Positions 1 to 64,000 of a stretch of 64,000 bases of DNA are shown here, in pieces. The notes beneath the pieces are model-generated. The model was not told the origin of the DNA. It worked only from the letters and a program-made list of their open reading frames with translations, and did no database searches. Every line of letters starts with the position of its first letter. The first letter of the stretch is position 1. The DNA is taken from contig NZ_JAAIUV010000001.1 of NCBI RefSeq assembly GCF_010975035.1, forward strand, positions 186,001 to 250,000, in the 5' to 3' direction. Position numbers and translations under genes: made by a program. Origin of the DNA: Neobacillus thermocopriae (GTDB lineage: Bacteria; Bacillota; Bacilli; Bacillales; Cytobacillaceae).

Positions 1-1766
1 TGACGGTTTTCAAATGGAGAGTCAACTACCACTTTTGCATTTTTTAATTCAGCTAATCCGCCGCTTCCTCCTGCACGATAATTATTGGTAGCTACTATAT
101 ACTTTCCATTCGGGTCAACTGGTGTACCGTCAAGTAATGTTAAGTTCATCACACGTTGTCCTGCTGGTTTTGTTACATCAATTTGATATTTAACTCCATC
201 TAATACATCATAGTTATATGGACGGAAGTCGTAATCCAGTAATTCTTGATAGCCTTCCTTGTTCGGATCAATGGTATTGAATTGTTCAGCTGATTTTTCA
301 ATCCATCGTTTTACTTGATCACCTGTGACTTCCAAAGCTTTTAATGTATTATCAAACAAATACAAGTCTGCTGCACTCTTAATGGAAACATCACCTTTGG
401 CAATGTTGGTATAGTCCCCTACTCCTCCACGTCCTCCTTTAAATGGAGCAGCAGCAGAAAGGACAGGAACATCCTTATATTCTGGTGCATTTTTTTCGAT
501 CCACTTTTTCACATAATCCATTTGCGCAGCGTTTACAATTTGAGTGACCGCATCGTCCATCACGCGAGTAAAGAAACTGTGCATAGGGATTTTCGTTTCA
601 CCAATTTTGCTACGAACGTAATCAAGGGTCGCTTGGTGCTCATCTTTTATATCTTTCACAATTTTTTCGTCTTCGGCCGTATGGGCATCGACTGGACGAG
701 TGGCTGCTTTGGAATTTTCTTTGTCAACCTTCCATTTACCATTTTTATCTTGAACAAGAGCTAAATCGAGAACACCCAAGTTATTTCCCCAATAGCCGGC
801 TTCTACTGCATGGATCCCATTAATAGTGCCCTTCTTTTGATCAATTCCAGACTTGTCTTGAAAGGAAACATCTTCAGGAAATCTTAAGTGTGCATGTCCA
901 AATAGCATTGCATCAATGCCTTCTACTTTTGTTAAATCATAGACTGCATTTTCTGCCAATTCTTGACCTTCCGACGTAATGTCACAGCCTGAATGAGCAA
1001 TGGCGACAATCACGTCAGCGCCCTCTTTCTTCATTTTTGGTATATATTTCTTCGCTTCAGCCACAATATCTTTTACAATCACTTTACCAGCTAAGTGATC
1101 TTTATCCCATTGCATAATTTGTGGAGGTGCAAATCCAATGACCCCAACTTTTATACTATGTTCTTGTCCGTTATCATCAATAATTTTTTTATCGATTATT
1201 TGATAAGGAGTAAAGTAATTTTTATCATTGGAAGGGTCATTATCTTGATCATCATGATAAATGTTAGCATTCACAATCGGAAACTTTGCTTCTTCTAACA
1301 CATCGTTCAGATAATCCAAACCATAGTTAAACTCATGATTGCCAACAATTCCGGCATCATAATCTAGGTAATTCATAGCTTTGAAGATGGGATGCGTTTC
1401 GTCCGGACCTAGTCTATTAACCTTCGCTACATAGCTTGCAAGCGGATTGCCTTGGATGGTATCACCCGCATCAAATAACATAGAGTTTTTTACTTGTTCC
1501 CGTGCCTGCTTAATTAATGTTGCTGTTTTCGTTAATCCATAGTCAGTTACAGGTGTATCTTTAAAATAATCATATGACATAATATTGGAGTGTAAATCGG
1601 TAGTTTCCAAGATACGCAGAGTAGCTGTAGGAGACGTTTCATCAGTTCCTTCTGCTTGAACCACACTTGGTAAAACATTGTACGGAATTCCCGAAAACAC
1701 TAACAGTGAAACCAAAGAAGTAGTAAGGATTCTTCTTTTCATACTTCTTCTTATTTTCCTTCTCAC
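1..1766 (-). CDS. Secreted 5'-nucleotidase / 2',3'-cyclic-nucleotide phosphodiesterase (C-terminus cut by window edge)
   Basis: The reading frame enters from the left edge and encodes about 588 residues of a metallophosphatase with a 5'-nucleotidase C-terminal domain. Visible motifs are ETTDLHSN, GDTIQGNP, GNHEFNYG and GHAHLRFPE (two-metal site), then the substrate-binding region with YIVATNNYRAGGSGG. The N-terminus is a signal peptide (basic residues, LVSLLVFSGIP, cleavage near VQA), so the enzyme should act outside the cell, releasing phosphate or nucleosides. I chose a GTG at 1766 because AAAGGCGG lies about 7 nt upstream; an in-frame ATG at 1742 has poorer spacing. A paralogue without signal peptide lies at 51061-52914. 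The end, possibly with a wall anchor, is outside the window. Confidence 0.88.
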   Translation of the reverse strand, partial: MRRKIRRSMKRRILTTSLVSLLVFSGIPYNVLPSVVQAEGTDETSPTATLRILETTDLHSNIMSYDYFKDTPVTDYGLTKTATLIKQAREQVKNSMLFDAGDTIQGNPLASYVAKVNRLGPDETHPIFKAMNYLDYDAGIVGNHEFNYGLDYLNDVLEEAKFPIVNANIYHDDQDNDPSNDKNYFTPYQIIDKKIIDDNGQEHSIKVGVIGFAPPQIMQWDKDHLAGKVIVKDIVAEAKKYIPKMKKEGADVIVAIAHSGCDITSEGQELAENAVYDLTKVEGIDAMLFGHAHLRFPEDVSFQDKSGIDQKKGTINGIHAVEAGYWGNNLGVLDLALVQDKNGKWKVDKENSKAATRPVDAHTAEDEKIVKDIKDEHQATLDYVRSKIGETKIPMHSFFTRVMDDAVTQIVNAAQMDYVKKWIEKNAPEYKDVPVLSAAAPFKGGRGGVGDYTNIAKGDVSIKSAADLYLFDNTLKALEVTGDQVKRWIEKSAEQFNTIDPNKEGYQELLDYDFRPYNYDVLDGVKYQIDVTKPAGQRVMNLTLLDGTPVDPNGKYIVATNNYRAGGSGGLAELKNAKVVVDSPFENR

Positions 1767-2110
1767 ACCTTTTCCGCCTTTCACCAATAATTTATGGCCT
1801 ACAACATTATTCTACTAATTATTTTCCAAGATTAATAGATATTTCTAAAAATTAGGAAATTTATAGTGATTTTGGTGGGGTATAATTGAAAAAAACTCTA
1901 AATAATATAAATCTAGATTTGGTGAATGTAACATCTATACGTAGAATGGCGTCTAATTAAAGGGAAAATCAGAAATAATAGCAAAACCATAAAGGAGGCG
2001 TCATCATCGAATTCGACACAAATTATCAATTTACGCAAGAAATAAAAAAAGGTAAAATAAAAATAATTCTTGTTTTAATTTAACTTACATAATTTTAAAG
2101 GAGTTAGGAT
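1767..2110. other. Divergent intergenic region, AT-rich
   Basis: This gap separates the 5'-nucleotidase (minus) from the LCP gene (plus) and should hold both promoters. A TATAAT lies at 1881-1886 but without a convincing -35. An AAAGGAGG-like stretch near 1992 is followed by a 25-codon frame with no normal start codon, so I do not call a gene. No RNA gene or repeat was recognised. Confidence 0.4.
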
Positions 2111-3178
2111 ATGTCCGAATATCAACGCCTACAGCGGATAAAACTAAAAAAGAGGAAAGTCCGTAAAAAACGAGTATTACTATGGGTTTTTGTCCCTTTA
2201 CTTATTATTCTCTTAAGTGGTGCTGGTTACGCAACTTACTTAATGAAAAAAGCAGAATCCGTTTTAAATAAATCGTATCAGCCTGTCAAAGCCACTTCCA
2301 TGCGTGAGACCATGATAAATCCAGATATGGATAATATCTCAATCCTCCTAATTGGTGTGGATACAAGTAAAAGTCGTGAAAAATTATACGGAGATGCAGT
2401 CCGCTCAGATGCTCTAATGGTAGCAACCTTAAATCAAAAGGAAAAATCCGTAAAACTGTTGAGCATCCCTCGCGATTCCTATGTCCATATTCCCGGAAGA
2501 AAAAAGAATGACAAAATAAATCATGCTCATGCCTACGGCGGAACGAAACTAACGATTGAAACAGTTCAAGAGTTACTAGATATTCCGATCGACTATTATG
2601 TTAAAATGAACTTTTATGCATTTATTGATATAGTCGATGCCCTTGGAGGCATTAAAGTAGAAGTACCTTATGAAATTTCTGAAAAAGACTCAGAGGACAA
2701 TCATGAAGCCATTCACTTGAAGCCTGGTTTACAAACCTTAAACGGTGAAGAAGCCTTAGCCCTAGCAAGAACACGCCATAAAGATTCTGATTATATGAGA
2801 GGCAAAAGACAGCAAGAAATCCTTAAAGCGATTCTTAAAAAAGCCGTTTCCGTCCAGTCGATTACAAAACATGGAAAATTAATTGAAGCGGTAGGCGATA
2901 ACATGACAACCAATATGTCATTTAGTGAAATGAAATCCTTAATAGATTATGGACTTGCTGGTAAGGGACTTTCTGTTGATACCGTTAACCTGGCAGGTTC
3001 AGATGAATATATTAATGGCATTTATTATTATAAGCTTGATGAAGAATCCCTTGAACAAACCAAATCCATTTTACAATCACATTTAAATGATTCGGAAAAT
3101 ACAGCAACTGCCGAAGACGACACAGAATCAGAATCTGACCGTCCAATTTCCATTAACGAGAAAATAAACATTGAATAA
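2111..3178 (+). CDS. LytR-CpsA-Psr (LCP) family cell-wall polymer transferase
   Basis: This 355-residue protein has a basic cytoplasmic N-terminus (1-21), one membrane segment (about 22-43) and an extracellular LCP domain (about 75-245). Conserved acidic and arginine positions are visible in IGVDTSKSR (81-89), RSDAL (98-102), SIPRDS (118-123) and ARTRHKDSD (219-227). Family members transfer undecaprenyl-pyrophosphate-linked glycopolymers (teichoic acids, capsules) to peptidoglycan. The acidic tail is poorly conserved. AAAGGAG precedes the ATG, and a strong terminator follows, so it is probably monocistronic. Its position beside the glycopolymer locus suggests it attaches that product, but the choice among TagT/U/V-like paralogues cannot be made from sequence. 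Confidence 0.93.
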   Translation: MSEYQRLQRIKLKKRKVRKKRVLLWVFVPLLIILLSGAGYATYLMKKAESVLNKSYQPVKATSMRETMINPDMDNISILLIGVDTSKSREKLYGDAVRSDALMVATLNQKEKSVKLLSIPRDSYVHIPGRKKNDKINHAHAYGGTKLTIETVQELLDIPIDYYVKMNFYAFIDIVDALGGIKVEVPYEISEKDSEDNHEAIHLKPGLQTLNGEEALALARTRHKDSDYMRGKRQQEILKAILKKAVSVQSITKHGKLIEAVGDNMTTNMSFSEMKSLIDYGLAGKGLSVDTVNLAGSDEYINGIYYYKLDEESLEQTKSILQSHLNDSENTATAEDDTESESDRPISINEKINIE

Positions 3179-3192
3179 TAAAAAAAGTAGTA

Positions 3193-3229
3193 GCGGCCGT
3201 ATCTAATTCTATGATACGGCCGCTTTTTT
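3193..3229 (+). terminator. Rho-independent terminator after LCP gene
   Basis: Perfect 11-bp inverted repeat (3193-3203 with 3213-3223, GCGGCCGTATC arm) followed by a run of T, 14 nt after the LCP stop codon. Confidence 0.9.
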
Positions 3230-3414
3230 CTTCCTACCCTAAACTCATTTAGTACAATTTTCCTCATCCGAAGATTGTGATATAATGTCTTGGGCATTTT
3301 ATCCTATTGTTCTAAAAAAATATAAAATTGCTATATTTTCCAAAGAAAATTGAGTATTTTAACATCCATGTTCAGATTTAAACAAAGATAAAAATTAAAT
3401 TTGGAGGTGTTACC

Positions 3415-4350
3415 ATGGAAATAGCTATACTAGTCCCTTGTTATAATGAGGAACAAACAATTGGTAAAGTTATTGATGATTTTAAAAGAGAACTTCCGGA
3501 TGCAAAGATTTATGTTTATGACAATAACTCTTCTGACCGAACATATGAAATCGCACAACAACATGGAGCAATTGTAAAAAAGGAAACCATGCAGGGAAAA
3601 GGAAACGTGGTTCGCTCTATGTTTAGAGAAATTGATGTGGATATTTATGTCATGGTAGATGGAGACGATACCTATCCAGCAGAGTTTGTCCATGAGATGA
3701 TTAAACCAATCATGAACAAAGAGGCAAACATGGTTATTGGAGACCGTTTGTCTAATGGTACATATTTTAATGAAAATAAACGCATGTTTCATAATTTTGG
3801 AAATAATTTAGTGAAAAATCTCATTAATTTCCTATACAAAAGTGATATTAAAGATATTATGACAGGATACAGAGCGTTTGATAAATTATTCGTTAAATCG
3901 ATGCCGATCATGAGCCCCGGATTTGAAATTGAGACAGAAATGAGTTTACATGCACTTGATAAGAGGTTTAAGATCGTAGAGGTGCCTATTGATTATCGAG
4001 ACCGTCCTGAGGGAAGTGAATCTAAACTTAATACCTTTTCTGATGGAATAAAGGTAATCAATATGATTTTTACTTTATTTAAGGAATTTAAACCATTTCA
4101 ATTTTTTTCCCTTTGGTCCTCTGTTTTATTAATTTTGGGACTTGCTGTGGGCCTTCCCGTAATCTATGAATTTATCAAGACTGATTATATTACTAAAGTG
4201 CCGTCTGCTGTTCTAGCAGTTGGATTGGTCATTTTGGCTGTGCTTTTATTTGCCGTAGGCTTAATCTTAGATACCATTTCTTCTCTAAATAAAAAACAAT
4301 ATGAAATGGAGATCATTCGACTATCCTCTAAATATGGAGGGAAAGAATGA
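3415..4350 (+). CDS. GT2 family polyprenyl-phosphate glycosyltransferase
   Basis: The 311-residue protein has a GT-A domain with PCYNEEQTIG (8-17), DNNSSDRT (36-43), the metal-binding VDGDD (81-85) and MTGYRAF (149-155), then two C-terminal membrane helices (about 226-249 and 262-286). This is the architecture of DPM1/GtrB-like enzymes, which move a sugar from a nucleotide donor onto undecaprenyl phosphate at the inner face of the membrane. GGAGGTG precedes the ATG. The stop overlaps the next start by 4 nt, so it is translationally coupled to the DUF6020-like protein. The sugar cannot be predicted. Confidence 0.88.
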   Translation: MEIAILVPCYNEEQTIGKVIDDFKRELPDAKIYVYDNNSSDRTYEIAQQHGAIVKKETMQGKGNVVRSMFREIDVDIYVMVDGDDTYPAEFVHEMIKPIMNKEANMVIGDRLSNGTYFNENKRMFHNFGNNLVKNLINFLYKSDIKDIMTGYRAFDKLFVKSMPIMSPGFEIETEMSLHALDKRFKIVEVPIDYRDRPEGSESKLNTFSDGIKVINMIFTLFKEFKPFQFFSLWSSVLLILGLAVGLPVIYEFIKTDYITKVPSAVLAVGLVILAVLLFAVGLILDTISSLNKKQYEMEIIRLSSKYGGKE

Positions 4351-6083
4351 GAAACTACATCCATTTTGTTGTAATACTTTTTATTTCTTTATTATCAACA
4401 GCAGCGATTTTTTTCTTTTATTTTCCGATTAGAAATGTACCAATTCCATTTTTGATGATAGGATTTTTACTGATAAGTGGTGTGTACACTACTTTTTATA
4501 GAAAATGTCTACGTGATAAGATGTTATTTGCTAAAAAGCAACCTTGGTTTTTGATTTTTTCTTCTGCCCTTCTGGCGATCCTATTTTTAGTCAGTACGAA
4601 GGGACCACAGCAATATTTATTGGATAATTCAACTATTATAATTGGCTTAACCTACATTGGCAGCTTTTTATTCGTTGCTAGCTGTATCGGCTTGATCATA
4701 TCTTTTAACATGAATTTAGAAAACAGAAACCTAAAACAGCCTAAGATTCAAGACTTTTTATTATATTTCTTCATTCCATTTTTAACTGGAATCGTTTATT
4801 TCATTGGTTTTTACCCAGCAGGGATGTCTCCGGATTCCTTGTCCTCATGGGATCAAGCTCATACAAAAGTATTTAATGATTGGCATCCTATCGTTTTCAC
4901 CTGGCTGATTATGGTGCTGTCCTATATTTGGGATTCACCTGCCATAGTCAGCTTGTTTCAAATTACTATATTATCTTTAATACTCGGTTATTCCTTTTAC
5001 CAATTTCAATATTTAGGAGTTAGGAAGTCCATTCTAACGCTTACTAGTATGATAATTGCCTTCATCCCTTCCTATGGCATTTTCAACATTATTATTTGGA
5101 AGGATGTACTTTTTAGTGGTAGTTTACTAATTTTTACCGTAACTTTATACCTAATTGTACATTCAAAAGGAAAATGGCTTACAAGCAAAGGGAATATTTT
5201 TATTTTTTTTCTATCCTCTTTTGGAGTGGTATTTTTAAGACATAATGGCTTCCCAATTTTTGTATTAACGATGATTGCATTGTTGCTTCTTTATTGGAGA
5301 GCAGTTTGGAAAATCGCCGGACCTATCTTCTTATTATTAGTTGTTTCTCATCAAATATTAACTGGGCCAATTTTTACTTATTTAAATGTTAAACCATCTG
5401 ATCCAAATGAGGCATTGTCTATTCCAACACAACAAATTGCAAATATTATTAAAAACGATGGAAATTTAACAAAAGAACAATTAGAGTATTTCGATAGTAT
5501 ATTTCCAATTGAGATGTGGAAGGAAAAATATTTACCACATACAGTCGATCCAATTAAATTTTCCTGGAATGATTATAATCGTTCAGTAATTTACGAAGAT
5601 TTTCCAAAATATTTCCGAATGTGGGGAGAAGCAGTTGTCCAAAACCCTTCATTAGCAATGGAAGCCTTTATTAAACAAACAGCCTTAGTATGGCAAATGA
5701 GCACTCCTCAATATGGATATACTTCCACCTACATTAATTTAATAATGGAAAACGATTATGGCTTGAAAAGCGCTCCTATCAGTTCCACTGTAAATTCAAG
5801 TTTAAATCAATATCTGGAGCTTTCTAAACATTTACCGTTAATAAAATTAGTTTGGCGCCCAGCATTTTATGGGTTTATTATCTTGCTTTTTTCAGTTGCC
5901 ATTATTAAGAAGCATGGTTGGAAATCAATGATCATTATTTTTCCTTTTCTCTTAAACATGCTTTCAGTCATGGCAGCACTGCCTGCTCAGGATTTTCGCT
6001 ATTTATTCGCTAACGTACTCATTAGCTTTGTAATACCTTTAATCGCCTGTATCAATCCTAAACAAATTGAGGAATCAAAATGA
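4347..6083 (+). CDS. DUF6020-like polytopic membrane protein, candidate GT-C glycosyltransferase
   Basis: A 578-residue protein with roughly a dozen hydrophobic segments. A conserved-looking block after the N-terminal helices contains YPAGMSPDS, WDQAH and DWHP, the kind of acidic/aromatic first extracellular loop found in lipid-phosphosugar-dependent GT-C enzymes and in DUF6020 proteins. It sits between the GT2 enzyme (4-nt overlap) and two small multidrug-resistance-fold proteins (next start overlaps its stop by 4 nt). In such three-part systems the GT-C protein uses the flipped undecaprenyl-P-sugar to glycosylate a surface polymer or protein. The family call rests on this motif and context; the acceptor is unknown. 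Confidence 0.7.
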   Translation: MRNYIHFVVILFISLLSTAAIFFFYFPIRNVPIPFLMIGFLLISGVYTTFYRKCLRDKMLFAKKQPWFLIFSSALLAILFLVSTKGPQQYLLDNSTIIIGLTYIGSFLFVASCIGLIISFNMNLENRNLKQPKIQDFLLYFFIPFLTGIVYFIGFYPAGMSPDSLSSWDQAHTKVFNDWHPIVFTWLIMVLSYIWDSPAIVSLFQITILSLILGYSFYQFQYLGVRKSILTLTSMIIAFIPSYGIFNIIIWKDVLFSGSLLIFTVTLYLIVHSKGKWLTSKGNIFIFFLSSFGVVFLRHNGFPIFVLTMIALLLLYWRAVWKIAGPIFLLLVVSHQILTGPIFTYLNVKPSDPNEALSIPTQQIANIIKNDGNLTKEQLEYFDSIFPIEMWKEKYLPHTVDPIKFSWNDYNRSVIYEDFPKYFRMWGEAVVQNPSLAMEAFIKQTALVWQMSTPQYGYTSTYINLIMENDYGLKSAPISSTVNSSLNQYLELSKHLPLIKLVWRPAFYGFIILLFSVAIIKKHGWKSMIIIFPFLLNMLSVMAALPAQDFRYLFANVLISFVIPLIACINPKQIEESK

Positions 6084-6430
6084 AAGAAAATATGACTTTC
6101 AAATTAAATTCGAATTTCGTTGGTATTGGTTTAATGATTTTATCAGCATTCTGCACCGCTTTCGGACAATTATTCTGGAAGCTATCTCATGCTACCTTAA
6201 ATATGGAATTAATCATTGGATTTATCCTTTATTTTCTGGGGGCTGTTACTATGACTATTGCCTTTCGATTCGGTAATCTTTCTATTTTGCATCCATTATT
6301 AAGTATCGGATATGTAATTAGTCTGATTCTTGGGGTACTTTTTCTTAATGAAACGATTAGTCTGAATGCCATTATAGGTGTTATTTTCATTATTAGTGGG
6401 GTTTTCATTATTGGTGGTGAGTCCCATTAA
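6080..6430 (+). CDS. Small EamA/SMR-type membrane protein, candidate lipid-sugar flippase subunit 1
   Basis: This 116-residue protein has four predicted helices. GQLFWKLSHA in helix 1 resembles the small-multidrug-resistance fold as used by ArnE/ArnF flippase halves. It begins 4 nt inside the preceding gene and ends inside the start of a second protein of the same size and fold, so the pair probably forms a heterodimer. Given the upstream GT2 and GT-C-like genes, the likely role is moving undecaprenyl-phosphate sugar across the membrane. A simple drug or metabolite exporter is the alternative, but the operon argues against it. Confidence 0.75.
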   Translation: MKENMTFKLNSNFVGIGLMILSAFCTAFGQLFWKLSHATLNMELIIGFILYFLGAVTMTIAFRFGNLSILHPLLSIGYVISLILGVLFLNETISLNAIIGVIFIISGVFIIGGESH

Positions 6431-6755
6431 TTATTTATTATTGGGTATCATGACACTATTAGGTTCATTCGGGGGATTTTTTTTAAAAAAGGCTAGTTCA
6501 TCGGGAAAATCCCGCATCCCCCAATTGTTTATTTTTCTAATGATTGGCGGAGTCTTTTATTTAATTGGCAGTATCATTAATATTTATTTATTAAAGAAAC
6601 TTCCTTACACCATTGTATTTCCGCTTACATCCGTAACGTACTTTTGGACCATTTTGATTTCAAGACTTTTACTAAATGAAAAAATAACAAATAAAAAGCT
6701 ACTAGGGGTAGTTCTTATCTTAATCGGTTGCATCTTCTTATCCCTCAATAGATGA
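6414..6755 (+). CDS. Small EamA/SMR-type membrane protein, candidate lipid-sugar flippase subunit 2
   Basis: About 113 residues with four predicted helices; LLGSFGGFFLKKAS near the N-terminus matches the helix-1 pattern of its partner, and SVTYFWTILISRLLLNE matches EamA helix 3-4. I place the start at the GTG codons 6414/6417, which overlap the end of the preceding gene. An ATG-type start at 6378 would add residues translated from inside the partner in another frame. The overlap points to coupled translation and a heterodimer. The operon ends here; no strong terminator was seen before the degenerate repeat. Confidence 0.7.
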   Translation: MVSPINYLLLGIMTLLGSFGGFFLKKASSSGKSRIPQLFIFLMIGGVFYLIGSIINIYLLKKLPYTIVFPLTSVTYFWTILISRLLLNEKITNKKLLGVVLILIGCIFLSLNR

Positions 6756-6761
6756 ATAAGA

Positions 6762-6905
6762 AAAAGCAATTGTTCAAGGTAGCAGCGTATGGCCTCCGCC
6801 TAAAAGTAAGTACTTTTAGATTTGGCAAGGCTTATGCCACTACCTTCTTTTAGTGGTCTCTAAAACGGGGAGACACACGGAAACAATGAATGAGGGAAGA
6901 GCAAT
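6762..6905 (+). repeat. Degenerate copy of dispersed ~200-bp repeat (copy A)
   Basis: AGCAGCGTATGGCCTCC, TAGTGGTCTCT and ACACGGAAACA line up in order with the clearer copies at 27166, 31949 and 41488, but much of the rest has diverged. Orientation is the same as in all other copies. Confidence 0.5.
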
Positions 6906-6965
6906 AACGGCTAAGGAAGCTTGCACAAGACCCATTCCCGAAATCAAAAAGATACGTACATAAAT

Positions 6966-7004
6966 AAAAAAGAGCCTAATCCTTTGAGGATTAGGCTCTT
7001 TCAT
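6966..7004. terminator. Bidirectional terminator after tagO
   Basis: Perfect 13-bp inverted repeat (6970-6982 with 6988-7000, AAGAGCCTAATCC arm) flanked by A-rich and T-rich ends. It lies just beyond the tagO stop codon on the minus strand and could also stop the plus-strand operon. Confidence 0.88.
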
Positions 7005-7007
7005 TCC

Positions 7008-8072
7008 TTATCTATTTCGAACAGTAGAGATTAGAAGAACTCTCATCATTTTAATCAACGGTCGATAATTCTTGCTGACAAGACCAATAGCTTCAGCAAT
7101 CAATTCAATCAGTATTAACAAGACAAGAATTAAAAAGAATCCCCCTAATAACTTCGCTTGTGAGAAGATAATCGCCATCAATCCAAAGAATGCCGCCATC
7201 GCATAGATAATCAAAACTGTCTGACGATGGGTAAATCCTAATCGCAATAGGCAGTGATGTAAATGCGATTTGTCTGGCGCAGATAATGGCTTCTTGTTAA
7301 CGATTCGGCGAATAATCGCAAAGAATGTATCTGAAATTGGAACCCCAAGTATAATAATGGGTACGATAAATGATATCAAAGTTACGTTTTTAAAACCTAG
7401 CAAGGATAATACGGAAATCATAAAGCCAAGGAACAAAGCTCCCGTATCACCCATAAAAATCTTAGCAGGATGAAAATTATAGATTAAAAATCCAAGTGTG
7501 CTGGCTAATACAAGTGATGCCATGGCCGTAACAAAACCATCTCCCATAATGATCGCCATTCCCGAGATGGTGATTAAAGCGATGGAAGATACGCCTGCAG
7601 CCAGCCCGTCCAAGCCATCTATTAAATTTATCGCATTGGTAATCCCGACAATCCAAATAATTGTCAAAGGAATACTTAAGTAACCAAAAGTAATTTGGCC
7701 GCCAAATGGCAAGTTAATAAACTCCACATGCACTCCGCCCCAAACTACAACAATAGCTGCGGCGATGATTTGAGCAATAAATTTTATCTTTGCTGACAAT
7801 TCATAAATATCATCAAGAATTCCTGTAAAGACAATAATTAAACTGCCAAGAATAATAGGCAATGCATAAGGACCTTCTGGCTGAAAGATGAGGAATCCTA
7901 TTATAAAACTTAAGTAAATGGCTAATCCGCCAAGGCGCGGCATAATTTTCTGATGAACTTTTCTTTGGTTCGGTTTATCTGTTGCTCCTATTTTAAAGGC
8001 GAGTTTTTTGACTAAAGGAGTCAACAGTATGGAACTAATAAAACATAATATCAAGGTGATATAGATCATCAT
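7008..8072 (-). CDS. tagO: Undecaprenyl-phosphate GlcNAc-1-phosphate transferase TagO/WecA family
   Basis: This 354-residue protein with about 10-11 membrane helices transfers GlcNAc-1-phosphate from UDP-GlcNAc to undecaprenyl phosphate, the first step of wall teichoic acid and related polymers. Family motifs are DD (87-88, in GILDDIYEL), NAINLIDGLDG (146-156), MGDTG (207-211) and HLHH (270-273). AGGAGG lies 3 nt before the first ATG; the adjacent second ATG is also possible. It is separated from galU by about 315 bp with its own promoter and ends in a strong terminator. Its product is the likely acceptor for the TagA-like enzyme at 17932. Confidence 0.93.
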   Translation of the reverse strand: MMIYITLILCFISSILLTPLVKKLAFKIGATDKPNQRKVHQKIMPRLGGLAIYLSFIIGFLIFQPEGPYALPIILGSLIIVFTGILDDIYELSAKIKFIAQIIAAAIVVVWGGVHVEFINLPFGGQITFGYLSIPLTIIWIVGITNAINLIDGLDGLAAGVSSIALITISGMAIIMGDGFVTAMASLVLASTLGFLIYNFHPAKIFMGDTGALFLGFMISVLSLLGFKNVTLISFIVPIIILGVPISDTFFAIIRRIVNKKPLSAPDKSHLHHCLLRLGFTHRQTVLIIYAMAAFFGLMAIIFSQAKLLGGFFLILVLLILIELIAEAIGLVSKNYRPLIKMMRVLLISTVRNR

Positions 8073-8181
8073 GATCCTCCTGATTTATCCTGCCAATACT
8101 ATTTTCATAGATTAGTTGGCAAAATTCTATTTCCATTCTACAAATTTTTTAATAGATTCATTACCCTAGTTGCCCATTTGG

Positions 8182-8210
8182 ATTATACCATATGTATTTT
8201 TTTCTGCAAA
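8182..8210 (-). promoter_or_regulatory. SigmaA-like promoter for tagO
   Basis: On the minus strand TTTGCA (8210-8205) and a perfect TATAAT (8187-8182) are separated by 17 nt, about 110 bp upstream of the tagO start. Confidence 0.5.
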
Positions 8211-8388
8211 TAGATATCTGTCGCTTGTAATCTTGTATACAAAAATGTTACTAATCTGTCAAATATTGTTTCACAAAAGAAAGTACCTTCTTTATTTGAC
8301 AAAAAACGGTAACTTTTAGTTTTACTACTTAAGATGATATGGTTCGTAAATACCTCCTTATTTTATAAAGAAGGCATTCACGAACTTT

Positions 8389-9273
8389 CTATGAATATGG
8401 CAAATAGTTTTTGCTATGAAGCTTTTTTAAATAGTCGGTTAACAAATCCTTCAAATCTTCCCTCTGTAAAGCAAATTCGATCGTTGCTTGAAGGAAACCG
8501 AATTTATCTCCCACATCATAACGAATCCCTTCAAAGGCGTAGGCAAGCATCTTCTCGTGGGACGCCATTTTTCTTAGGGCGTCTGTTAACTGGATTTCTC
8601 CGCCATAACCAGTTCCCACCTCTTCTAAATAAGAGAATATTTCTGGTTTTAGCACATATCTCCCCATGACAGCGAAGTTTGATGGTGCATTATCTTTTGG
8701 CTTTTCAATCATATCTTTTACTTCTACAATGTTATCGGCTACTTTACTACCCGGAGCAATGACCCCATATTTATGAAGTTCCTCATCCGGCATAATTTTT
8801 GTGCCAATCACACTGCAATGGTATTTTTCATAAACTTCTAACATCTGTTTTAAACAAGGTTTGTCATTTTTAACAATATCATCACCTAATAAAACCGCAA
8901 ATGGTTCATTACCAATAAATCTTCTTGCACAATGGACTGCATGGCCAAGGCCTAGTGGTTTCTTTTGGCGAATATAATGGATATTAACCATCGTCGAAAT
9001 TTGTTTGACCATGTTTAAAAGTTCGTGTTTATTCTTTTCTTGGAGTTCCAATTCCAATTCAACAGAAAAATCAAAATGGTCTTCAATTGCCCGCTTATTT
9101 CTTCCAGTTACAATGATAATATCTTCAATGCCAGATGCCACCGCTTCTTCGACGATATATTGTATCGTAGGTTTATCCACAATTGGAAGCATTTCTTTTG
9201 GCTGTGCCTTTGTAGCTGGAAGGAATCTTGTTCCTAATCCAGCTGCCGGTATGACTGCTTTTTTAATTGCCAT
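8389..9273 (-). CDS. galU: UTP--glucose-1-phosphate uridylyltransferase
   Basis: A 294-residue GalU/GtaB-type enzyme making UDP-glucose. The N-terminal nucleotide-binding signature [11 protein letters not shown] and the [10 protein letters not shown] block are intact, as are GLGHAV and the C-terminal YDVGDKFG. I moved the start to the ATG at 9273, preceded by AAAGGAG; the longer frame adds 12 residues without a ribosome site. The start lies within the end of the GT4 gene at 9263 (11-nt overlap), so it belongs to the glycopolymer operon. UDP-glucose would supply glucosyl residues and the substrate of Ugd (30454). Confidence 0.95.
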
Positions 9274-10381
9274 CGTTAACGCTCCTTTGATACCCTTTAA
9301 ATATTTCAATTAACTGTGGCTTAACGGCTTCTGCCTCATACTCTTCCGCCGTTTTTAACGCTTCTTTCTGCATCCTTGCCTTTTGCTGATCATCCATGGT
9401 CATAAATTGAATCAGCTTATTTTTTAAGTCTTCATCATTGCCTACTTCAAAAAAAAGTCCATTTTCCCCATTACGTATGTAATCCAAAAGCCCACCAACT
9501 TTACTTCCGATGACGGGAACCCCGCAGGCCATCGCCTCAAGACCAACAAGACCCAAGCTCTCTGCTCTAGATGGGAAACAAAAAACCTCTAAGCAATTAT
9601 AGATCTTACGTAGCTTTTCTTGAGGTAAAAGCGGGAAATAAACGATATCGTTTTCCAATTCTAGCTCGGCCACTAACCGTTCGTAATCCTTTTGCTGGCT
9701 CCCCTTCCCAGCCACAATTAGTTTCCAGCCTTGAAAATAACCTAAATCTTTCAACTTTTTCACCGCTGACAGGACAATTTCCCATCCTTTTCCGACATCA
9801 ATTCGACCAACATAACCAATATACTTCAAGTTTGGATTTAGCTTAAGTTCTTCAAATACCTTTAATTTATTTTCTTCTTGATAAAAAATGTTTTTATTGA
9901 CCCCACCGGAAGGGAAAACTTGAATCTTCACTTCTCCTACTCCATATTTTTCAGCAACCAGCCTTTTATACGCATAAGATGGTGTGATAATGACCGTCGA
10001 AATTTCCAACAGCTTTTTCACATAGGGCATATATTTTTCCTGCGTGGCCACCTGTGGGACTACATCACTACCGTGAACATTGGTAATAATGTTCAAATTA
10101 CCTCTTAATTTTTTTAAAAAAATTAACGGTAAGGCATTGTGAACAGAAGCAAAGTGGATGTAAATGGCATCATATTTTCCAAATAGACCTTTTATTAATA
10201 TTTTTAAATAATATAAGAGATAGGCCAATAGTTTTTTGGCTTTACCTTGACTTTTATGTAGCACGACTTTGTCAATTACCCATCCCTGATTTTTTAGGAT
10301 TTCTTCTGTATTTTTTACAAAAATCCCAAAATTAGGATATTCCTTATTAGGATACATATTGGAAATTAGAAAGATTTTCAT
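9263..10381 (-). CDS. GT4 family glycosyltransferase
   Basis: The 372-residue protein has two Rossmann domains of the GT-B fold. HGSDVV closes the acceptor domain. [10 protein letters not shown] starts the donor domain and [21 protein letters not shown] is the EX7E donor motif of retaining GT4 enzymes. The start chosen is the ATG at 10381 with GAGG upstream. It is encoded between the Wzy-like gene and galU and overlaps galU by 11 nt, so it probably adds one sugar to the lipid-linked repeat unit. Sugar and linkage are unknown. Confidence 0.87.
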
Positions 10382-10487
10382 AAAAATCCTCATTTCTCTT
10401 ATAGAAAGCATCTTATAGTTTCTTTAATAAATATTGACGAAAAAGCTAACGAAAGTGTTACATATACCAACATGGGAGACGAATGAA

Positions 10488-10512
10488 AGGCCGGGAGATG
10501 TCTCCCTGGCCT
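10488..10512. other. Intergenic hairpin between wzy-like and GT4 genes
   Basis: AGGCCGGGAGA and TCTCCCTGGCCT form a near-perfect stem with a 2-nt loop (one bulged base). There is no T-run on either side, so this is not a typical terminator; it may be an mRNA processing or stability element in the operon. Confidence 0.45.
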
Positions 10513-10527
10513 ACAGCTGTCTCCAGA

Positions 10528-11970
10528 CTATTGTTCCAGTTTCCATTTACACTTCTGAAAAGCAATTCCCAACAGCAGGAAAAAGTAAAGCATAAACGTG
10601 TCGTTTTCCAAAATATTATACACCGTACCGCCGACAATCACTGCTGTAAAGAAATAAACTAATAGCGGCCAGTAGAATTCCTTTCTCTGTTTTACAATGA
10701 TCATCAATAAAAAATATGAGGTCATCAAAATGGATAGCACACCCAATATTCCGGTTTCCACCAGGATAAGAATATATTGGTTATCAGAATAGAAACTAGT
10801 TTCAATCTCATAATCATCATAAATGGGTGAGTAATATGAAAGCGTTGCTGCCCCTCCAAAAGTGGCAAAGCCTGTCCCGATAAGAGGGTGGTCTTTAAAA
10901 ACCTCAATCGCCTTCTTTACATAGTAAATCCGCCCGCTTGTACTACTCTGACCAATTGTCTCTTCCGAAAAGGCATTTTTAAATCTCTTTACTTCTTCTT
11001 TTTCTTCTACCTTCTTCCCCTTCTCGCTCTTTTCCATATCACCGCTATCTTCGGCTAAATAATAGTCATAATATTGATTAGCCGCTTGGTTAACGGCAGT
11101 AAATAACCCAAAGGAAATAAGGAGAATGAGTCCAATTGGTACAAGTGGTCTCCATTGACGTTTCACTAAAATATATAGGATAAGAAAGACAATAAGCGTA
11201 AGCAATGTTCCGCGCGAATAAGTCAGCATAATAGTTGTTGCCATTAAAGTTAAACCGATATACACCAAATATTTAACTTTACCCTGAATTTGTTTAAGCA
11301 GAAGCAGGGTGACAATAAAAGCAATCACTAAATAAAGGGATAGCTCGTTCGGCCCCTTTAATAATCCATATACACGAATTCTGTTGGTCGGGGATAAAAC
11401 CCATTCTTGCCATTCCTGAGGCATAAGCATCGTTTTATTCGAAATCTTTTCAATGATGCCCTGTAAGGAAAGAAGGATGGCAACACAAAAAGTAGTGATC
11501 GACAGAAGCCGTATTTTTGACATAGACAGTTCCATTCTTTTAACAACATAAAAAACAATATAAAATAAGAAATATGCTCTTAGCTGGAATATAATTGCTT
11601 GAAGAGTGACTCCTGTTAGCAAGGCGGATATAACACCAATGGCCGCAAAGGCAAAGAAGCACCATTCAAATGAATGGAAAGAAAACAGTTTTTTCCAATC
11701 TTTTCTGTAATCAAATAAGGTTCTAACTAATAGGAAAAAGATAATCATATCTCCAAGGATTTTAAATCCTGGATTGACGGTGATTAAAAAAGGACGAACC
11801 GGAATGAAAACTAATAAAAATAATAAACCTAGTTCTTTTTTTAAAATTCCGGCAACCGCAATGAGGAAGGAAATCGCCAGTGCTACCTTTGTATTTCCAA
11901 TTAAAAGTCCAGCTATGACAGCTAATATTCCTATTAACAGAATTGAGAGTTCACGCTGATATAATTTCAT
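10528..11970 (-). CDS. O-antigen ligase/polymerase-like (Wzy-type) membrane protein
   Basis: A 480-residue protein with about a dozen helices and a large hydrophilic loop (about 310-390) containing HPLIGTGFATFGG and SFYSDNQYILILVETGILG, typical of the Wzy_C/O-antigen ligase superfamily. In a locus with Wzx-like flippases and no lipopolysaccharide it most likely polymerises lipid-linked repeat units outside the membrane. AGGAG precedes the ATG. It is 18 nt downstream of the GT4 gene at 11988. The loop between about residues 315 and 345 is rich in K and E, unusual for this family. Confidence 0.85.
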   Translation of the reverse strand: MKLYQRELSILLIGILAVIAGLLIGNTKVALAISFLIAVAGILKKELGLLFLLVFIPVRPFLITVNPGFKILGDMIIFFLLVRTLFDYRKDWKKLFSFHSFEWCFFAFAAIGVISALLTGVTLQAIIFQLRAYFLFYIVFYVVKRMELSMSKIRLLSITTFCVAILLSLQGIIEKISNKTMLMPQEWQEWVLSPTNRIRVYGLLKGPNELSLYLVIAFIVTLLLLKQIQGKVKYLVYIGLTLMATTIMLTYSRGTLLTLIVFLILYILVKRQWRPLVPIGLILLISFGLFTAVNQAANQYYDYYLAEDSGDMEKSEKGKKVEEKEEVKRFKNAFSEETIGQSSTSGRIYYVKKAIEVFKDHPLIGTGFATFGGAATLSYYSPIYDDYEIETSFYSDNQYILILVETGILGVLSILMTSYFLLMIIVKQRKEFYWPLLVYFFTAVIVGGTVYNILENDTFMLYFFLLLGIAFQKCKWKLEQ

Positions 11971-11987
11971 TGAAATAACTCCTATAT

Positions 11988-13052
11988 TTATATTCCTGTA
12001 TGATAAAGGGCAAAAGTTTCCTCCAGCATTTTTTTCATTGTGAATTGTTCCTCAAAATGTTTCCTGCCTCCCATTGAAAGCTTTTGGACAAGTTCCGTGT
12101 CCCTAAACAGCTTCTCTAAGGCATCAACCATCTCCTGAGTGTTGCCATATGGAATGAGCAACCCGGTTTCACCATCGATAACAACCTCTTGAAGTCCTCC
12201 GACATTGGTGGCTATAACCACCCGGCTATACGACATTGCTTCTATGGCTACATAGGATAACGCTTCATTGCTCGAAGGAACAACCACGATATCACTTTTT
12301 AAATATAGCATTTCCTTTTCCGTACAAAAACCTTTGAAATGGACAAAATTTTCAAGGTTTAATTCCTTTACTAAAGAGACTAGTTCGTTCTTTTGGGGCC
12401 CTTCTCCATAAATATGACAAACCCAATTAAATTCAGGGTAGTGTTTTTTGAAGTGGGCTAGACTCTTTAAAAGAAAGACTTGACCCTTTTCTTCGCGTAG
12501 GCGTCCTACCACCGATATAACAGGCCTTTCGGACAGATGTGTTATTGGATAGGTGGCACTCGGGCCCTCCACACCGTTATAAATTAATTTTAATTTGGAT
12601 GAGGAAACTCCCTTCAACTGAAGTTGATGATACATAAACTTTGATACAGTGATAACTTTATCATTGAATGAAGTCATAAATTTATTGAGAGTACGAATAG
12701 CAGCGCCCATCGGTACATCCACATGATACGTCCAAATCACCCTACACCGTGCTCCCAACATTTTGGCAAGAATGGCGAGATAATTTTCTCGTAAAAATTG
12801 GGCATGAACAATGGTTATTTTTTCTGCTTGGATAATTTGCTTAATTTTCTTGGCCGCGGCAAAGTCAAATGGGCCGGACATGTTAACCTGGAAAATCTTT
12901 AGATTGAGACGAAGAAAGTCTTCTAAACCCGGACCTTCCTCTGAATATATAAGGACACAATTTTCAGGACCCGCTGAGCGGATCAAATCAAGAACATATT
13001 TTTCGGTTCCACCTTTGCCGACATAGTTTAGTAAATAAAGTATTTTCGTCAA
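11988..13052 (-). CDS. GT4 family glycosyltransferase
   Basis: A 354-residue GT-B enzyme. GKGGTEKYV near the N-terminus is the acceptor-side glycine loop; GRLREEKGQ and SSNEALSYVAIEAMSYSRVVI form the donor domain and EX7E motif. It is the first gene after the terminator at 13172-13190, so the run 13052-8389 (GT4, Wzy-like, GT4, galU) may be a separate transcription unit with a promoter around 13060-13160. It probably adds a sugar to the lipid-linked repeat; specificity is unknown. Confidence 0.87.
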   Translation of the reverse strand: MTKILYLLNYVGKGGTEKYVLDLIRSAGPENCVLIYSEEGPGLEDFLRLNLKIFQVNMSGPFDFAAAKKIKQIIQAEKITIVHAQFLRENYLAILAKMLGARCRVIWTYHVDVPMGAAIRTLNKFMTSFNDKVITVSKFMYHQLQLKGVSSSKLKLIYNGVEGPSATYPITHLSERPVISVVGRLREEKGQVFLLKSLAHFKKHYPEFNWVCHIYGEGPQKNELVSLVKELNLENFVHFKGFCTEKEMLYLKSDIVVVPSSNEALSYVAIEAMSYSRVVIATNVGGLQEVVIDGETGLLIPYGNTQEMVDALEKLFRDTELVQKLSMGGRKHFEEQFTMKKMLEETFALYHTGI

Positions 13053-13154
13053 TGGTAACCCCTCTTACCAAAAGAATATGAGTTTCTCTTACGAATCAAA
13101 TTTTATGGTAACTTGATTCTGTCGTTTTAGCAAGTAATTAGTCGAAAATTTCCA

Positions 13155-13190
13155 TTTGATAAACAAAAGAAACTCGCCGCTTAGGCGAGT
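13155..13190 (-). terminator. Rho-independent terminator after wzx-like gene
   Basis: ACTCGCC/GGCGAGT stem (13172-13178 with 13184-13190) followed on the minus strand by TTTCTTTTGTTT, 27 nt after the stop at 13217. Confidence 0.8.
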
Positions 13191-13216
13191 GATGGGAAAC
13201 TGAATTTTATTTTATT

Positions 13217-14659
13217 TCATTTATTGACACTTAACTTAAAAAGGAAGAGTTTCTTCACCAAATTCCTAGCCAGTTCTTCTCGAAGAAGTAGCAACATCAA
13301 CATATAAAGCATGCTACCAAAAAGGAATTTAAGGACAATCTTCAGCAATAAAGAGGTTGGCCATTCACCTGACAGTACAATTACGAGAATGGCCATTACA
13401 ACAGATGCCAGCAAATACATAAGGATTCCTTTTTTCATTTTCCAGTTGGGCTTAATGACATTTTTTAAAAACCACAGCTGGACGGCAAGAATTACACCTT
13501 CGGTTACAGTGGTCGCACTAGCTGCTCCAACTGCACCGTATTTGGGAATAAGTAATAAATTGAGAATCAGATTTAATAACGCTCCAATGACAATGGGCAA
13601 GGTATACTCTTTGTTCTTATTCATGGGTACAAGATACCAGGACCCAAAAATGACCCCCAACGATTTAAAAATAATAACCGGCGCCATAATCATCGCAATA
13701 GTCCCGCTCACTTGAAATTGGTTTCCCAAAAACCATTGGACAAAATCTTTTGCAATGACCAGAAAGCCGAACATAATCGGGAACACAAGAAACAGGGTAA
13801 AAGTGACACCGTCTCGAAGTATCTGATGTAGTTTATCCAACTGATTTTCCGCGATAAGGGAGGAGGTTCGAGGAAGCATGACAGTCCCAGATATATTAAT
13901 TAGCGATGAGATCATATAAACGATTTTATATGCTTGCTCATAATAGCCTACTTGAGTCGTTGATGACAAAAAGCCTAACATCGTTTTATCAAGGACGGAA
14001 TAAATCATGGCTGAAAAACTTGGAATAAACAGGATGAACATCTGTATTAAATGCCGTTTGAAGCCATCCATACTTCTTGTAAAACGCACATTCCGACCAA
14101 GTCGGTAAAACAAGGCGACGTTTCCAATCAAGACGGATGCTCCCATTATGATCGTGTACAGAACAACATCGTGTTCGTCTTTAACAAAAAGAAACACACT
14201 AACAAAGCCTAATAGCTTCAAAGTAATATTACGAGTAACGACTTTCTTAAATTGCTCTAAACCTTGAAACAGCCAAGTAATATCAAAAAAGGCAGCAATA
14301 AAATGCAAAGTCTGCCAATAAAAAACTTTATCCCCTTCCCAAAGAAACTGGACACAACTTACATAGAATAAAGTTCCTAGCATTAATAATCCCGTTCGAA
14401 TCCAATATATTTCGCTGAAGGTACGTGACAACTGCCCAGAATTAGATTTAACCTTAGCAATTTCTCTCACACCATACAAATTCGATCCAAGTAGAAACAC
14501 ATTGATTAACAAGGTCACGTAAGAAAAGCTGTAGCTATAGTGTCCAACGCCATTAGGACCAAGCACCCGTGATATATAGGGAATCGTTAAAAATGGAAGA
14601 CCAAGCAATATAAATTGCTGAATAAGCACATAAAACAAATTCTTTTTTATGGTGGTCAT
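13217..14659 (-). CDS. Wzx-like polysaccharide flippase (MATE/MOP superfamily)
   Basis: A 480-residue membrane protein with about 14 helices. The N-terminus (LTIPYISRVLGPNGVGHYSYS) carries the hallmark P-Y-I-S-R-x-L-G-x-x-G-x-G of Wzx/RfbX-type exporters that flip undecaprenyl-pyrophosphate oligosaccharides. It is followed by a terminator. A second, only distantly similar flippase is encoded at 15603-17063, so the locus may serve two glycan units. Confidence 0.88.
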   Translation of the reverse strand: MTTIKKNLFYVLIQQFILLGLPFLTIPYISRVLGPNGVGHYSYSFSYVTLLINVFLLGSNLYGVREIAKVKSNSGQLSRTFSEIYWIRTGLLMLGTLFYVSCVQFLWEGDKVFYWQTLHFIAAFFDITWLFQGLEQFKKVVTRNITLKLLGFVSVFLFVKDEHDVVLYTIIMGASVLIGNVALFYRLGRNVRFTRSMDGFKRHLIQMFILFIPSFSAMIYSVLDKTMLGFLSSTTQVGYYEQAYKIVYMISSLINISGTVMLPRTSSLIAENQLDKLHQILRDGVTFTLFLVFPIMFGFLVIAKDFVQWFLGNQFQVSGTIAMIMAPVIIFKSLGVIFGSWYLVPMNKNKEYTLPIVIGALLNLILNLLLIPKYGAVGAASATTVTEGVILAVQLWFLKNVIKPNWKMKKGILMYLLASVVMAILVIVLSGEWPTSLLLKIVLKFLFGSMLYMLMLLLLREELARNLVKKLFLFKLSVNK

Positions 14660-14839
14660 AGCTAAACCTCATATCTTTGGAATAACAATGGGAATATTAG
14701 CGAAGTTTTGCTTAAAAAATGAAAACACAAACATTCAATCATGAACTAGATCATTCATCAAGAATTCCTATCTATAGGGTATCAATATTCTTATTATTAT
14801 AAAATGGGAGATTTTCCTAGTACTTTTGAATGATTGTAC
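14660..14839. other. Intergenic gap between gtrA-like and wzx-like genes
   Basis: 180 bp, AT-rich. Presumably holds the promoter of the wzx-like gene; no repeat or strong hairpin was seen. Confidence 0.35.
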
Positions 14840-15244
14840 TTAACTTGACGAGTTCCTTGCCTTCCCAAATATAATCCACTTGCTTGCCATATAATTAATA
14901 AGGATGACCACTATATTAGCTATCACTTTCGCATATATTTCACCTACATGAACGAGTTCAATAAATAGATACATGAGAAACAAATCAAAGAGCAAACTGA
15001 TTACACGAAAAAAATAAAACTGGATCAATTCCTTCTCTATGACTGACCAGGCAAATGATTGAGAATTGAAAACAAATCGTTTATTGGTAATAAAGGCAAA
15101 TGCTACCGACAACACCCAAGCAAAAACCGTTGCAATTTGATAATTCCAACCGAAGTAACTCACCATAACCCAAAATAAAGCAATATTGACAATAGTTGTA
15201 AGAACTCCAAAAATAAGATAATTCATTATTTCTTTATTTAACAT
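14840..15244 (-). CDS. GtrA family membrane protein
   Basis: This 134-residue protein has four predicted helices and the family pattern MNYLIFGVLTTIVNIALF near the N-terminus and TNKRFVF after helix 2. GtrA-like proteins are thought to help translocate undecaprenyl-phosphate sugars and work with GT2 and membrane glycosyltransferases. Here no GT2 partner is adjacent; the nearest is at 3415. A copy of the dispersed repeat fills its upstream region. Confidence 0.85.
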   Translation of the reverse strand: MLNKEIMNYLIFGVLTTIVNIALFWVMVSYFGWNYQIATVFAWVLSVAFAFITNKRFVFNSQSFAWSVIEKELIQFYFFRVISLLFDLFLMYLFIELVHVGEIYAKVIANIVVILINYMASKWIIFGKARNSSS

Positions 15245-15323
15245 AACAAAACCTTCTTACCTATAAATATCAACAAATAGCAAAGTTACAAGTATATTGT
15301 AAACAAATCGATTGAGGATTATT

Positions 15324-15516
15324 AGAAAAGCGAAAGCGCCCTGATTAGCGGCGTATGACTTCCTCCCAAAAGCTATCGTTTTCGGTCGTGCGATGATAAT
15401 CCTGCCGGAGCTTTCCTTGTGGTGCTCTTCAACTGAGATATAGGAAACACGAGGAGCCGTAAGGTGAATTGATGTTGACTTATCGTAAGGGAAGATCGAG
15501 GGGTGAGCAATCGTCA
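15324..15516 (+). repeat. Dispersed ~200-bp repeat (copy B)
   Basis: Starts with AGAAAAGCGAAAGCGCCCTG and carries the conserved blocks CTCCCAAAAGCTATCG, GGTCGTGCGATG, CAACTGAGATATAGGAAACACG and TGTTGACTTATCGTA. The 3' end is more divergent than in other copies. It lies upstream of the GtrA gene, on the opposite strand. Confidence 0.9.
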
Positions 15517-15547
15517 TTTTTCAATGATACATTGATACATTCTTAAC

Positions 15548-15590
15548 ATATAAAAAGGATGGAGTTCCTAGTTAGAAAGACTCCATCCTC
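15548..15590 (-). terminator. Rho-independent terminator after second wzx-like gene
   Basis: AGGATGGAGT/ACTCCATCCT stem (15556-15565 with 15580-15589) followed on the minus strand by TTTTTA, just after the stop at 15603. Confidence 0.87.
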
Positions 15591-15602
15591 CCGATAAAGA
15601 CA

Positions 15603-17063
15603 TTATTTACGTCTTTTTAAAAATTTATCCTTTATTTTGTTTGTAATCAAAATGATGATTTCATCCTTGGTCAACCATAAGATGATAACATACATGATTA
15701 TACAAGTTGCAATAATAAGTATGAACAGCCAAATAGTCCCGCTAACAAATGAACGAATCACAAGTGATACCGGAATAAACAGTAGCGAATAGACAAGGTA
15801 TTTGAAATTCGTCCAAGACCATAACTGTAATGGGATTTGAAGGAATTTTCGAATATAAATATACTCACAAGCTATTAAGATAAAGTTGGCGATGGCAGTT
15901 GTTAGAATCGCCGTTTTAGCATCAAGCATCCCCAATTGAAGCAGTATGAAATTTAACAACAAGTTGGCCAGCCCACCGACAAATATGAATCGAACTAGGA
16001 TGTTTTCCTTCTTTTTAATGTAAATAACCTGATTGGATAAAATTGATTCAAAACCGAGTGTAATCATATAAAGTGAAAACATTGCCAATACAGGGCCAGC
16101 GTCTACATACTCCCTTCCCCCATAAACCCGGACACCTAAGTCCGAAATGACGTAGAGACCGATCGCCGCCGGGAACAGGAAAGCTGAGTAGATTTTAGCT
16201 ATTTTTTTTAGCAGTTTGAGATACTGCTCATTGTTCTCTCCACCCAATAAGAACGACAACCTTGGGATCGTCACTTGAATAATACTAAGCATAATGGCAT
16301 TAATCATTGTTGTAATTTGCTGGGCCAGCGTATAGTAAGACACCGACTTTTCATCGACCATTTCCCCGAGCATGAACCTATCCAATTGTGTATACAAGAT
16401 GTTCGCATTAGAAAAGATAACGACCAAAAATAGCGGTTTTAAATGTGGACGGAAGCTAATCTCCGAAAAATCAAATTTTATTCTTCGTTTAACATAAATA
16501 AAGCTGATAAAATTATTTAACCCAGTTGATAGTACTAACAATCCGACAAACATCAAGTAATCATCTGAGCTTTTAACGAGTGTCAGTAGTAAACCAACAT
16601 AGATTAATTTGACAATCATCGTTTTAGCCGTAATAAAACCAAAATCTTCAAAGGCTTCGTTAACCCATTCCACGTAAAAGATATTTAGAAAAAAGTTGAT
16701 AGCATAAACCATTAGGATCGGGAATAACGCCTTTTCTCCATATCCAAGGAAGGAAACAGCCAAATACGTTGCCAGTGTCACAATATTAGTAAGAAGACTG
16801 AAAGTAAATAGGCTAGTGAACAGCTGGGCCACCTTTTGCCGATCATTCTTAATGCGGCTTACCTCTCGTAGCCCATATTGATAAATACCAAAGGAGGCAA
16901 AAATAAAGAAGTAATTAAAAATAGTTTCCCCCAGCTTTACACTTCCAATTGCGTCGCGCCCCAGCGTCCGGTAGACATAGGCACCGATGATGACAGGAAC
17001 GATCAAATTAAAAAAATTTAAAGCAATCTTGTAAATCGCATTTTTTAGTAATGATTTTTGCAT
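15603..17063 (-). CDS. Wzx-like polysaccharide flippase (second copy)
   Basis: A 486-residue MOP-superfamily protein with about 14 helices; VPVIIGAYVYRTLGRDAIG near the N-terminus is the flippase signature and LDRFMLGEM lies in the middle. It follows the LicD-family gene (65-nt gap) and ends in a terminator, so it belongs to the wecC-tagA-licD unit. It may flip the lipid-linked glycan before or after phosphocholine addition. It is not a close copy of the flippase at 13217. Confidence 0.88.
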   Translation of the reverse strand: MQKSLLKNAIYKIALNFFNLIVPVIIGAYVYRTLGRDAIGSVKLGETIFNYFFIFASFGIYQYGLREVSRIKNDRQKVAQLFTSLFTFSLLTNIVTLATYLAVSFLGYGEKALFPILMVYAINFFLNIFYVEWVNEAFEDFGFITAKTMIVKLIYVGLLLTLVKSSDDYLMFVGLLVLSTGLNNFISFIYVKRRIKFDFSEISFRPHLKPLFLVVIFSNANILYTQLDRFMLGEMVDEKSVSYYTLAQQITTMINAIMLSIIQVTIPRLSFLLGGENNEQYLKLLKKIAKIYSAFLFPAAIGLYVISDLGVRVYGGREYVDAGPVLAMFSLYMITLGFESILSNQVIYIKKKENILVRFIFVGGLANLLLNFILLQLGMLDAKTAILTTAIANFILIACEYIYIRKFLQIPLQLWSWTNFKYLVYSLLFIPVSLVIRSFVSGTIWLFILIIATCIIMYVIILWLTKDEIIILITNKIKDKFLKRRK

Positions 17064-17127
17064 AAAAACAGTCCTCTAATCAATAATTAGGGGCTGCCTA
17101 TCTATGGAGGAGCTCCCTTTGACAAAC

Positions 17128-17868
17128 CTAAATATATTCTTTAACAATAACCGGCTTATCAATTCTCTCGATATTATCAGGCGACTCACCAGCATTCCAA
17201 TTTTCATCCTTTTGCATATAGGTTGGACCATAGTTATCAATGAGATATTGATGATAATTTTCCGGAATCTTAAACATTTCTCCCTTAAATTCATAATCCA
17301 TTAACCCCGTAAAATACGAGGTTACTTTACTTGTCCGATACCCTCTAGCAATTTGATATGTTGGATGATTTTCAAATTCCATCTCAAAACCGATTTCACT
17401 GAAATAGCACCAAATGATGTCATTTTCTGCCTTCCAATAGTAAAAAATATCAATATGTAAACCATGAAGATGAAACGCCTGTTCATAAATTTTCCCGTCC
17501 ATCTCATACTGTTTATAAAGCTTCACGCCTTTTTGCTCAAGAATCCTGACAAGCTCGGCTTTCTTTTTGTCATCAAAATCAAAACATCCAATATCCAAAT
17601 CTTTATCATGTCCGATAAAATCTTTTTCACGTACGGCACCAAGCAACGTTCCGTAATCAAGCCAGAATTCCTCACCAATTTCCGCAAATGCCTCTTTCAT
17701 ATATCTAAGCATTTCCATGCCATATATATGCACACTGTCCTTTTGCTTTTGAAATTGAACTTGATCATATTTTCTCTTGATTTTGATTAATAGCGGATTT
17801 TGTTTAGCTGTGCTGTAAAATCGGCTAGCTCTTAAATGCTTGATAAATTGATTCACTAACCTGCTCAT
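17128..17868 (-). CDS. licD: LicD family phosphotransferase (candidate phosphorylcholine transferase)
   Basis: The 246-residue protein has the LicD signature FWLDYGTLLGAVREKDFIGHDKDLDIG (read as two blocks): a nucleotidyltransferase-like GTLLG followed by DKDLD, which binds the metal and CDP-linked donor. LicD proteins transfer phosphocholine, or in relatives other phospho-groups such as ribitol phosphate, to glycans. The complete choline activation set is encoded 4-9 kb away on the same strand, which favours phosphocholine. I set the start at the ATG at 17868, directly after AAGGAGGAGAAC; the longer frame adds 21 residues across a terminator-like hairpin. The acceptor is presumably the polymer made by the surrounding genes. 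Confidence 0.82.
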   Translation of the reverse strand: MSRLVNQFIKHLRASRFYSTAKQNPLLIKIKRKYDQVQFQKQKDSVHIYGMEMLRYMKEAFAEIGEEFWLDYGTLLGAVREKDFIGHDKDLDIGCFDFDDKKKAELVRILEQKGVKLYKQYEMDGKIYEQAFHLHGLHIDIFYYWKAENDIIWCYFSEIGFEMEFENHPTYQIARGYRTSKVTSYFTGLMDYEFKGEMFKIPENYHQYLIDNYGPTYMQKDENWNAGESPDNIERIDKPVIVKEYI

Positions 17869-17885
17869 GTTCTCCTCCTTATACG

Positions 17886-17923
17886 CATGAAAAGCCTCTC
17901 TCTGAGAGTTGAGAAAGGCCTTT
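17886..17923 (-). terminator. Attenuator/terminator hairpin between tagA-like and licD genes
   Basis: On the minus strand AAAGGCCTTTCTC pairs with GAGAGAGGCTTTT and ends in TTTT, about 20 nt before the licD start. It lies right after the tagA stop, so licD is probably expressed by partial read-through. Confidence 0.65.
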
Positions 17924-17931
17924 GAACACAT

Positions 17932-18639
17932 TTATTTCCTTAACGTTTTCACTAGGAACATCGGTAAAATTAACTGCCTTTTCCAGCGCCACGGCTCTTT
18001 GACCAGGCGGTAAAACCATTCCAAACCTAAAGATTGAAAAAACTCCGGCGCCCTTTTCAAATTCCCTGAAATCACATCAAAGGAACCGCCAACACCTTGA
18101 AATACATATGGTGTCACTTTTTTCATATGATTGACAATCCAATATTCTTGCGTCGGACTTCCCAACGCCACAAAAAGTATTTCTGGCTGATGCCGGTTAA
18201 TGGTTTCAAGAATAACGGATTCATCCTTTTCGTATCCATGTAATGTACCGACAATTTGAATGCCAGGAAACTGTTTTTCCAGTTCCTTTTTTGCCGCCTC
18301 GGCTACTCCTGGTTTTCCCCCGTACATAAATATCCGTTTTCCCTTAGCGGCAGCAACTTGGCAAAGCTTTAACATCATATCAATTCCCGTTACCCGGTTT
18401 TTGATTTTTCCGCCTTTTAATTTAGAAGCTAAAATGACACCAATACCATCGGGAATCTGATAATCGGCTGAATTCAACAGTTTTTTTAATTCCTCATCCT
18501 TTTGGGCCTTCATAATTTTTTCCGGATTAATGGCCACGATAAAAGACTTTTTCTTCTTTTCAATATCCTGTATTAATAAGGAAGCCAGCTCATCATAATT
18601 GTAATTACATACATCCACACCGAGAAAATTTTCTTTCAT
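17932..18639 (-). CDS. tagA: WecG/TagA/CpsF family glycosyltransferase
   Basis: A 235-residue GT26 enzyme. DGIGVILASKLKG, RVTGIDM, FMYGGKPGV and FVALGSPTQE are family motifs. TagA adds ManNAc to undecaprenyl-PP-GlcNAc, the product of TagO, completing the linkage disaccharide of wall teichoic acids; WecG homologues use UDP-ManNAcA. Because the next gene upstream is a UDP-ManNAc dehydrogenase, either donor is possible here. AGGTGATTCAGT precedes the ATG and only 6 nt separate it from wecC, showing an operon. Confidence 0.88.
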   Translation of the reverse strand: MKENFLGVDVCNYNYDELASLLIQDIEKKKKSFIVAINPEKIMKAQKDEELKKLLNSADYQIPDGIGVILASKLKGGKIKNRVTGIDMMLKLCQVAAAKGKRIFMYGGKPGVAEAAKKELEKQFPGIQIVGTLHGYEKDESVILETINRHQPEILFVALGSPTQEYWIVNHMKKVTPYVFQGVGGSFDVISGNLKRAPEFFQSLGLEWFYRLVKEPWRWKRQLILPMFLVKTLRK

Positions 18640-18645
18640 ACTGAA

Positions 18646-19920
18646 TCACCTATTTTTAGAATCCCCCAGCACATGGACATCAAAACCAGCTTTCATCCAT
18701 GCTTCTCTTGGTAAACAATTCTTAGTATCAACAACAATTTTGGACCGTACAAGATTCGCGGTCTGCTTTGAATCAAGAATCTTAAATTCATCATGCTCCG
18801 TCAAGATTAAAACAATATCCGCCTTATTCAAAGTTTCTTCCAGATCCAAGGATTGCTGTGGCAGATTTTGTTCTTTTATATGGGGATCAAAAGCTGTCAA
18901 TTCCAATTTCATATCACTTAAATGATGGATGACTTCAAGAGACGGACTCTCGCGCATGTCATCGATATTGGCTTTAAACGATAAACCTAAGACTGCAATT
19001 TTCGGATTGCTAATTTGTTGTTGCTCACAAATTGTTTTCACCTTGTTAGCGACAAACAGAGGCATGGAATCATTGGTCTGTCGAGAAAGGTGAATGATTT
19101 TTGCATTTTCCGGATCCAGTTCAACAAGAAACCATGGGTCGACTGCAATACAATGCCCACCCACTCCTGGACCTGGAAGATGGATATTTACACGCGGATG
19201 ATGGTTTGCAAGACTAATTGCCTCCCATACATTTACCCCAATGTTCTCACTAATTCGTGCTAGTTCATTGGCAAAAGCAATGTTAACATCACGATACGTG
19301 TTTTCGATGACCTTAACCATTTCTGCAGTAGTGGCATCTGTTAAGAAAATTTCCCCTTTAACAAAGGCACGATATAAATCCCTCGTCATTTCTGAAGATT
19401 TTTCATTGATACCTCCGACAATCCGACTGTTATGAACAAGTTCTTCGAACACACGACCAGGGATGACACGTTCCGGAGAATGGGAAACAAATAATTCTGT
19501 TCCTATTTCCAATCCGCTTTCCTTTAATATTGGCAACATGATATCCTCAACCGTACGTGGCGGTACTGTCGATTCAAGGATGACAAGATTTCCCTTTTCA
19601 AGGTAAGGCACAATCGATTTGGTTGCGGCTTTGACATACTTCATATCTGCCGTTTTATCAGGATTAATAGGTGACGGAACTGCAATAATAAACACGTCCG
19701 CCTTTTCCGGTGTGGTGGAAACCGTTAGATTTCCACTGTCAATGGCAGCAATCAGCCGTTCTTCTAGTCCATTTTCTTCAATATGCAGCTGTTTATTTTG
19801 TATTTTTTGTACAGCAGCGGCATTAACGTCCACACCGTGTACTTTAAGACCATTATTGGCAAACATAACAGAGGTTGGGAGACCAATATAACCAAGGCCA
19901 ATTACACAAATTTTATTCAT
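18646..19920 (-). CDS. wecC: UDP-N-acetyl-D-mannosamine dehydrogenase (WecC-like)
   Basis: A 424-residue UDP-sugar 6-dehydrogenase. It shows the NAD-binding GLGYIGLP (8-15), the sugar-binding central domain, the catalytic cysteine in GPGVGGHCIAVDPWF and a C-terminal FKANIDDMRESPS block. The GGHC-IAVDP form and the ESTVPPRT block fit the WecC/UDP-ManNAc group better than the UDP-glucose group, which is represented separately at 30454. It would oxidise UDP-ManNAc (from MnaA, 37468) to UDP-ManNAcA. It is the first gene of the tagA-licD-wzx unit. Confidence 0.87.
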   Translation of the reverse strand: MNKICVIGLGYIGLPTSVMFANNGLKVHGVDVNAAAVQKIQNKQLHIEENGLEERLIAAIDSGNLTVSTTPEKADVFIIAVPSPINPDKTADMKYVKAATKSIVPYLEKGNLVILESTVPPRTVEDIMLPILKESGLEIGTELFVSHSPERVIPGRVFEELVHNSRIVGGINEKSSEMTRDLYRAFVKGEIFLTDATTAEMVKVIENTYRDVNIAFANELARISENIGVNVWEAISLANHHPRVNIHLPGPGVGGHCIAVDPWFLVELDPENAKIIHLSRQTNDSMPLFVANKVKTICEQQQISNPKIAVLGLSFKANIDDMRESPSLEVIHHLSDMKLELTAFDPHIKEQNLPQQSLDLEETLNKADIVLILTEHDEFKILDSKQTANLVRSKIVVDTKNCLPREAWMKAGFDVHVLGDSKNR

Positions 19921-20148
19921 AAAGTGACTTCCTTTCTATCATCCAATAAACTCATATTTTACTTTCACTGTTTATATACACATTGATAAGCTGATAAAAA
20001 ACTTTTTTTCAACTAATTGTAACAAAAAACGCATGTAAATGAAACTCTGAGCCCTGAATGATGTCGAATCTTATCATTTCATTTACCATTCAGAATCACA
20101 CAATAATTTACTATATTCACATCCAAAAAATAATGTGTCCTTATAAAA

Positions 20149-20174
20149 AAGAGAATGTCGTTCTACATTCTCCT
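20149..20174 (-). terminator. Terminator behind a decayed choline-binding gene
   Basis: GAGAATGT/ACATTCTC stem (20151-20158 with 20165-20172) followed on the minus strand by TTTTTTA. No intact minus-strand gene ends here; it follows the relic at 20184. Confidence 0.75.
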
Positions 20175-20183
20175 TTCATCATT

Positions 20184-20385
20184 GATTATGGAAACATAGC
20201 ACCGTCTTTACCAAGTCTATATGAACCTGTTTTCGTATTCGCTGCCATCCGTTCACTCTTTTCCCGTTTCATAATCTTAATAATAGAATTTATTCCTTCC
20301 CTGAACCCGCCCATTTATTTTTCCATTTTCAATAAAACTTCACGCTATCAAATGATTTATTTTTCCACTTAGCACAGACAAAATA
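20184..20385 (-). pseudogene. Relic of a choline-binding-repeat protein C-terminus
   Basis: On the minus strand, one frame ends in MAANTKTGSYRLGKDGAMFP followed by a stop. This closely matches the end of the intact NlpC/P60 protein next door (MAKNTTIDGYVLGKDGAWIK). Upstream, another frame reads NG, VQGRNKFYY and YETGKE with stops between, the broken remains of a GW...WYY repeat. A terminator follows immediately, as it would behind a real gene. The N-terminal and catalytic parts are gone. Confidence 0.65.
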
Positions 20386-20599
20386 GGTAGTTTCCATTTA
20401 GTATTACCTTTTAAATGATAAATAGTAATGAAATATTTCTTAGGTGCAGAATCTTTCCAAAACAGTATATGGGTGGCCAAAATCACATTTCTAATACAAA
20501 ATTAGTCAACATGTGTATTTTATCCATTTCAAATAATAGAATATTGTAAAGCAGCTAAAATAACAAATAATAAATTAATAGAATCATTTTTTATTTTTT

Positions 20600-20636
20600 C
20601 CAAAAAATGAAAGACAGAGATAAGCTCTCTGCCTTT
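20600..20636 (-). terminator. Rho-independent terminator after NlpC/P60 gene
   Basis: AAGGCAGAGA/TCTCTGTCTT stem (20611-20620 with 20626-20635, one G-U pair) followed on the minus strand by CATTTTTT, just past the stop at 20643. Confidence 0.85.
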
Positions 20637-20642
20637 TACTAT

Positions 20643-21449
20643 TTACTTTATCCATGCCCCGTCCTTACCGAGAACATATCCATCAATGGTTGTATTTTTA
20701 GCCATGATACCATTGCCGTACATATAGTACCATTTACCACCAGTAAACACCCATCCAGTTGCCATTCTACCGCTTGAATTTAAAAAGTACCAATTACCGT
20801 TCCAATATAGCCAACCTGTTCTCATGTCACCACTTGAATTTAAATAATACCAGCCGTTGTCATAAGCCCATCCTGTTTTCATTGCACCATCAGAACCTAG
20901 CAAATACCATTTCCCGTTATCTTTCACCCAACCAGTTTTCTTGACGCCATTTACATAATAATACCATTTACCATTTGAATACTTCCAGTAGCTGTCCTCT
21001 ACTACACGTTTGGCACCAATATATCTTTCAGCATAATAAGATGTGGATAAAGAACTGATCGTTACTTTATCTGCACCACTGGATGCATGAACAAATTGAT
21101 TGTCATCCAAGTAAATGCCTACATGGGATGGTCCTGCCTTATAAGTAGTAAAGAAAACAAGGTCACCTGTTTCCAACTCACTTTTTGATACAGGTTTTCC
21201 TACATTATAGATATCTGCAGCCGTACGTGGCAAGGAAACACCGACTTGCTTATATGTATAATTAATAAAGCCAGAGCAGTCAAAACCTTTTGGTGATGTA
21301 CCTCCCCAGACATATGGGGTCCCAATTAAACTCCGACCAACCTTCGCCGCCTGTTCACCTTTAGATGCAGCCTCAGCCTTATGTCCCCCAACTAGACCTC
21401 CTAGAAGTAGAGAACATGAAAGTAACCCACTAATTAATAACTTCTTCAT
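20643..21449 (-). CDS. NlpC/P60 endopeptidase with C-terminal choline-binding repeats
   Basis: This 268-residue protein has a signal peptide (1-27), an NlpC/P60 domain (about 32-150) with the catalytic cysteine in GFDCSG (C58) and histidines H109 (PSHVGIYL) and H121 (FVHASS), then 5-6 repeats of about 20 residues (154-268) of the form W-Y-x-x-G-x-W-Y-Y-x-x-x-x-G-x-M-x-T-G. The domain cuts gamma-D-Glu-diaminoacyl bonds in stem peptides. The repeats match CW_binding_1 modules, which bind choline on teichoic acids in streptococci. The adjacent lic genes make choline docking likely here too. It has its own terminator and a possible operator upstream. Confidence 0.92.
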   Translation of the reverse strand: MKKLLISGLLSCSLLLGGLVGGHKAEAASKGEQAAKVGRSLIGTPYVWGGTSPKGFDCSGFINYTYKQVGVSLPRTAADIYNVGKPVSKSELETGDLVFFTTYKAGPSHVGIYLDDNQFVHASSGADKVTISSLSTSYYAERYIGAKRVVEDSYWKYSNGKWYYYVNGVKKTGWVKDNGKWYLLGSDGAMKTGWAYDNGWYYLNSSGDMRTGWLYWNGNWYFLNSSGRMATGWVFTGGKWYYMYGNGIMAKNTTIDGYVLGKDGAWIK

Positions 21450-21485
21450 GACAACCTCCGACTAGAACTCTCTCATTTGTTAATT

Positions 21486-21511
21486 CTAGTATCTCATAAA
21501 CCATACTAGAT
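21486..21511 (-). promoter_or_regulatory. Inverted repeat upstream of NlpC/P60 gene (possible operator)
   Basis: TCTAGTAT and ATACTAGA (21486-21493 and 21504-21511) form a perfect 8-bp inverted repeat with a 10-bp spacer, about 37 bp before the start codon. The regulator is unknown. Confidence 0.35.
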
Positions 21512-21604
21512 TTAATTTACAGTTCATTATTAATACTATTACAGCAATATTTCAAAAACTGACATTTTTCGACTATTTTCATAGAAGTTATTCATGAAGC
21601 AATG

Positions 21605-21645
21605 ACAAAAAGCGAGGCAGACATATAATTTCCTGCCCCGCTTTA
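21605..21645 (-). terminator. Rho-independent terminator of the lic gene cluster
   Basis: AAAGCGGGGCAGGA pairs with TCTGCCTCGCTTT, followed on the minus strand by a short T-run, about 50 nt after the stop of the last licC gene. Confidence 0.8.
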
Positions 21646-21694
21646 CGATCTATAGTTATTCAATTAATGTGTTCTTAACTTAAATAACCATGTT

Positions 21695-22381
21695 TTACTC
21701 TTCAACCAACTTTTTTACTTTTTCTAAATCCTCCAAAGAGTCAATTTCATAGCTATCATTAGGATGAATCTCCTGGAGGTAAACGTTCAATTTACGAATA
21801 TTATCCTTGACGATATCATCCCAGTATAAGTTTTTAAAATCCCCACCAGCGACCGCTTCTTCTAGCTTCTTGACTATATACCGACCGTCTTCTTCGGTCC
21901 AATAAGAGACTCCACAGAGGATGTAATCATTCTCACCATCTCCTGGGATGAGATCGGTTATTTTATAATGTTCATCAAAACGAATCATCCATTCGTTTGT
22001 AAATTCGGGCTTTCTTGCACTAAAATACATGGAAGTCTTCGGATTCTTAAGTAAAAAATTACGATTTAAATAGTTATCGGCATCAATGACATAGGAATCT
22101 GGAAGATATTCCCTAACTAAATACATCGTGTAAATATTGTTATAAACATCATATTTGTCATTATGGACAAGTTTGACGCCGTATTTTTCTTTTAAATACT
22201 CAAACTTCTCGGTTAAATAACCAGTGACAACAATGATTTCATGAACACCGACTTCCTGTAAAAATTCAATCTGTTTCTCTAGCATCGGTTTCCCGTTAAT
22301 TTCAACTAATGATTTAGGGGTGGTTAAAGTGATAGGACGTAATCTCGTTCCCATTCCTGCTGCTAATAAAATGGCTCTCAT
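21695..22381 (-). CDS. licC: LicC-type phosphocholine cytidylyltransferase (copy 1)
   Basis: A 228-residue nucleotidyltransferase with LAAGMGTRLRPIT (nucleotide loop), PKSLVEINGKPMLEKQI, VVTGYLTEKF, and YNNIYTMYLV plus YVIDADNYLNRN. The last two blocks closely follow pneumococcal LicC. LicC makes CDP-choline from CTP and phosphocholine. A second copy at 23443 is about 80% identical; this copy reads SYVIDADNYL where the other reads SYVIDTDVYL. AGGAGAGCAGATAAA precedes both starts. A strong terminator follows. The duplicate may have shifted specificity, for example to another amino-alcohol phosphate. Confidence 0.86.
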   Translation of the reverse strand: MRAILLAAGMGTRLRPITLTTPKSLVEINGKPMLEKQIEFLQEVGVHEIIVVTGYLTEKFEYLKEKYGVKLVHNDKYDVYNNIYTMYLVREYLPDSYVIDADNYLNRNFLLKNPKTSMYFSARKPEFTNEWMIRFDEHYKITDLIPGDGENDYILCGVSYWTEEDGRYIVKKLEEAVAGGDFKNLYWDDIVKDNIRKLNVYLQEIHPNDSYEIDSLEDLEKVKKLVEE

Positions 22382-22473
22382 TTTATTTGCTCTCCTGTAT
22401 TTATTTCGTTTATCGTTTTCCGAGTTGGCAGTGCCATCATCGAGCCAACGTATTCTATTATACCAGAAATGAT

Positions 22474-23394
22474 TTATCTCTTCATTTCACATAGGAGTTC
22501 GTTTATGACCGGATCAGTTAAATTTTTACGTGCTCGATTCAACCGTTCCATACCATAAGTTCCAAAGTCGTCTCCCTTAGCTTCCTTATAAATCGTCCAC
22601 ATTGTCCAAAGATAATCTTGAAAAATTTTATTTAAAATTAGCCTTTGTTTCATTTCATCCGTAATCGGCTCACCATCAAAATAATGAGCTAAAAATATTT
22701 TTTCCTCTTCAGGAGAAAGGGACGATTCTAAGATATGGGAAGCAATATCCCAAGCTGGATCATTTAATCCACTATATTCCCAATCCAATAAATAAAGTTT
22801 TCCTTCACTCATGACGATATTTTGCGGGGCCGGATCGATATGACATGGCACAAGTGGAATATCCATTTTCTGATAGAATTCTTTTAACGCCATCACTTGG
22901 GCTTTTACTTCATCCATCCCATCAAATGGCTGGCCATTCGCTTCATACATGAGCCTTTCATATTGCTCCATTTTTTCAAAAACATCAAAACAGTTTTCCA
23001 TTGGCATATCCGATTGATGTAACCGCTTTAACATCTCTGCAGTTAATTTCATAAATGTTGGCTTTTGCACCATTTCTTCAGTTAGCGTGACAGCTCCTGG
23101 AATCATTTCGACAATCTTTATCCCAGTCTCTTCATCAAAAAATAAAATGTCTGCGTAAAAACCATATTCGCTGGCCAGAAGAGAATTGAATTTCTCTTCT
23201 TTTCTATTAATCATCTCGCTTGTTCCCTTCCCAGGGATTCGGATAACATATTTTTTTCCGTTCAATACCAATGGATAGTTTTTATTAGTCATACTCCCTA
23301 ATGGCTCTGTATTTCTTACTGCTTCATAAGCAATTTTTAGGGCAGCTTCACTAGTCTCGGCATCTTTTAATAATTGAATGAATGTTGGTTCCAT
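22474..23394 (-). CDS. licA: LicA-type choline/ethanolamine kinase
   Basis: A 306-residue aminoglycoside-phosphotransferase-fold kinase. GSMTNKNYPL is the nucleotide loop, VPCHIDPAPQNIV the Brenner catalytic motif (H-x-D-x4-N) and LLDWEYSGLNDPAWDIA the metal-binding DWE and signature of LicA. It phosphorylates choline after import. The ATG at 23394 is preceded by GGAGGGG. It lies between the two licC copies. The same type of kinase domain forms the C-terminal half of the fusion at 25204, so the strain has two LicA domains. Confidence 0.87.
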   Translation of the reverse strand: MEPTFIQLLKDAETSEAALKIAYEAVRNTEPLGSMTNKNYPLVLNGKKYVIRIPGKGTSEMINRKEEKFNSLLASEYGFYADILFFDEETGIKIVEMIPGAVTLTEEMVQKPTFMKLTAEMLKRLHQSDMPMENCFDVFEKMEQYERLMYEANGQPFDGMDEVKAQVMALKEFYQKMDIPLVPCHIDPAPQNIVMSEGKLYLLDWEYSGLNDPAWDIASHILESSLSPEEEKIFLAHYFDGEPITDEMKQRLILNKIFQDYLWTMWTIYKEAKGDDFGTYGMERLNRARKNLTDPVINELLCEMKR

Positions 23395-23414
23395 TTTTTC
23401 TCCCCTCCATTTTG

Positions 23415-23444
23415 AAAAAAAAAACGGGTACACTGACCCGTTTT
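23415..23444 (-). terminator. Terminator overlapping the end of licC copy 2
   Basis: AAAACGGGT/ACCCGTTTT stem (23421-23429 with 23436-23444), then ten T on the minus strand. It overlaps the stop codon of licC copy 2 and stands directly before licA, so licA would be expressed by read-through or from its own promoter. Confidence 0.85.
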
Positions 23445-24135
23445 ACTTACTCACAGCCAATAACTTATTGACTTTTTCAAGGTCCTCTAAAGAATCAATT
23501 TCATAGCTGTCATCCGGTTGAATTTCTTGTAAATAGACATCGAGCTGATCCAGATTGTTTTTAACAATTTCATCCCACCAAAACTCTTTAAAGGCTCCGC
23601 TTTCAATCATTTCTTCCAGTTTTTTGACGATATATTCCCCATCTTTCAGGGACCAGTACGAAACACCACAAAGAATGAATTCATCGTGACCGTCACCAAC
23701 TTCAATTCTTGTTACTCTGTTATTTTTGTCGTGACGGATCATCCATTCTCCTTTAAAATTCGGCTTTTTCGCACTAAAATACACGGAGCTCGCCGGATGC
23801 TTTAATAGAAAATTCCGATGTAAATATACATCCGTATCAATAACATAGGAATCTGGAAGGTAGTCCTTGACCAAATACATGGTGTAAATATTGTTATAGA
23901 CATCATACTTGTCATTATGAACAAGCTTGACTCCATATTTTTCTTTTAGGTACTCAAATTTTTCAGCTAAATACCCGGTAACGACAATAATTTCTTGAAC
24001 CCCTACTTCCTGTAAAAATTCGATCTGTTTTTCAAGCATTGGTTTTCCATTTATTTCAACCAACGGTTTCGGGGTGGTTAAAGTAATAGGGCGTAGTCTC
24101 GTTCCCATCCCTGCTGCTAATAAAATGGCTCTCAT
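23443..24135 (-). CDS. licC: LicC-type phosphocholine cytidylyltransferase (copy 2)
   Basis: A 230-residue paralogue of the protein at 21695, with the same LAAGMGTRLRPIT and YNNIYTMYLV blocks. Identity is highest in the first 120 residues and falls in the C-terminal third, where substrate contacts may differ. The 35 bp upstream of the start is also duplicated, so the copy arose by segmental duplication that included the ribosome site. It follows licB after a 113-nt gap and ends in a terminator. Confidence 0.86.
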   Translation of the reverse strand: MRAILLAAGMGTRLRPITLTTPKPLVEINGKPMLEKQIEFLQEVGVQEIIVVTGYLAEKFEYLKEKYGVKLVHNDKYDVYNNIYTMYLVKDYLPDSYVIDTDVYLHRNFLLKHPASSVYFSAKKPNFKGEWMIRHDKNNRVTRIEVGDGHDEFILCGVSYWSLKDGEYIVKKLEEMIESGAFKEFWWDEIVKNNLDQLDVYLQEIQPDDSYEIDSLEDLEKVNKLLAVSK

Positions 24136-24248
24136 TTTATCTGCTCTCCTGTATTCATTTCGTTTACTGCAATCATTCTTTCAGCACGGCTTTCCATTGG
24201 CGGAAGAAAAATGACTTTCTTGACAAAATCCTAGAATAATGTAAAGCT

Positions 24249-25220
24249 TTATGCCGTTTTCCTTCGGCCAAATATATTCATCCACTTTAATTCTTCCGGA
24301 GTTGCTACGGTTATAATGGAACCAGCTAAAATCATAATGCTATAAAATACTAGCTTAACAGTAATATCTGTGCCAAGAATGAGAAAGCTTAACAAAATAG
24401 CCCAGGCAGAATAAGAAATATTTAAAGCCATCGCCCGAGTCGGCCCGAGTGTATTAATCGCTTTATAGTAATATACATAGGAAGCCGTTCCTGAAAGGGC
24501 AATCACAGCAATTAAGAAGATTTCACTGCTTTGAAGCACCGTTCCCACTAGTGGATACCCTTTGAAAATTGGCATAATTATCACCGCATACGTAACAGCA
24601 GAAACAAGCTGGCGAATCTGCAATGCCTGTTCAGGTGAAATTTCATCATCCTTCATACCATAGGCTAAAATAACACACTCCATTCCCCAGCCGAAGATCG
24701 CCAGTAAAATAAATGTGAAACCTAGAACAACATTTGGAGACGTCTCTCCACCTGCAAATCCTAATAAGAAAATAAATAATATGCTTATGAATAATCCAAT
24801 CCAGTTTTTTATCGTTAAGCGATCTTTTAATAGAATGAAAGCGAAAAAGGCTCCTACCGCTGGATAAACGGCAGAAATGGAAGCTGAGAGGGAAGCCCCC
24901 AAATATTTTACCGCAAGGACATACCCCGTCATGCCGATTGGCCCACCTAATAGACCGCCCAACATGACCCAACGTCCACTTCTAGTAAATAATTTTTGAA
25001 AAGGGACTTTAAGCTCTCCACGAATCGCCAAATAAATCATCATCCAAAAGCTTGAAAGCATATCGTGTAGGAAAGTACTGACTAACGGAGCAAGAAAAAT
25101 GACCTGTTCCGTTGACATAAATAAGGCACGAGATAACACCATTCCTATTAAAACCGTGTCAAGCGCCCAAGTAAATCCAGAAAATAAACCATAAAACAAC
25201 CCTTTATTTTTTGATTTCAT
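24249..25220 (-). CDS. licB: LicB-type choline permease (EamA/DMT superfamily)
   Basis: A 323-residue protein with ten predicted helices in two EamA halves. The N-terminus (GLFYGLFSGFTWALDTVLIG) and GGLLGGPIGMTGYVLAVKYLG resemble LicB proteins, which import choline for phosphocholine decoration. The start is the ATG at 25220 after AAGGGGAATGATGT and lies 17 nt inside the preceding lic fusion gene, so translation is coupled. It is the only choline transporter candidate in the window. Confidence 0.85.
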   Translation of the reverse strand: MKSKNKGLFYGLFSGFTWALDTVLIGMVLSRALFMSTEQVIFLAPLVSTFLHDMLSSFWMMIYLAIRGELKVPFQKLFTRSGRWVMLGGLLGGPIGMTGYVLAVKYLGASLSASISAVYPAVGAFFAFILLKDRLTIKNWIGLFISILFIFLLGFAGGETSPNVVLGFTFILLAIFGWGMECVILAYGMKDDEISPEQALQIRQLVSAVTYAVIIMPIFKGYPLVGTVLQSSEIFLIAVIALSGTASYVYYYKAINTLGPTRAMALNISYSAWAILLSFLILGTDITVKLVFYSIMILAGSIITVATPEELKWMNIFGRRKTA

Positions 25221-27084
25221 ACATCATTCCCCTTATCCATTCATGATTGACATTCTTTCTTGCTCGGTTAAAGCGGTCTATTCCATAGGTACCGAAGTCG
25301 TCGCCTTTTGCTTCTTTAATAATGGTCCAAATGCTCCAAAGAAAGTCTTGGAAAATTTTATTCATTATCACCCTTTGTTGGATTTCGAGAGGGATATCAT
25401 CTGTTTGCAAATATAGCGATAAAAACAGCTCCTCATCCTCTTGAGTGAAATCACATTCGAGCGAATGAGCGGCTACATCCCACATCGGGTCATTCATTCC
25501 AGCATATTCCCAGTCAATCAAGTACATTTTGTCCTGACCGCTTTTCACGAAATTCTCGGGAACTAAGTCATTGTGACAAGGTGCCAACTCGATCTTCATC
25601 CTTTGATAGATTTCCTTTAAGGCCATGACTTGGGCTCTTACTTCATCAAAGTGTGGATAAGGCGTTCCCCCCGCAGCCTTCATTAGCTCCTCATACTCCG
25701 TGATTTTTTCAAAGACATTGAACTCATTAGCCATTTGTGCCCCAGAATGGTGCAGTTTTCTTAATACCGCAGTAGTCAGCATCATGTAATCTTGGCGTTT
25801 GGCCGTTTTTGGATTTAATGTTTCTGCATTTGGAATAAGCTCAGAAATTTTAACACCTGTTTCTTCATTAAAATAGATGAGGTCGGTATCAATACCTAAT
25901 TCGCTTGCGATGGCTGAGTTGATTTTCTCCTCTTTACGGTTAATCATCTTCTCCGTACCATTTCCTGGAATTCTTAAGACATATTCTTTGTTTTGGATGG
26001 TTACTTTAAAGTTCTTATTGGTCATTCCACCAAATGGTTGAATTTCCTTGATGTCTTCATAATTAACATCAAGCGCTTCAATTAAATAGCCTTTAATTTG
26101 ATTTTCGCGATACTCTGCTTCCTTCCGTTTTAAAATCTGATAAGTTTTATTGGTAATTACTTCATAATCTTGCTGGCTATCTATTTCTCCCCAAACAAGG
26201 TTGTGCATTTTTAAATAACCAATATTGTAATGTCTTGCTACATCTAGGAGCATGTATTCATAATTCATATACGGATTTTTATTGTATTCTTTAAACTCCG
26301 TAACCATTTTCGAAAACACTTCATAGGATAATTTGCTGATCCCTACCATTTCTCCATCAACATGGTTAAATTGATGGATGTCCTTCGAAACTTTGTATAC
26401 ATATCCGTTTCGGATTTCCACGAACGCTTCATCACCTGAACCGCTTTCATTCGTAATTAGAATGGTATCGCGCTGCGGATAAGACAAGAGCTCCTTGATT
26501 GCACGTTCCTCAATTAAAATATCATCCTCAATCAAGAGGAAATCCTCTGAAATATACTCATGGGCAAGTGCCAATGACGCCATCGATCCGGTCCATTTAT
26601 ATTTCGGATTATGAACAAATTGAAACTGATTGAATTCTGGTATTTCGCGAAACGCTTCTTTCTTATAGCCCGTTACGATGACAATATGATGAATTCCATT
26701 TTCCTGAAGGATTTCAATGTTTCGTTTTAGTAACGGAATTCCATCAAATGTCATTAAACCAGCCGGTTTGCTAAAATCTTTTCTCTGGCCTGCAGCCAAA
26801 ATAACCGCTTGTTTAATTTCAGTTAGTTGTTCCTGGTGGATATTAACCTTTTTTTGGTGAAATTCTTCAATACCCTTTTGCAGAAATTCAATACCTTTTT
26901 CGGTTAAAAAATATCTCATATTTCGGCCACTTTTTTCATTGAAAAGGTAGCCGTCTTCCATTAAATCATTAATTAAATAATTGACCTTTCCAATGGAAAT
27001 CCCACACAATTCAGCCATTTTTTTTTGATTTAATTTGGCATTTTTGTTAATCGCCTCTAATAATTGAAACAAGTGCTGTTCCAT
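25204..27084 (-). CDS. Fusion protein: winged-helix DNA-binding + LicC-like cytidylyltransferase + LicA-like kinase
   Basis: The 626-residue protein has three parts. Residues 1-75 are a winged helix-turn-helix (KMAELCGISIGKVNYLINDLMEDG is recognition helix and wing start). Residues 92-312 are a nucleotidyltransferase (AVILAAGQRKDFSKPAGLM, VVTGYKKEAF-like block, IEDDILIE). Residues 342-626 are a LicA-type kinase with CHNDLVPEN (H504, D506, N511) and IDWEYAGMNDPMWDVA. The nucleotide loop lacks the G-x-G-T-R-L-x-P of true LicC, so its substrate may differ. The start is the ATG at 27084 behind GGAGG; an in-frame TTG upstream lacks a site. It heads the lic cluster, behind a 25-bp palindrome. It may sense choline status and repress its own operon. 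Confidence 0.88.
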   Translation of the reverse strand: MEQHLFQLLEAINKNAKLNQKKMAELCGISIGKVNYLINDLMEDGYLFNEKSGRNMRYFLTEKGIEFLQKGIEEFHQKKVNIHQEQLTEIKQAVILAAGQRKDFSKPAGLMTFDGIPLLKRNIEILQENGIHHIVIVTGYKKEAFREIPEFNQFQFVHNPKYKWTGSMASLALAHEYISEDFLLIEDDILIEERAIKELLSYPQRDTILITNESGSGDEAFVEIRNGYVYKVSKDIHQFNHVDGEMVGISKLSYEVFSKMVTEFKEYNKNPYMNYEYMLLDVARHYNIGYLKMHNLVWGEIDSQQDYEVITNKTYQILKRKEAEYRENQIKGYLIEALDVNYEDIKEIQPFGGMTNKNFKVTIQNKEYVLRIPGNGTEKMINRKEEKINSAIASELGIDTDLIYFNEETGVKISELIPNAETLNPKTAKRQDYMMLTTAVLRKLHHSGAQMANEFNVFEKITEYEELMKAAGGTPYPHFDEVRAQVMALKEIYQRMKIELAPCHNDLVPENFVKSGQDKMYLIDWEYAGMNDPMWDVAAHSLECDFTQEDEELFLSLYLQTDDIPLEIQQRVIMNKIFQDFLWSIWTIIKEAKGDDFGTYGIDRFNRARKNVNHEWIRGMMYEIKK

Positions 27085-27097
27085 GCACAATTCCTCC

Positions 27098-27122
27098 GAT
27101 ATATTCAAAAATTGAACATATC
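27098..27122 (-). promoter_or_regulatory. 25-bp palindrome at the lic operon leader (candidate operator)
   Basis: GATATATTCAA (27098-27108) and TTGAACATATC (27112-27122) are reverse complements with one mismatch and a 3-bp centre. The palindrome abuts the Shine-Dalgarno of the winged-helix/LicC/LicA gene, the expected place for an autoregulatory site. Confidence 0.55.
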
Positions 27123-27165
27123 ATCATTGTACCCCACCCCAAAACCCATGTAAATAAAAATTATT

Positions 27166-27371
27166 AGAAAAGCGAAAGTCCCCTGATCAGTGGCGTATGG
27201 CTTCCTCCCAAAAGCTATCGCTTTCGGTCGTGCGATGCTTAGCTGCTGAAGCCTTCCTTGTGGTGGCCTCCAACTGAGATATAGGAAACACGAAGAGCGT
27301 TAGCGATTCGATGTTGACTTATCGTAGGGCGGAGACCGAAGGCGTCTCGTCGCTAGGAGGCTGGAGCTAGA
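27166..27371 (+). repeat. Dispersed ~200-bp repeat (copy C)
   Basis: Full-length copy from AGAAAAGCGAAAG to GCCGCTAGGAGGCTGGAGCT. It lies in the leader region of the lic operon. Confidence 0.92.
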
Positions 27372-27409
27372 CAATTCTCAAAGTCAAAAAGATATTTTCT
27401 CATCTAACC

Positions 27410-27523
27410 AGAAAAGCGAAAGCGCCCTGCCCAGCGGCGTATATCCTCCTCCCAAAAGCTATCGCTTTCGGTCGTGCGATGCTTTCAAAGCTTGCCTTCT
27501 GGTGGTCTCCTGGAAACACAAAG
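27410..27523 (+). repeat. Dispersed repeat, truncated copy D
   Basis: Starts as in copy C (AGAAAAGCGAAAGCGCCCTG) but stops after GGTGGTCTCC...GGAAACACAAAG, lacking the 3' half. It lies 38 bp after copy C in the same orientation. Confidence 0.88.
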
Positions 27524-27763
27524 ATTCAAACCTATCAATTAGATTCAATCGCCTGATAGAAAGATTAAACAAATAATAAGGATCGTTATCATTTTATTGT
27601 TGCTGTTCGGTGTCCAACTTATGAATAATGAAGGACAAATTGGGCGAGGGCAAGGAGAAAATGTCAATCAATCACAATAAATCTACCCTTACTCAGGGCA
27701 TAACGAAGATGTCTTTCAAAAGTAGAAAAACCATTCACAAATTAGAAAAGCGTAAACACAGGT
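27524..27763. other. Intergenic stretch without recognised feature
   Basis: Short frames occur but none has good coding character or a convincing ribosome site. AGAAAAGCGTAAACAC near 27744 may be a tiny further trace of the repeat start. Confidence 0.35.
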
Positions 27764-27796
27764 ATAAAAAAAGACTGTGCATCAAGCACAGTCTTT
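27762..27796 (-). terminator. Rho-independent terminator after LytB-like gene
   Basis: AAAGACTGTGC/GCACAGTCTTT perfect stem (27770-27780 with 27786-27796), then a T-run on the minus strand, 12 nt past the stop at 27808. Confidence 0.9.
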
Positions 27797-27807
27797 CTAT
27801 AAATCTA

Positions 27808-29994
27808 TTATTTTAATATCGGAACATCAAAATGCAAATTACTACGAGATTCAATGGTATCGTATATTTGTTTAATATTTTTTGCTTGTTTTACTGCCCA
27901 TTGAATATCGGTGGCATATTGATGATGACTGTTAAGGCCTGCTTCAGGATCCCAGCGCATTTTGTATAGAGTGTCTTGCTTTCTATTCGGATTATTTATG
28001 TATTGTTTAGCTATGTACTTAGCTCCTCCATAGATCGCCTTTGCCGGTGTATCCCAGCCCTGTTCATAAGCATATTGAGCTCCACATTCATCTGGACAAG
28101 AATCTTTGGCTCCAATGCCGTACATATTATAAACCTTTTTCCCATTCACAACAATTCCTTGGGCCAGCTTCGATGTACCTTTACCTGTTTCAAGAAAGGC
28201 ATGATTAATAAGATAAATTTCATTAATATTAAAATCTTTACTTGCCTGGATGAACGCCTCTGCCTGATCATGAAGAGTCCCTTTACCCTTAAGAACTTTA
28301 GCATTTAATTCTTTTGCATCTGTACCGGCGCTTCCAGATAAAACTAGGTATTGGTAATATTCCGTACTTGATGACTTAAAGTTGTTCGGATTGGCATAAA
28401 ATTGAACATCCTCTGCTTTAGCATTTCGCCAAGTTACCGGATATTTGATTTCATAAAAATCGCCTGATTCTGAGACGATTTGAACTAGCTGTTCCTTTAA
28501 TTCCCCATTGCTGTCTTTATAATATTTGTTCATAAAACCATATACATGTGCTGATAAATTGGGGCTTTCTAGAATATTGATTCCATTTTTTGTTGTCATC
28601 TTGCCTATCCCCGGATGGTTTGGGTCTAATTGAATTTCCTTTTTATTGACGAAACCATTTTGGTTCCTGTATTTATCCGTTTGCGGGGAATATTTCATTT
28701 GGATATCAACCATTTGTTTTAGAGAAATGGAATAGTTGGTTGTTTTCACGATTAGGCCAGTATTTAATACTCCATTAGGGAAAAAGTAATATTTTTTTCC
28801 GTCAATGACTTGTTCACCTGTCACCCTTTTTCCACTAGAGGTTAAATAATACCAATCTTCCCCCAACTTTAACCAGCCAGTCACCATCTCACCGTTGCTG
28901 TTTAAATAATACCAGTCATTTTTATCTTTTAACCAGCCGGTTTGCTTGACACCATTAGAATTTAGGAAATACCACTTCTTGTTGTAATACAACCAGCCAG
29001 TGGCCATCAATCCATCTCCATAAAAGTAATACCATTTGTTTTGGATGAGCTTCCAGCCAGTAAAAGCCGCTCCATCCTCTCCAAGATAGTACTTGTTTCC
29101 ACCAATGGTCAGCCAGCCTTTCCGCATTAAACCATCGGAACCGAAATAATACTTCTTATTGTCCTTAATGAGCCAACCTTTATGCATGGAACCATCTGCA
29201 TTAATATAGGCAATCTTATCTCCATCTTGGAACCAACCTTTAGGGGTCGTTGTCTTAGCACCGGATGCAGAGAAAGTATACGGCTTGCCATCAATCATCT
29301 TTTGACCGGTGACCATTTCACCACTTGGAAGCAAATAATACTTTACTTTCTTTTCCTCTAGCCAGCCGGTTTTCATCGCACCACTTTTCTCCAAATAGTA
29401 CCAGTGGCTTTTATCATACACCCACCCAGTTCTCATGGCACCGCTTGAATCTAAGTAATACCATTTACCTTTATCATAGACCCAGCCAGTTTTCATCGCA
29501 CCGCTACCGTTAAAATAGTACCATTTCTTTCCTATATATCTCCAACCCGTTATCATCGCACCGCTTGAATCCAAATAATACCAAATACTACGGTCTTTAA
29601 GCCAGCCGGTTTTCATCACACCACTTGAATCTAGGAAATACCACTTGCCTTTATCATAGATCCAACCCGTTTGCATGGCACCACTTCCATTAAAGTAGTA
29701 CCATTTCTTTCCTATATACTTCCAACCCGTTATCATCGCACCGCTTGAATCCAAATAATACTTAGTGTTGCCGTCTTTAAGCCAGCCTGTCTGCATGACA
29801 CCATTTTTTCCTAAATAATACCATTTCGTGTTATAATAGACCCAACCAGTTACTGGTTCACCTGAGGAATTCAAATAATACCATTTTTTTCCCTGGTATT
29901 TCCATGAATAAGTGCCTGACGCTTGGGCACTGATTGTTGTTGATGATAACAACATTGTCGCCAATGCAAATGCAGCCAATCTTTTTTTCTTCAA
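27808..29994 (-). CDS. LytB-like endo-beta-N-acetylglucosaminidase with N-terminal choline-binding repeats
   Basis: The 728-residue protein has a signal peptide (KKKRLAAFALATML to AQA), then about twenty choline-binding repeats of the W-x-Y-x-x-x-x-W-Y-Y-x-x-x-x-G-x-M-x-T-G type to about residue 415. A linker domain follows, then a C-terminal GH73 glucosaminidase with the probable acid in NHAFLETGKG (E602). Repeats first and GH73 last is the arrangement of pneumococcal LytB, which separates daughter cells. The TTG at 29994 is 6 nt from GGGGGG; an upstream TTG at 30021 would put residues before the signal. It has its own terminator. Choline is the likely wall ligand given the lic genes upstream. 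Confidence 0.9.
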   Translation of the reverse strand: MKKKRLAAFALATMLLSSTTISAQASGTYSWKYQGKKWYYLNSSGEPVTGWVYYNTKWYYLGKNGVMQTGWLKDGNTKYYLDSSGAMITGWKYIGKKWYYFNGSGAMQTGWIYDKGKWYFLDSSGVMKTGWLKDRSIWYYLDSSGAMITGWRYIGKKWYYFNGSGAMKTGWVYDKGKWYYLDSSGAMRTGWVYDKSHWYYLEKSGAMKTGWLEEKKVKYYLLPSGEMVTGQKMIDGKPYTFSASGAKTTTPKGWFQDGDKIAYINADGSMHKGWLIKDNKKYYFGSDGLMRKGWLTIGGNKYYLGEDGAAFTGWKLIQNKWYYFYGDGLMATGWLYYNKKWYFLNSNGVKQTGWLKDKNDWYYLNSNGEMVTGWLKLGEDWYYLTSSGKRVTGEQVIDGKKYYFFPNGVLNTGLIVKTTNYSISLKQMVDIQMKYSPQTDKYRNQNGFVNKKEIQLDPNHPGIGKMTTKNGINILESPNLSAHVYGFMNKYYKDSNGELKEQLVQIVSESGDFYEIKYPVTWRNAKAEDVQFYANPNNFKSSSTEYYQYLVLSGSAGTDAKELNAKVLKGKGTLHDQAEAFIQASKDFNINEIYLINHAFLETGKGTSKLAQGIVVNGKKVYNMYGIGAKDSCPDECGAQYAYEQGWDTPAKAIYGGAKYIAKQYINNPNRKQDTLYKMRWDPEAGLNSHHQYATDIQWAVKQAKNIKQIYDTIESRSNLHFDVPILK

Positions 29995-30159
29995 TACTTT
30001 CCCCCCACTAATCTCTATCAATCTACTATTGTTTCATCATTTGACTAAAATCCATCCGTAAAAAGCATCACCATCTTCTTTATAATTTGGTAAATTTATC
30101 ATATAGACTCTTTTATTCTCTCATGTATTAGAAATTTTTCAATAATAAAGTTGGATTTT

Positions 30160-30192
30160 TTCAGAAATAAAAGACGAACAAAGTTATTCTGT
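30160..30192 (-). terminator. Weak terminator behind a choline-binding gene relic
   Basis: On the minus strand AAGGCGGAC pairs with GUUCGUCUU (two G-U pairs), then UUUAUUU. It follows the relic at 30213. Confidence 0.5.
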
Positions 30193-30212
30193 CCGCCTTT
30201 TTGATAGTTCTA

Positions 30213-30245
30213 TTTACTTAATCCATGTAATTTCTGAATTAGCTG
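30213..30245 (-). pseudogene. C-terminal scrap of a choline-binding-repeat protein
   Basis: The minus strand reads NSEITWIK then stop, ending with the same WIK as the intact NlpC/P60 protein (GKDGAWIK), and is followed by a terminator. The rest of the gene is absent or unrecognisable. The match is short, so the call is tentative. Confidence 0.4.
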
Positions 30246-30284
30246 ATTCGATTTGGCAATGCATATACTAGCGATGCGCCTATG

Positions 30285-30320
30285 TAAAAAAACTGCAGGG
30301 AGTCCTCCCCCTAGCAGCTT
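30285..30320 (-). terminator. Probable terminator after ugd
   Basis: On the minus strand CTGCTAGGGGGAGG...CTCCCTGCAG forms a stem followed by TTTTTTT. It lies 130 bp past the ugd stop. Confidence 0.65.
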
Positions 30321-30453
30321 CTCATTCTACTATTGATATGCATCCATCCCCCGGTTTTGTGGCGAATAATTTTTCATTGATACAAAGAATCCTAACTTAC
30401 TACATTCCCAAAAAACACTTCTTGCGTGTCATGTCGAATTTGTTCAGAGACTA

Positions 30454-31749
30454 TCAATGGTTTGCAATCCCTATATAATGAAAGCCTAAACTCTCCACTT
30501 CCCTTTTATCTAGCATATTCCGCCCGTCAAAAATGTAAGGCTGCTTCATTAACGGCTTGAGTTCTCCCCAATTGAGTGACTTGTAGTCTTCCCAGTCGGT
30601 GCAAAGAATGACTGCATCGGTGCCTGACACGGTTTCTGCCACTGTCTCAAATTGTTGTACAACTTCCGAAAGAGGGCTGTTGTCTAAATGGACCACTGGA
30701 TCATGAGCCCGAACCGTTACTTGGTCACCTAATAAATTTTCAATGATAATAAGACTTGGAGACTCTCTTGTGTCGTCGGTGTTGGCTTTGAAGGAAAGTC
30801 CGAGGACAGCGATCGTTTTCCCTTGCAAATCCCCCCCTAATGCTTGTTGGATTTTCTCCATAAAATAAAGCGGCTGACTGGCATTTACCTTTACCACACT
30901 GTCGAGAATGGATAATAGTTGCCCGTTTTCCTTTGCCGTTTGTAACAGGGCATTCACATCCTTTGGAAAACAGGAACCACCATAGCCCATTCCAGCGCGT
31001 AAAAAGAGTGGACCGATTCGATGGTCTAGGCCGATTCCCTTGGACACATCATTCACATTAATCCCAAGCCTATCACAAAGACGAGCCAGCTCATTTATAT
31101 AAGAAATTTTCATTGCTAGAAAGGAATTGGCCGCGTACTTGATCATTTCAGATGCCTTCGGATTGGTTTGTACAACTGGACATTGGAAATCTTTATATAA
31201 TTCTTCCATAATCGTTCTGGCTTTTTCACTTGTGGTACCAATAACAATCCGATCCGGGTAAAGAGCATCATAAAGCGCGGAACCTTCGCGAAGAAACTCG
31301 GGATTTGAAACCACATCAAATGATATGGGTGTAGGTTGATTCTTAATAATCCAATTTGTCACTTTTTCCGCCGTCCCGACAGGCACCGTACTTTTCGTGA
31401 CGACCACTTTGTAACGATTCATATAACGGCCGATCGATTCAGCCACATTTTTTACAAAGGTAAGGTCGGCACTTCCCTCCTTGCCCATTGGCGTTCCCAC
31501 ACAAATAAAAATAACATCATTTTCTTTTATCGCCGTTTCCGTATCGGTCGTAAAAGAAATATTTTTATTTGTAATATGCTTGGTAAGCAGTTCTTCAAGA
31601 CCTGGTTCATAAAAATGCAGTTTTCCTGATGTGAGCGCTTGAATTTTACGGTCATCTAAGTCGAGTCCAGTTACCTGATGACCTTTTTCACAAAAAATGA
31701 GACTAGTAGTCGTTCCGACATACCCTGTGCCGATTACTAAGATTTTCAC
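30454..31749 (-). CDS. ugd: UDP-glucose 6-dehydrogenase
   Basis: A 431-residue dehydrogenase with NAD-binding GTGYVGTTTS at the N-terminus, ESTVP-like KSTVPVGTAEK, the catalytic cysteine in GYGGSCFPKDVNALL, and FKANTDDTRESPS in the C-terminal domain. It converts UDP-glucose (from GalU) to UDP-glucuronate for acidic surface polymers, as TuaD/Ugd does. The start is the GTG at 31749 behind AAGGGGGATCCGTT; the longer frame has no ribosome site. It is monocistronic. With WecC at 18646 the region encodes two different UDP-uronate-producing enzymes. Confidence 0.93.
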   Translation of the reverse strand: MKILVIGTGYVGTTTSLIFCEKGHQVTGLDLDDRKIQALTSGKLHFYEPGLEELLTKHITNKNISFTTDTETAIKENDVIFICVGTPMGKEGSADLTFVKNVAESIGRYMNRYKVVVTKSTVPVGTAEKVTNWIIKNQPTPISFDVVSNPEFLREGSALYDALYPDRIVIGTTSEKARTIMEELYKDFQCPVVQTNPKASEMIKYAANSFLAMKISYINELARLCDRLGINVNDVSKGIGLDHRIGPLFLRAGMGYGGSCFPKDVNALLQTAKENGQLLSILDSVVKVNASQPLYFMEKIQQALGGDLQGKTIAVLGLSFKANTDDTRESPSLIIIENLLGDQVTVRAHDPVVHLDNSPLSEVVQQFETVAETVSGTDAVILCTDWEDYKSLNWGELKPLMKQPYIFDGRNMLDKREVESLGFHYIGIANH

Positions 31750-31948
31750 AACGGATCCCCCTTGGTGAACTAGTGGCAACAAAATCATCGGACTATATGC
31801 GGATGAAAAGCGAATAGAAGGTCAAATGCTTATATCAACCGCCATCCATTTGAATGATTTTCATCTACGAACTAGTACCAACTTATTCACCAATCAAAAA
31901 GAAGGAAGGTTTTCCAAGCAAAAGTAGGCGAAAAATAGGCGGGTACCC

Positions 31949-32155
31949 GAAAAGCGGAAGCGCCCTGCTTAGCAGCGTATAGCCTCCTCCCAAAAGCTAT
32001 CGCTTTCGGTCGTGCGATGTGTATGCTAAAGGAGCCTTTCTTGTGGTGCTCTCCAACTGAGATAAAGGAAACACGAGGAGCGAAAGCAATTCGATGTTGA
32101 TTTATCATAGGGAGAAGACCGAAGGCGTCTCGCCGCTAGGACACTGGAGCTAGAC
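31949..32155 (+). repeat. Dispersed ~200-bp repeat (copy E)
   Basis: Full-length copy from GAAAAGCGGAAGCGCCCTG to CGCCGCTAGGACACTGGAGCT. A minus-strand frame through it resembles one through copy B, only because both are the same repeat. Confidence 0.92.
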
Positions 32156-32218
32156 CATTCTTGAGGACGAAAAAATACCTTTTTATAAAATAAAACATTG
32201 AGTTATTCAAAGATTTTT

Positions 32219-32411
32219 TTTTCCACAATTTTATAGAAGTAAAAATCCACAGTACTTTTCCACAAATATGGCATAGTTATCAACATTTTACACTTAATAT
32301 CCACAAAATTATCCACATTATCAGTGTGAAGTAATTAAATTATTAACAAACCATTCCTTTTTATTCACATTAACCACTAATTTATCCACATAAAAATTTG
32401 ATTTTTCCACA
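32219..32411 (+). other. DnaA-box cluster
   Basis: Nine 9-mers match or nearly match TTATNCACA, all in the same direction. Perfect TTATCCACA lies at 32309-32317 and 32382-32390, and TTATTCACA at 32361-32369. TTTTCCACA lies at 32219, 32256 and 32403. One-mismatch sites are ATATCCACA (32297) and TTATCAACA (32277); AAATCCACA (32243) has two mismatches. The flanks are very AT-rich. No dnaA, dnaN or rpmH is near, so this is not the usual oriC setting. Accessory DnaA-box clusters that tune initiation or transcription are known in Bacillus. Confidence 0.75.
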
Positions 32412-32579
32412 TTTCCTCCACTATTTCTTATCATTGCCTATCAATCCTTCTCTTGTATCCCTTTTTCATTATCGAAACTTCCTTTTTATCTACAAAATAT
32501 TCATTTTATCACCATACTTACAATAAAAATAGGAGTTTGCTCAATATTTCACAAAATGTTCAATGAGTCTCTTATTTTA

Positions 32580-32632
32580 AGTGATTGAGGTCACAGGTGC
32601 AATTTTTACAGAAAATACAATGAAAGTATAAT
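32580..32632 (+). promoter_or_regulatory. Fnr-like site and -10 elements of nirK
   Basis: AGTGA-TTGAGG-TCACA (32580-32595) is a palindrome matching the Bacillus Fnr consensus TGTGA-N6-TCACA in all but one base. A TACAAT at 32616-32621 would put the transcription start near 32628, about 41 bp from the centre of the site, the spacing used by Fnr/CRP activators. A second -10 (TATAAT) lies at 32627-32632. Anaerobic induction is inferred. Confidence 0.65.
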
Positions 32633-32655
32633 CAATTAGTTGGAGGGATATTGAA

Positions 32656-33708
32656 ATGGGGAAAATTGCAAAAATGGCGGCAGTTGTCGTTTCTTCTGTG
32701 ATGGTGTTAGGTGCATGTAGTAAAACAGATCTTTCCGTTAAAGAAAAGGTTCAAGCGAAAACAACGAAAAAGGCAGACGTTCAGGTTTTCGAGCCCCATA
32801 AAAACTTAAACCAAGAACCGACACCATTGAAAATAGAACGAGTGGGAGCAAATGAAGTGAATATCGAAATGACTGCACAAATAACAGATATTGAAATTTC
32901 GAAAGGAGATTGGTATAAAGCCTGGACGTTTAATGGAGAAGCTCCCGGTCCTGTTGTTGTCGTGAATGAAGGAGATACGATAAATTTTAAGCTGAAAAAT
33001 ATGGATCCGGTCATTCCACATAGCATGGACTTCCATGCCGTCCACGCCGCTCCGTCTGTTGATTTTACGGACGTAAAACCAAATGAAGAAGGCACCTTTA
33101 AATATCCAGCAAATAAACCTGGTGTGTTTATGTATCATTGCGGAACAAAGCCAGTGTTATCTCATATTGCTAACGGGATGCACGGAACAATTATTGTGAA
33201 ACCAAAGAATGGATATCCGACTGATAACGAAATTGACCGTGAATATGTGATTATTCAAAATGAGTGGTATAAATACAATGATTTAGAGGATTTTACAAAC
33301 GGGGTTCCTAAGTATGTTGTCTTTTCCACAAAGGCACTAAAAAACGGAGATCTCAATACGAACGGCACAGTTGGTTCTTTAGTCGACCAGCCGCTACTTG
33401 CGAAAGTTGGAGACCGGATCCGATTGTATGTGAACAATGTTGGTCCGAATGAAGTATCAAGCTTCCATGTCGTCGGAACCGTGTTCGATCATGTCTATGT
33501 TGATGGAAACCCAGTTAACCATATGGAAGGATTGCAAACCGTGATGCTACCAGCAAGTGGTGGAGCGGTCGTCGAATTCACCGTAACGAAAGAAGGAAGC
33601 TATCCGATTGTGACACATCAATTCAATCATGCCAATAAAGGCGCCGTTGGAATGATCAAGGTCACAAGGGATGGAAAGGACGACGGCAGCACAACAATGT
33701 CCCATTAA
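32656..33708 (+). CDS. nirK: Copper-containing nitrite reductase (NO-forming), lipoprotein
   Basis: A 350-residue two-domain multicopper protein. The lipobox VLGAC (C21) indicates a membrane-anchored extracellular lipoprotein. Type 1 copper ligands are H121, C161, H169 and M174 (HSMDFH, YHCG, SHIANGMHG). Type 2 copper ligands are H126, H160 and H320, with catalytic D124 and H270, so all expected residues are present. It reduces nitrite to nitric oxide in denitrification. GGAGGG precedes the ATG and an Fnr-like site lies 60 bp upstream. No nitric oxide reductase or nitrate reductase gene is nearby. Confidence 0.95.
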   Translation: MGKIAKMAAVVVSSVMVLGACSKTDLSVKEKVQAKTTKKADVQVFEPHKNLNQEPTPLKIERVGANEVNIEMTAQITDIEISKGDWYKAWTFNGEAPGPVVVVNEGDTINFKLKNMDPVIPHSMDFHAVHAAPSVDFTDVKPNEEGTFKYPANKPGVFMYHCGTKPVLSHIANGMHGTIIVKPKNGYPTDNEIDREYVIIQNEWYKYNDLEDFTNGVPKYVVFSTKALKNGDLNTNGTVGSLVDQPLLAKVGDRIRLYVNNVGPNEVSSFHVVGTVFDHVYVDGNPVNHMEGLQTVMLPASGGAVVEFTVTKEGSYPIVTHQFNHANKGAVGMIKVTRDGKDDGSTTMSH

Positions 33709-33799
33709 TTAAATCAAAAAGCCCTAGTATCCTACACTTCATGCCTTAATAGTGACCACTAAATAATTGAATATAGCTAAACTTACTCAATCAATAAAT

Positions 33800-33838
33800 A
33801 AGCGCCGGGAAAAAATTCACCGACGCGATTTTCTTTTA
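33800..33838. terminator. Bidirectional hairpin between nirK and the 57-residue ORF
   Basis: GCGCCGG (33802-33808) pairs with CCGACGC (33820-33826). On the minus strand the odd pair is G-U and the stem is complete. T-rich tracts flank both sides. Confidence 0.6.
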
Positions 33839-33872
33839 TATTGTTAAAATCAACTATGATTCTTGGTCCCTT

Positions 33873-34046
33873 TTATGAAAATTGCAATCTAGCTCCAAGC
33901 TCAATGGCTTTACTAATATGATAGATCGATTTAATCTTTAACTTCACTCTCAGTTCCTCACAAAGACAATCCTTCTGTAGAAGCTCATTGTGACGATGCT
34001 GGAACACATGATAATAATACTTCCCCATTAAAAACATTCTTAACAC
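33873..34046 (-). CDS. 57-residue hypothetical protein under a c-di-GMP-I riboswitch
   Basis: I do not recognise the product. The frame starts at a GTG preceded by GGGAGG at 8-nt spacing and reads MLRMFLMGKYYYHVFQHRHN, then a charged helix-like stretch (ELLQKDCLCEELRVKLKIKS) and ends in ELGARLQFS. It has no signal peptide or obvious membrane helix and is rich in H, Y, K and L. It begins 26 nt after the closing stem of a c-di-GMP-I riboswitch on the same strand and ends before a hairpin, which together make a complete small gene. An out-of-frame ATG-TGT-TAA overlaps the start and might be a two-codon decoy. Small size keeps the confidence moderate. Confidence 0.5.
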   Translation of the reverse strand: MLRMFLMGKYYYHVFQHRHNELLQKDCLCEELRVKLKIKSIYHISKAIELGARLQFS

Positions 34047-34072
34047 ATGTAAAACCTCCCATTAAATGATAG

Positions 34073-34191
34073 ACATAAATCGCAGGAGTATCGTGTTCGG
34101 TAACTGGCTGGCTTCGTTTTTGAAAAACATTAGCCCCTATAGTTTTGCGTCACCATTTTTCAATGGTTTTGCCGTTTCGTACGATTTATGT
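34073..34191 (-). promoter_or_regulatory. Cyclic di-GMP-I (GEMM) riboswitch
   Basis: On the minus strand the core shows GGCAAAACC, the stem ACCATT-GAAA-AATGGT with a GAAA tetraloop, the diagnostic GTGACGCAAA, then GGGGCTAATG, a stem GTTTTT/AAAAAC with GGCT/AGCC, and GTTACCG. All lie in GEMM-I order. A perfect 10-bp outer stem (ACATAAATCG with CGATTTATGT) encloses the aptamer. TACTCC just after the aptamer can pair with the downstream GGGAGG, suggesting control at translation. Confidence 0.88.
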
Positions 34192-34378
34192 GTTGACCAT
34201 AATTTTATCAGGCTATTCTAAAAAGATAAAGCTCTTTCAAGTTCAGACTGGGCGGTTTTGTTCATTTTTTGATGCCTTATCACAGTTGAAAACAAAATCT
34301 ATTTAACCATGTTTTAACTTTCCTTAACCTGACCAAACTAATCATATAGAATTACATTTTTTTAGAAGGAAGTTTGGT

Positions 34379-35149
34379 ATGGTTAAAAAGAGATCCATTA
34401 TTTTATTTTTATTCTTTGTCTTACTACTATTTTCCTTTTCAATTGGTATTGGGAAAATTCTTTTTAGCTCTGAAAAAGAAAATATACAGAGTCAATCCTC
34501 CGGTTCAGCGGGAGGACAAGGGATCAATCTCTCAACAAGAAATGAGGAGGAGATCCTAGTCATTGATGATCCAGAAAATATCCCTGTTTTAGTGAATAAA
34601 CAACATAAATTACCGGAAAGTTATAGGCCAGATGATTTAGTAGAACCGGATATCCCGTTTCTATTTGATAAAAAATCATCGAATAGAAAAATGCGTGCCG
34701 AGGCGGCCGCTGCCATTGAAAAACTATTCGATGAAGCCAAGCGGCAAGGCGTGATCCTTCAAGGGGTATCAGCCTATCGCTCCTATGCTGATCAATCCGC
34801 ATTGTTTCAGTATTATGTCAAACAAGATGGATATGAAGCCGCACGAACCTATAGCGCTTTACCACGAATGAGCGAGCATGAAACCGGTTTGGCCATTGAC
34901 GTATCCGGCTTAGATGCGACATGTGCGGTAAAGGATTGCTTCAGCGGAACAAAAGAAGCCAAATGGCTCGAAGCAAATGCCGCCAAATTCGGATTCATTA
35001 TTCGCTACCCAAAAGGAAAAGAATCGATTACTGGCTACAAATACGAACCATGGCACCTCCGCTACGTCGGAAAAACTATCGCCAAAGAAATTATGGAATC
35101 AGGTAGCACGCTCGAAGAATACTACAACACCCTTCTCGTAAATAATTAA
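34379..35149 (+). CDS. VanY-type D-Ala-D-Ala carboxypeptidase (peptidase M15B)
   Basis: A 256-residue protein with an N-terminal membrane anchor or signal (9-30), a variable linker, and an M15B domain (about 100-250). Zinc ligands are H167 and D174 (SEHETGLAIDVSG) and H226 (EPWHLRYVG), with SAYRSY (131-136) in front. It trims the terminal D-alanine from peptidoglycan stem peptides outside the membrane. The ATG is the second start after AAGGAAGTTTGGT. It is monocistronic, diverging from the riboswitch-controlled ORF, and ends in a bidirectional terminator. No vancomycin-resistance regulators are near, so this is a housekeeping enzyme. Confidence 0.92.
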   Translation: MVKKRSIILFLFFVLLLFSFSIGIGKILFSSEKENIQSQSSGSAGGQGINLSTRNEEEILVIDDPENIPVLVNKQHKLPESYRPDDLVEPDIPFLFDKKSSNRKMRAEAAAAIEKLFDEAKRQGVILQGVSAYRSYADQSALFQYYVKQDGYEAARTYSALPRMSEHETGLAIDVSGLDATCAVKDCFSGTKEAKWLEANAAKFGFIIRYPKGKESITGYKYEPWHLRYVGKTIAKEIMESGSTLEEYYNTLLVNN

Positions 35150-35168
35150 CATTAAAAGATACATGGAA

Positions 35169-35215
35169 CTAAAAAACGCATGGAATTTCAACATGAATTC
35201 CCATGCGTTTTTTAC
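35169..35215. terminator. Bidirectional terminator between vanY-like and telA genes
   Basis: AAAAAACGCATGG pairs with CCATGCGTTTTTT (35171-35183 with 35201-35213). Serves both convergent genes. Confidence 0.92.
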
Positions 35216-35249
35216 GTGTTTGCCATTCTCCTGGACAAAGATTTGCTCA

Positions 35250-36431
35250 TTATTCCCCTTTGATTTCAAGTAATTTAAGACGGAGATCGTTTTCCATGTT
35301 TGCCAATTCTTGTTCAGCAATCTGGCGTTTGTGACGACCTTCTTCTTGGATACGCAGTGTTTCCTCCAAGGTAGAGATTAGGTTTTCTTGCGTTTTCTTG
35401 AGCGTTTCAATATCAACAAGACCGCGCTCGTTTTCTTTTGCGGTTTCAATCGTGTTAGTTTTCAGCATTTCGGCATTTTTTAGCAGCAACTCATTGGTTG
35501 TTTTAGAGACCTGTTTTTGCGCTTCCACTGCATGACGCTGGCGGATTAATGTCAACGCAATCGCCACTTGGTTTTTCCACAATGGAATGGCCGTCACAAT
35601 GGATGACTGAATTTTTTCCACTAGCGCCTGATTCGTATTTTGAATGAGACGAATTTGTGGCGCACTTTGAATCGTGATTTCTCGGCTCAGTTTTAAATCG
35701 TGAAGGCGCTTCTCCAGACGGTCAGCAAACTGGATCATGTCATTCACTTCTTGGAATTTCATCTGGTCATTGGAAGCTTCTGCTTCTTTCTTCAGCTGTG
35801 GAATAATCTTTTCGTGTAAATCCTCGAGCTTGATTTCTCCAGCTGCAATATAAACATTGAGTGCATGGAAATACTCTTTATTCGTTTCATAAAGCTGTTC
35901 AAGTAGCTTGATATCTGATAACAAGACATTTTTGCTTCGTTCGAGCTTCACAGTAATCCGATCGATTTGTGCTCCGGTTTTTTGGTATTTGGATAAAACC
36001 TCCTGGAGTGAGTTGGAGATTCTTCCAAACATTCTTCCGAAAAAGGATGGTTTACTGCTCTTTAATTCATCCGGATTCACTTCATTTAAACGTTTCATTA
36101 AATCACTGATGATTTCCCCAATTTCACCAACGTCCTTTTTCTGGACATGTTCAAGCATTTTGTGGGAAAAAGAAAGCAGCTTCGTTTGCGCCTGTGTCCC
36201 ATATTGGATCATCGCCTGATGATTCGTCGGATCAATTTGTTCAGCCAACTGTAATGCCTTTGCACGGTGTTCTTCCGGAATCACATCGATTAATTTGACA
36301 GGTCTTGCCTCACCACCAGTCTGAGTGGCCGGACTTTTTGTTGGCTCTACTGGATCACCGAACGGATTGGCAAGAATATCATCTAAAAGGTTTGCCTTTT
36401 GATTGTTTAGGATTGGATTGTTTTCTGTCAT
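35250..36431 (-). CDS. TelA family toxic-anion-resistance protein
   Basis: A 393-residue, mostly helical protein. [21 protein letters not shown] and the long coiled-coil stretches are typical of TelA/YaaN. The family is linked to tellurite and cell-envelope stress resistance; its biochemical role is not known. The ATG at 36431 follows AGGTGG. The preceding xpaC stop overlaps this start by 4 nt. No Ter proteins are nearby. Confidence 0.9.
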
Positions 36432-37084
36432 TTTAACCACCTATTTTCTTCAGGAAATTTCAGTTCCTTTTGTTTTTTTATCGAATGTTTGGCTACATCA
36501 ATTTCAAAATTTAAGTGATCCACATCATCTGATACAACATGGTAAAGGTCCTCTTCTAGCACTTTGGTCAATTCATTTAACGTTTGTCGTGTTTCAATGA
36601 GTGATTGATTGATTTCCAGACTTTTTTTCGGCTGGGAAGCTAAGAAACTATATTTTTCCGTCAATTCCACAACGGAATCCAAATGAGAAAAATAAAACTG
36701 CTCTGCCTGGTAGAAACGTTTTGGTTCTTTCTGCGCCATTTTTTGTATTTTTTTCACAATCCTTAAAATATCTATTCTCTGTTTGACCGATGAAAGGTCG
36801 CGAATGGAAAAGAGAGATTTATTTAAGCGGCTGATTTTCTTTTTGGCTTCCGCTAAATTTTTCTTAATATATCGATATTCTTTTCTTGATAACTGGTGTT
36901 TTTTTAAAAAAAGAGAAGTCATGACCACCCCAAGAACCAAATAGGTAATACCCCCGCTAGCGAGAGCTAGTCCAACGGATGGCAGGAAGTTGACATGAAA
37001 AAAAAGAAAGCTGACAAGACCTGTGAACATCGCGACAGGCACAGCAGCAAACGATCGAATAAAAAAAGAAAGAATAGGATTCAT
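36428..37084 (-). CDS. xpaC: XpaC family membrane-associated protein (5-bromo-4-chloroindolyl phosphate hydrolysis)
   Basis: A 218-residue protein with two N-terminal hydrophobic segments (about 5-27 and 33-58) and a long helical cytoplasmic part, [25 protein letters not shown] and later [15 protein letters not shown] being the family blocks. XpaC was named for X-phosphate hydrolysis, but the group occurs beside TelA and its real role is unknown. The second ATG (37084) has AGGAG at 8 nt and is preferred over the one at 37090. It is coupled to telA by an ATGA overlap. Confidence 0.88.
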
Positions 37085-37390
37085 GATCATCGACTCCTGA
37101 CTTAATGTCCTTAATATTTATACGAATAATACCGTCAAATTGTTTCATTTTGTTTAAAAACGAACATGCCGTAACATCAATAAGTATGGACTTTTCCTTT
37201 ATAAATTAAGCAGCTGGGCAAAAAGAAATCTCCCACCTACTATTTCCACAATACACAGAAAATCTCCTTCTCACCACGGACCACAAACGGAAAGGATTCT
37301 ACGACTTGAGACCTATTTAAAGGGAGTAAAGGGGAATCCCTCTATCTGTCGGGAGTCTGACTACTTCATATCCTCTCTTCCCTCAAAATA
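37085..37390. other. Intergenic region upstream of xpaC
   Basis: Should hold the xpaC-telA promoter. No gene, repeat or RNA element was recognised. Confidence 0.35.
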
Positions 37391-37420
37391 AAAAAACCTC
37401 TTGCCTAACAAGACAAGAGG
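37388..37420 (-). terminator. Rho-independent terminator after mnaA
   Basis: CCTCTTG/CAAGAGG stem (37397-37403 with 37414-37420) followed on the minus strand by TTTTTTTA, 48 nt past the mnaA stop. Confidence 0.88.
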
Positions 37421-37467
37421 GAAACAAATACAATGCGACTGTCCAGCCCACGTGGACAAAGGAAGCA

Positions 37468-38610
37468 TTATCGGAAGTCTGCCGGTCTTTCATCAATGCG
37501 ACCGAAGTGATAAAGGATGGCTTGGACAATTCGCTCCGAGGCATGTCCATCTCCGTATGGATTGGAGGCTTTCGCCATTTGGTCGTGCGCCTCTTTGCTA
37601 GATAATAGCTCATCAGCCAAACCAAAAATCGTTTCTTCGTCGGTACCTGCGAGCTTCAGAGTACCTGCCGCTATTCCTTCCGGACGCTCTGTCGTATCGC
37701 GCAACACAAGGACCGGAACACCAAGTGATGGAGCTTCTTCTTGAACACCACCAGAGTCCGTCAAAATTAAATATGCCCTTGAAGCAAAGTTGTGGAAGTC
37801 AATGACATCTAATGGTTCAATCAGATGGATTCGCGGGTTGTCCCCAAGTACTCGATTAGCAATTTCCCGAACTACCGGATTCATATGAACAGGATACACC
37901 ACCTGAACATCTGTATGTTTTTCCACTACTCGGCGAATGGCACGAAACATGTTTTCCATTGGTTTTCCAGTATTTTCTCGACGGTGAGCTGTCATTAATA
38001 CTAACCGGTCATTGCCGAGTTTATTTAACACAGGGTGTGAGTAATTGGCTTTGACGGTTGTTTTCAGTGCATCAATCGCCGTATTTCCAGTAATAAAAAT
38101 ACCTTCCTCTTTTTTATTTTCCACTAGCAAGTTTTGTTTCGACTGAACCGTTGGGGCAAAATGCAGGTCAGACAACACACCCGTCAGCTGACGGTTCATT
38201 TCCTCAGGATATGGTGAATACTTGTTATGTGTTCGAAGGCCTGCCTCCACATGTCCAATCGGGATTTGGTGATAAAATGCTGCTAAGCTAGCCACAAAGG
38301 TTGTGGTAGTGTCACCGTGAACAAGAACAATATCCGGTTTTTCCTCAGCCAACACGCGATCGAGTCCCTCAAGGGCACGAGTCGTTACCCCGACCAATGA
38401 CTGACGTTCTTTCATAATATTTAAATCATAATCCGGATTGATTTCAAAAATATTTAGTACTTGATCAAGCATTTGACGATGCTGAGCAGTAACCGTCACA
38501 ATGGATTTTATTTGTTCAGGGTGTTTTTCCAATTCCTTTACAAGCGGAGCCATTTTAATTGCCTCCGGCCTTGTCCCGAACACAGTCATAACCTTTAATT
38601 GATTTTCCAT
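37468..38610 (-). CDS. mnaA: UDP-N-acetylglucosamine 2-epimerase (non-hydrolysing)
   Basis: A 380-residue GT-B-fold epimerase converting UDP-GlcNAc to UDP-ManNAc. Motifs: FGTRPEAIKMAPL, VHGDTTTTF, GHVEAGLRT, TDSGGVQEEAPSLGVPVLVLR with TERPE. It supplies TagA (ManNAc linkage sugar) and WecC (ManNAcA). The ATG at 38610 follows TTGGAGGTTCCT; the longer frame adds 12 unlikely residues. It stands alone, 18 kb from the genes that use its product, with its own terminator. Confidence 0.95.
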   Translation of the reverse strand: MENQLKVMTVFGTRPEAIKMAPLVKELEKHPEQIKSIVTVTAQHRQMLDQVLNIFEINPDYDLNIMKERQSLVGVTTRALEGLDRVLAEEKPDIVLVHGDTTTTFVASLAAFYHQIPIGHVEAGLRTHNKYSPYPEEMNRQLTGVLSDLHFAPTVQSKQNLLVENKKEEGIFITGNTAIDALKTTVKANYSHPVLNKLGNDRLVLMTAHRRENTGKPMENMFRAIRRVVEKHTDVQVVYPVHMNPVVREIANRVLGDNPRIHLIEPLDVIDFHNFASRAYLILTDSGGVQEEAPSLGVPVLVLRDTTERPEGIAAGTLKLAGTDEETIFGLADELLSSKEAHDQMAKASNPYGDGHASERIVQAILYHFGRIDERPADFR

Positions 38611-38918
38611 AGGAACCTCCAAAATATAGTACAAACATGATACCAATGATTTACCAATACCAGGGTAATAGACAAAAAACCCTTAACCTTAACCATATCC
38701 ATGATAACAAATATTCCTTTACAGAAAAAGCAACACCCCTAACCTAGCGATACATCATCCTTCTTCCCCTTCTCAACTGTCCACCCTACGTAGACAAACT
38801 CTTAAAATTGTCCTCAAATACAGTAACTGAAACCCATTTTTACTAGACAACCTTCCTTTTGAAGTCGTTGGGAATATATTGCATAGGCAGTTACAATTTT
38901 ATGTAAGAGGTGAATTAA
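38611..38918. other. Divergent intergenic region with a short palindromic repeat
   Basis: Holds promoters of mnaA and of the protease. At 38776-38797 lies CTGTCCACCCTACGTAGACAAA, one of several copies of a short family (see 37438, 40437, 57324, 60645, 60687). Confidence 0.5.
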
Positions 38919-40340
38919 TTGAAGAAGAGGGCCCTGTTTACGATACCCCTTTGTTTATTGTTCATTGGAGTAATTGTTACTTCTTTTATCTTGATTGGCA
39001 TGAAACCGGAGACAGGGAAAGTGTCTCAGGCACAGAAGTTAAATGAGTATACAAAGCCAGCGGTTGTTAGGATTATCGATTACGCCGTGGTTGGGTGGCA
39101 GTTTAATGATTATAATCCAGAAGTTGAAGCTATATTAAATGAATTAAACTATCAAACGCTTATAGGTGGTTCCGGTTCAGGAGCAATCATTAGTTCAAAT
39201 GGATATATTGTTACGAATGCCCATGTGACAGAGCTGGCCGAAATGGAAGATCAAGAGATAGCCGACCTTGCTTTTGAACAATTGGTTTCCACCATAGCCG
39301 ACTACTTCCAGGTTGATTTTCATATTGCCTACGATTATATGGTTGCATTTACAAAATGGACGGGAATTGAAAAAGCCACGAAAGTCATTTTACCCGGCGG
39401 CGATATCCTCGATGGTGAAATAAAAAGTTTCGGGGCCCCTATCAATGAAGGCAAGGATGTTGCAGTATTAAAAATTGAAGAAAAGAATTTACCTACCATT
39501 CCTCTCGGTGATTCCGATGAGGTTGGAAACCAAGATAACATCTGGGTCAGCGGATATCCTGCGGCTGCAGATTCCAATCTTTTATCCCCTGATTCATCTC
39601 TCGTCTCTACGATGAATGCTGGACAAATAACCGCCACGGAGAAAAAAACAGAGCAAGGTAGCCCTGTTCTTCAAATAAATGCCGCGTCGACCCACGGCAA
39701 CAGCGGTGGGCCTGTTATTAATGAAAATGGCGAGATTATTGGTTTATTAACCTTTAGAGGCAACACAGTGAACGGTCAAGAAGTTCAAGGATTTAATTTT
39801 GCTGTACCAGTCAATACAGTAAAAGAATTTGTTAACCAGGCAGGCGCCAAAAATACAAAAAGCGATACCGATCGATTATATCAAGAGGGTCTACAATTAT
39901 ATTGGGGCGGTTATTATAAACAGGCATTAGAAAAATTTGAAGCGGTTGAACGAATTTATCCAAACCACTCTGAAGTCAAGGATTATATTAGTAATTCCGA
40001 GAAAAAAATAGGTGAAAGTAAAATCCTTTGGTCCGACTATTCAACGACCTTTTACATGGTGGACGTGGTTGCCGGACTACTCATTCTGATTCTATTGGTG
40101 TTCACTTTTGCCGGCAAATCGAATAAGACAAAAGCAGCCGTCGCGGGAACAAGTTCCATTCATCCAATGCAAGTTTCAGATAAGACAGATACACAAACAA
40201 CAACCCAAGAAACGAAACCAGCTAGTGAAGGCGATGATAACCGTGCCGACCTTAATAAAGACGGAAAAGTCGACATCCAAGATATCCTTATAGCCCTACA
40301 AGAACACCAAAAAAATCAGAATAAAGACGGTAACGATTAA
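38919..40340 (+). CDS. Membrane-anchored trypsin-like serine protease with C-terminal EF-hand-like motif
   Basis: A 473-residue protein starting at TTG behind GAGGTG. An N-terminal membrane anchor (6-27) is followed by an S1/DegP-like domain with the triad H102 (VTNAHV), D180 (KDVAVLKI) and S262 (HGNSGGP). Between H102 and D180 is a helical insertion of about 50 residues, longer than usual. A TPR-like stretch (318-350) and a second membrane helix (379-398) follow, then a linker and DLNKDGKVDIQD (444-455), a calcium-binding loop like a dockerin half. With two membrane passes the loop would be cytoplasmic. No PDZ domain was seen. Substrates are unknown. Confidence 0.85.
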   Translation: MKKRALFTIPLCLLFIGVIVTSFILIGMKPETGKVSQAQKLNEYTKPAVVRIIDYAVVGWQFNDYNPEVEAILNELNYQTLIGGSGSGAIISSNGYIVTNAHVTELAEMEDQEIADLAFEQLVSTIADYFQVDFHIAYDYMVAFTKWTGIEKATKVILPGGDILDGEIKSFGAPINEGKDVAVLKIEEKNLPTIPLGDSDEVGNQDNIWVSGYPAAADSNLLSPDSSLVSTMNAGQITATEKKTEQGSPVLQINAASTHGNSGGPVINENGEIIGLLTFRGNTVNGQEVQGFNFAVPVNTVKEFVNQAGAKNTKSDTDRLYQEGLQLYWGGYYKQALEKFEAVERIYPNHSEVKDYISNSEKKIGESKILWSDYSTTFYMVDVVAGLLILILLVFTFAGKSNKTKAAVAGTSSIHPMQVSDKTDTQTTTQETKPASEGDDNRADLNKDGKVDIQDILIALQEHQKNQNKDGND

Positions 40341-40375
40341 AAAACATGATGTGGTGCCACATACTAATAGGAAAA

Positions 40376-40412
40376 TATAAAGGATGCAGACAAAACTGCA
40401 TCCTTTTTTATT
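40376..40412 (+). terminator. Terminator after the serine protease gene
   Basis: AAGGATGCAG/CTGCATCCTT stem (40380-40389 with 40396-40405) followed by T-run. Confidence 0.88.
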
Positions 40413-40672
40413 CTCAAGAAATCCTACCATCGTTATAGCTGTCCACCGGAGACGGACAAAATAAGCATTCTGTCCACGTGCAGTACCTGACAAAAATTTT
40501 CAAAATAAAATAATTGTATTTTTGTTGTCCTAGTATTAAAATTTTTCCCATAGGCAACTTTTCTGTATTTATGCATATATAATAGAACTACCATATATAG
40601 ATTTTTATATAGATTTCTTGATGAATGTAAGTATGGATTGAAGATAATACATCTTATAAGGAGGAAATAAAC
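40413..40672. other. Intergenic region upstream of ZIP transporter
   Basis: Contains two short copies of the GTCCAC palindromic repeat (40437-40460, 40471-40485) and an AT-rich promoter region (TATATAATAG near 40576). No Zur-like palindrome was recognised. Confidence 0.4.
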
Positions 40673-41488
40673 GTGTCTGAAAATCTGTTAATGGCCTTTG
40701 GACTCACATTGTTGGCAGGCCTTTCTACAGGGATTGGAAGCATGCTAGCATTTTTTACGACACATACCAATAAAAAGTTTTTATCCGTAACCCTCGGATT
40801 TTCTGCAGGGGTTATGATTTACGTGTCAATGATTGAAATTTTTGTCAAAGCGAAGGATGCACTAGTCAATGCGATGGGAACTGTTCCAGGGAATTGGATG
40901 ACAGTCGGCGGCTTTTTCGCTGGTATGCTTCTAATTGCCGCGATCGATAAATATATTCCAAAACAAAGCAACCCACATGAATTAAGAACAGTGGAGGATA
41001 TGGCTGAGAGTGGATACGGAGCCGGGACTATACAGCCGGAATTATTAAAAATGGGAACATTTACGGCCCTCGCGATAGCAATCCATAACTTTCCAGAAGG
41101 AATAGCAACCTTTACATCTGCTCTTCAGGATCCAAAGCTCGGTATCGCCATTGCTGTGGCAATCGCCATTCACAACATTCCAGAAGGGATCGCGGTATCC
41201 GTACCTGTGTATTTTGCAACCGGGGATAAGAAAAAGGCATTCAAACTATCCTTTTTATCAGGGCTTGCAGAGCCAATTGGAGCCTTTGTCGCCTACCTTT
41301 TCTTAATGCCATTTTTAAATGATTTAGTGTTCGGTATCATCTTTGCTGCTGTAGCGGGGATTATGGTCTTTATCTCCCTTGATGAACTCTTACCAGCCGC
41401 CAAAAAATATGACGAAGCCCACCTTTCTATTTATGGCTTAATCGGCGGCATGGCCGTAATGGCACTAAGCTTGTTATTGTTTATATAG
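40673..41488 (+). CDS. zupT: ZIP family zinc transporter (ZupT-like)
   Basis: A 271-residue protein with eight predicted helices. Metal-site motifs HNFPEG and HNIPEG occur in helices 4 and 5, as in ZupT. It imports zinc and possibly other divalent cations. The GTG start follows AAGGAGG at good spacing. The TAG stop overlaps the first bases of a dispersed repeat, so the repeat has landed at the very end of the gene without lengthening it. Confidence 0.93.
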   Translation: MSENLLMAFGLTLLAGLSTGIGSMLAFFTTHTNKKFLSVTLGFSAGVMIYVSMIEIFVKAKDALVNAMGTVPGNWMTVGGFFAGMLLIAAIDKYIPKQSNPHELRTVEDMAESGYGAGTIQPELLKMGTFTALAIAIHNFPEGIATFTSALQDPKLGIAIAVAIAIHNIPEGIAVSVPVYFATGDKKKAFKLSFLSGLAEPIGAFVAYLFLMPFLNDLVFGIIFAAVAGIMVFISLDELLPAAKKYDEAHLSIYGLIGGMAVMALSLLLFI

Positions 41489-41691
41489 AAAAGCGAAAGC
41501 GCCCTGATCAGCGGCGTATGGCCTCCTCCCAAAAGCTATCGCTTTCGGTCGTGCAATGTGGATGCTGCCGGAGCTTTCCTTGTGGTGGCCTCCAACTGAG
41601 ATAAAGGAAACACGAAGAGCGTTAGCGATTCGATGTTGACTTATCGTAGGGCGGAGAGCGAAAGCGTCTCGCCGCTAGGGCGCTGGAGCTA
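41488..41691 (+). repeat. Dispersed ~200-bp repeat (copy F, best-preserved)
   Basis: Full copy from GAAAAGCGAAAGCGCCCTG to CGCCGCTAGGGCGCTGGAGCT. Its ends are complementary: GCGCCCT-GATC-AGCGGCG at the left pairs with CGCCGCTAGGGCGC at the right. Confidence 0.94.
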
Positions 41692-41747
41692 CATTTTTTC
41701 TCATTCTTTATTTTCAAACAAAAGATGAAACAATTTTTTACCTGAAT

Positions 41748-41788
41748 AAAAAAAATCCGTACCTCTTTAAAGAAGTACGGGTTTTTTT
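41748..41788. terminator. Bidirectional terminator before thrC
   Basis: AAAAAAATCCGTAC...CTTTAAAG...GTACGGGTTTTTTT stem with A- and T-rich flanks, 7 nt past the thrC stop on the minus strand. Confidence 0.88.
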
Positions 41789-41794
41789 ATGATT

Positions 41795-43021
41795 CTAATT
41801 TTTCACGTACCATTCTTGTCCAGGCTGAAGTGTTTGAACTCCTTCGATTTCAACCGTTTCTGGGTATTTTAATCCTAGACCTGTATTCAAACATACAACA
41901 TGTTCATTTTCTTTAATCCATCCTTGCTCGCGAAGAATTCTTGCAGCAGCGAATGTAGCTGCTCCCTCCGGACAGATGAAGTTACCTTCTAAAGATGCCA
42001 CATGTTTTTGAGCCGCCAATAAATCCTCTTCTGAAATAGCAATTGCACAGCCTTCTGTTGCATAAACACCTTCTAATACTAAGAAATCTCCTAATGCTTT
42101 CGGAACATTAATACCAAAGGCACATGTTGTTGAGTTTTCGAAGAACTTCGATACTTTTTCGCCCCTTTTCCATGCCTCTACAATGGGGGCACAACCTTCC
42201 GCTTGAACTGCCACTAAACGTGGGAATTTCCCTTTTTCTATCCAGCCTAATTCTTGCATCTCAAGAATGGCTTTATAGATTCCAATAATCCCTACGCCCC
42301 CACCTGTTGGGTAAAGTATGACATCAGGAACTTTCCATCCGAACTGCTCGACAATTTCGTAGCCCATTGTTTTCTTCCCTTCAATCCGATAAGGTTCTTT
42401 TAATGTAGAAGCATCATACATACCTTGATTTTGTACGAGACTGGCTACTACTTTCCCCGCATCACTAATTAAACCGTTCATTAAATGCAAGTCACCACCA
42501 GCAACAAACACTTCTTTACGTGTAATCTGAGGGGCATCTAAAGGCATCACAATGGTTGCTTTCATGCCAGCTTTTGAAGCATATAAGGCCCAAGCAGCAC
42601 CTGCATTACCATTCGTAGGCATGGCTAGATGTTTAACACCAAGTTCCTTCGCTTTTGAAATACCGACACTGGCTCCGCGTGTTTTAAAAGATCCTGTTGG
42701 AATGATTCCTTCATCTTTTATATACAAATGGTTGATTCCATATTTAGCCCCAAGCCGATGGAATTTTTCAAAGGGTGTCATTCCTTCACCTAGTGTGACC
42801 ACATTTTCTTTACGATGTACGGGTAGCAATTCATGATAGCGCCATAAAGAACTTGGTCTTTTTGAAATTTCCTCTTTTGTAACATTCGCTTTTACCTTTT
42901 CTAAATCATAGCGAGCCAGTAATGGCGAACCACATTTACACAATTGCTGTACTTTATTTTCCTCATATGTTTTGCCACATTTCGGGCACTCCAAATGGGA
43001 AATATAACTGAAGTCTTTCAT
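41795..43021 (-). CDS. thrC: Threonine synthase
   Basis: A 408-residue PLP enzyme converting O-phosphohomoserine to threonine. Residues 10-30 form a small zinc ribbon (C12, C15, C28, C30), found in one threonine synthase subgroup. PLP-binding lysine K113 is in GSFKTRG, and PTGGGVGIIG binds the cofactor phosphate. Other PLP fold-II enzymes such as cysteate synthase share this layout, so identity is probable, not certain. GGAGGAG precedes the ATG. There is no hom or thrB beside it. A hairpin with T-rich tail lies 20-65 nt upstream. Confidence 0.85.
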   Translation of the reverse strand: MKDFSYISHLECPKCGKTYEENKVQQLCKCGSPLLARYDLEKVKANVTKEEISKRPSSLWRYHELLPVHRKENVVTLGEGMTPFEKFHRLGAKYGINHLYIKDEGIIPTGSFKTRGASVGISKAKELGVKHLAMPTNGNAGAAWALYASKAGMKATIVMPLDAPQITRKEVFVAGGDLHLMNGLISDAGKVVASLVQNQGMYDASTLKEPYRIEGKKTMGYEIVEQFGWKVPDVILYPTGGGVGIIGIYKAILEMQELGWIEKGKFPRLVAVQAEGCAPIVEAWKRGEKVSKFFENSTTCAFGINVPKALGDFLVLEGVYATEGCAIAISEEDLLAAQKHVASLEGNFICPEGAATFAAARILREQGWIKENEHVVCLNTGLGLKYPETVEIEGVQTLQPGQEWYVKN

Positions 43022-43034
43022 TATTTTCTCCTCC

Positions 43035-43087
43035 TAAAATAGAAAAGACTACAATTAGTCCCTTTAAAAGAGAAGAATTGTAGTCTT
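43035..43087 (-). terminator. Terminator or attenuator in the thrC leader
   Basis: AAGACTACAATT/AATTGTAGTCTT is a perfect 12-bp stem (43045-43056 with 43076-43087), followed on the minus strand by TTTCTATTTT only about 15 nt before the thrC start. It may end the LOG transcript or attenuate thrC. No T-box or thr-codon leader was seen. Confidence 0.7.
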
Positions 43088-43198
43088 GTATTTGTCAAAT
43101 CATCTAATTCACTTATAAAACTAAGATCATAGTAATCTTACTTTTCCTATTAGTCAACTATGTTTTTGGGATTTTTCTAATATTTCTTATAAAATCGA

Positions 43199-43753
43199 CT
43201 ATTTATCTCTAACGGATTGAACCATTTTTAATTTTTCTAGTATATCATCTGCTGATGTAGCGACTTGTAAAATGTCTTTTTGCTCCTCACGGATAAAGCC
43301 TTCTTCAATCATTTTGTTAAAATGTTGAATTAATGCATCATAAAAACCATTCATATTGTAAAGAATCACGGGGTGATTATGTAGACCAATTTGGGCCCAT
43401 GTAAATACTTCAAAATATTCATCTAGTGTGCCACAACCACCTGGTAATGCAATAAAGGCGTCGGAAAGATCTATCATTTTCTTTTTTCGAGTATGCATGG
43501 AATCGACAAAATGAATTTCAGTTAAATGTAAATGAGCAATTTCTCGTTTTTGTAGATGTTCCGGCATAATACCAATTACTTTTCCATTATGGTCCAGTGC
43601 GGCATCTGCTAATGCTCCCATCAGTCCTACATTAGAGCCACCATAAACAATGCCAATAGATGCGCTTGCTAACTGTGCTCCAAGCTCTTTTGCCTTTTCC
43701 ACATAAATTGGATTTTTTCCTGTTTGCGAACCACAATAAATGGCAACGTTCAT
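43199..43753 (-). CDS. LOG family protein (putative nucleoside-monophosphate phosphoribohydrolase)
   Basis: A 184-residue Rossmann-like protein with YCGSQTG at the N-terminus, YGGSNVGLMG, MHTRKKKM and PGGCGTLDE. The last two are the active-site motifs of LOG enzymes, which release the base from (cytokinin-type) nucleoside 5'-monophosphates. The physiological substrate in Bacillaceae is unclear. The ATG at 43753 has GGAGG at 7 nt; an ATG 6 nt upstream is too close. Confidence 0.9.
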   Translation of the reverse strand: MNVAIYCGSQTGKNPIYVEKAKELGAQLASASIGIVYGGSNVGLMGALADAALDHNGKVIGIMPEHLQKREIAHLHLTEIHFVDSMHTRKKKMIDLSDAFIALPGGCGTLDEYFEVFTWAQIGLHNHPVILYNMNGFYDALIQHFNKMIEEGFIREEQKDILQVATSADDILEKLKMVQSVRDK

Positions 43754-43759
43754 GATCAT

Positions 43760-44157
43760 TCCTCCAAACCAAGTTTGATATTTTATATTATAATCTGAAA
43801 ATATTAATTAATTGTAAAATTTATGAAAATATATATATTTGGAGTTGGGAAAACCAATGTTCACCATAACAATATTTTGCATGGAAATAAAACAAATCGG
43901 TAAATTAAGGCTGGTGAACCACTGTTACAACTATTAATGATATAAATATACGATATTCATTTTTTTCTTCCTTTTGATCCTATTGATGAGTGAGAAGAAA
44001 TGGAGCTAAAACGATATAGAAAATTTAAATGTTTGGCCCATGAGGCAATGAACAGACATTTGTGAAGGAAAATGATCTTCATGTATAAATGAGGCCAGGT
44101 GCAAATATTTATTAAATATCAGCATGGTGTTTGAATCAGCGAGGGGAGATGGTATAA
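43760..44157. other. Intergenic region without recognised feature
   Basis: About 400 bp, AT-rich, separating divergent genes. Only short frames without ribosome sites; no repeat or strong hairpin was seen. Confidence 0.4.
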
Positions 44158-44415
44158 ATGTTACGAATCATTCAAAGGGTAGTTGGCATTGTTTTGCTCA
44201 TTTTAGGAATTTATCTAATTTTCGGTGCTCAGGAGTTCTTTGGAACGATACTTATTATATTGGCATTTCTCATTTTTCCTACAGTTAGTAAGACAACACA
44301 CCAATCGAATGGGAATGATTTCGATTATCGAGATCAACAAAATGACAATGCCCACGATTCTGAGAATAATGCTGAAAGTGTGGGCAGTGATGCCAGTAGT
44401 GATGGAGGAGACTGA
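44158..44415 (+). CDS. Small membrane protein with acidic tail
   Basis: I do not recognise the family. The 85-residue product has two predicted membrane helices (about 7-23 and 28-42) and a very acidic, Asn/Asp/Ser-rich tail (50-85) ending DASSDGGD. GAGGGGAGATGG precedes the ATG and a terminator follows, so it is a real single gene. The tail is expected in the cytoplasm or outside depending on topology, and looks disordered. Confidence 0.65.
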   Translation: MLRIIQRVVGIVLLILGIYLIFGAQEFFGTILIILAFLIFPTVSKTTHQSNGNDFDYRDQQNDNAHDSENNAESVGSDASSDGGD

Positions 44416-44459
44416 TTCTTCTTCCTCCTCTCCCTTCAATCCTAAAAATATATCAATAT

Positions 44460-44504
44460 TAGGCTGCTCCATGATAATGATCATGCTTCTAAGCAGCCTT
44501 TTTC
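44460..44504 (+). terminator. Terminator after the small membrane protein gene
   Basis: AGGCTGCT/AGCAGCCT stem (44461-44468 with 44492-44499) followed by TTTTT. Confidence 0.8.
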
Positions 44505-44828
44505 AAATGATTTGTTAAATTTATCTACAGCCGCCCTCCTCTCCCCTCCGAAATATGTCGACCCTATCCCTCTTTTCTCCTTTATTCCCCGGGAAACTTA
44601 CAAATTTCGACGAAGTTCATCAATTACTACGATTCTATCCCCAAAAAACTACTAAAATAAGGAAGAAAATTGTCGAATTATACTTCACAATGATAGAAAT
44701 ACAGTTTAATATAAAATTAGCAAAATAAGGGGTAATTGTATTTAAAGCCCAAAAGGAGGGTTGTCATACTTTATCAACTAGTTTGAAAATTTTTTAGAAA
44801 ATTAAATAATTGAGGAAGGGTTTTAGTT
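44505..44828. other. Intergenic region upstream of the amidase gene
   Basis: Presumed promoter region of the choline-binding amidase. An AAAGGAGGG near 44752 is followed by no usable frame. No repeat was recognised. Confidence 0.35.
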
Positions 44829-47297
44829 TTGAAAAAGTGGGTTTATTTTTTAACAATGATCGGATTGATCATCATCGGTCTGACGCTTGGTCCCAATCCA
44901 TCTTTAGCTTCCAGTACTGGATGGAAACTTGAAAATGGAAAATGGTATTATCTTCAGAATCAAAAACCCGTTAAAGGATGGTTACAGGACGGGGATAAAC
45001 GGTATTACTTAAATGACAAAGGAATCATGGTAACTGGATGGGCAACCATCGGAGGCAAACGTTATTATTTTCAGGCGAATGGAGCGATGAAAACCGGTTG
45101 GCTGAACGACCGTGGAACATGGTATTATTTTGCACCAAACGGGGACATGAAGACTGGATGGATCCTTGACCGTGGAACATGGTACTATCTGCAGCCAAAC
45201 GGGGCAATGAAAACCGGTTGGCTTAATGACGCTGGAAAACGGTATTACCTCCTTTCAAGTGGTGCCATGAAAACGGGATGGCTAAACGAGCATGGTACAT
45301 GGTATTACTTTGCGTCAAGTGGGGACATGAAGACTGGTTGGGTCCTTGACAATGGCACATGGTACTATTTGCAGTCAAACGGGGCGATGAAAACCGGTTG
45401 GCTCAATGACGCTGGAAAACGGTACTACCTCCTTTCAAGTGGTGCCATGAAAACGGGATGGCTAAACGAGCATGGTACATGGTATTACTTTGCGTCAAGC
45501 GGGGACATGAAGACTGGTTGGGTCCTTGACAATGGCACATGGTACTATTTGCAGTCAAACGGGGCGATGAAAACCGGTTGGCTCAATGACGCTGGAAAAC
45601 GGTACTACCTCCTTTCAAGTGGTGCCATGAAAACGGGATGGCTAAACGAGCATGGTACATGGTATTACTTTGCGTCAAGCGGGGACATGAAGACTGGTTG
45701 GGTCCTTGACAATGGCACATGGTACTATTTGCAGTCAAACGGGGCGATGAAAACCGGTTGGCTCAATGACGCTGGAAAACGGTACTACCTCCTTTCAAGT
45801 GGTGCCATGAAAACGGGATGGCTGTTGCTTGATAACAAGTGGTACTATTTTAAATCCAGTGGGGAAATCAGTTACGGACTGCAAAAAATTGGCCAGGATT
45901 ACTACTATTTTAATCAGTCAGGAGTTATGCTAGCCAATCAATGGTATGTACATAATCAAAAGAAATATTATTTTAAAAACGATGGCGCAGCTGCTAAAGG
46001 TGTATTGAATTACCAAAACAAAAAATATTTATTCCATGCAGATGGCACTCTAGCCAATGGATGGGTCAACATGAACGGAAAATGGTATTTTTCTGACAGT
46101 AATGGTCTTGTTAAAACAGGCTGGTTGACCTATGGTGGAAAAAAATACTTCTTGGATGCGAATGGAGCCAGGGTTACTGGCATCTATAAAATTCAAGGAA
46201 AAACATACTACTTTAATAATGACGGTGTTTTATCAACTGGACTTATAAAGATAAATAGCAAAGCATTTTATATTAAGTCAGATGGCACTCCTTATACCAA
46301 TGGCTATTTTACGATAAATGGGAAAAAATATTTTGCAAAGTCTAATGGTGAACTTCAAACAGGCTGGCTTTTACAAAATAACAAGTGGTATTACTTTGGC
46401 AATGACTACACAATGAAAACCGGATGGGTCTTAGTGAATGGAAAATGGTACTATTTAAACAAAGCTGGAGTCATGCAGACCGGTTGGTTTGTCGAAAATA
46501 ATAAAAAGTATTACCTTAGTTCCAATGGTGCCATGAGTACTGGCTGGCTCAACTTAAATGGGAAATGGTACTACTTCAATTCATCTGGAGAGATGCAGAC
46601 TGGTTGGATCGAGGTAAAAGGTGTCAAGTATTATTTAAATTCTGCAGGTGTCATGCAGACTGGATGGATCACAATCAACAATAAGGATTACCTCTTTGAT
46701 TCAAGTGGTGCACTTGTTCGTGGCCCTGTTACGAAAGGAAAAGACGAGAAAACCATTGTCATAGACCCTGGACATGGTGGCTATGATGGTGGTGCGAGTG
46801 TAGGCAGTGTGAAAGAAAAAGACATCAACCTGCAAGTGGGACTGAAATTTGCTGAGCTTCTAAAAAAACAAGGCTTCAAAGTATATATGACCAGAAGTAA
46901 AGACGAATTTATTTCTTTAGATCAACGTGTGGCTTTTTCCAATTCCATTAAACCAGATGCCTATATCAGCATTCACGTGAATTCCGCAGGCGCAACCAGT
47001 GCGAAAGGGATAGAAACTTATCATAATTCAAAAGATGGTGTCATGCCTAAAGAGAGCAAACTGCTTGCTACCTATCTTCAAAAAGCATTGATTGAAGCAA
47101 CAGGAACGGTTGACCGTGGCATAAAAGACGAAAGTTTCCGCGTCATTCGTGGAAATGAAGCACCAGCCGTTTTAGTGGAAATTGGCTTTATCACAAATAG
47201 TGGAGAAAGAGCAAACTTAACAAGCACTAGCTATCAAAATAAAATTAGTTCGGCCTTACTGAAAGGTTTAATGAATTTCTTTCAAGCTACCAATTAA
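44829..47297 (+). CDS. N-acetylmuramoyl-L-alanine amidase with ~30 choline-binding repeats
   Basis: The 822-residue protein has a signal peptide (1-28), about thirty repeats of roughly 20 residues (33-635), and a C-terminal Amidase_3 domain (641-820). Zinc and catalytic residues are H649 (DPGHGG), E663 (KEKD), H716 (SIHVNS) and E784 (VEIGF). It cuts between MurNAc and L-Ala. The repeats match choline-binding modules, suggesting tethering to phosphocholine-bearing polymer. Part of the array (45241-45824) is a nearly perfect 180-bp tandem repeat. TTG start with AGGAAGG upstream; strong terminator downstream. It lies 17 kb from the lic genes. Confidence 0.92.
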   Translation: MKKWVYFLTMIGLIIIGLTLGPNPSLASSTGWKLENGKWYYLQNQKPVKGWLQDGDKRYYLNDKGIMVTGWATIGGKRYYFQANGAMKTGWLNDRGTWYYFAPNGDMKTGWILDRGTWYYLQPNGAMKTGWLNDAGKRYYLLSSGAMKTGWLNEHGTWYYFASSGDMKTGWVLDNGTWYYLQSNGAMKTGWLNDAGKRYYLLSSGAMKTGWLNEHGTWYYFASSGDMKTGWVLDNGTWYYLQSNGAMKTGWLNDAGKRYYLLSSGAMKTGWLNEHGTWYYFASSGDMKTGWVLDNGTWYYLQSNGAMKTGWLNDAGKRYYLLSSGAMKTGWLLLDNKWYYFKSSGEISYGLQKIGQDYYYFNQSGVMLANQWYVHNQKKYYFKNDGAAAKGVLNYQNKKYLFHADGTLANGWVNMNGKWYFSDSNGLVKTGWLTYGGKKYFLDANGARVTGIYKIQGKTYYFNNDGVLSTGLIKINSKAFYIKSDGTPYTNGYFTINGKKYFAKSNGELQTGWLLQNNKWYYFGNDYTMKTGWVLVNGKWYYLNKAGVMQTGWFVENNKKYYLSSNGAMSTGWLNLNGKWYYFNSSGEMQTGWIEVKGVKYYLNSAGVMQTGWITINNKDYLFDSSGALVRGPVTKGKDEKTIVIDPGHGGYDGGASVGSVKEKDINLQVGLKFAELLKKQGFKVYMTRSKDEFISLDQRVAFSNSIKPDAYISIHVNSAGATSAKGIETYHNSKDGVMPKESKLLATYLQKALIEATGTVDRGIKDESFRVIRGNEAPAVLVEIGFITNSGERANLTSTSYQNKISSALLKGLMNFFQATN
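45241..45824 (+). repeat. 180-bp tandem repeat inside the amidase gene
   Basis: Three units start at 45241, 45421 and 45601, plus a partial unit at 45781. They differ at only a few bases (for example TATTACC/TACTACC and AAGTGGGG/AAGCGGGG). Each unit encodes 60 residues, three choline-binding repeats. Near identity at silent positions points to recent duplication or ongoing recombination. Confidence 0.95.
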
Positions 47298-47302
47298 CCT
47301 TC

Positions 47303-47339
47303 CTACCCCCACCCTTTAATATTAGGGCGGGGGTTTTTT
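47303..47339 (+). terminator. Terminator after the amidase gene
   Basis: ACCCCCACCCT/AGGGCGGGGGT stem, then TTTTTT, within 45 nt of the stop. Confidence 0.92.
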
Positions 47340-47410
47340 ATGCCGGAAGATGACAGTGATAAAATAATACGATAGTATAAATTTAATAAATGAAAAAAAG
47401 GAGGATGCCT

Positions 47411-49483
47411 ATGTCTGCCTCTAAAAATCAGCCTGCCTCCGCTTTTCGTGCTGTCTGTCCACTTGATTGCCCTGACCAATGCGGTTTGCTTTTGCATAAA
47501 CAGGACGGCAAGATTGTGAAAGTGGAAGGCGACCCGGATCACCCGGTAACCCGAGGTTATATTTGTAATAAAGTTCGAAATATGACGGAACGGATCTATG
47601 ACCAAAATCGGTTAAAATACCCGTTAAAACGAGTCGGACCAAAGGGCGCTGGGCAGTTTTCCCGCATTAGTTGGGAAGAAGCGATCGATACGATTACCTC
47701 CCACTGGAAAAAGTTGATTGCAACAGAAGGTCCTGAGAGCATTCTCCCCTATAGTTTTTACGGAAATATGGGACGGCTGACTGCGGAAGGGATGGACCGC
47801 AGATTTTGGAACCGTCTTGGCGCAACAAGACTAGAGCGATCAATTTGTTCCTCTGCAGGATCGGTAGGCTACCAATATACGATGGGCGGAAGTTTTGGCA
47901 TGGACCCGGAGGATACCGTTCATTCGAAACTTATTATTTTTTGGGGAATCAATGCGGCCAGCACGAACATGCATCAAGTGGCCTTGGCGCAAAAAGCTCG
48001 AAAAGAAAACGGGGCTAAAATTGTCGTCATTGATGTTCATAAAAACCAGACTGGTAGATTGGCAGATTGGTTTATTCCTATTTTGCCAGGGACAGACAGT
48101 GCCCTTGCACTCGGGATGATGCACATTTTATTTGCTGAAAATTTGGTTGATATTGATTTTTTAAAAAAATATACAATTGGTTGGGAGAAACTTCGTGACC
48201 ATGTCGTTCAATATGATCCAACAAGTGTTTCGAACATAACAGGCGTACCTGTCAATGACATTTATCGACTAGCACGGATGTATGGTTCTATAGAACCGGC
48301 GTTTATTCGAATTGGCAATGGTCCTCAGCATCATGATAATGGCGGCATGTTTGTTCGGACCGTATCCTGTCTCCCTGCCATAACCGGTCAGTGGTTAGTT
48401 AAAGGCGGGGGCGCAATCAAAGGAAATTCGGGATGGCTCGCTCATAACTCTGCCCGCCTGCAACGAACCGATTTATTGAAAAACAAAAACACCCGTGTGG
48501 TAAATATGAACCAGCTCGGCGACGCCTTATTGAAACTTACTCCACCGGTGAAATCACTGTACGTTTATGGGTCAAATCCAGCGGTTGTGGCTCCTTCAAG
48601 CAACAAGGTCCGTGAAGGCCTAGCACGGGAAGATTTGTTTACGGTCGTTCATGATTTGTTTTTAACAGAAACAGCGAAGTATGCAGATATTGTCCTTCCT
48701 GCGACTTCGTCATTTGAGAATACCGATTTTTATACATCATACTGGCATCATTATGTACAGCTCCAGCAGCCAGTTATTGAACCATATGGCCAATCCAAAT
48801 CGAATGTGGAAGTTTTCCGCTTACTTGCTGCTGGAATGGGGTTTGAGGATGAAGCCTTTGTACAGTCGGAGGCAGAAATGATAGCCGACGCATTGGACCA
48901 TCCACAAAATCCGTATCTCGAAGGGATCAATTATGATGTTTTAAAGGAGCGACATTTTGTAAAGGCAAAAGTGAAGCCCCTACTCTCTGAAAAACTACCA
49001 ACCCCAAGTGGAAAGATTGAGTTATATTCTGAGAGAATGCAGAAAGACGGATACCCTCCACTACCGACATATGTGCCTTTACCAGATGATGGTGGCCAAT
49101 TTCCATTCCAGTTTGTCCCTGGACCAAATCATAACTTCTTAAATTCGACATTTTCAAATAACGAGAAGCATATTGGAATGGAACGGGAACCTCGGCTTTT
49201 CATGAATCAAGTGGATGCAGAAAAGTTAGGGATAAAAGACGGCGATTTCATCCGGGTTTGGAACCACCGAGGGGAATGCGAACTAAAGGCGGCTGTAGGT
49301 GACAGTGTTCTTCCAGGCGTCGTGGTCACACAAGGATTATGGGCAGATGTGGCTGGTTCGAGCCCCAACTATCTAGTCAACAGCCTTACCCCCGACCGAA
49401 TCGCAGACATGGGTGGCGGTGCTGTCTTCTTCTCTGGAAGAGTCGCAGTGGAAAAATGCAAACCACCAAAACAGAGGGGCTAA
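47411..49483 (+). CDS. Molybdopterin oxidoreductase (DMSO-reductase family, YoaE-like)
   Basis: A 690-residue cytoplasmic enzyme. CPLDCPDQC and, about 27 residues on, GYICNK bind a 4Fe-4S cluster; the molybdopterin domains follow (RISWEEAID, then GSNPAVVAPSS and VVHDLFLTETAKYADIVLPA) and a C-terminal dinucleotide-binding barrel. No twin-arginine signal was seen. The metal-ligand region is SICSSAGSVGYQYTMGG, with Ser or Cys as ligand. It resembles Bacillus YoaE and has no electron-transfer partner beside it. The substrate is unknown. The ATG at 47411 follows AAGGAGG; the longer frame adds seven residues. A strong terminator follows. Confidence 0.88.
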   Translation: MSASKNQPASAFRAVCPLDCPDQCGLLLHKQDGKIVKVEGDPDHPVTRGYICNKVRNMTERIYDQNRLKYPLKRVGPKGAGQFSRISWEEAIDTITSHWKKLIATEGPESILPYSFYGNMGRLTAEGMDRRFWNRLGATRLERSICSSAGSVGYQYTMGGSFGMDPEDTVHSKLIIFWGINAASTNMHQVALAQKARKENGAKIVVIDVHKNQTGRLADWFIPILPGTDSALALGMMHILFAENLVDIDFLKKYTIGWEKLRDHVVQYDPTSVSNITGVPVNDIYRLARMYGSIEPAFIRIGNGPQHHDNGGMFVRTVSCLPAITGQWLVKGGGAIKGNSGWLAHNSARLQRTDLLKNKNTRVVNMNQLGDALLKLTPPVKSLYVYGSNPAVVAPSSNKVREGLAREDLFTVVHDLFLTETAKYADIVLPATSSFENTDFYTSYWHHYVQLQQPVIEPYGQSKSNVEVFRLLAAGMGFEDEAFVQSEAEMIADALDHPQNPYLEGINYDVLKERHFVKAKVKPLLSEKLPTPSGKIELYSERMQKDGYPPLPTYVPLPDDGGQFPFQFVPGPNHNFLNSTFSNNEKHIGMEREPRLFMNQVDAEKLGIKDGDFIRVWNHRGECELKAAVGDSVLPGVVVTQGLWADVAGSSPNYLVNSLTPDRIADMGGGAVFFSGRVAVEKCKPPKQRG

Positions 49484-49540
49484 AACACCACCATTTCGAC
49501 TATGCTCTCTCTATCCACATGTCACATCAGATAAAGAAAA

Positions 49541-49578
49541 AACAAAAAAACCTTCTCACTTTGGAGAAGGTTTTTTTG
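49541..49578. terminator. Bidirectional terminator
   Basis: AACCTTCTC/GAGAAGGTT stem with A7 before and T7 after, between the convergent oxidoreductase and symporter genes. Confidence 0.92.
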
Positions 49579-49595
49579 ATTGATCTCGACCGGTG

Positions 49596-50867
49596 TTAGG
49601 CTGTTTCTTCCCTATCTTTTAATTTTAGGGCTTGTCCAAGCCAATTTTTCCCTTCCACAAGACGGGTAACAAGCATCGCACACACGGTGTTTCCAGTCGA
49701 ATTCAACAGGGTGGCTGGTGCATCGATAATCGTACTAATAACAGCAATAATTGGCAGAGCTTCAGGTGGGAAGCCGTATACACTGATAATCAGCATTTCG
49801 CCAATCATCCCTCCACCTGGAATCGCCCCCATGACAGCACCAACTAAAAAGGCAACAGCAAGGATACTTAAAATATTCGAAACACTTGTTAAATCTTTAC
49901 CAAACAAAGCAAAAAGGAAAACAATTTTTAAAACACCACCGAAAACCGAACCATCCTTATGCGTGTTGGCTCCAAGCGGGATAATCGTCTCTGCAATATC
50001 CTTTGGAACCCCCATTTTTCTCACCGCCGCCAGGTTTACAGGAATACAAGCGGCGCTAGAGCAAGTGGCAATGGCTGTGACTGATGGTGTGATCGCATTT
50101 TTCCAAAAAACTTGCACACCAGCTTTGCCTCCAGCGATAAAAGCATATAAAGTAAAAAATCCAAAATAATAAATAACAGTCAAAATGAGATAGAGGACGA
50201 ATGAACGGGCATAACCTTCGAGAATTTGCGGTCCAAGCTCACCGATGACTGCCGCAAAATAACATCCTAAACCAATGGGAGCATAATACATGATGAGGCT
50301 GACCATTTTCATCATGACCCCTGTTGCAGCCGATAAAAAGTCCGCAACCGGCTTTGCTTTCTCCCCGACTAATGCCGTCGAAATGCCAAAGAACAGCGCA
50401 AAGACAATCAACTGCAACATATTGCTTCTTGAGAGCAACAAATGAAAATCCGACACTGTAAAGGTATTAACCAACTGGGTAAGGAATGAAGGCTGCTCGG
50501 TTTCCTCTGCTACTTCTGCCCCACTCATCACCTGCTTAATCGCATCGATATCAGATGGTTCAATTGGTTGAATGATCGATGTGCCAGCAAATCCGAGGAT
50601 CGCGGAAACAGATGCGGTGAATAGGAAAACAAGCAAAATGCTGCTCATGATTTTTCCTAAACGCTTCATGCCATTCATATTGGCAATCGCTGAAGCAATA
50701 CTGAAAAATACGAGTGGCACGATCAGCATAAACATTAAATTTAAGAAAAGATCACCGAATGGCTTAACCACAGCAGCCTTCGGTCCAAAATAAATACCTG
50801 CCACCCCTCCAAGTAAAATAGCAGATAATAAAATAAGCGTAAAACGATAATTTCTCAAAAACTTCAA
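49596..50867 (-). CDS. Dicarboxylate/amino acid:cation symporter (DAACS family)
   Basis: A 423-residue protein with about eight helices and two hairpins. FMLIVPLVFFSIASAIA, the serine-rich hairpin in SVTAIATCSSAACIPVNL, IIPLGANTHKDGS and the late NSTGNTVCAMLVTRL are GltP/DctA-type motifs for sodium or proton-coupled uptake of glutamate, aspartate or dicarboxylates. The serine motif reads ATCSSAACIP rather than the common SSSAATLP, so substrate choice is open. I use the TTG at 50867, 11 nt from AAAGG; a GTG 9 nt upstream is nearly on top of it. Confidence 0.88.
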   Translation of the reverse strand: MKFLRNYRFTLILLSAILLGGVAGIYFGPKAAVVKPFGDLFLNLMFMLIVPLVFFSIASAIANMNGMKRLGKIMSSILLVFLFTASVSAILGFAGTSIIQPIEPSDIDAIKQVMSGAEVAEETEQPSFLTQLVNTFTVSDFHLLLSRSNMLQLIVFALFFGISTALVGEKAKPVADFLSAATGVMMKMVSLIMYYAPIGLGCYFAAVIGELGPQILEGYARSFVLYLILTVIYYFGFFTLYAFIAGGKAGVQVFWKNAITPSVTAIATCSSAACIPVNLAAVRKMGVPKDIAETIIPLGANTHKDGSVFGGVLKIVFLFALFGKDLTSVSNILSILAVAFLVGAVMGAIPGGGMIGEMLIISVYGFPPEALPIIAVISTIIDAPATLLNSTGNTVCAMLVTRLVEGKNWLGQALKLKDREETA

Positions 50868-50944
50868 ATGGGTCACTGCCTTTCGCAAGAGTAAACACAA
50901 TTTTTCACATTGAAATCATACCCCAATTCATGCCAAGCGTAAAT

Positions 50945-51060
50945 AATTTTATTACCTCAGAATCCAACCAAAAATAGGAAATCCGCTTATAAAAATGTAA
51001 GCCTTTCTCCCCACTATTTGGCCTTCCAAAAATCAAGTGTCCACCAATAATGCCGACCCT
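50945..51060. other. Short gap after the second 5'-nucleotidase
   Basis: No terminator was found here for the minus-strand gene ending at 51061; nothing else was recognised. Confidence 0.35.
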
Positions 51061-52914
51061 TTATGAAAAGCTCATATGGATCATGTATTTGGCAAAGTTA
51101 TTTTCAACACCAATGTATTGGAGGTGTTTATATTGGGCCGCATATGTTTTGGCTTTTGGAGAGGTGTAAAAAATAGGTTTCGCTGTCCCATTGTATGGAG
51201 CAATAGACCAATTTCCGTCAGCAGATGGGTGGATGATTTTATTTTTTCGAATGTAATCTGTGAGAATTTGCCGATTTTCATCCGGTGACGTAAAAATGAC
51301 TTTCCCTTCACGAACCCCAGGATAGGTTGTGCTAGATGCCCGGTAGTTGTGGGTTGCAACAATAAACATTTGGTCATCCCTAACCGGGTTTCCCTTATAC
51401 TTCAGGTTCACAATTCGGCTAGAATCAGGATTCTCTAAACACCCATTCACATCATATTTTGCCGGTTGGGTGACATCCATTTGATACTCCACTCCATCAA
51501 TAATATCAAAATGAAATGATGGGAAATGGGAGTTAATTAAAGACTGCTCTCCACTTTTTTCCGGATCTATTCGGTTGAACTGCCCTGCACTCATTTCCAG
51601 CCATTCCTTCAACTGTCTCCCATTTACCAAAACCGCCTGCAATGTATTCGGGTATAAATAGAGATCGGCGATATTTTTGATCGCCAATGTTCCGGCGGGG
51701 ATATCTGTGTAAAAATCAGGACCTCCTCGTCCTCCTGCTTTAAAGGGAGCCGCAGCAGAAAGTATTGGAATGCCTGCATATTGTTTTAAGGAGGGATCTT
51801 TTAATTTTTCCACGAGATACTCCGTTTGTGCATCGTTAACCATCTGAACAACTGAGTCATCCTGCACAAGCGCAAAGTAGCTAAAAATCGGGGCCGTTGT
51901 TTCACCGATTGGCGTATTGACGTATTCTATCGTTGCTTGATGCTCAGGTGAAATCTCTGCCATTACTGCCTCATTTGCTTCAATAAGAGGATGGCCATTG
52001 GCATCGGCAATAGGCCGTACCAAACTAAGGCTATCAACGATCTCCCATTTGCTGTTCTTTTTCTGCAGGGTTAGGTCAATCACACCTAGATGACTGCCGA
52101 ACGAACCCGCCATCACTACCGGCTTTCCATGAATCGTTCCTTTTTCCAAGTCAATATGAGGGACATCCTTAAATTCAGGACCTGGAAAAAGATGATGGGA
52201 ATGACCAGCTAGCACCACATCTATTCCCTCCACTTGCGATAAATAGTAAGCGGCATTTTCTATGTTCGGATTATAGGGATCCGCACTAATTCCTGTATGA
52301 GCCAGGGCAACAATGACATCGGCCCCTTTGTTTTTCATCTCTGGGATATATTTTTTCGCCGTTTCAACAATAGAATGGACGATGACTTTTCCTTCTAGGT
52401 TTCCCTTATCCCACTCCATAATTTGAGGCGGAACAAATCCAATGACACCCACCTTTAAAATATCTATTTCACCATTTTCATCGAAGACCGTTTTGTTCAA
52501 AATAACATAAGGCTCAAAATACGGTTTATTAGTTTTAACATCATATATGTTTGCATTCACAATAGGCATCTTTGCCCGGCTAAGCACTCTAGTTAAAAAA
52601 TCTAAACCATAATTAAATTCATGGTTTCCGATTGTAATAGCATCATATTGAAGTGTATGAAACGCGCGAATCACCGGATGGATGTCACCTTCGTTAATCC
52701 CCCTCACCCTCGCGAGGTAATCACCAAGAGGGTTGCCTTGGATAAAATCACCGTTATCAAACAACAAGGAATTTTTCACCTGACTACGGGCTTCTTGAAT
52801 AAGTGTGGCCGTTTTCACCAAACCAACCGTGTGGTCTACTTTTGTTTGATAGTAATCATAGTGAGCCAGGTGAACATGCAAATCTGTTGTCTCAAGCAAA
52901 CGAAGTTGTACCAT
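51061..52914 (-). CDS. 5'-nucleotidase / cyclic-nucleotide phosphodiesterase family protein without signal peptide
   Basis: A 617-residue metallophosphatase with the same domains as the protein at the left edge: LLETTDLHVH, FDNGDFIQGNP, GNHEFNYG, AGHSHHLFPG and, C-terminal, VATHNYRASSTTYPG. It starts at MVQLRLLE, directly in the catalytic domain, so there is no signal peptide and the enzyme should be cytoplasmic. The ATG at 52914 follows GGAGGAGGTCTT; the longer frame has no site. The final substrate-binding NYRA is followed by SSTTYPG rather than the GGSGG of the secreted paralogue. Confidence 0.88.
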   Translation of the reverse strand: MVQLRLLETTDLHVHLAHYDYYQTKVDHTVGLVKTATLIQEARSQVKNSLLFDNGDFIQGNPLGDYLARVRGINEGDIHPVIRAFHTLQYDAITIGNHEFNYGLDFLTRVLSRAKMPIVNANIYDVKTNKPYFEPYVILNKTVFDENGEIDILKVGVIGFVPPQIMEWDKGNLEGKVIVHSIVETAKKYIPEMKNKGADVIVALAHTGISADPYNPNIENAAYYLSQVEGIDVVLAGHSHHLFPGPEFKDVPHIDLEKGTIHGKPVVMAGSFGSHLGVIDLTLQKKNSKWEIVDSLSLVRPIADANGHPLIEANEAVMAEISPEHQATIEYVNTPIGETTAPIFSYFALVQDDSVVQMVNDAQTEYLVEKLKDPSLKQYAGIPILSAAAPFKAGGRGGPDFYTDIPAGTLAIKNIADLYLYPNTLQAVLVNGRQLKEWLEMSAGQFNRIDPEKSGEQSLINSHFPSFHFDIIDGVEYQMDVTQPAKYDVNGCLENPDSSRIVNLKYKGNPVRDDQMFIVATHNYRASSTTYPGVREGKVIFTSPDENRQILTDYIRKNKIIHPSADGNWSIAPYNGTAKPIFYTSPKAKTYAAQYKHLQYIGVENNFAKYMIHMSFS

Positions 52915-52947
52915 AAGACCTCCTCCCTTCTCCATCAACGACATCCG

Positions 52948-53095
52948 TTAAAAGTGACAGCCCCCTGTTTAGTGGCATATAACCTCCTTCCAAATTGGAT
53001 AGCTCCCTTGGTGTGGTATCCAACTGAGAGTAAAGAATCAGGATGAGACGAAAGTCAAATCGAAGGCTCCTCGCCGCTAGGATACTTGCCTAGAG
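52948..53095 (+). repeat. Degenerate copy G of the dispersed repeat
   Basis: AAAAGTGACAGCCCCCTG, AGTGGCATATAACCTCC, CCAACTGAGAGTAAAG and TCGCCGCTAGGATAC keep the order of the family with deletions. Same orientation as the others. Confidence 0.75.
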
Positions 53096-53152
53096 TTCTC
53101 AATGTTATCTTATCCAAAGACAAAATGACCTTTCCCACAAAAACCTTCTATA

Positions 53153-53212
53153 CCAAAAAAATTGGTGTCAGACACCCATTTCATAAAATAAAAATGGATA
53201 CCTGACACCTAC
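53153..53212 (-). terminator. Terminator after the RND transporter gene
   Basis: On the minus strand GGTGTCAG...CATTT pairs with AAATG...CTGACACC, followed by AATTTTTTT. The arms are of the GGTGTCAGACACC short-repeat type. Confidence 0.75.
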
Positions 53213-56200
53213 ATTCCCCTTCTTCTCCTCCCTCGAGTTTTTTTTCTCTCCTTGTCGAAGAGGCTGTAGACGACAGGGATGACAAAAAGGGTGAGGAAGG
53301 TGCTACTGATAAGACCGCCTATGACGGTGATGCCCATTGGCTGGTTAATTTCGGTCCCTTCTCCAATCCCAAGGGCAAGAGGGATCAGTCCAAGGATTGT
53401 GGTCAAGGCAGTCATTAAAATAGGACGGGCCCGTTCTTTGACCGATACAACGATGGCCTCCATTTTATCCATGCCAGCAGCTTTTTTCTGATTAATAAAG
53501 TCAACGATTACGATGGCATTGTTGACGACAATCCCGGCCAGAACAATCGATCCAATGATAGCAGTTAGCCCAATCGGTGTTCTTGTCACTGTTAGGGCAG
53601 CGGCCATACCGATAACCATTAATGGCACTGTAAACATAATGACAAACGGGTATTTTAATGATTCAAACTGAGCAGCCATTACGAGATAAACGAATACAAC
53701 AGCAAGGACAAACGCCAAAATCAAATCATCTAATGATGATTCAAGCAGTTCGCGTTCCCCGCTGAAAACCACATCTGTTTCCTCCGGCAAATTCAGCTTA
53801 GCAATTTCTTTATCTACTTCCTTCGAAATCGCGCCCAAATTAGTCGTCGATTTATACTTTACCGTAAATTGAACGGCTGGCTGTTGGTTGATCCGGTGAA
53901 TGTCCACTGGCCCGCTTTTTCGTTCAATTGTCGTCACTTCCGAAAGCGTAACATAAGTACCATCCGGTTTTTTCAAAAGAAGACCCTTTAATTGGTCCAA
54001 GTTACTAGTCACGTTCCGGTCATATTCAACAAAAACACCTTGAACATCCCCATCTTTCGTCACCATTTGTGTTGCTTGAACACCACGGGTGATATCGCCC
54101 ACCACCTTCGCAAGTTGGGCCGGAACAAAGCCATGTGCGAGCGCCTTTTCACGATCCACTGTTACTTGTATCTCATCCACTTGCTTCATCACATCTGTGG
54201 ACACTTCATTTACCTGATCCATGTCTTTTAAAGCTTGAAAGATTTGATCAACAGACTTCTTCAAGCGAGTCTCATTCGTATCTTTGACCTGAAACGTAAG
54301 TGTTTGAGGGCTTGAACCTGAAGTGGATTGTAGATTAAAGGAAAGCTTTGCTGTTGGGTTCGCATCACGTGCTGCTTTTTCCATATTTGCCCTTACATCA
54401 TCCACAAACTGAAAAGTGGATCGTTCGCGCATATTTAGATCTTTCATTTTTACATAAAGCTCTGCCACATTCCCTTGGGTAGTACCTCGGAAAGATTGCT
54501 CTTGAGTCGTTCCGATCAAGCTGACATAGGTTTCAACCTCTTTCTCCCCTTGCAGTTCTTTTTCCATCGCCGCAATGACCTTTTCGGTTTCAGACAATGC
54601 TGCCCCATTTTCAAGCTTAACCTTTATGCTAAAAAAACCTTCATCAGTATTTGGTAAAAATTGTGTACCCACTGTCGTCAAACCAAAACAGCCGAGTACA
54701 AAGAAAATCAAAGCAAGACTCAAAACAGTCCCACGATGTTTTAGTGACCAACGGACAGAACGTTCCAACATTTTCGGCCAGCTATTTTTATGCCGGCGGT
54801 CATAACGGATTTTTATTGGCTTTCTTAAAAATCGGCTAGCCATCATCGGAACAACCGTTAAGGCAACAAACAGCGAAGCCGCCAAACTAAAGGAAATCGT
54901 CAAGGCAAACTCTGTAAACAATTGACCGATAATCCCGGATAGAAAAACAACCGGAAGAAATACAGCCACTGTGGTCAACGTCGAAGCGGTGATGGCGGCA
55001 CCCACCTCTTTTGTTCCATCTAAAGCCGCCTCCTTCGGGTTCTTTCCAAGAGTCAGGTGACGGTTAATGTTTTCAATGACAACAATGGCATTATCAACAA
55101 GCATCCCAATCCCTAGTGCTAAACCGCCAAGGGTCATAATATTTAAGGTGAAATCGGAGAAATACATGAGCACAAATGTGACGATGACGGAGTATGGAAT
55201 CGCAATTCCGATAATCAGCGGGCTTTTAATATTTCTTAAAAATAGGAACAAAACCAGCATGGCCAAGGCGCCACCAACCATTAAGGAATTGGCAATATTG
55301 CCAACGGCCATCCGGATATAATCCCCTTGGTCAAAAAGAATATCGGACTCAATTCCCTTATATTTTTCCTTTTCCAGAAGTTCATTCAACCGTTTTATGA
55401 ACTCTTTTGAAACTTGGGCTGTATTAGCATCCGACTGTTGCAAAACACTGAGCAGCACGGATGGTGACTGATTGGTCCGTGTGATTGTCCGATCATCGGC
55501 TGGGACAAGTGAAATTTGGCTCACATCGGAGAGCTTAAGCGGCGAACCATCCAGTGGATGTATACCAACCGTCAGCCCTTTAAGGGTCTCGATCGAATCA
55601 ATGGTGCTAATGACTCTAGTTGTTAGCTCTTTTCCTTCCGTTAAAATCGTATCACCAGGAAGGGAAATATTGTTAGCTTTAATCAGATCTACAATATCTG
55701 ACTGGGTCAGCTGGTAGGTCTGGAGCTTCGCTTGATCCAGTTCAACCCGTACTTCCTTAACCGACGTACCCGAGAGGTTCACGGCAGCTACCCCATCTAC
55801 CTTCATAAGCTCAAGCTTCAATTGCTCAGCAAGTTCACGGAGAGAGGCTTCACCTTCCTTGTTTTCCGTAGTACTGTCCGTTCCCTGAGCTTCGGAAGTC
55901 TGGAGCGAAAGCTGAATAACCGGAAATTGTGCCGGGTCAAACTTCAAAAATCGTGGGTTTTCAATATCATCCGAGAGGGGAGTCATATCCAGCCGCTGGA
56001 TGACTTCATCCTGAATTTCATCTATGTCTGTCGTCCATGAAAATTGCAATAATATCAAGGAGGCCCCTTCTTGCGAAGTTGAAGTCATCGTTTTAAGACC
56101 TGGCAACGTCGAGAGGTTGGCTTCAAGCGGCTTTGTAACCTTCTCAACAACCTCCTTAGGCCCGGCTCCCGGATAGGACGTCACCACCACACCGACTGGC

Positions 56201-56325
56201 GGACTGATTTCAGGAATGAGTTTCATCGGAATATTCAAGAGCGATACCGCCCCAAGAATCAAAACTAAGAACATGGTCACCAGCGTAAAAACCGGCCTTC
56301 TAATGGAAAAATGACTAATTCTCAA
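53209..56325 (-). CDS. RND superfamily efflux transporter (SwrC/AcrB-like)
   Basis: A 1038-residue inner-membrane transporter with twelve helices and two large extracellular loops. The N-terminus (FSIRRPVFTLVTMFLVLILGAVS), GMLVDNAIVVIENI in helix 4 and VVNNAIVIVDFINQ in helix 10 are typical. In Bacillus, SwrC exports surfactin-like lipopeptides and gives antibiotic tolerance. The start is TTG at 56325 with AAAGGGG 9 nt upstream. No membrane-fusion or outer-membrane partner is present, as expected for a Gram-positive. It has its own terminator. Confidence 0.93.
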   Translation of the reverse strand: MRISHFSIRRPVFTLVTMFLVLILGAVSLLNIPMKLIPEISPPVGVVVTSYPGAGPKEVVEKVTKPLEANLSTLPGLKTMTSTSQEGASLILLQFSWTTDIDEIQDEVIQRLDMTPLSDDIENPRFLKFDPAQFPVIQLSLQTSEAQGTDSTTENKEGEASLRELAEQLKLELMKVDGVAAVNLSGTSVKEVRVELDQAKLQTYQLTQSDIVDLIKANNISLPGDTILTEGKELTTRVISTIDSIETLKGLTVGIHPLDGSPLKLSDVSQISLVPADDRTITRTNQSPSVLLSVLQQSDANTAQVSKEFIKRLNELLEKEKYKGIESDILFDQGDYIRMAVGNIANSLMVGGALAMLVLFLFLRNIKSPLIIGIAIPYSVIVTFVLMYFSDFTLNIMTLGGLALGIGMLVDNAIVVIENINRHLTLGKNPKEAALDGTKEVGAAITASTLTTVAVFLPVVFLSGIIGQLFTEFALTISFSLAASLFVALTVVPMMASRFLRKPIKIRYDRRHKNSWPKMLERSVRWSLKHRGTVLSLALIFFVLGCFGLTTVGTQFLPNTDEGFFSIKVKLENGAALSETEKVIAAMEKELQGEKEVETYVSLIGTTQEQSFRGTTQGNVAELYVKMKDLNMRERSTFQFVDDVRANMEKAARDANPTAKLSFNLQSTSGSSPQTLTFQVKDTNETRLKKSVDQIFQALKDMDQVNEVSTDVMKQVDEIQVTVDREKALAHGFVPAQLAKVVGDITRGVQATQMVTKDGDVQGVFVEYDRNVTSNLDQLKGLLLKKPDGTYVTLSEVTTIERKSGPVDIHRINQQPAVQFTVKYKSTTNLGAISKEVDKEIAKLNLPEETDVVFSGERELLESSLDDLILAFVLAVVFVYLVMAAQFESLKYPFVIMFTVPLMVIGMAAALTVTRTPIGLTAIIGSIVLAGIVVNNAIVIVDFINQKKAAGMDKMEAIVVSVKERARPILMTALTTILGLIPLALGIGEGTEINQPMGITVIGGLISSTFLTLFVIPVVYSLFDKERKKTRGRRRRGM

Positions 56326-56660
56326 ATGCGAAAACCCCTTTCAACCGCCATTACAAATAACCGCTTCCAATATTAAAAAAGCCAATTTTTTTAAAATCAA
56401 TACTATACTAACCAAAACAACACTAGAAAATCACCAATAAACTTCATCAAATGAGGAAGAAACAACTTTATTCTACATAAAACAACAACATATGATGTCA
56501 ATATCTTCCTTACCTTATTTCTACTATATAAAACAAAAGTTACGGATACAAGTAAGGAATGGTGACAGGCACTATGTGTATAGGATTAATCATCTGATGG
56601 GTATGTACCATGATCAATGGAAAGATCAGAAAAGAGAGCTTGACCCCTTCCAAAAGCTAA
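56326..56660. other. Intergenic region upstream of the RND gene
   Basis: AT-rich promoter region; GGTGACAGGCACTATGTG near 56560 is a trace of the GTGTCAGGCACC short repeat. A plus-strand frame of 77 codons here lacks a ribosome site and is not called. Confidence 0.4.
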
Positions 56661-56694
56661 ATATAAAAAAACTCCGATATGGATCGGAGTTTGT
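56660..56694 (-). terminator. Terminator downstream of the 153-residue membrane protein gene
   Basis: AACTCCGA/TCGGAGTT stem (56670-56677 with 56684-56691), then TTTTTTTA on the minus strand, about 75 nt past the stop. Confidence 0.85.
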
Positions 56695-56770
56695 AGTTCC
56701 CTATTTTTTAATATCTTTTTCATAATTAGAATCATAGCTTCTTTTTACCTATTTTTATGAAACTTCATTC

Positions 56771-57232
56771 CTAATGGTTATAATCCCACATTATCTTCCA
56801 TTTTTCTTTTTCTTGAACCACGAAAACTTCTTGTTGGATGTCAAAGTTACCATATTTTCCTTTATAAGTTTGAGTGACAAGGAATTTATAGACATGATTC
56901 AAAACAGGTTGATCTTTGGAGATTTTCCATTCCTCCAGTTTTTCTGGCTCACCTATCGTATAAGTAAAGGTTTCGACTCCAAAATGATTCATGAAAACAT
57001 GGGCCCGATCCTGGATATAATGTCCTTTAGAGAATCTTTGTTTCATAGAAGAATGAAACAACTCCCATGAATGAGCAAATTCTCCTTTTTGCTCATAACG
57101 GTAAAACTCATCCACTACCTCCAAAGCCTCTTGTTCAGATGTGTCAAACACACACCGAACGAGTAAAAACACGAGGATCACGAAAATAATCCCAATTAAA
57201 ACGCCCTTTAACGGAACATGCTTTCTTCTCAT
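56771..57232 (-). CDS. Membrane-anchored protein with NTF2-like extracellular domain
   Basis: The 153-residue protein has a basic start (MRRKHVPLK), one membrane helix (about 10-28) and a soluble domain. EALEVVDEFYRYEQKGEFAHSWELFHSSMK is the helix pair expected at the start of a small NTF2-like fold, and the end alternates in beta strands. The family and function are not recognised. The ATG at 57232 follows AAAGGAGACC; the frame is open 6 codons further but without a site. A terminator lies downstream. Confidence 0.7.
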   Translation of the reverse strand: MRRKHVPLKGVLIGIIFVILVFLLVRCVFDTSEQEALEVVDEFYRYEQKGEFAHSWELFHSSMKQRFSKGHYIQDRAHVFMNHFGVETFTYTIGEPEKLEEWKISKDQPVLNHVYKFLVTQTYKGKYGNFDIQQEVFVVQEKEKWKIMWDYNH

Positions 57233-57408
57233 CACGGTCTCCTTTATCAATTAAGCTCCTACTACCAATGAATATGATAAGCCACGTCCAAATAGTCGTA
57301 TATGAATACAATCTTGGACAACTTAGTCTCCCTACGCGGACAATGCCCACAAACCGTGCCTGACACCTTGTTAAAAGAAGAATAAATAGGGAATGGTAAA
57401 ATAAACTA

Positions 57409-57437
57409 TTGATATTTTTTGAAAGGACGAATAATAT
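57409..57437 (+). promoter_or_regulatory. SigmaA-like promoter of the NCS2 permease
   Basis: TTGATA (57409-57414), 17-nt spacer, TAATAT (57432-57437). The leader to the ATG is about 45 nt and holds no purine-riboswitch motif. Confidence 0.5.
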
Positions 57438-57484
57438 AGTAAAGTATTTAATTCAATGTTCGTGTTTTAAAGGAGTTTTTTACG

Positions 57485-58786
57485 ATGTTTAAATTAGCTG
57501 AGAATCAAACCCGTGTGAAGACGGAATTACTTGCTGGAATCACCACATTTTTTACAATGGTTTATATCGTCGTCGTGAATCCTGTTATTCTTTCGGATGC
57601 CGGTGTTCCTTTCGAGCAAGTGTTCATGGCAACCATCATTGCAACGGTATTAGGTACACTTTGGATGGCACTTTTCGCTAACTACCCGATTGCTATTGCA
57701 CCTGGAATGGGGTTAAACGCCTACTTTGCCTACTCCGTTGTTGGAGGCGGTCAAAATATTAGCTATGAAACTGCATTTGCCGCAGTATTTGTTGCCGGTA
57801 TTCTGTTTGTGATCTTGTCTCTCACACCTTTTCGAGAAAAATTAATTGATGCCATTCCAGATAATCTTAAGCATGGAATTACGGCTGGAATCGGCCTATT
57901 CATTGCGTTTATCGGTCTTAGGTTAACAAAAATTATTACCGCTCACCCAACTAATCTCGTTGGCCTTGGCGATCTACATGCTCCTTCTGCTGTTCTGACA
58001 CTGATCGGACTTGCCGTTACATTAATCTTAATGGTCCTTAGAGTGAATGGAGCGTTATTCTTCGGAATGATTATCACTGGGGTCATTGCCTATTTTACTG
58101 GCCAACTGTCATTTAAAGAAGGATGGGTCGCAATTCCATCACTTCCAGAGGGATTGATTATTACTAATCCAATCACCGCATTTGGCGACGTTGTTCAGCA
58201 CAGCCTTTACGCGGTTGTCTTTTCATTTATTCTAGTCACTATTTTTGACACAACCGGAACGATGATCGGGGTGGCGAACCAAGCAGGACTTATGAAAAAT
58301 GGAAAAATGCCACGTGTCCGCCAAGCACTACTTTCTGATTCTGTTGGAACGGCAGTTGGAGCCATGTTTGGTACAAGCCCAACTACAGCCTATATCGAAT
58401 CTTCATCAGGGGTGGCAGCCGGCGGTCGAACAGGATTAACTTCCCTTACAGTAGCCGTTCTGTTTTTACTGTCAGCCTTTTTCGGACCACTTGTCAGCGC
58501 TGTTTCTGGTCTATCCGCGATTACCGCGCCAGCACTCATTATCGTCGGAAGCCTGATGATGGGCAGCATTGCTAAAATCCGCTGGAATGATCTAGATGAA
58601 GCATTCCCGGCTTTTATGACGATTCTTGCCATGCCGCTTACATCTAGTATTGCTACTGGAATTGCTCTTGGCTTTATCAGCTATCCGCTCTTAAAAATTT
58701 TCAAAGGAAAATGGCGGGAAGTTCACCCACTCGTTTATGTTTTTGCGGTTCTGTTCTTCATCCAGCTTGCCTTTTTACCACATTAA
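57485..58786 (+). CDS. NCS2 family purine permease (AzgA/PbuG-like)
   Basis: A 433-residue protein with about 13 helices. GMGLNAYFAYSVVGG, FDTTGTMIGVANQAG and GTSPTTAYIESSSGVAAGGRTGL are signatures of the AzgA branch, which imports hypoxanthine, guanine or adenine with protons. AAAGGAG precedes the ATG. Unlike pbuG in B. subtilis there is no visible guanine riboswitch in the leader. A terminator follows directly. Confidence 0.92.
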   Translation: MFKLAENQTRVKTELLAGITTFFTMVYIVVVNPVILSDAGVPFEQVFMATIIATVLGTLWMALFANYPIAIAPGMGLNAYFAYSVVGGGQNISYETAFAAVFVAGILFVILSLTPFREKLIDAIPDNLKHGITAGIGLFIAFIGLRLTKIITAHPTNLVGLGDLHAPSAVLTLIGLAVTLILMVLRVNGALFFGMIITGVIAYFTGQLSFKEGWVAIPSLPEGLIITNPITAFGDVVQHSLYAVVFSFILVTIFDTTGTMIGVANQAGLMKNGKMPRVRQALLSDSVGTAVGAMFGTSPTTAYIESSSGVAAGGRTGLTSLTVAVLFLLSAFFGPLVSAVSGLSAITAPALIIVGSLMMGSIAKIRWNDLDEAFPAFMTILAMPLTSSIATGIALGFISYPLLKIFKGKWREVHPLVYVFAVLFFIQLAFLPH

Positions 58787-58820
58787 AAAATGGCTTGGGT
58801 TTCCAAGCCATTTTTTCTTT
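58785..58820 (+). terminator. Terminator after the NCS2 permease gene
   Basis: AAAAAATGGCTTGG/CCAAGCCATTTTTT perfect stem with 4-nt loop and T-run. Confidence 0.93.
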
Positions 58821-58851
58821 TTTTAAAAAGGGGGCACTGGCACCCAGCCCG

Positions 58852-58879
58852 AACCGTATGCTATTCTTCGCATAAAATA
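58852..58879 (+). promoter_or_regulatory. SigmaK-like promoter of the first CwlC-type amidase
   Basis: AACC at 58852-58855 (AC at 58853-58854), 16 nt, then CATAAAATA at 58871-58879, matching the SigmaK pattern AC-N16/17-CATAnnnTA. The amidase starts 29 nt further. Confidence 0.6.
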
Positions 58880-58907
58880 GATAGGAAAAAAGAATGGAGG
58901 AAAGGAA

Positions 58908-60443
58908 ATGAAGCTTTATTTAGATCCAGGGCACGGCGGCTCGGATCCGGGTGCTCAAGGCCATGGACTGAATGAAAAGGATATAACGTTAGATATTGCG
59001 CTGAAGCTTCGTGATATTTTGTTGAATGAGTTTCAAAATGTAGAAATACGCATGAGTCGTACCGGGGATACCACCAAGAGTTTAAGCCAAAGAACACAGG
59101 AAGCCAATGCATTTGGGGCCGACTTTTATCTTTCCATTCACATCAATGCTGCCGGTAGCTCAGCCCAAGGCTATGAAGACTATATTTATCCTAGTGCCTC
59201 TTCCGAATCCAAGAGAATTCGAGATATCATCCATGCTGAGGTCATGAAAGTGAATGAACTGAAGGACCGTGGCAAAAAACAGGCCAATTTTCATGTATTA
59301 AGGGAATCAAAAATGCCTGCCGTTCTAACCGAAAATGGCTTTATTAGCAATGCGCATGACGCGACATTGATGAAACAGTCGTCATGGCGGCAAAAAGTAG
59401 CCCGGGGACATGCAAATGCATTAGCCATTGCTTTCAATTTAAAAAGAAAGACAGTAACCAACCCCGTACCTACTCCTGCGCCAAAGCCGGCACCAGGTCA
59501 AAACCAACCAAAGCCTGGGGTACTTTATAAAGTAATGGCTGGGTCGTTTAAGGAAAGAAAAAATGCAGACGAACAAATAACCCTACTGCGAGCCAAGGGA
59601 TTTGATGCTTTTGTAGTGACAACAACGATTTCTGGAACCATCTGGTATCGTGTACAGGTAGGTGCATTTTCAAGTCGCGAAAATGCAGACAAGCATTTAA
59701 CACTTGTGAAAAAAGCTGGATTTACGGATTCATTCATTGTAGTTGATGATGGAGGCAGCAGTGGAAACCATAATGGTTCATCGCCTGCTAGCCCACCTAG
59801 TAGCAATGGCAGTGGCTCTAGTACAGGCTCGAACAGTGGTTCTACCGGAGGAGCTGGCAACGGACAAAATGAAAATAACGGCGAAAATTCAGGTAACACG
59901 CCGCCACCACCAAGTACCCAAGGGTATTCGATTCTCGGCCCAACCATTTTGTCTCCTAACCAAATGAACGAATTTGTAAAAACCGTCAATCCTAATGCCC
60001 CTGAACTGGGTAATCTGTATTTCACCATTGGAGAATATTATGGAATTCGAGGGGACATCGCCTTTGCCCAAGCCCTTCATGAAACAGACTATTTTCGTTT
60101 TACAGGAATCGTTCAGCTTAGTCAAAATAACTATGCGGGAATTGGTGCAACAGGGCCTGATCGTTCAGGAGCTACTTTTCAAACACCAGAAGAAGGTGTC
60201 ATCGCCCATTTGCAGCATCTATTTGCCTATGCCACCGCCAACCCATTACCAAATCAATATCCATTAGTAGACCCGCGCTTTCACTTAGTGGAAAGAGGTT
60301 CTGCTCCAACATGGACCGATTTAAACGGAAAATGGGCAGTACCAGGCACCACCTATGGACAATCCATCTTAGACCTGTATAAACGCATGCTTCGCTTCTC
60401 TGCCGAAAACCTTGAAAATCTTCAAAAAGAGATTCAGTCATAA
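58908..60443 (+). CDS. CwlC-type amidase with SPOR domain and C-terminal glucosaminidase
   Basis: The 511-residue protein combines an Amidase_3 domain (1-178; H9, E23, H78, E142), a SPOR repeat region (about 207-278), a Gly/Ser/Asn-rich linker (282-338) and a GH73 glucosaminidase (about 340-505; HETD at 392-395 with probable acid E393). No signal peptide: it starts directly at MKLYLDPGHGG. Signal-less amidases with SPOR repeats are CwlC-like, used for mother-cell lysis in sporulation; the SigmaK-like promoter agrees. The added glucosaminidase would let one protein cut both stem and glycan. GGAGGAAAGG precedes the ATG. The gene at 60758 is a tandem relative. Confidence 0.9.
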   Translation: MKLYLDPGHGGSDPGAQGHGLNEKDITLDIALKLRDILLNEFQNVEIRMSRTGDTTKSLSQRTQEANAFGADFYLSIHINAAGSSAQGYEDYIYPSASSESKRIRDIIHAEVMKVNELKDRGKKQANFHVLRESKMPAVLTENGFISNAHDATLMKQSSWRQKVARGHANALAIAFNLKRKTVTNPVPTPAPKPAPGQNQPKPGVLYKVMAGSFKERKNADEQITLLRAKGFDAFVVTTTISGTIWYRVQVGAFSSRENADKHLTLVKKAGFTDSFIVVDDGGSSGNHNGSSPASPPSSNGSGSSTGSNSGSTGGAGNGQNENNGENSGNTPPPPSTQGYSILGPTILSPNQMNEFVKTVNPNAPELGNLYFTIGEYYGIRGDIAFAQALHETDYFRFTGIVQLSQNNYAGIGATGPDRSGATFQTPEEGVIAHLQHLFAYATANPLPNQYPLVDPRFHLVERGSAPTWTDLNGKWAVPGTTYGQSILDLYKRMLRFSAENLENLQKEIQS

Positions 60444-60757
60444 ATTCCTAATATGGTTGTCTTCATCATCGTAAATAAACTAATCAAACGTTTGGTTCAT
60501 TCTATCCCAATCAAAATCATCCAACCTTCCCAATTAAACGTTTGATTAGTTTCACTCACCCCTTCCGATAAAAAAATTCCACCTCCCCCCTGTCCATCTC
60601 CCCTTCTATTTCCTATATAAAAGGTGTCAGGACACCACAAATTGTTTTGTCCACCCTACGTGTACATTCCATTCGTTTCAAAAAATTTGTCTACTGTACG
60701 CGTACAAATATGTCCTTGACATCATTTGTAAAAAATAAGAAAAAGGGAGATGATCGG
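60444..60757. other. Intergenic region with two identical-core palindromes
   Basis: AATCAAACGTTTGGTT (60482-60497) and AATTAAACGTTTGATT (60532-60547) share an AAACGTTT core and lie exactly 50 bp apart. Together they also form a long inverted repeat. Short GTCCAC-type repeats occur at 60645 and 60687 and AGGTGTCAGGACACC at 60622. No terminator was clear for the amidase upstream. Confidence 0.55.
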
Positions 60758-61567
60758 ATGAAACTTTATTTGGATCCAGGGCATGGGGGCAGAGATCCTG
60801 GTGCCAAGGGGAATGGATTAAGCGAAAAGGATATTACGTTAGATATTGCACTGAGACTTCGAGAAATTCTTTTGAATAATTATGAAAAGGTGGAGGTGAA
60901 ATTGAGTCGGACAAGCGATATAACAAAGAGTTTACTTGCTCGTTCGAATGAGGCCAATGCATGGGGAGCAGATTTTTATTTATCCATTCATATGAATGCA
61001 GCTGATCGTTCGGCTTGCGGATATGAGGATTTCATTTATTCCGGCCTTTCCAACTCATCGAAAGCAGCCAAGTTTCAAAAGATGATCCATGATGAAGTCA
61101 TCAAAATGAATGGCCTAAAAGACCGCGGCTTGAAAAAAGCAAATTTTCATGTATTACGTGAGACAACCATGCCAGCCCTATTAACGGAAAATGGCTTTAT
61201 TAGCAATAGCCAAGATGCGGCACTTATGAAACAACCCTCTTGGCGGCAAAACGTGGCCAAAGGACATGCCAATGGTCTTGCCATCGCCTTTCAACTACAA
61301 AGAAAATCCTCCCCTGTGCCAACCATTCCTAACCTTGGCACATCCTATAAAATCATTGCCGGGTCCTTTCGATCCTTGAACAATGCAAAGAGTCGTGTTG
61401 CAGACCTACAAGCAAAAGGATTTGAAGCATTAGTAGAAACCGCTAATATTTCAGGTGATACGTGGTATCGTGCGCAAGTAGGAGTCTATTCTAACCGAAG
61501 GAACGCGGAACAACAAATGGCTCATCTCAAAAAATCCGGGTTCAAAGATGTTTTCATCATAACGTAA
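60758..61567 (+). CDS. CwlC-type amidase with SPOR domain
   Basis: A 269-residue signal-less amidase. The Amidase_3 domain (1-178) starts MKLYLDPGHGGRDPGAKG and closely resembles that of the neighbour at 58908. The C-terminal SPOR part (about 193-268) lacks the linker and glucosaminidase. It is the size of B. subtilis CwlC. AAGGGAG lies before the ATG at 60758; the longer frame adds 37 residues from non-coding sequence. Probably arose by tandem duplication. A clear SigmaK promoter was not found. Confidence 0.9.
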   Translation: MKLYLDPGHGGRDPGAKGNGLSEKDITLDIALRLREILLNNYEKVEVKLSRTSDITKSLLARSNEANAWGADFYLSIHMNAADRSACGYEDFIYSGLSNSSKAAKFQKMIHDEVIKMNGLKDRGLKKANFHVLRETTMPALLTENGFISNSQDAALMKQPSWRQNVAKGHANGLAIAFQLQRKSSPVPTIPNLGTSYKIIAGSFRSLNNAKSRVADLQAKGFEALVETANISGDTWYRAQVGVYSNRRNAEQQMAHLKKSGFKDVFIIT

Positions 61568-61591
61568 TAAAGTTTTTATCATGTCATCATA

Positions 61592-61629
61592 CTGGCTGCC
61601 TTATAGAAAAAGGGCAGCCCTATTTTTTT
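61592..61629 (+). terminator. Terminator after the second CwlC-type amidase gene
   Basis: GGCTGCC/GGCAGCC stem (61594-61600 with 61613-61619), then TATTTTTTT. Confidence 0.87.
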
Positions 61630-61943
61630 AAAAGACTGTATAAAAGGTCATAGTAGTAGATGTTACAGAAGGCTTGTTAGACTCCTAAAAATACGACTCG
61701 CTTCTCTTATGGGCGGGTTCAAAGGGAAAAGGACGAGGTAAAGAGACCCTATATGCATGAAATTCAAGTCCTTCCCTCCAAACACGTAATACTAAAATAC
61801 TAATTCATTCTAGTTTTCAAAAAAATGAAATAAATATTTTCCTACTATAATAAAATTTACATAAAAGGGTACAATTCCATTGGACAGAACCTCCCTGTTA
61901 GGATTAAAATCAGAGTATTATGAAAAGCTAAGGAGCTGCAAAA
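61630..61943. other. Intergenic region upstream of the Lrp-family gene
   Basis: About 310 bp with promoter potential for the alaR-alaT-like operon; no gene, repeat or RNA was recognised. Confidence 0.35.
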
Positions 61944-62447
61944 ATGAAACTAACTCATGAAGAATTAGAAATTTTAAAGATAATAGAAGAAAATCATCGT
62001 CTGCCCGTAGAAACGATTGCTGCCATGGCCATGGTCAGCGAAGAAACGGTGAAAAAAACGATTAAAAAACTAGAAGATCAAAAAATTATTATAAGCTATC
62101 CAACATTAATTGATTGGAGCAAGGTCGATGGACAAGAAAATGTGGTCGCGATGATCGATGTCAAGGTCACGCCAAAACGTGGGGTTGGATTTGACGAGGT
62201 CGCTGAACGGATTGCTCGTTTTCCGGAGGTATCCTCTCTCTATTTAATGTCTGGTGCCTACGACCTTTCCATCACCGTAGAAGGAAAAACGATGCAACAA
62301 ATTGCCAAATTTGTTTCAGAAAAATTGTCGCCCATCGAAAGTGTCGTGTCAACGACCACCCATTTTATGTTGAAAAAATATAAACATGATGGAGTCATTT
62401 TTGAAGGCGGAGACGAGAAAGACCGCAGAATGGTGGTATCCCCATGA
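61944..62447 (+). CDS. alaR: Lrp/AsnC family transcriptional regulator (AlaR-like)
   Basis: A 167-residue protein with an N-terminal helix-turn-helix (AAMAMVSEETVKKTIKKLEDQKII, about 25-50) and a C-terminal RAM domain (about 65-150) that binds amino acids. AAGGAG precedes the ATG. Its stop overlaps the aminotransferase start by 4 nt, the arrangement of B. subtilis alaR-alaT (yugG-yugH). It likely controls its own operon in response to an amino acid such as alanine. The long C-terminal tail EGGDEKDRRMVVSP is unusual for Lrp proteins. Confidence 0.85.
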   Translation: MKLTHEELEILKIIEENHRLPVETIAAMAMVSEETVKKTIKKLEDQKIIISYPTLIDWSKVDGQENVVAMIDVKVTPKRGVGFDEVAERIARFPEVSSLYLMSGAYDLSITVEGKTMQQIAKFVSEKLSPIESVVSTTTHFMLKKYKHDGVIFEGGDEKDRRMVVSP

Positions 62448-63658
62448 AACACGAGTATTCGCATTATTTCTCAGAAGTAGTAAAAGACTTAAAACCGTCT
62501 GGTATTCGGAAGTTTTTTGATCTGGCCGCGAGCATGGAAGGCGTCATCTCCCTTGGCGTGGGAGAACCGGATTTTATTACCCCTTGGGGCACTCGAGAAG
62601 CCGCCATCCTTTCACTGGAGCAAGGTTACACATCCTATACGGCCAACGCTGGGCTACTTGAACTACGTGAGGAAATTTCCAAGTATTTAAGCACGCGATT
62701 TGGCGTTCAGTATGACCCAACCAACCAAATTATCGTGACAATTGGTGCGAGCCAGGCGCTTGATCTTGCCTTTCGGGCCATTTTGAATCAAGGAGATGAG
62801 GTGCTCATTGTCGAGCCAACCTTCGTTTCGTACGCACCATTGGTGTCCATTGCGGGTGGGAAGCCGGTTGCCATCTCCACTTCTCCGGAAAATGGTTTTA
62901 AGGTGACTCCAGAGCAATTAGAGGCAGCCATCACAGAACGGACAAAAGCCATCTTACTGTGCTCACCAAATAATCCTACTGGCAGTATGCTAAACAAGTC
63001 CGAACTTGAAGCCATTGCAGAAGTCATTGAAAAACATGACCTCATCGTCCTTTCTGACGAAATTTATTCTGAGCTTGTATATGAAGATGAGCCATACACC
63101 AGCTTCGCGGCGGTGAAAGGTATGTATGAACGGACGATTTTAATCAACGGTTTCTCAAAAGGCTTCGCAATGACTGGCTGGCGTCTTGGTTTCCTTGCCG
63201 CACCAAGTGAACTAGTATCGGTGATGCTAAAGATATTCCAATACACAACCATGTGTGCCCCTCACATGATGCAACACGGGGCCATTGAGGCGCTTCGAAA
63301 CGGCTACCATGAAGTAGAAACCATGCGCGCCAGCTACCGAAGACGTCGCAATTATATGGTACAGACACTAAACGAAATGGGGCTGGACTGCCATATGCCA
63401 GGCGGAGCATTTTACGTGTTCCCTTCCATCAAGTCAACCGGACTAAGTTCCGAACAATTCGCAGAAGAGCTGCTCATGCAAGAAAAGGTGGCAGTCGTAC
63501 CAGGCAATGTGTTCGGTGAAAGCGGAGAAGGATTCATTCGCTGTAGTTACGCCACCTCCATGCAACAACTACAAGAAGCAATGAAGCGAATCCAGCGATT
63601 CATTGAAACAATAAAAATAAACAGAAAAGAGAAATGTCCAGCGGAGGTCTCCAACTGA
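62444..63658 (+). CDS. alaT: PLP-dependent aminotransferase class I/II (AlaT-like)
   Basis: A 404-residue fold-type I enzyme. LGVGEPDF (37-44), SPNNPTG (174-180), D205 in LSDEIYSE, the PLP lysine K239 in NGFSKGFAMTG and R247 are in place. It probably makes alanine from pyruvate; other amino-acid donors are possible. It overlaps alaR by 4 nt. The last 11 residues (RKEKCPAEVSN) are encoded by a dispersed repeat that runs into the gene, so the native C-terminus has been replaced. Confidence 0.87.
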   Translation: MKHEYSHYFSEVVKDLKPSGIRKFFDLAASMEGVISLGVGEPDFITPWGTREAAILSLEQGYTSYTANAGLLELREEISKYLSTRFGVQYDPTNQIIVTIGASQALDLAFRAILNQGDEVLIVEPTFVSYAPLVSIAGGKPVAISTSPENGFKVTPEQLEAAITERTKAILLCSPNNPTGSMLNKSELEAIAEVIEKHDLIVLSDEIYSELVYEDEPYTSFAAVKGMYERTILINGFSKGFAMTGWRLGFLAAPSELVSVMLKIFQYTTMCAPHMMQHGAIEALRNGYHEVETMRASYRRRRNYMVQTLNEMGLDCHMPGGAFYVFPSIKSTGLSSEQFAEELLMQEKVAVVPGNVFGESGEGFIRCSYATSMQQLQEAMKRIQRFIETIKINRKEKCPAEVSN

Positions 63659-63751
63659 GATATAGGAAACACGAAGAGCAAAGCGATTCGATGTTGACTT
63701 ATTGTAGGGCGAAGAGTGACGTTTTTTCGCCGCTAGGGACTGACGCTAGAC
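63622..63751 (+). repeat. Dispersed repeat, internally deleted copy H, fused to the alaT 3' end
   Basis: AGAAAAGAGAAA...CCAGCGG matches the left end, then the sequence jumps to GGTCTCCAACTGAGATATAGGAAACACGAAGAGC and continues to CGCCGCTAGGGACTGACGCTAGAC. Same orientation as all other copies. Confidence 0.85.
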
Positions 63752-63786
63752 AATTCTCGAAGTCGAAAAATCCTTCTTTTTTTGTT

Positions 63787-63823
63787 AGAAAACGCCTCTC
63801 CTCTAGGGGATGGCGTTTTTTCC
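63787..63823. terminator. Terminator after alaT
   Basis: AAAACGCC/GGCGTTTT stem (63789-63796 with 63812-63819) followed by T-run; it could also serve the minus-strand frame ending at 63853. Confidence 0.85.
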
Positions 63824-63852
63824 CACTTCAGATTTCACCCTTTTCCAATTTA

Positions 63853-64000
63853 TTATTTAAAAAGTATGTAGTCCTCTTTATTAAACATGATTACTACTTT
63901 ATCTAATCTATGTCCTCCTGGATATAAGTATAATTGTTGGTCGAATCGTATTCCTAAAGGTATAACTGTTTGATGGATTAAATTTAAGATTTTAAAGCAT
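63853..64000 (-). CDS. C-terminal part of an unknown protein (start beyond window)
   Basis: The minus-strand frame is open from the window edge to a TAA-TAA at 63855. It reads about 48 residues including IHQTVIPLGIRFDQQLYLYP and DKVVIMFNKEDYILFK. I do not recognise it. The double stop, the amino-acid composition and a hairpin downstream favour a real gene, but the fragment is short and internal ATG codons are few, so it could be chance. Confidence 0.4.
   Translation of the reverse strand, partial: CFKILNLIHQTVIPLGIRFDQQLYLYPGGHRLDKVVIMFNKEDYILFK

What the first reader, a model, noticed from the sequence alone, without database searches (positions are those of the whole stretch)
17128..30021. 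A pneumococcus-like phosphorylcholine system in a Bacillaceae chromosome
Seen: LicB-, LicA- and two LicC-type genes in one cluster (21695-25220), a LicD-family gene inside the adjacent glycopolymer locus, and three secreted hydrolases with choline-binding-type repeats (20643, 27808, 44829). Established: LicA/B/C make CDP-choline and LicD-type enzymes add phosphocholine to wall polymers in Streptococcus, where choline-binding proteins dock on it. Inference: this organism decorates a surface glycopolymer with phosphocholine and uses it to position its own autolysins. I do not know of this combination as a standard Bacillaceae trait.
Basis: partly seen in the sequence, partly recalled or inferred. 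Interest (0 to 1): 0.88.

Follow-up and report, generated by a model that had tools for sequence, protein, structure and literature searches.

The report
Pneumococcus-like choline wall in Neobacillus
A relative of Bacillus carries the gene set that pneumococcus uses to put choline on its cell wall and to hang its own wall-cutting enzymes on that choline, apparently built onto other sugar polymers, so this wall design can be studied outside the streptococci.

Summary
LicA, LicB and LicC also match their pneumococcal namesakes best. Eight proteins of the genome carry choline-type repeats. Of 193 genomes of the family, 21 of 25 with the lic fusion have at least 20 repeats, against 1 of 168 without. 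A TacF-type flippase lies by LicD in 23 of 24 fusion genomes with LicD and 0 of 10 LicD genomes without the fusion. The polymer genes around that pair vary (ManNAcA-type here, rhamnose-type in seven relatives), and no TagF-type polymerase was found here. I read it as a phosphocholine decoration and gatekeeper module on non-teichoic glycans, with choline-docked hydrolases. No chemistry was tested. The fused nucleotidyltransferase resembles PntC, not LicC, so a second head group is possible. New variant of a known kind.

The parts
25204..27108 (-). Fusion: winged HTH (about 12-55) + PntC-like nucleotidyltransferase (about 98-335) + LicA-type choline kinase (about 343-619)
   Evidence: Pfam HTH_24, NTP_transf_3, Choline_kinase; kinase best PDB match pneumococcal choline kinase 4r77 4.8e-69, nucleotidyltransferase best match T. 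denticola PntC 6pd1 3.2e-27, LicC 1jyk 2.6e-8
24249..25220 (-). LicB, choline importer (EamA/DMT family)
   Evidence: only PDB match at E<=0.01 is LicB 7b0k, 1.3e-35 over 1-305
23443..24135 (-). LicC (copy 2), phosphocholine cytidylyltransferase
   Evidence: 1jyk 3.9e-65; LicC side of the tree
22474..23433 (-). LicA, stand-alone choline kinase; extra copy not in the 12 relatives' cassettes inspected
   Evidence: 4r77 4.4e-60; 52-55% to fused kinases in the 14 best rows shown
21695..22381 (-). LicC (copy 1), phosphocholine cytidylyltransferase
   Evidence: 1jyk 5.2e-74; keeps D105, W136, Y190, W191, D192, E216, D218 of the pneumococcal enzyme
17128..17931 (-). LicD-family phosphocholine transferase
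   Evidence: PF04991 2.1e-8; phmmer to FKRP 3e-6; AlphaFold model mean pLDDT 84, first 13 fold matches are FKRP chains, TMq about 0.40
15603..17063 (-). TacF-type flippase beside licD
   Evidence: teichoic acid flippase 9xzn 3.3e-62; TM2 and TM8 motifs of TacF present
17932..18639 (-). WecG/TagA/CpsF-family glycosyltransferase
   Evidence: TIGR00696 207.5 bits over its cut-off; TarA 184.7 and WecG-type 166.4 bits, both under their cut-offs
18646..19920 (-). UDP-ManNAc dehydrogenase-like (WecC)
   Evidence: NF008286 443.1 bits, cut-off 459
13217..14659 (-). second MOP flippase (wzx1)
   Evidence: PF01943; 9xzn 4.9e-31
10528..11970 (-). Wzy_C-domain polymerase or ligase
   Evidence: PF04932 3.1e-24
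11988..13052 (-). GT4 glycosyltransferase
   Evidence: PF00534
9263..10411 (-). GT4 glycosyltransferase
   Evidence: PF00534
7008..8072 (-). TagO/WecA-type sugar-phosphate transferase
   Evidence: TIGR02380 161.7 bits, under cut-off 326
2111..3178 (+). LytR-CpsA-Psr ligase
   Evidence: PF03816 7.7e-51
37468..38646 (-). UDP-GlcNAc 2-epimerase (WecB)
   Evidence: TIGR00236 553 bits over cut-off
20643..21449 (-). NlpC/P60 endopeptidase with choline-type repeats
   Evidence: PF00877, PF01473, PF19127; CbpF 2v04 1.7e-35 and first fold match 4.9e-14
27808..30021 (-). glucosaminidase with choline-type repeats
   Evidence: PF01473 299.6 bits, PF01832
44829..47297 (+). Amidase_3 with choline-type repeats
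   Evidence: PF01473 464.7 bits, PF01520
3..1787 (-). amino-terminal part of a 5'-nucleotidase-type choline-repeat protein that continues left of the window

Best explanation
Choline is imported by LicB, phosphorylated by LicA-type kinases and activated to CDP-choline by LicC. LicD puts phosphocholine on a lipid-linked repeat unit in the cytoplasm. The TacF-type flippase beside it passes the decorated unit outward, where Wzy-type and LytR-type enzymes polymerise it and anchor it to the wall. Secreted hydrolases with choline-type repeats dock on it. Here the repeat unit probably contains ManNAcA rather than a polyol-phosphate backbone. Across the family LicD and the flippase form a portable decoration and gatekeeper module used with different polymer loci. 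Shown: gene identities, conserved residues, neighbourhoods, co-occurrence. Inferred: substrates, polymer chemistry, gatekeeping, docking.
For: LicA, LicB, LicC and the flippase each have the pneumococcal protein as best solved relative. No PEP mutase found. Repeats: CbpF is the best PDB match by sequence and fold for the NlpC protein. licCA-licB-licC in that order, with a repeat glucosaminidase one to three genes upstream, in 12 of 12 cassettes fetched, out of 13 relatives with a fusion at least 70% identical; G046 was not fetched. At least 20 repeats in 21 of 25 fusion genomes, 1 of 168 others, Fisher 4.3e-23. LicD in 24 of 25 against 10 of 168; those 10 have 0-8 repeats. LicD with a TacF-type flippase in 23 of 24 against 0 of 10. 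A paper lists licD1, licD2 and tacF together in the pneumococcal lic2 region (PMC7368946, passages).
Against: No wall chemistry or binding data. LicD is weak by profile. Three of the five arginines named for TacF substrate binding are changed: R333 is Tyr and R15 is Asn in 21 of 21 rows, R250 is Gln in 20 and Asn in 1. The glucan-repeat model passes its cut-off on 44829 (186.4 against 147.7) while the PspC and PspA models, though higher in bits, are much longer and stay under theirs. Exceptions: G005, G042 and G057 have fusion, LicD and flippase but 12, 8 and 0 repeats, G063 has 14; Ectobacillus antri (L055) has cassette, LicD and flippase but no repeats seen in the 21.9 kb fetched; G191 has cassette and repeats but no LicD match; G084's LicD lies far from its cassette with no TacF-type neighbour; G048 has 28 repeats without the fusion. 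Fisher values ignore relatedness. ManNAcA rests on a WecC score just under its cut-off.
Confidence: 0.78

Rival explanations
1. The cassette makes another head group, such as phosphoethanolamine or aminoethylphosphonate, and the repeats bind something else.
For: The fused nucleotidyltransferase matches PntC better than LicC (3.2e-27 against 2.6e-8), lies on PntC's side of a 100/100 branch and has Glu at both PntC positions and no Trp at 136.
Against: Two stand-alone LicC copies keep the LicC residues; LicB matches the choline importer; no PEP mutase found; the repeats go with the fusion.
Confidence: 0.1
2. LicD adds phosphocholine to a glycolipid or lipoteichoic anchor rather than to a wall glycopolymer.
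For: The only NCBIfam match of LicD at E<=0.001 is a diacylglycerol cholinephosphotransferase (39.5 bits, cut-off 225).
Against: LicD lies next to or near a TacF-type flippase among polymer genes in 23 of 24 fusion genomes with LicD.
Confidence: 0.1
3. The repeats are general carbohydrate-binding modules and their link with lic genes reflects shared ancestry or a shared surface-gene region.
For: Toxin and glucansucrase repeats appear among the PDB matches; the glucan-repeat model passes its cut-off on 44829; 37 of 168 genomes without the fusion have at least one repeat, G048 has 28.
Against: Genomes with the fusion and at least 20 repeats occur in seven genera; in three of the four genera with both states every fusion genome exceeds every listed genome without it. 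Trp follows the conserved Gly in 4 of 4, 13 of 16 and 23 of 27 repeat-like hits of my pattern in the three window proteins (that Trp marks choline binding is recalled).
Confidence: 0.14

Closest known systems
Streptococcus pneumoniae lic1/lic2 system with TacF and choline-binding proteins
   Same: LicA, LicB, LicC, LicD, TacF-type flippase beside LicD, choline-repeat wall hydrolases
   Different: ManNAcA-type or, in relatives, rhamnose-type polymer loci; no TagF-type polymerase found in this genome; one LicD; an extra HTH-PntC-like-LicA fusion; changed TacF pocket residues; repeat proteins with NlpC/P60, L,D-transpeptidase, SLT, SpoIID and 5'-nucleotidase domains
Haemophilus influenzae lic1 (phosphocholine on lipopolysaccharide)
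   Same: licA, licB, licC, licD logic (PMC7368946, passages)
   Different: Gram-negative lipopolysaccharide acceptor; the passages seen speak of choline-binding proteins only for pneumococcus and relatives
PntC phosphonate tailoring
   Same: fused nucleotidyltransferase domain resembles Tde-PntC in residues and tree place
   Different: no PEP mutase found; kinase fused instead of the aminotransferase of Tde-PntC (PMC6697681)
Cluster-III TacF homologues of Bacillus and Clostridium (PMC13385700)
   Same: possibly the group to which 15603-17063 belongs; membership not computed
   Different: [quoted passage not shown] here such proteins lie beside LicD in genomes with a lic cassette

Membership tests
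lic phosphocholine pathway | LicB-type choline importer | tested here: met
   7b0k 1.3e-35
lic phosphocholine pathway | LicA-type choline kinase | tested here: met
   4r77 4.4e-60 and 4.8e-69
lic phosphocholine pathway | LicC with choline-type pocket residues | tested here: met
   both stand-alone LicC keep D105, W136, W191, D192, E216, D218
lic phosphocholine pathway | LicC-type pocket in the fused nucleotidyltransferase | tested here: not met
   Glu at 105 and 192, Ala at 136
lic phosphocholine pathway | LicD transferase | tested here: met
   PF04991 over cut-off, FKRP-like fold
lic phosphocholine pathway | phosphocholine present on the surface | not testable with these tools
   needs 31P NMR, mass spectrometry or TEPC-15 staining
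TacF flippase | sequence similarity and TM2/TM8 motifs | tested here: met
   9xzn 3.3e-62; TM2 motif in 21 of 21, TM8 motif in 20 of 21 rows; not exclusive, as 3 of 4 wzx1 rows have the TM8 motif and 1 of 4 a TM2-like match
TacF flippase | R15, R230, R250, R269, R333 for diphosphate, GlcNAc and phosphocholine | tested here: inconclusive
   R269 kept in 21 of 21, R230 in 19 of 21; R15 and R333 changed in 21 of 21, R250 changed in 21 of 21 (20 Gln, 1 Asn)
choline-binding proteins | repeats of about 20 residues of the PF01473/PF19127 type | tested here: met
   fold matches to CbpF and LytA modules
choline-binding proteins | binding of choline | not testable with these tools
   needs choline-agarose or DEAE binding
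teichoic acid of TagF type | glycerophosphate polymerase PF04464 | tested here: not met
   no match at E<=1e-5 in this genome; the control rings in B. subtilis

The most novel reading that the evidence does not exclude
LicD and a TacF-type flippase form a portable gatekeeper module that places phosphocholine on whichever lipid-linked glycan the species makes (ManNAcA or rhamnose type), which would give the cluster-III TacF homologues their function; and the HTH-PntC-like-LicA fusion supplies a second phospho-amine, so that the wall carries two head groups, one docking choline-binding hydrolases and the other not. A predicted consequence is a nutritional choline requirement, or its relaxation, in these bacteria.
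Probability: 0.35. Interest if true: 0.85.

Novelty: new variant of a known kind. Interest (0 to 1): 0.74.

Why it matters
If true, the full pneumococcal logic (choline import, CDP-choline, LicD, gatekeeper flippase, choline-docked hydrolases) works in Neobacillus and relatives on a polymer that is apparently not a teichoic acid. It offers a function for TacF homologues that a 2026 paper leaves without one, separates the decoration module from the backbone it decorates, and gives other hosts in which choline dependence and autolysin targeting can be studied.

Tried and rejected
Aminoethylphosphonate pathway: rejected for lack of a PEP mutase match. Classical wall teichoic acid by TagF: no PF04464 match. 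The idea that every nucleotidyltransferase here is a LicC: rejected for the fused one. LicD missing in four relatives by protein search (G039, G051, G052, G060): rejected after a profile search found a stronger, different LicD within about 19 kb of the fusion in each. Plasmid link of the fusion: 17 plasmid records match, all under 60% identity. Phage endolysins with such repeats: 154 phage records, 135 of them named Streptococcus phages and no Bacillus name in the tally, so no support from Bacillus phages. The NlpC model has low confidence over residues 1-81, so only its repeat part (blocks of over 90 from about residue 181) is used. Literature: the term sets found no paper; some searches listed papers (15 of 19, 8 of 14), none of which, from title and start of abstract, reports this in Bacillaceae; the library holds only open-licence papers. 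Papers opened: PMC6697681 (passages, one section), PMC13385700 (passages, two sections, first part of the discussion), PMC6813931, PMC7368946 and PMC12017771 (passages). Recalled, from no call: phosphocholine-like antigen has been reported in some Bacillus, Clostridium and Lactococcus strains, and choline-binding proteins in Clostridium beijerinckii; both would lower novelty. On rechecking I lowered the main confidence from 0.80 to 0.78 and raised the general-carbohydrate rival from 0.12 to 0.14, because the glucan-repeat model passes its cut-off on 44829.
Full report
Setting. The window is C1:186001-250000 of a 3.2 Mb genome in 54 contigs. Its genus holds 61 genomes in the search. Contig G010:C130 (7479 bases) has the same length and the same-sized lic and repeat frames as the N. 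fumarioli record NZ_BCUZ01000130.1, so the genus is Neobacillus, family Bacillaceae. The species of the window itself was not determined.

What is there. From 31788 down to 7008 these genes lie on one strand: a nucleotide-sugar dehydrogenase (ugd), repeat glucosaminidase, fusion, licB, licC2, licA, licC1, repeat NlpC/P60, wecC-like, tagA/wecG-like, licD, TacF-type flippase, GtrA, second flippase, GT4, Wzy, GT4, a galU-like gene (read by eye, no family search), tagO-like. That they are one transcription unit was not tested. LicA, LicB and LicC match solved pneumococcal proteins best. The flippase next to licD matches pneumococcal TacF at 3.3e-62 and the second flippase at 4.9e-31. LicD is weak by profile but is the only one found in the genome, and its model matches FKRP.

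Repeat proteins. Eight proteins carry the repeats: NlpC/P60, glucosaminidase, two Amidase_3, a 5'-nucleotidase type, an SLT transglycosylase, an L,D-transpeptidase with a GDSL hydrolase, and a SpoIID type. In NCBIfam, pneumococcal PspC or PspA models give 627, 374 and 99 bits and the glucan-repeat model 186, 132 and no match for 44829, 27808 and 20643; the models differ greatly in length, and only the glucan model on 44829 passes its own cut-off. The repeat part of the NlpC protein folds with high confidence and matches CbpF first (E 4.9e-14), with whole-model TM about 0.43; LytA modules superpose better over fewer residues, and clostridial toxin repeats also appear.

Substrate residues. A published comparison gives Asp105 and Asp192 plus an aromatic box in pneumococcal LicC and Glu104 and Glu196 in PntC (PMC6697681, passages and one section). 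On an alignment of rows I chose from the fetched loci, 22 of 22 stand-alone LicC rows keep Trp136, Trp191 and Asp192; position 105 is Asp in 16 and Glu in 6. Of 25 fused nucleotidyltransferases, 21 lie on PntC's side of a 100/100 branch; these have Glu at 192 in 21 of 21 and at 105 in 20 of 21, and no Trp136 in 21 of 21. The other 4 fall on the LicC side. The window proteins follow this split: stand-alone copies LicC-like, fusion PntC-like.

Co-occurrence. Genomes not listed were without a match, as those answers say. At least 20 repeats: 21 of 25 against 1 of 168; LicD: 24 of 25 against 10 of 168. The cut at 1e-100 leaves out distant relatives of the fusion, for example in G018 and G025 (2.0e-34 and 3.5e-37). 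Inside genera g8, g15 and g19 the fusion genomes have more repeats than every listed genome without it; in g1 the medians differ (43 for the fusion genomes) but three fusion genomes fall below the highest one without it. Fisher values ignore relatedness.

The LicD and TacF pair. I had the LicD surroundings of all 24 fusion genomes with LicD and of all 10 LicD genomes without the fusion (window; some stretches are short or cut by contig ends). A flippase at least 50% identical to 15603-17063 lies within about 2.1 kb of LicD in 23 of 24 (all but G084) and 0 of 10. Some of the 10 have a LicC-like gene near LicD (46% in G019, 45% in G156, 35% in G026), and G018 has a 33% fusion-like gene there, so they may decorate something by another lic-like route. 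The polymer genes around the pair differ: wecC-type in 12 genomes, rmlABCD-type in 7, neither seen in 4 (rml identity by HMM only for G049, the rest by similarity to it). In G039, G051, G052 and G060 the LicD itself is a different, stronger family member. Of 21 complete flippases aligned (G046, G056 and G131, cut, left out; Ectobacillus added), R269 is kept in 21 and R230 in 19, while R333 is Tyr and R15 Asn in all. In the TacF paper R230 and R333 hold the phosphocholine phosphates (PMC13385700). A single LicD and a single kept arginine would fit one phosphocholine per unit; this is inference. The paper says its cluster-III homologues from Bacillus and Clostridium have no functional information.

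Mechanism. Shown: gene identities, conserved residues, neighbourhoods, co-occurrence. Inferred: import and activation of choline, transfer to a lipid-linked unit with ManNAcA, flipping, polymerisation, anchoring and hydrolase docking. The ManNAcA reading rests on WecB (37468-38646, over cut-off), WecC just under its cut-off and a WecG/TagA-family transferase. No PEP mutase and no TagF-type polymerase were found.

Peculiar to the window. A stand-alone LicA and a second LicC lie in the cassette; 12 of 12 relatives' cassettes fetched lack them. The two LicC share 516 of 693 aligned DNA columns and do not pair as sisters in the tree, though with weak support.

Novelty. The pathway is known from streptococci, and related fusions, some without the HTH part, occur in Clostridium, Peptostreptococcus, Streptococcus anginosus and Bacteroidales. 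What I did not find in print is the whole set in Bacillaceae, its tie to the repeats, and the LicD plus TacF module on changing backbones (searches; open-licence papers only).

Noticed in passing
window 3-1787 (minus) and L032:5721-8501: A 5'-nucleotidase and metallophosphatase protein with choline-type repeats starts in the window and continues to its left; a frame at 51061-52944 looks related by eye and shows no repeats.
   Followed up: partly
window 21695-24135: Extra LicA and second LicC in the cassette, not seen in 12 relatives' cassettes inspected; origin unknown.
   Followed up: partly
G005, G042, G057 (L050, L051, L166-L168): Lic fusion, LicD and TacF-type flippase with few or no choline-type repeats; in G005 and G042 split or multiple fusion-like frames lie side by side.
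   Followed up: partly
G048 and G191: G048 has 28 repeat matches without the fusion; G191 has cassette and repeats but no LicD match.
   Followed up: no
window 58908-60443 and 60647-61567: Two neighbouring amidase-like frames of similar sequence without choline-type repeats, read by eye from the translations.
   Followed up: no
L035:2519-3643: A SpoIID-type protein with choline-type repeats, which would link choline docking to sporulation-type wall cutting.
   Followed up: no
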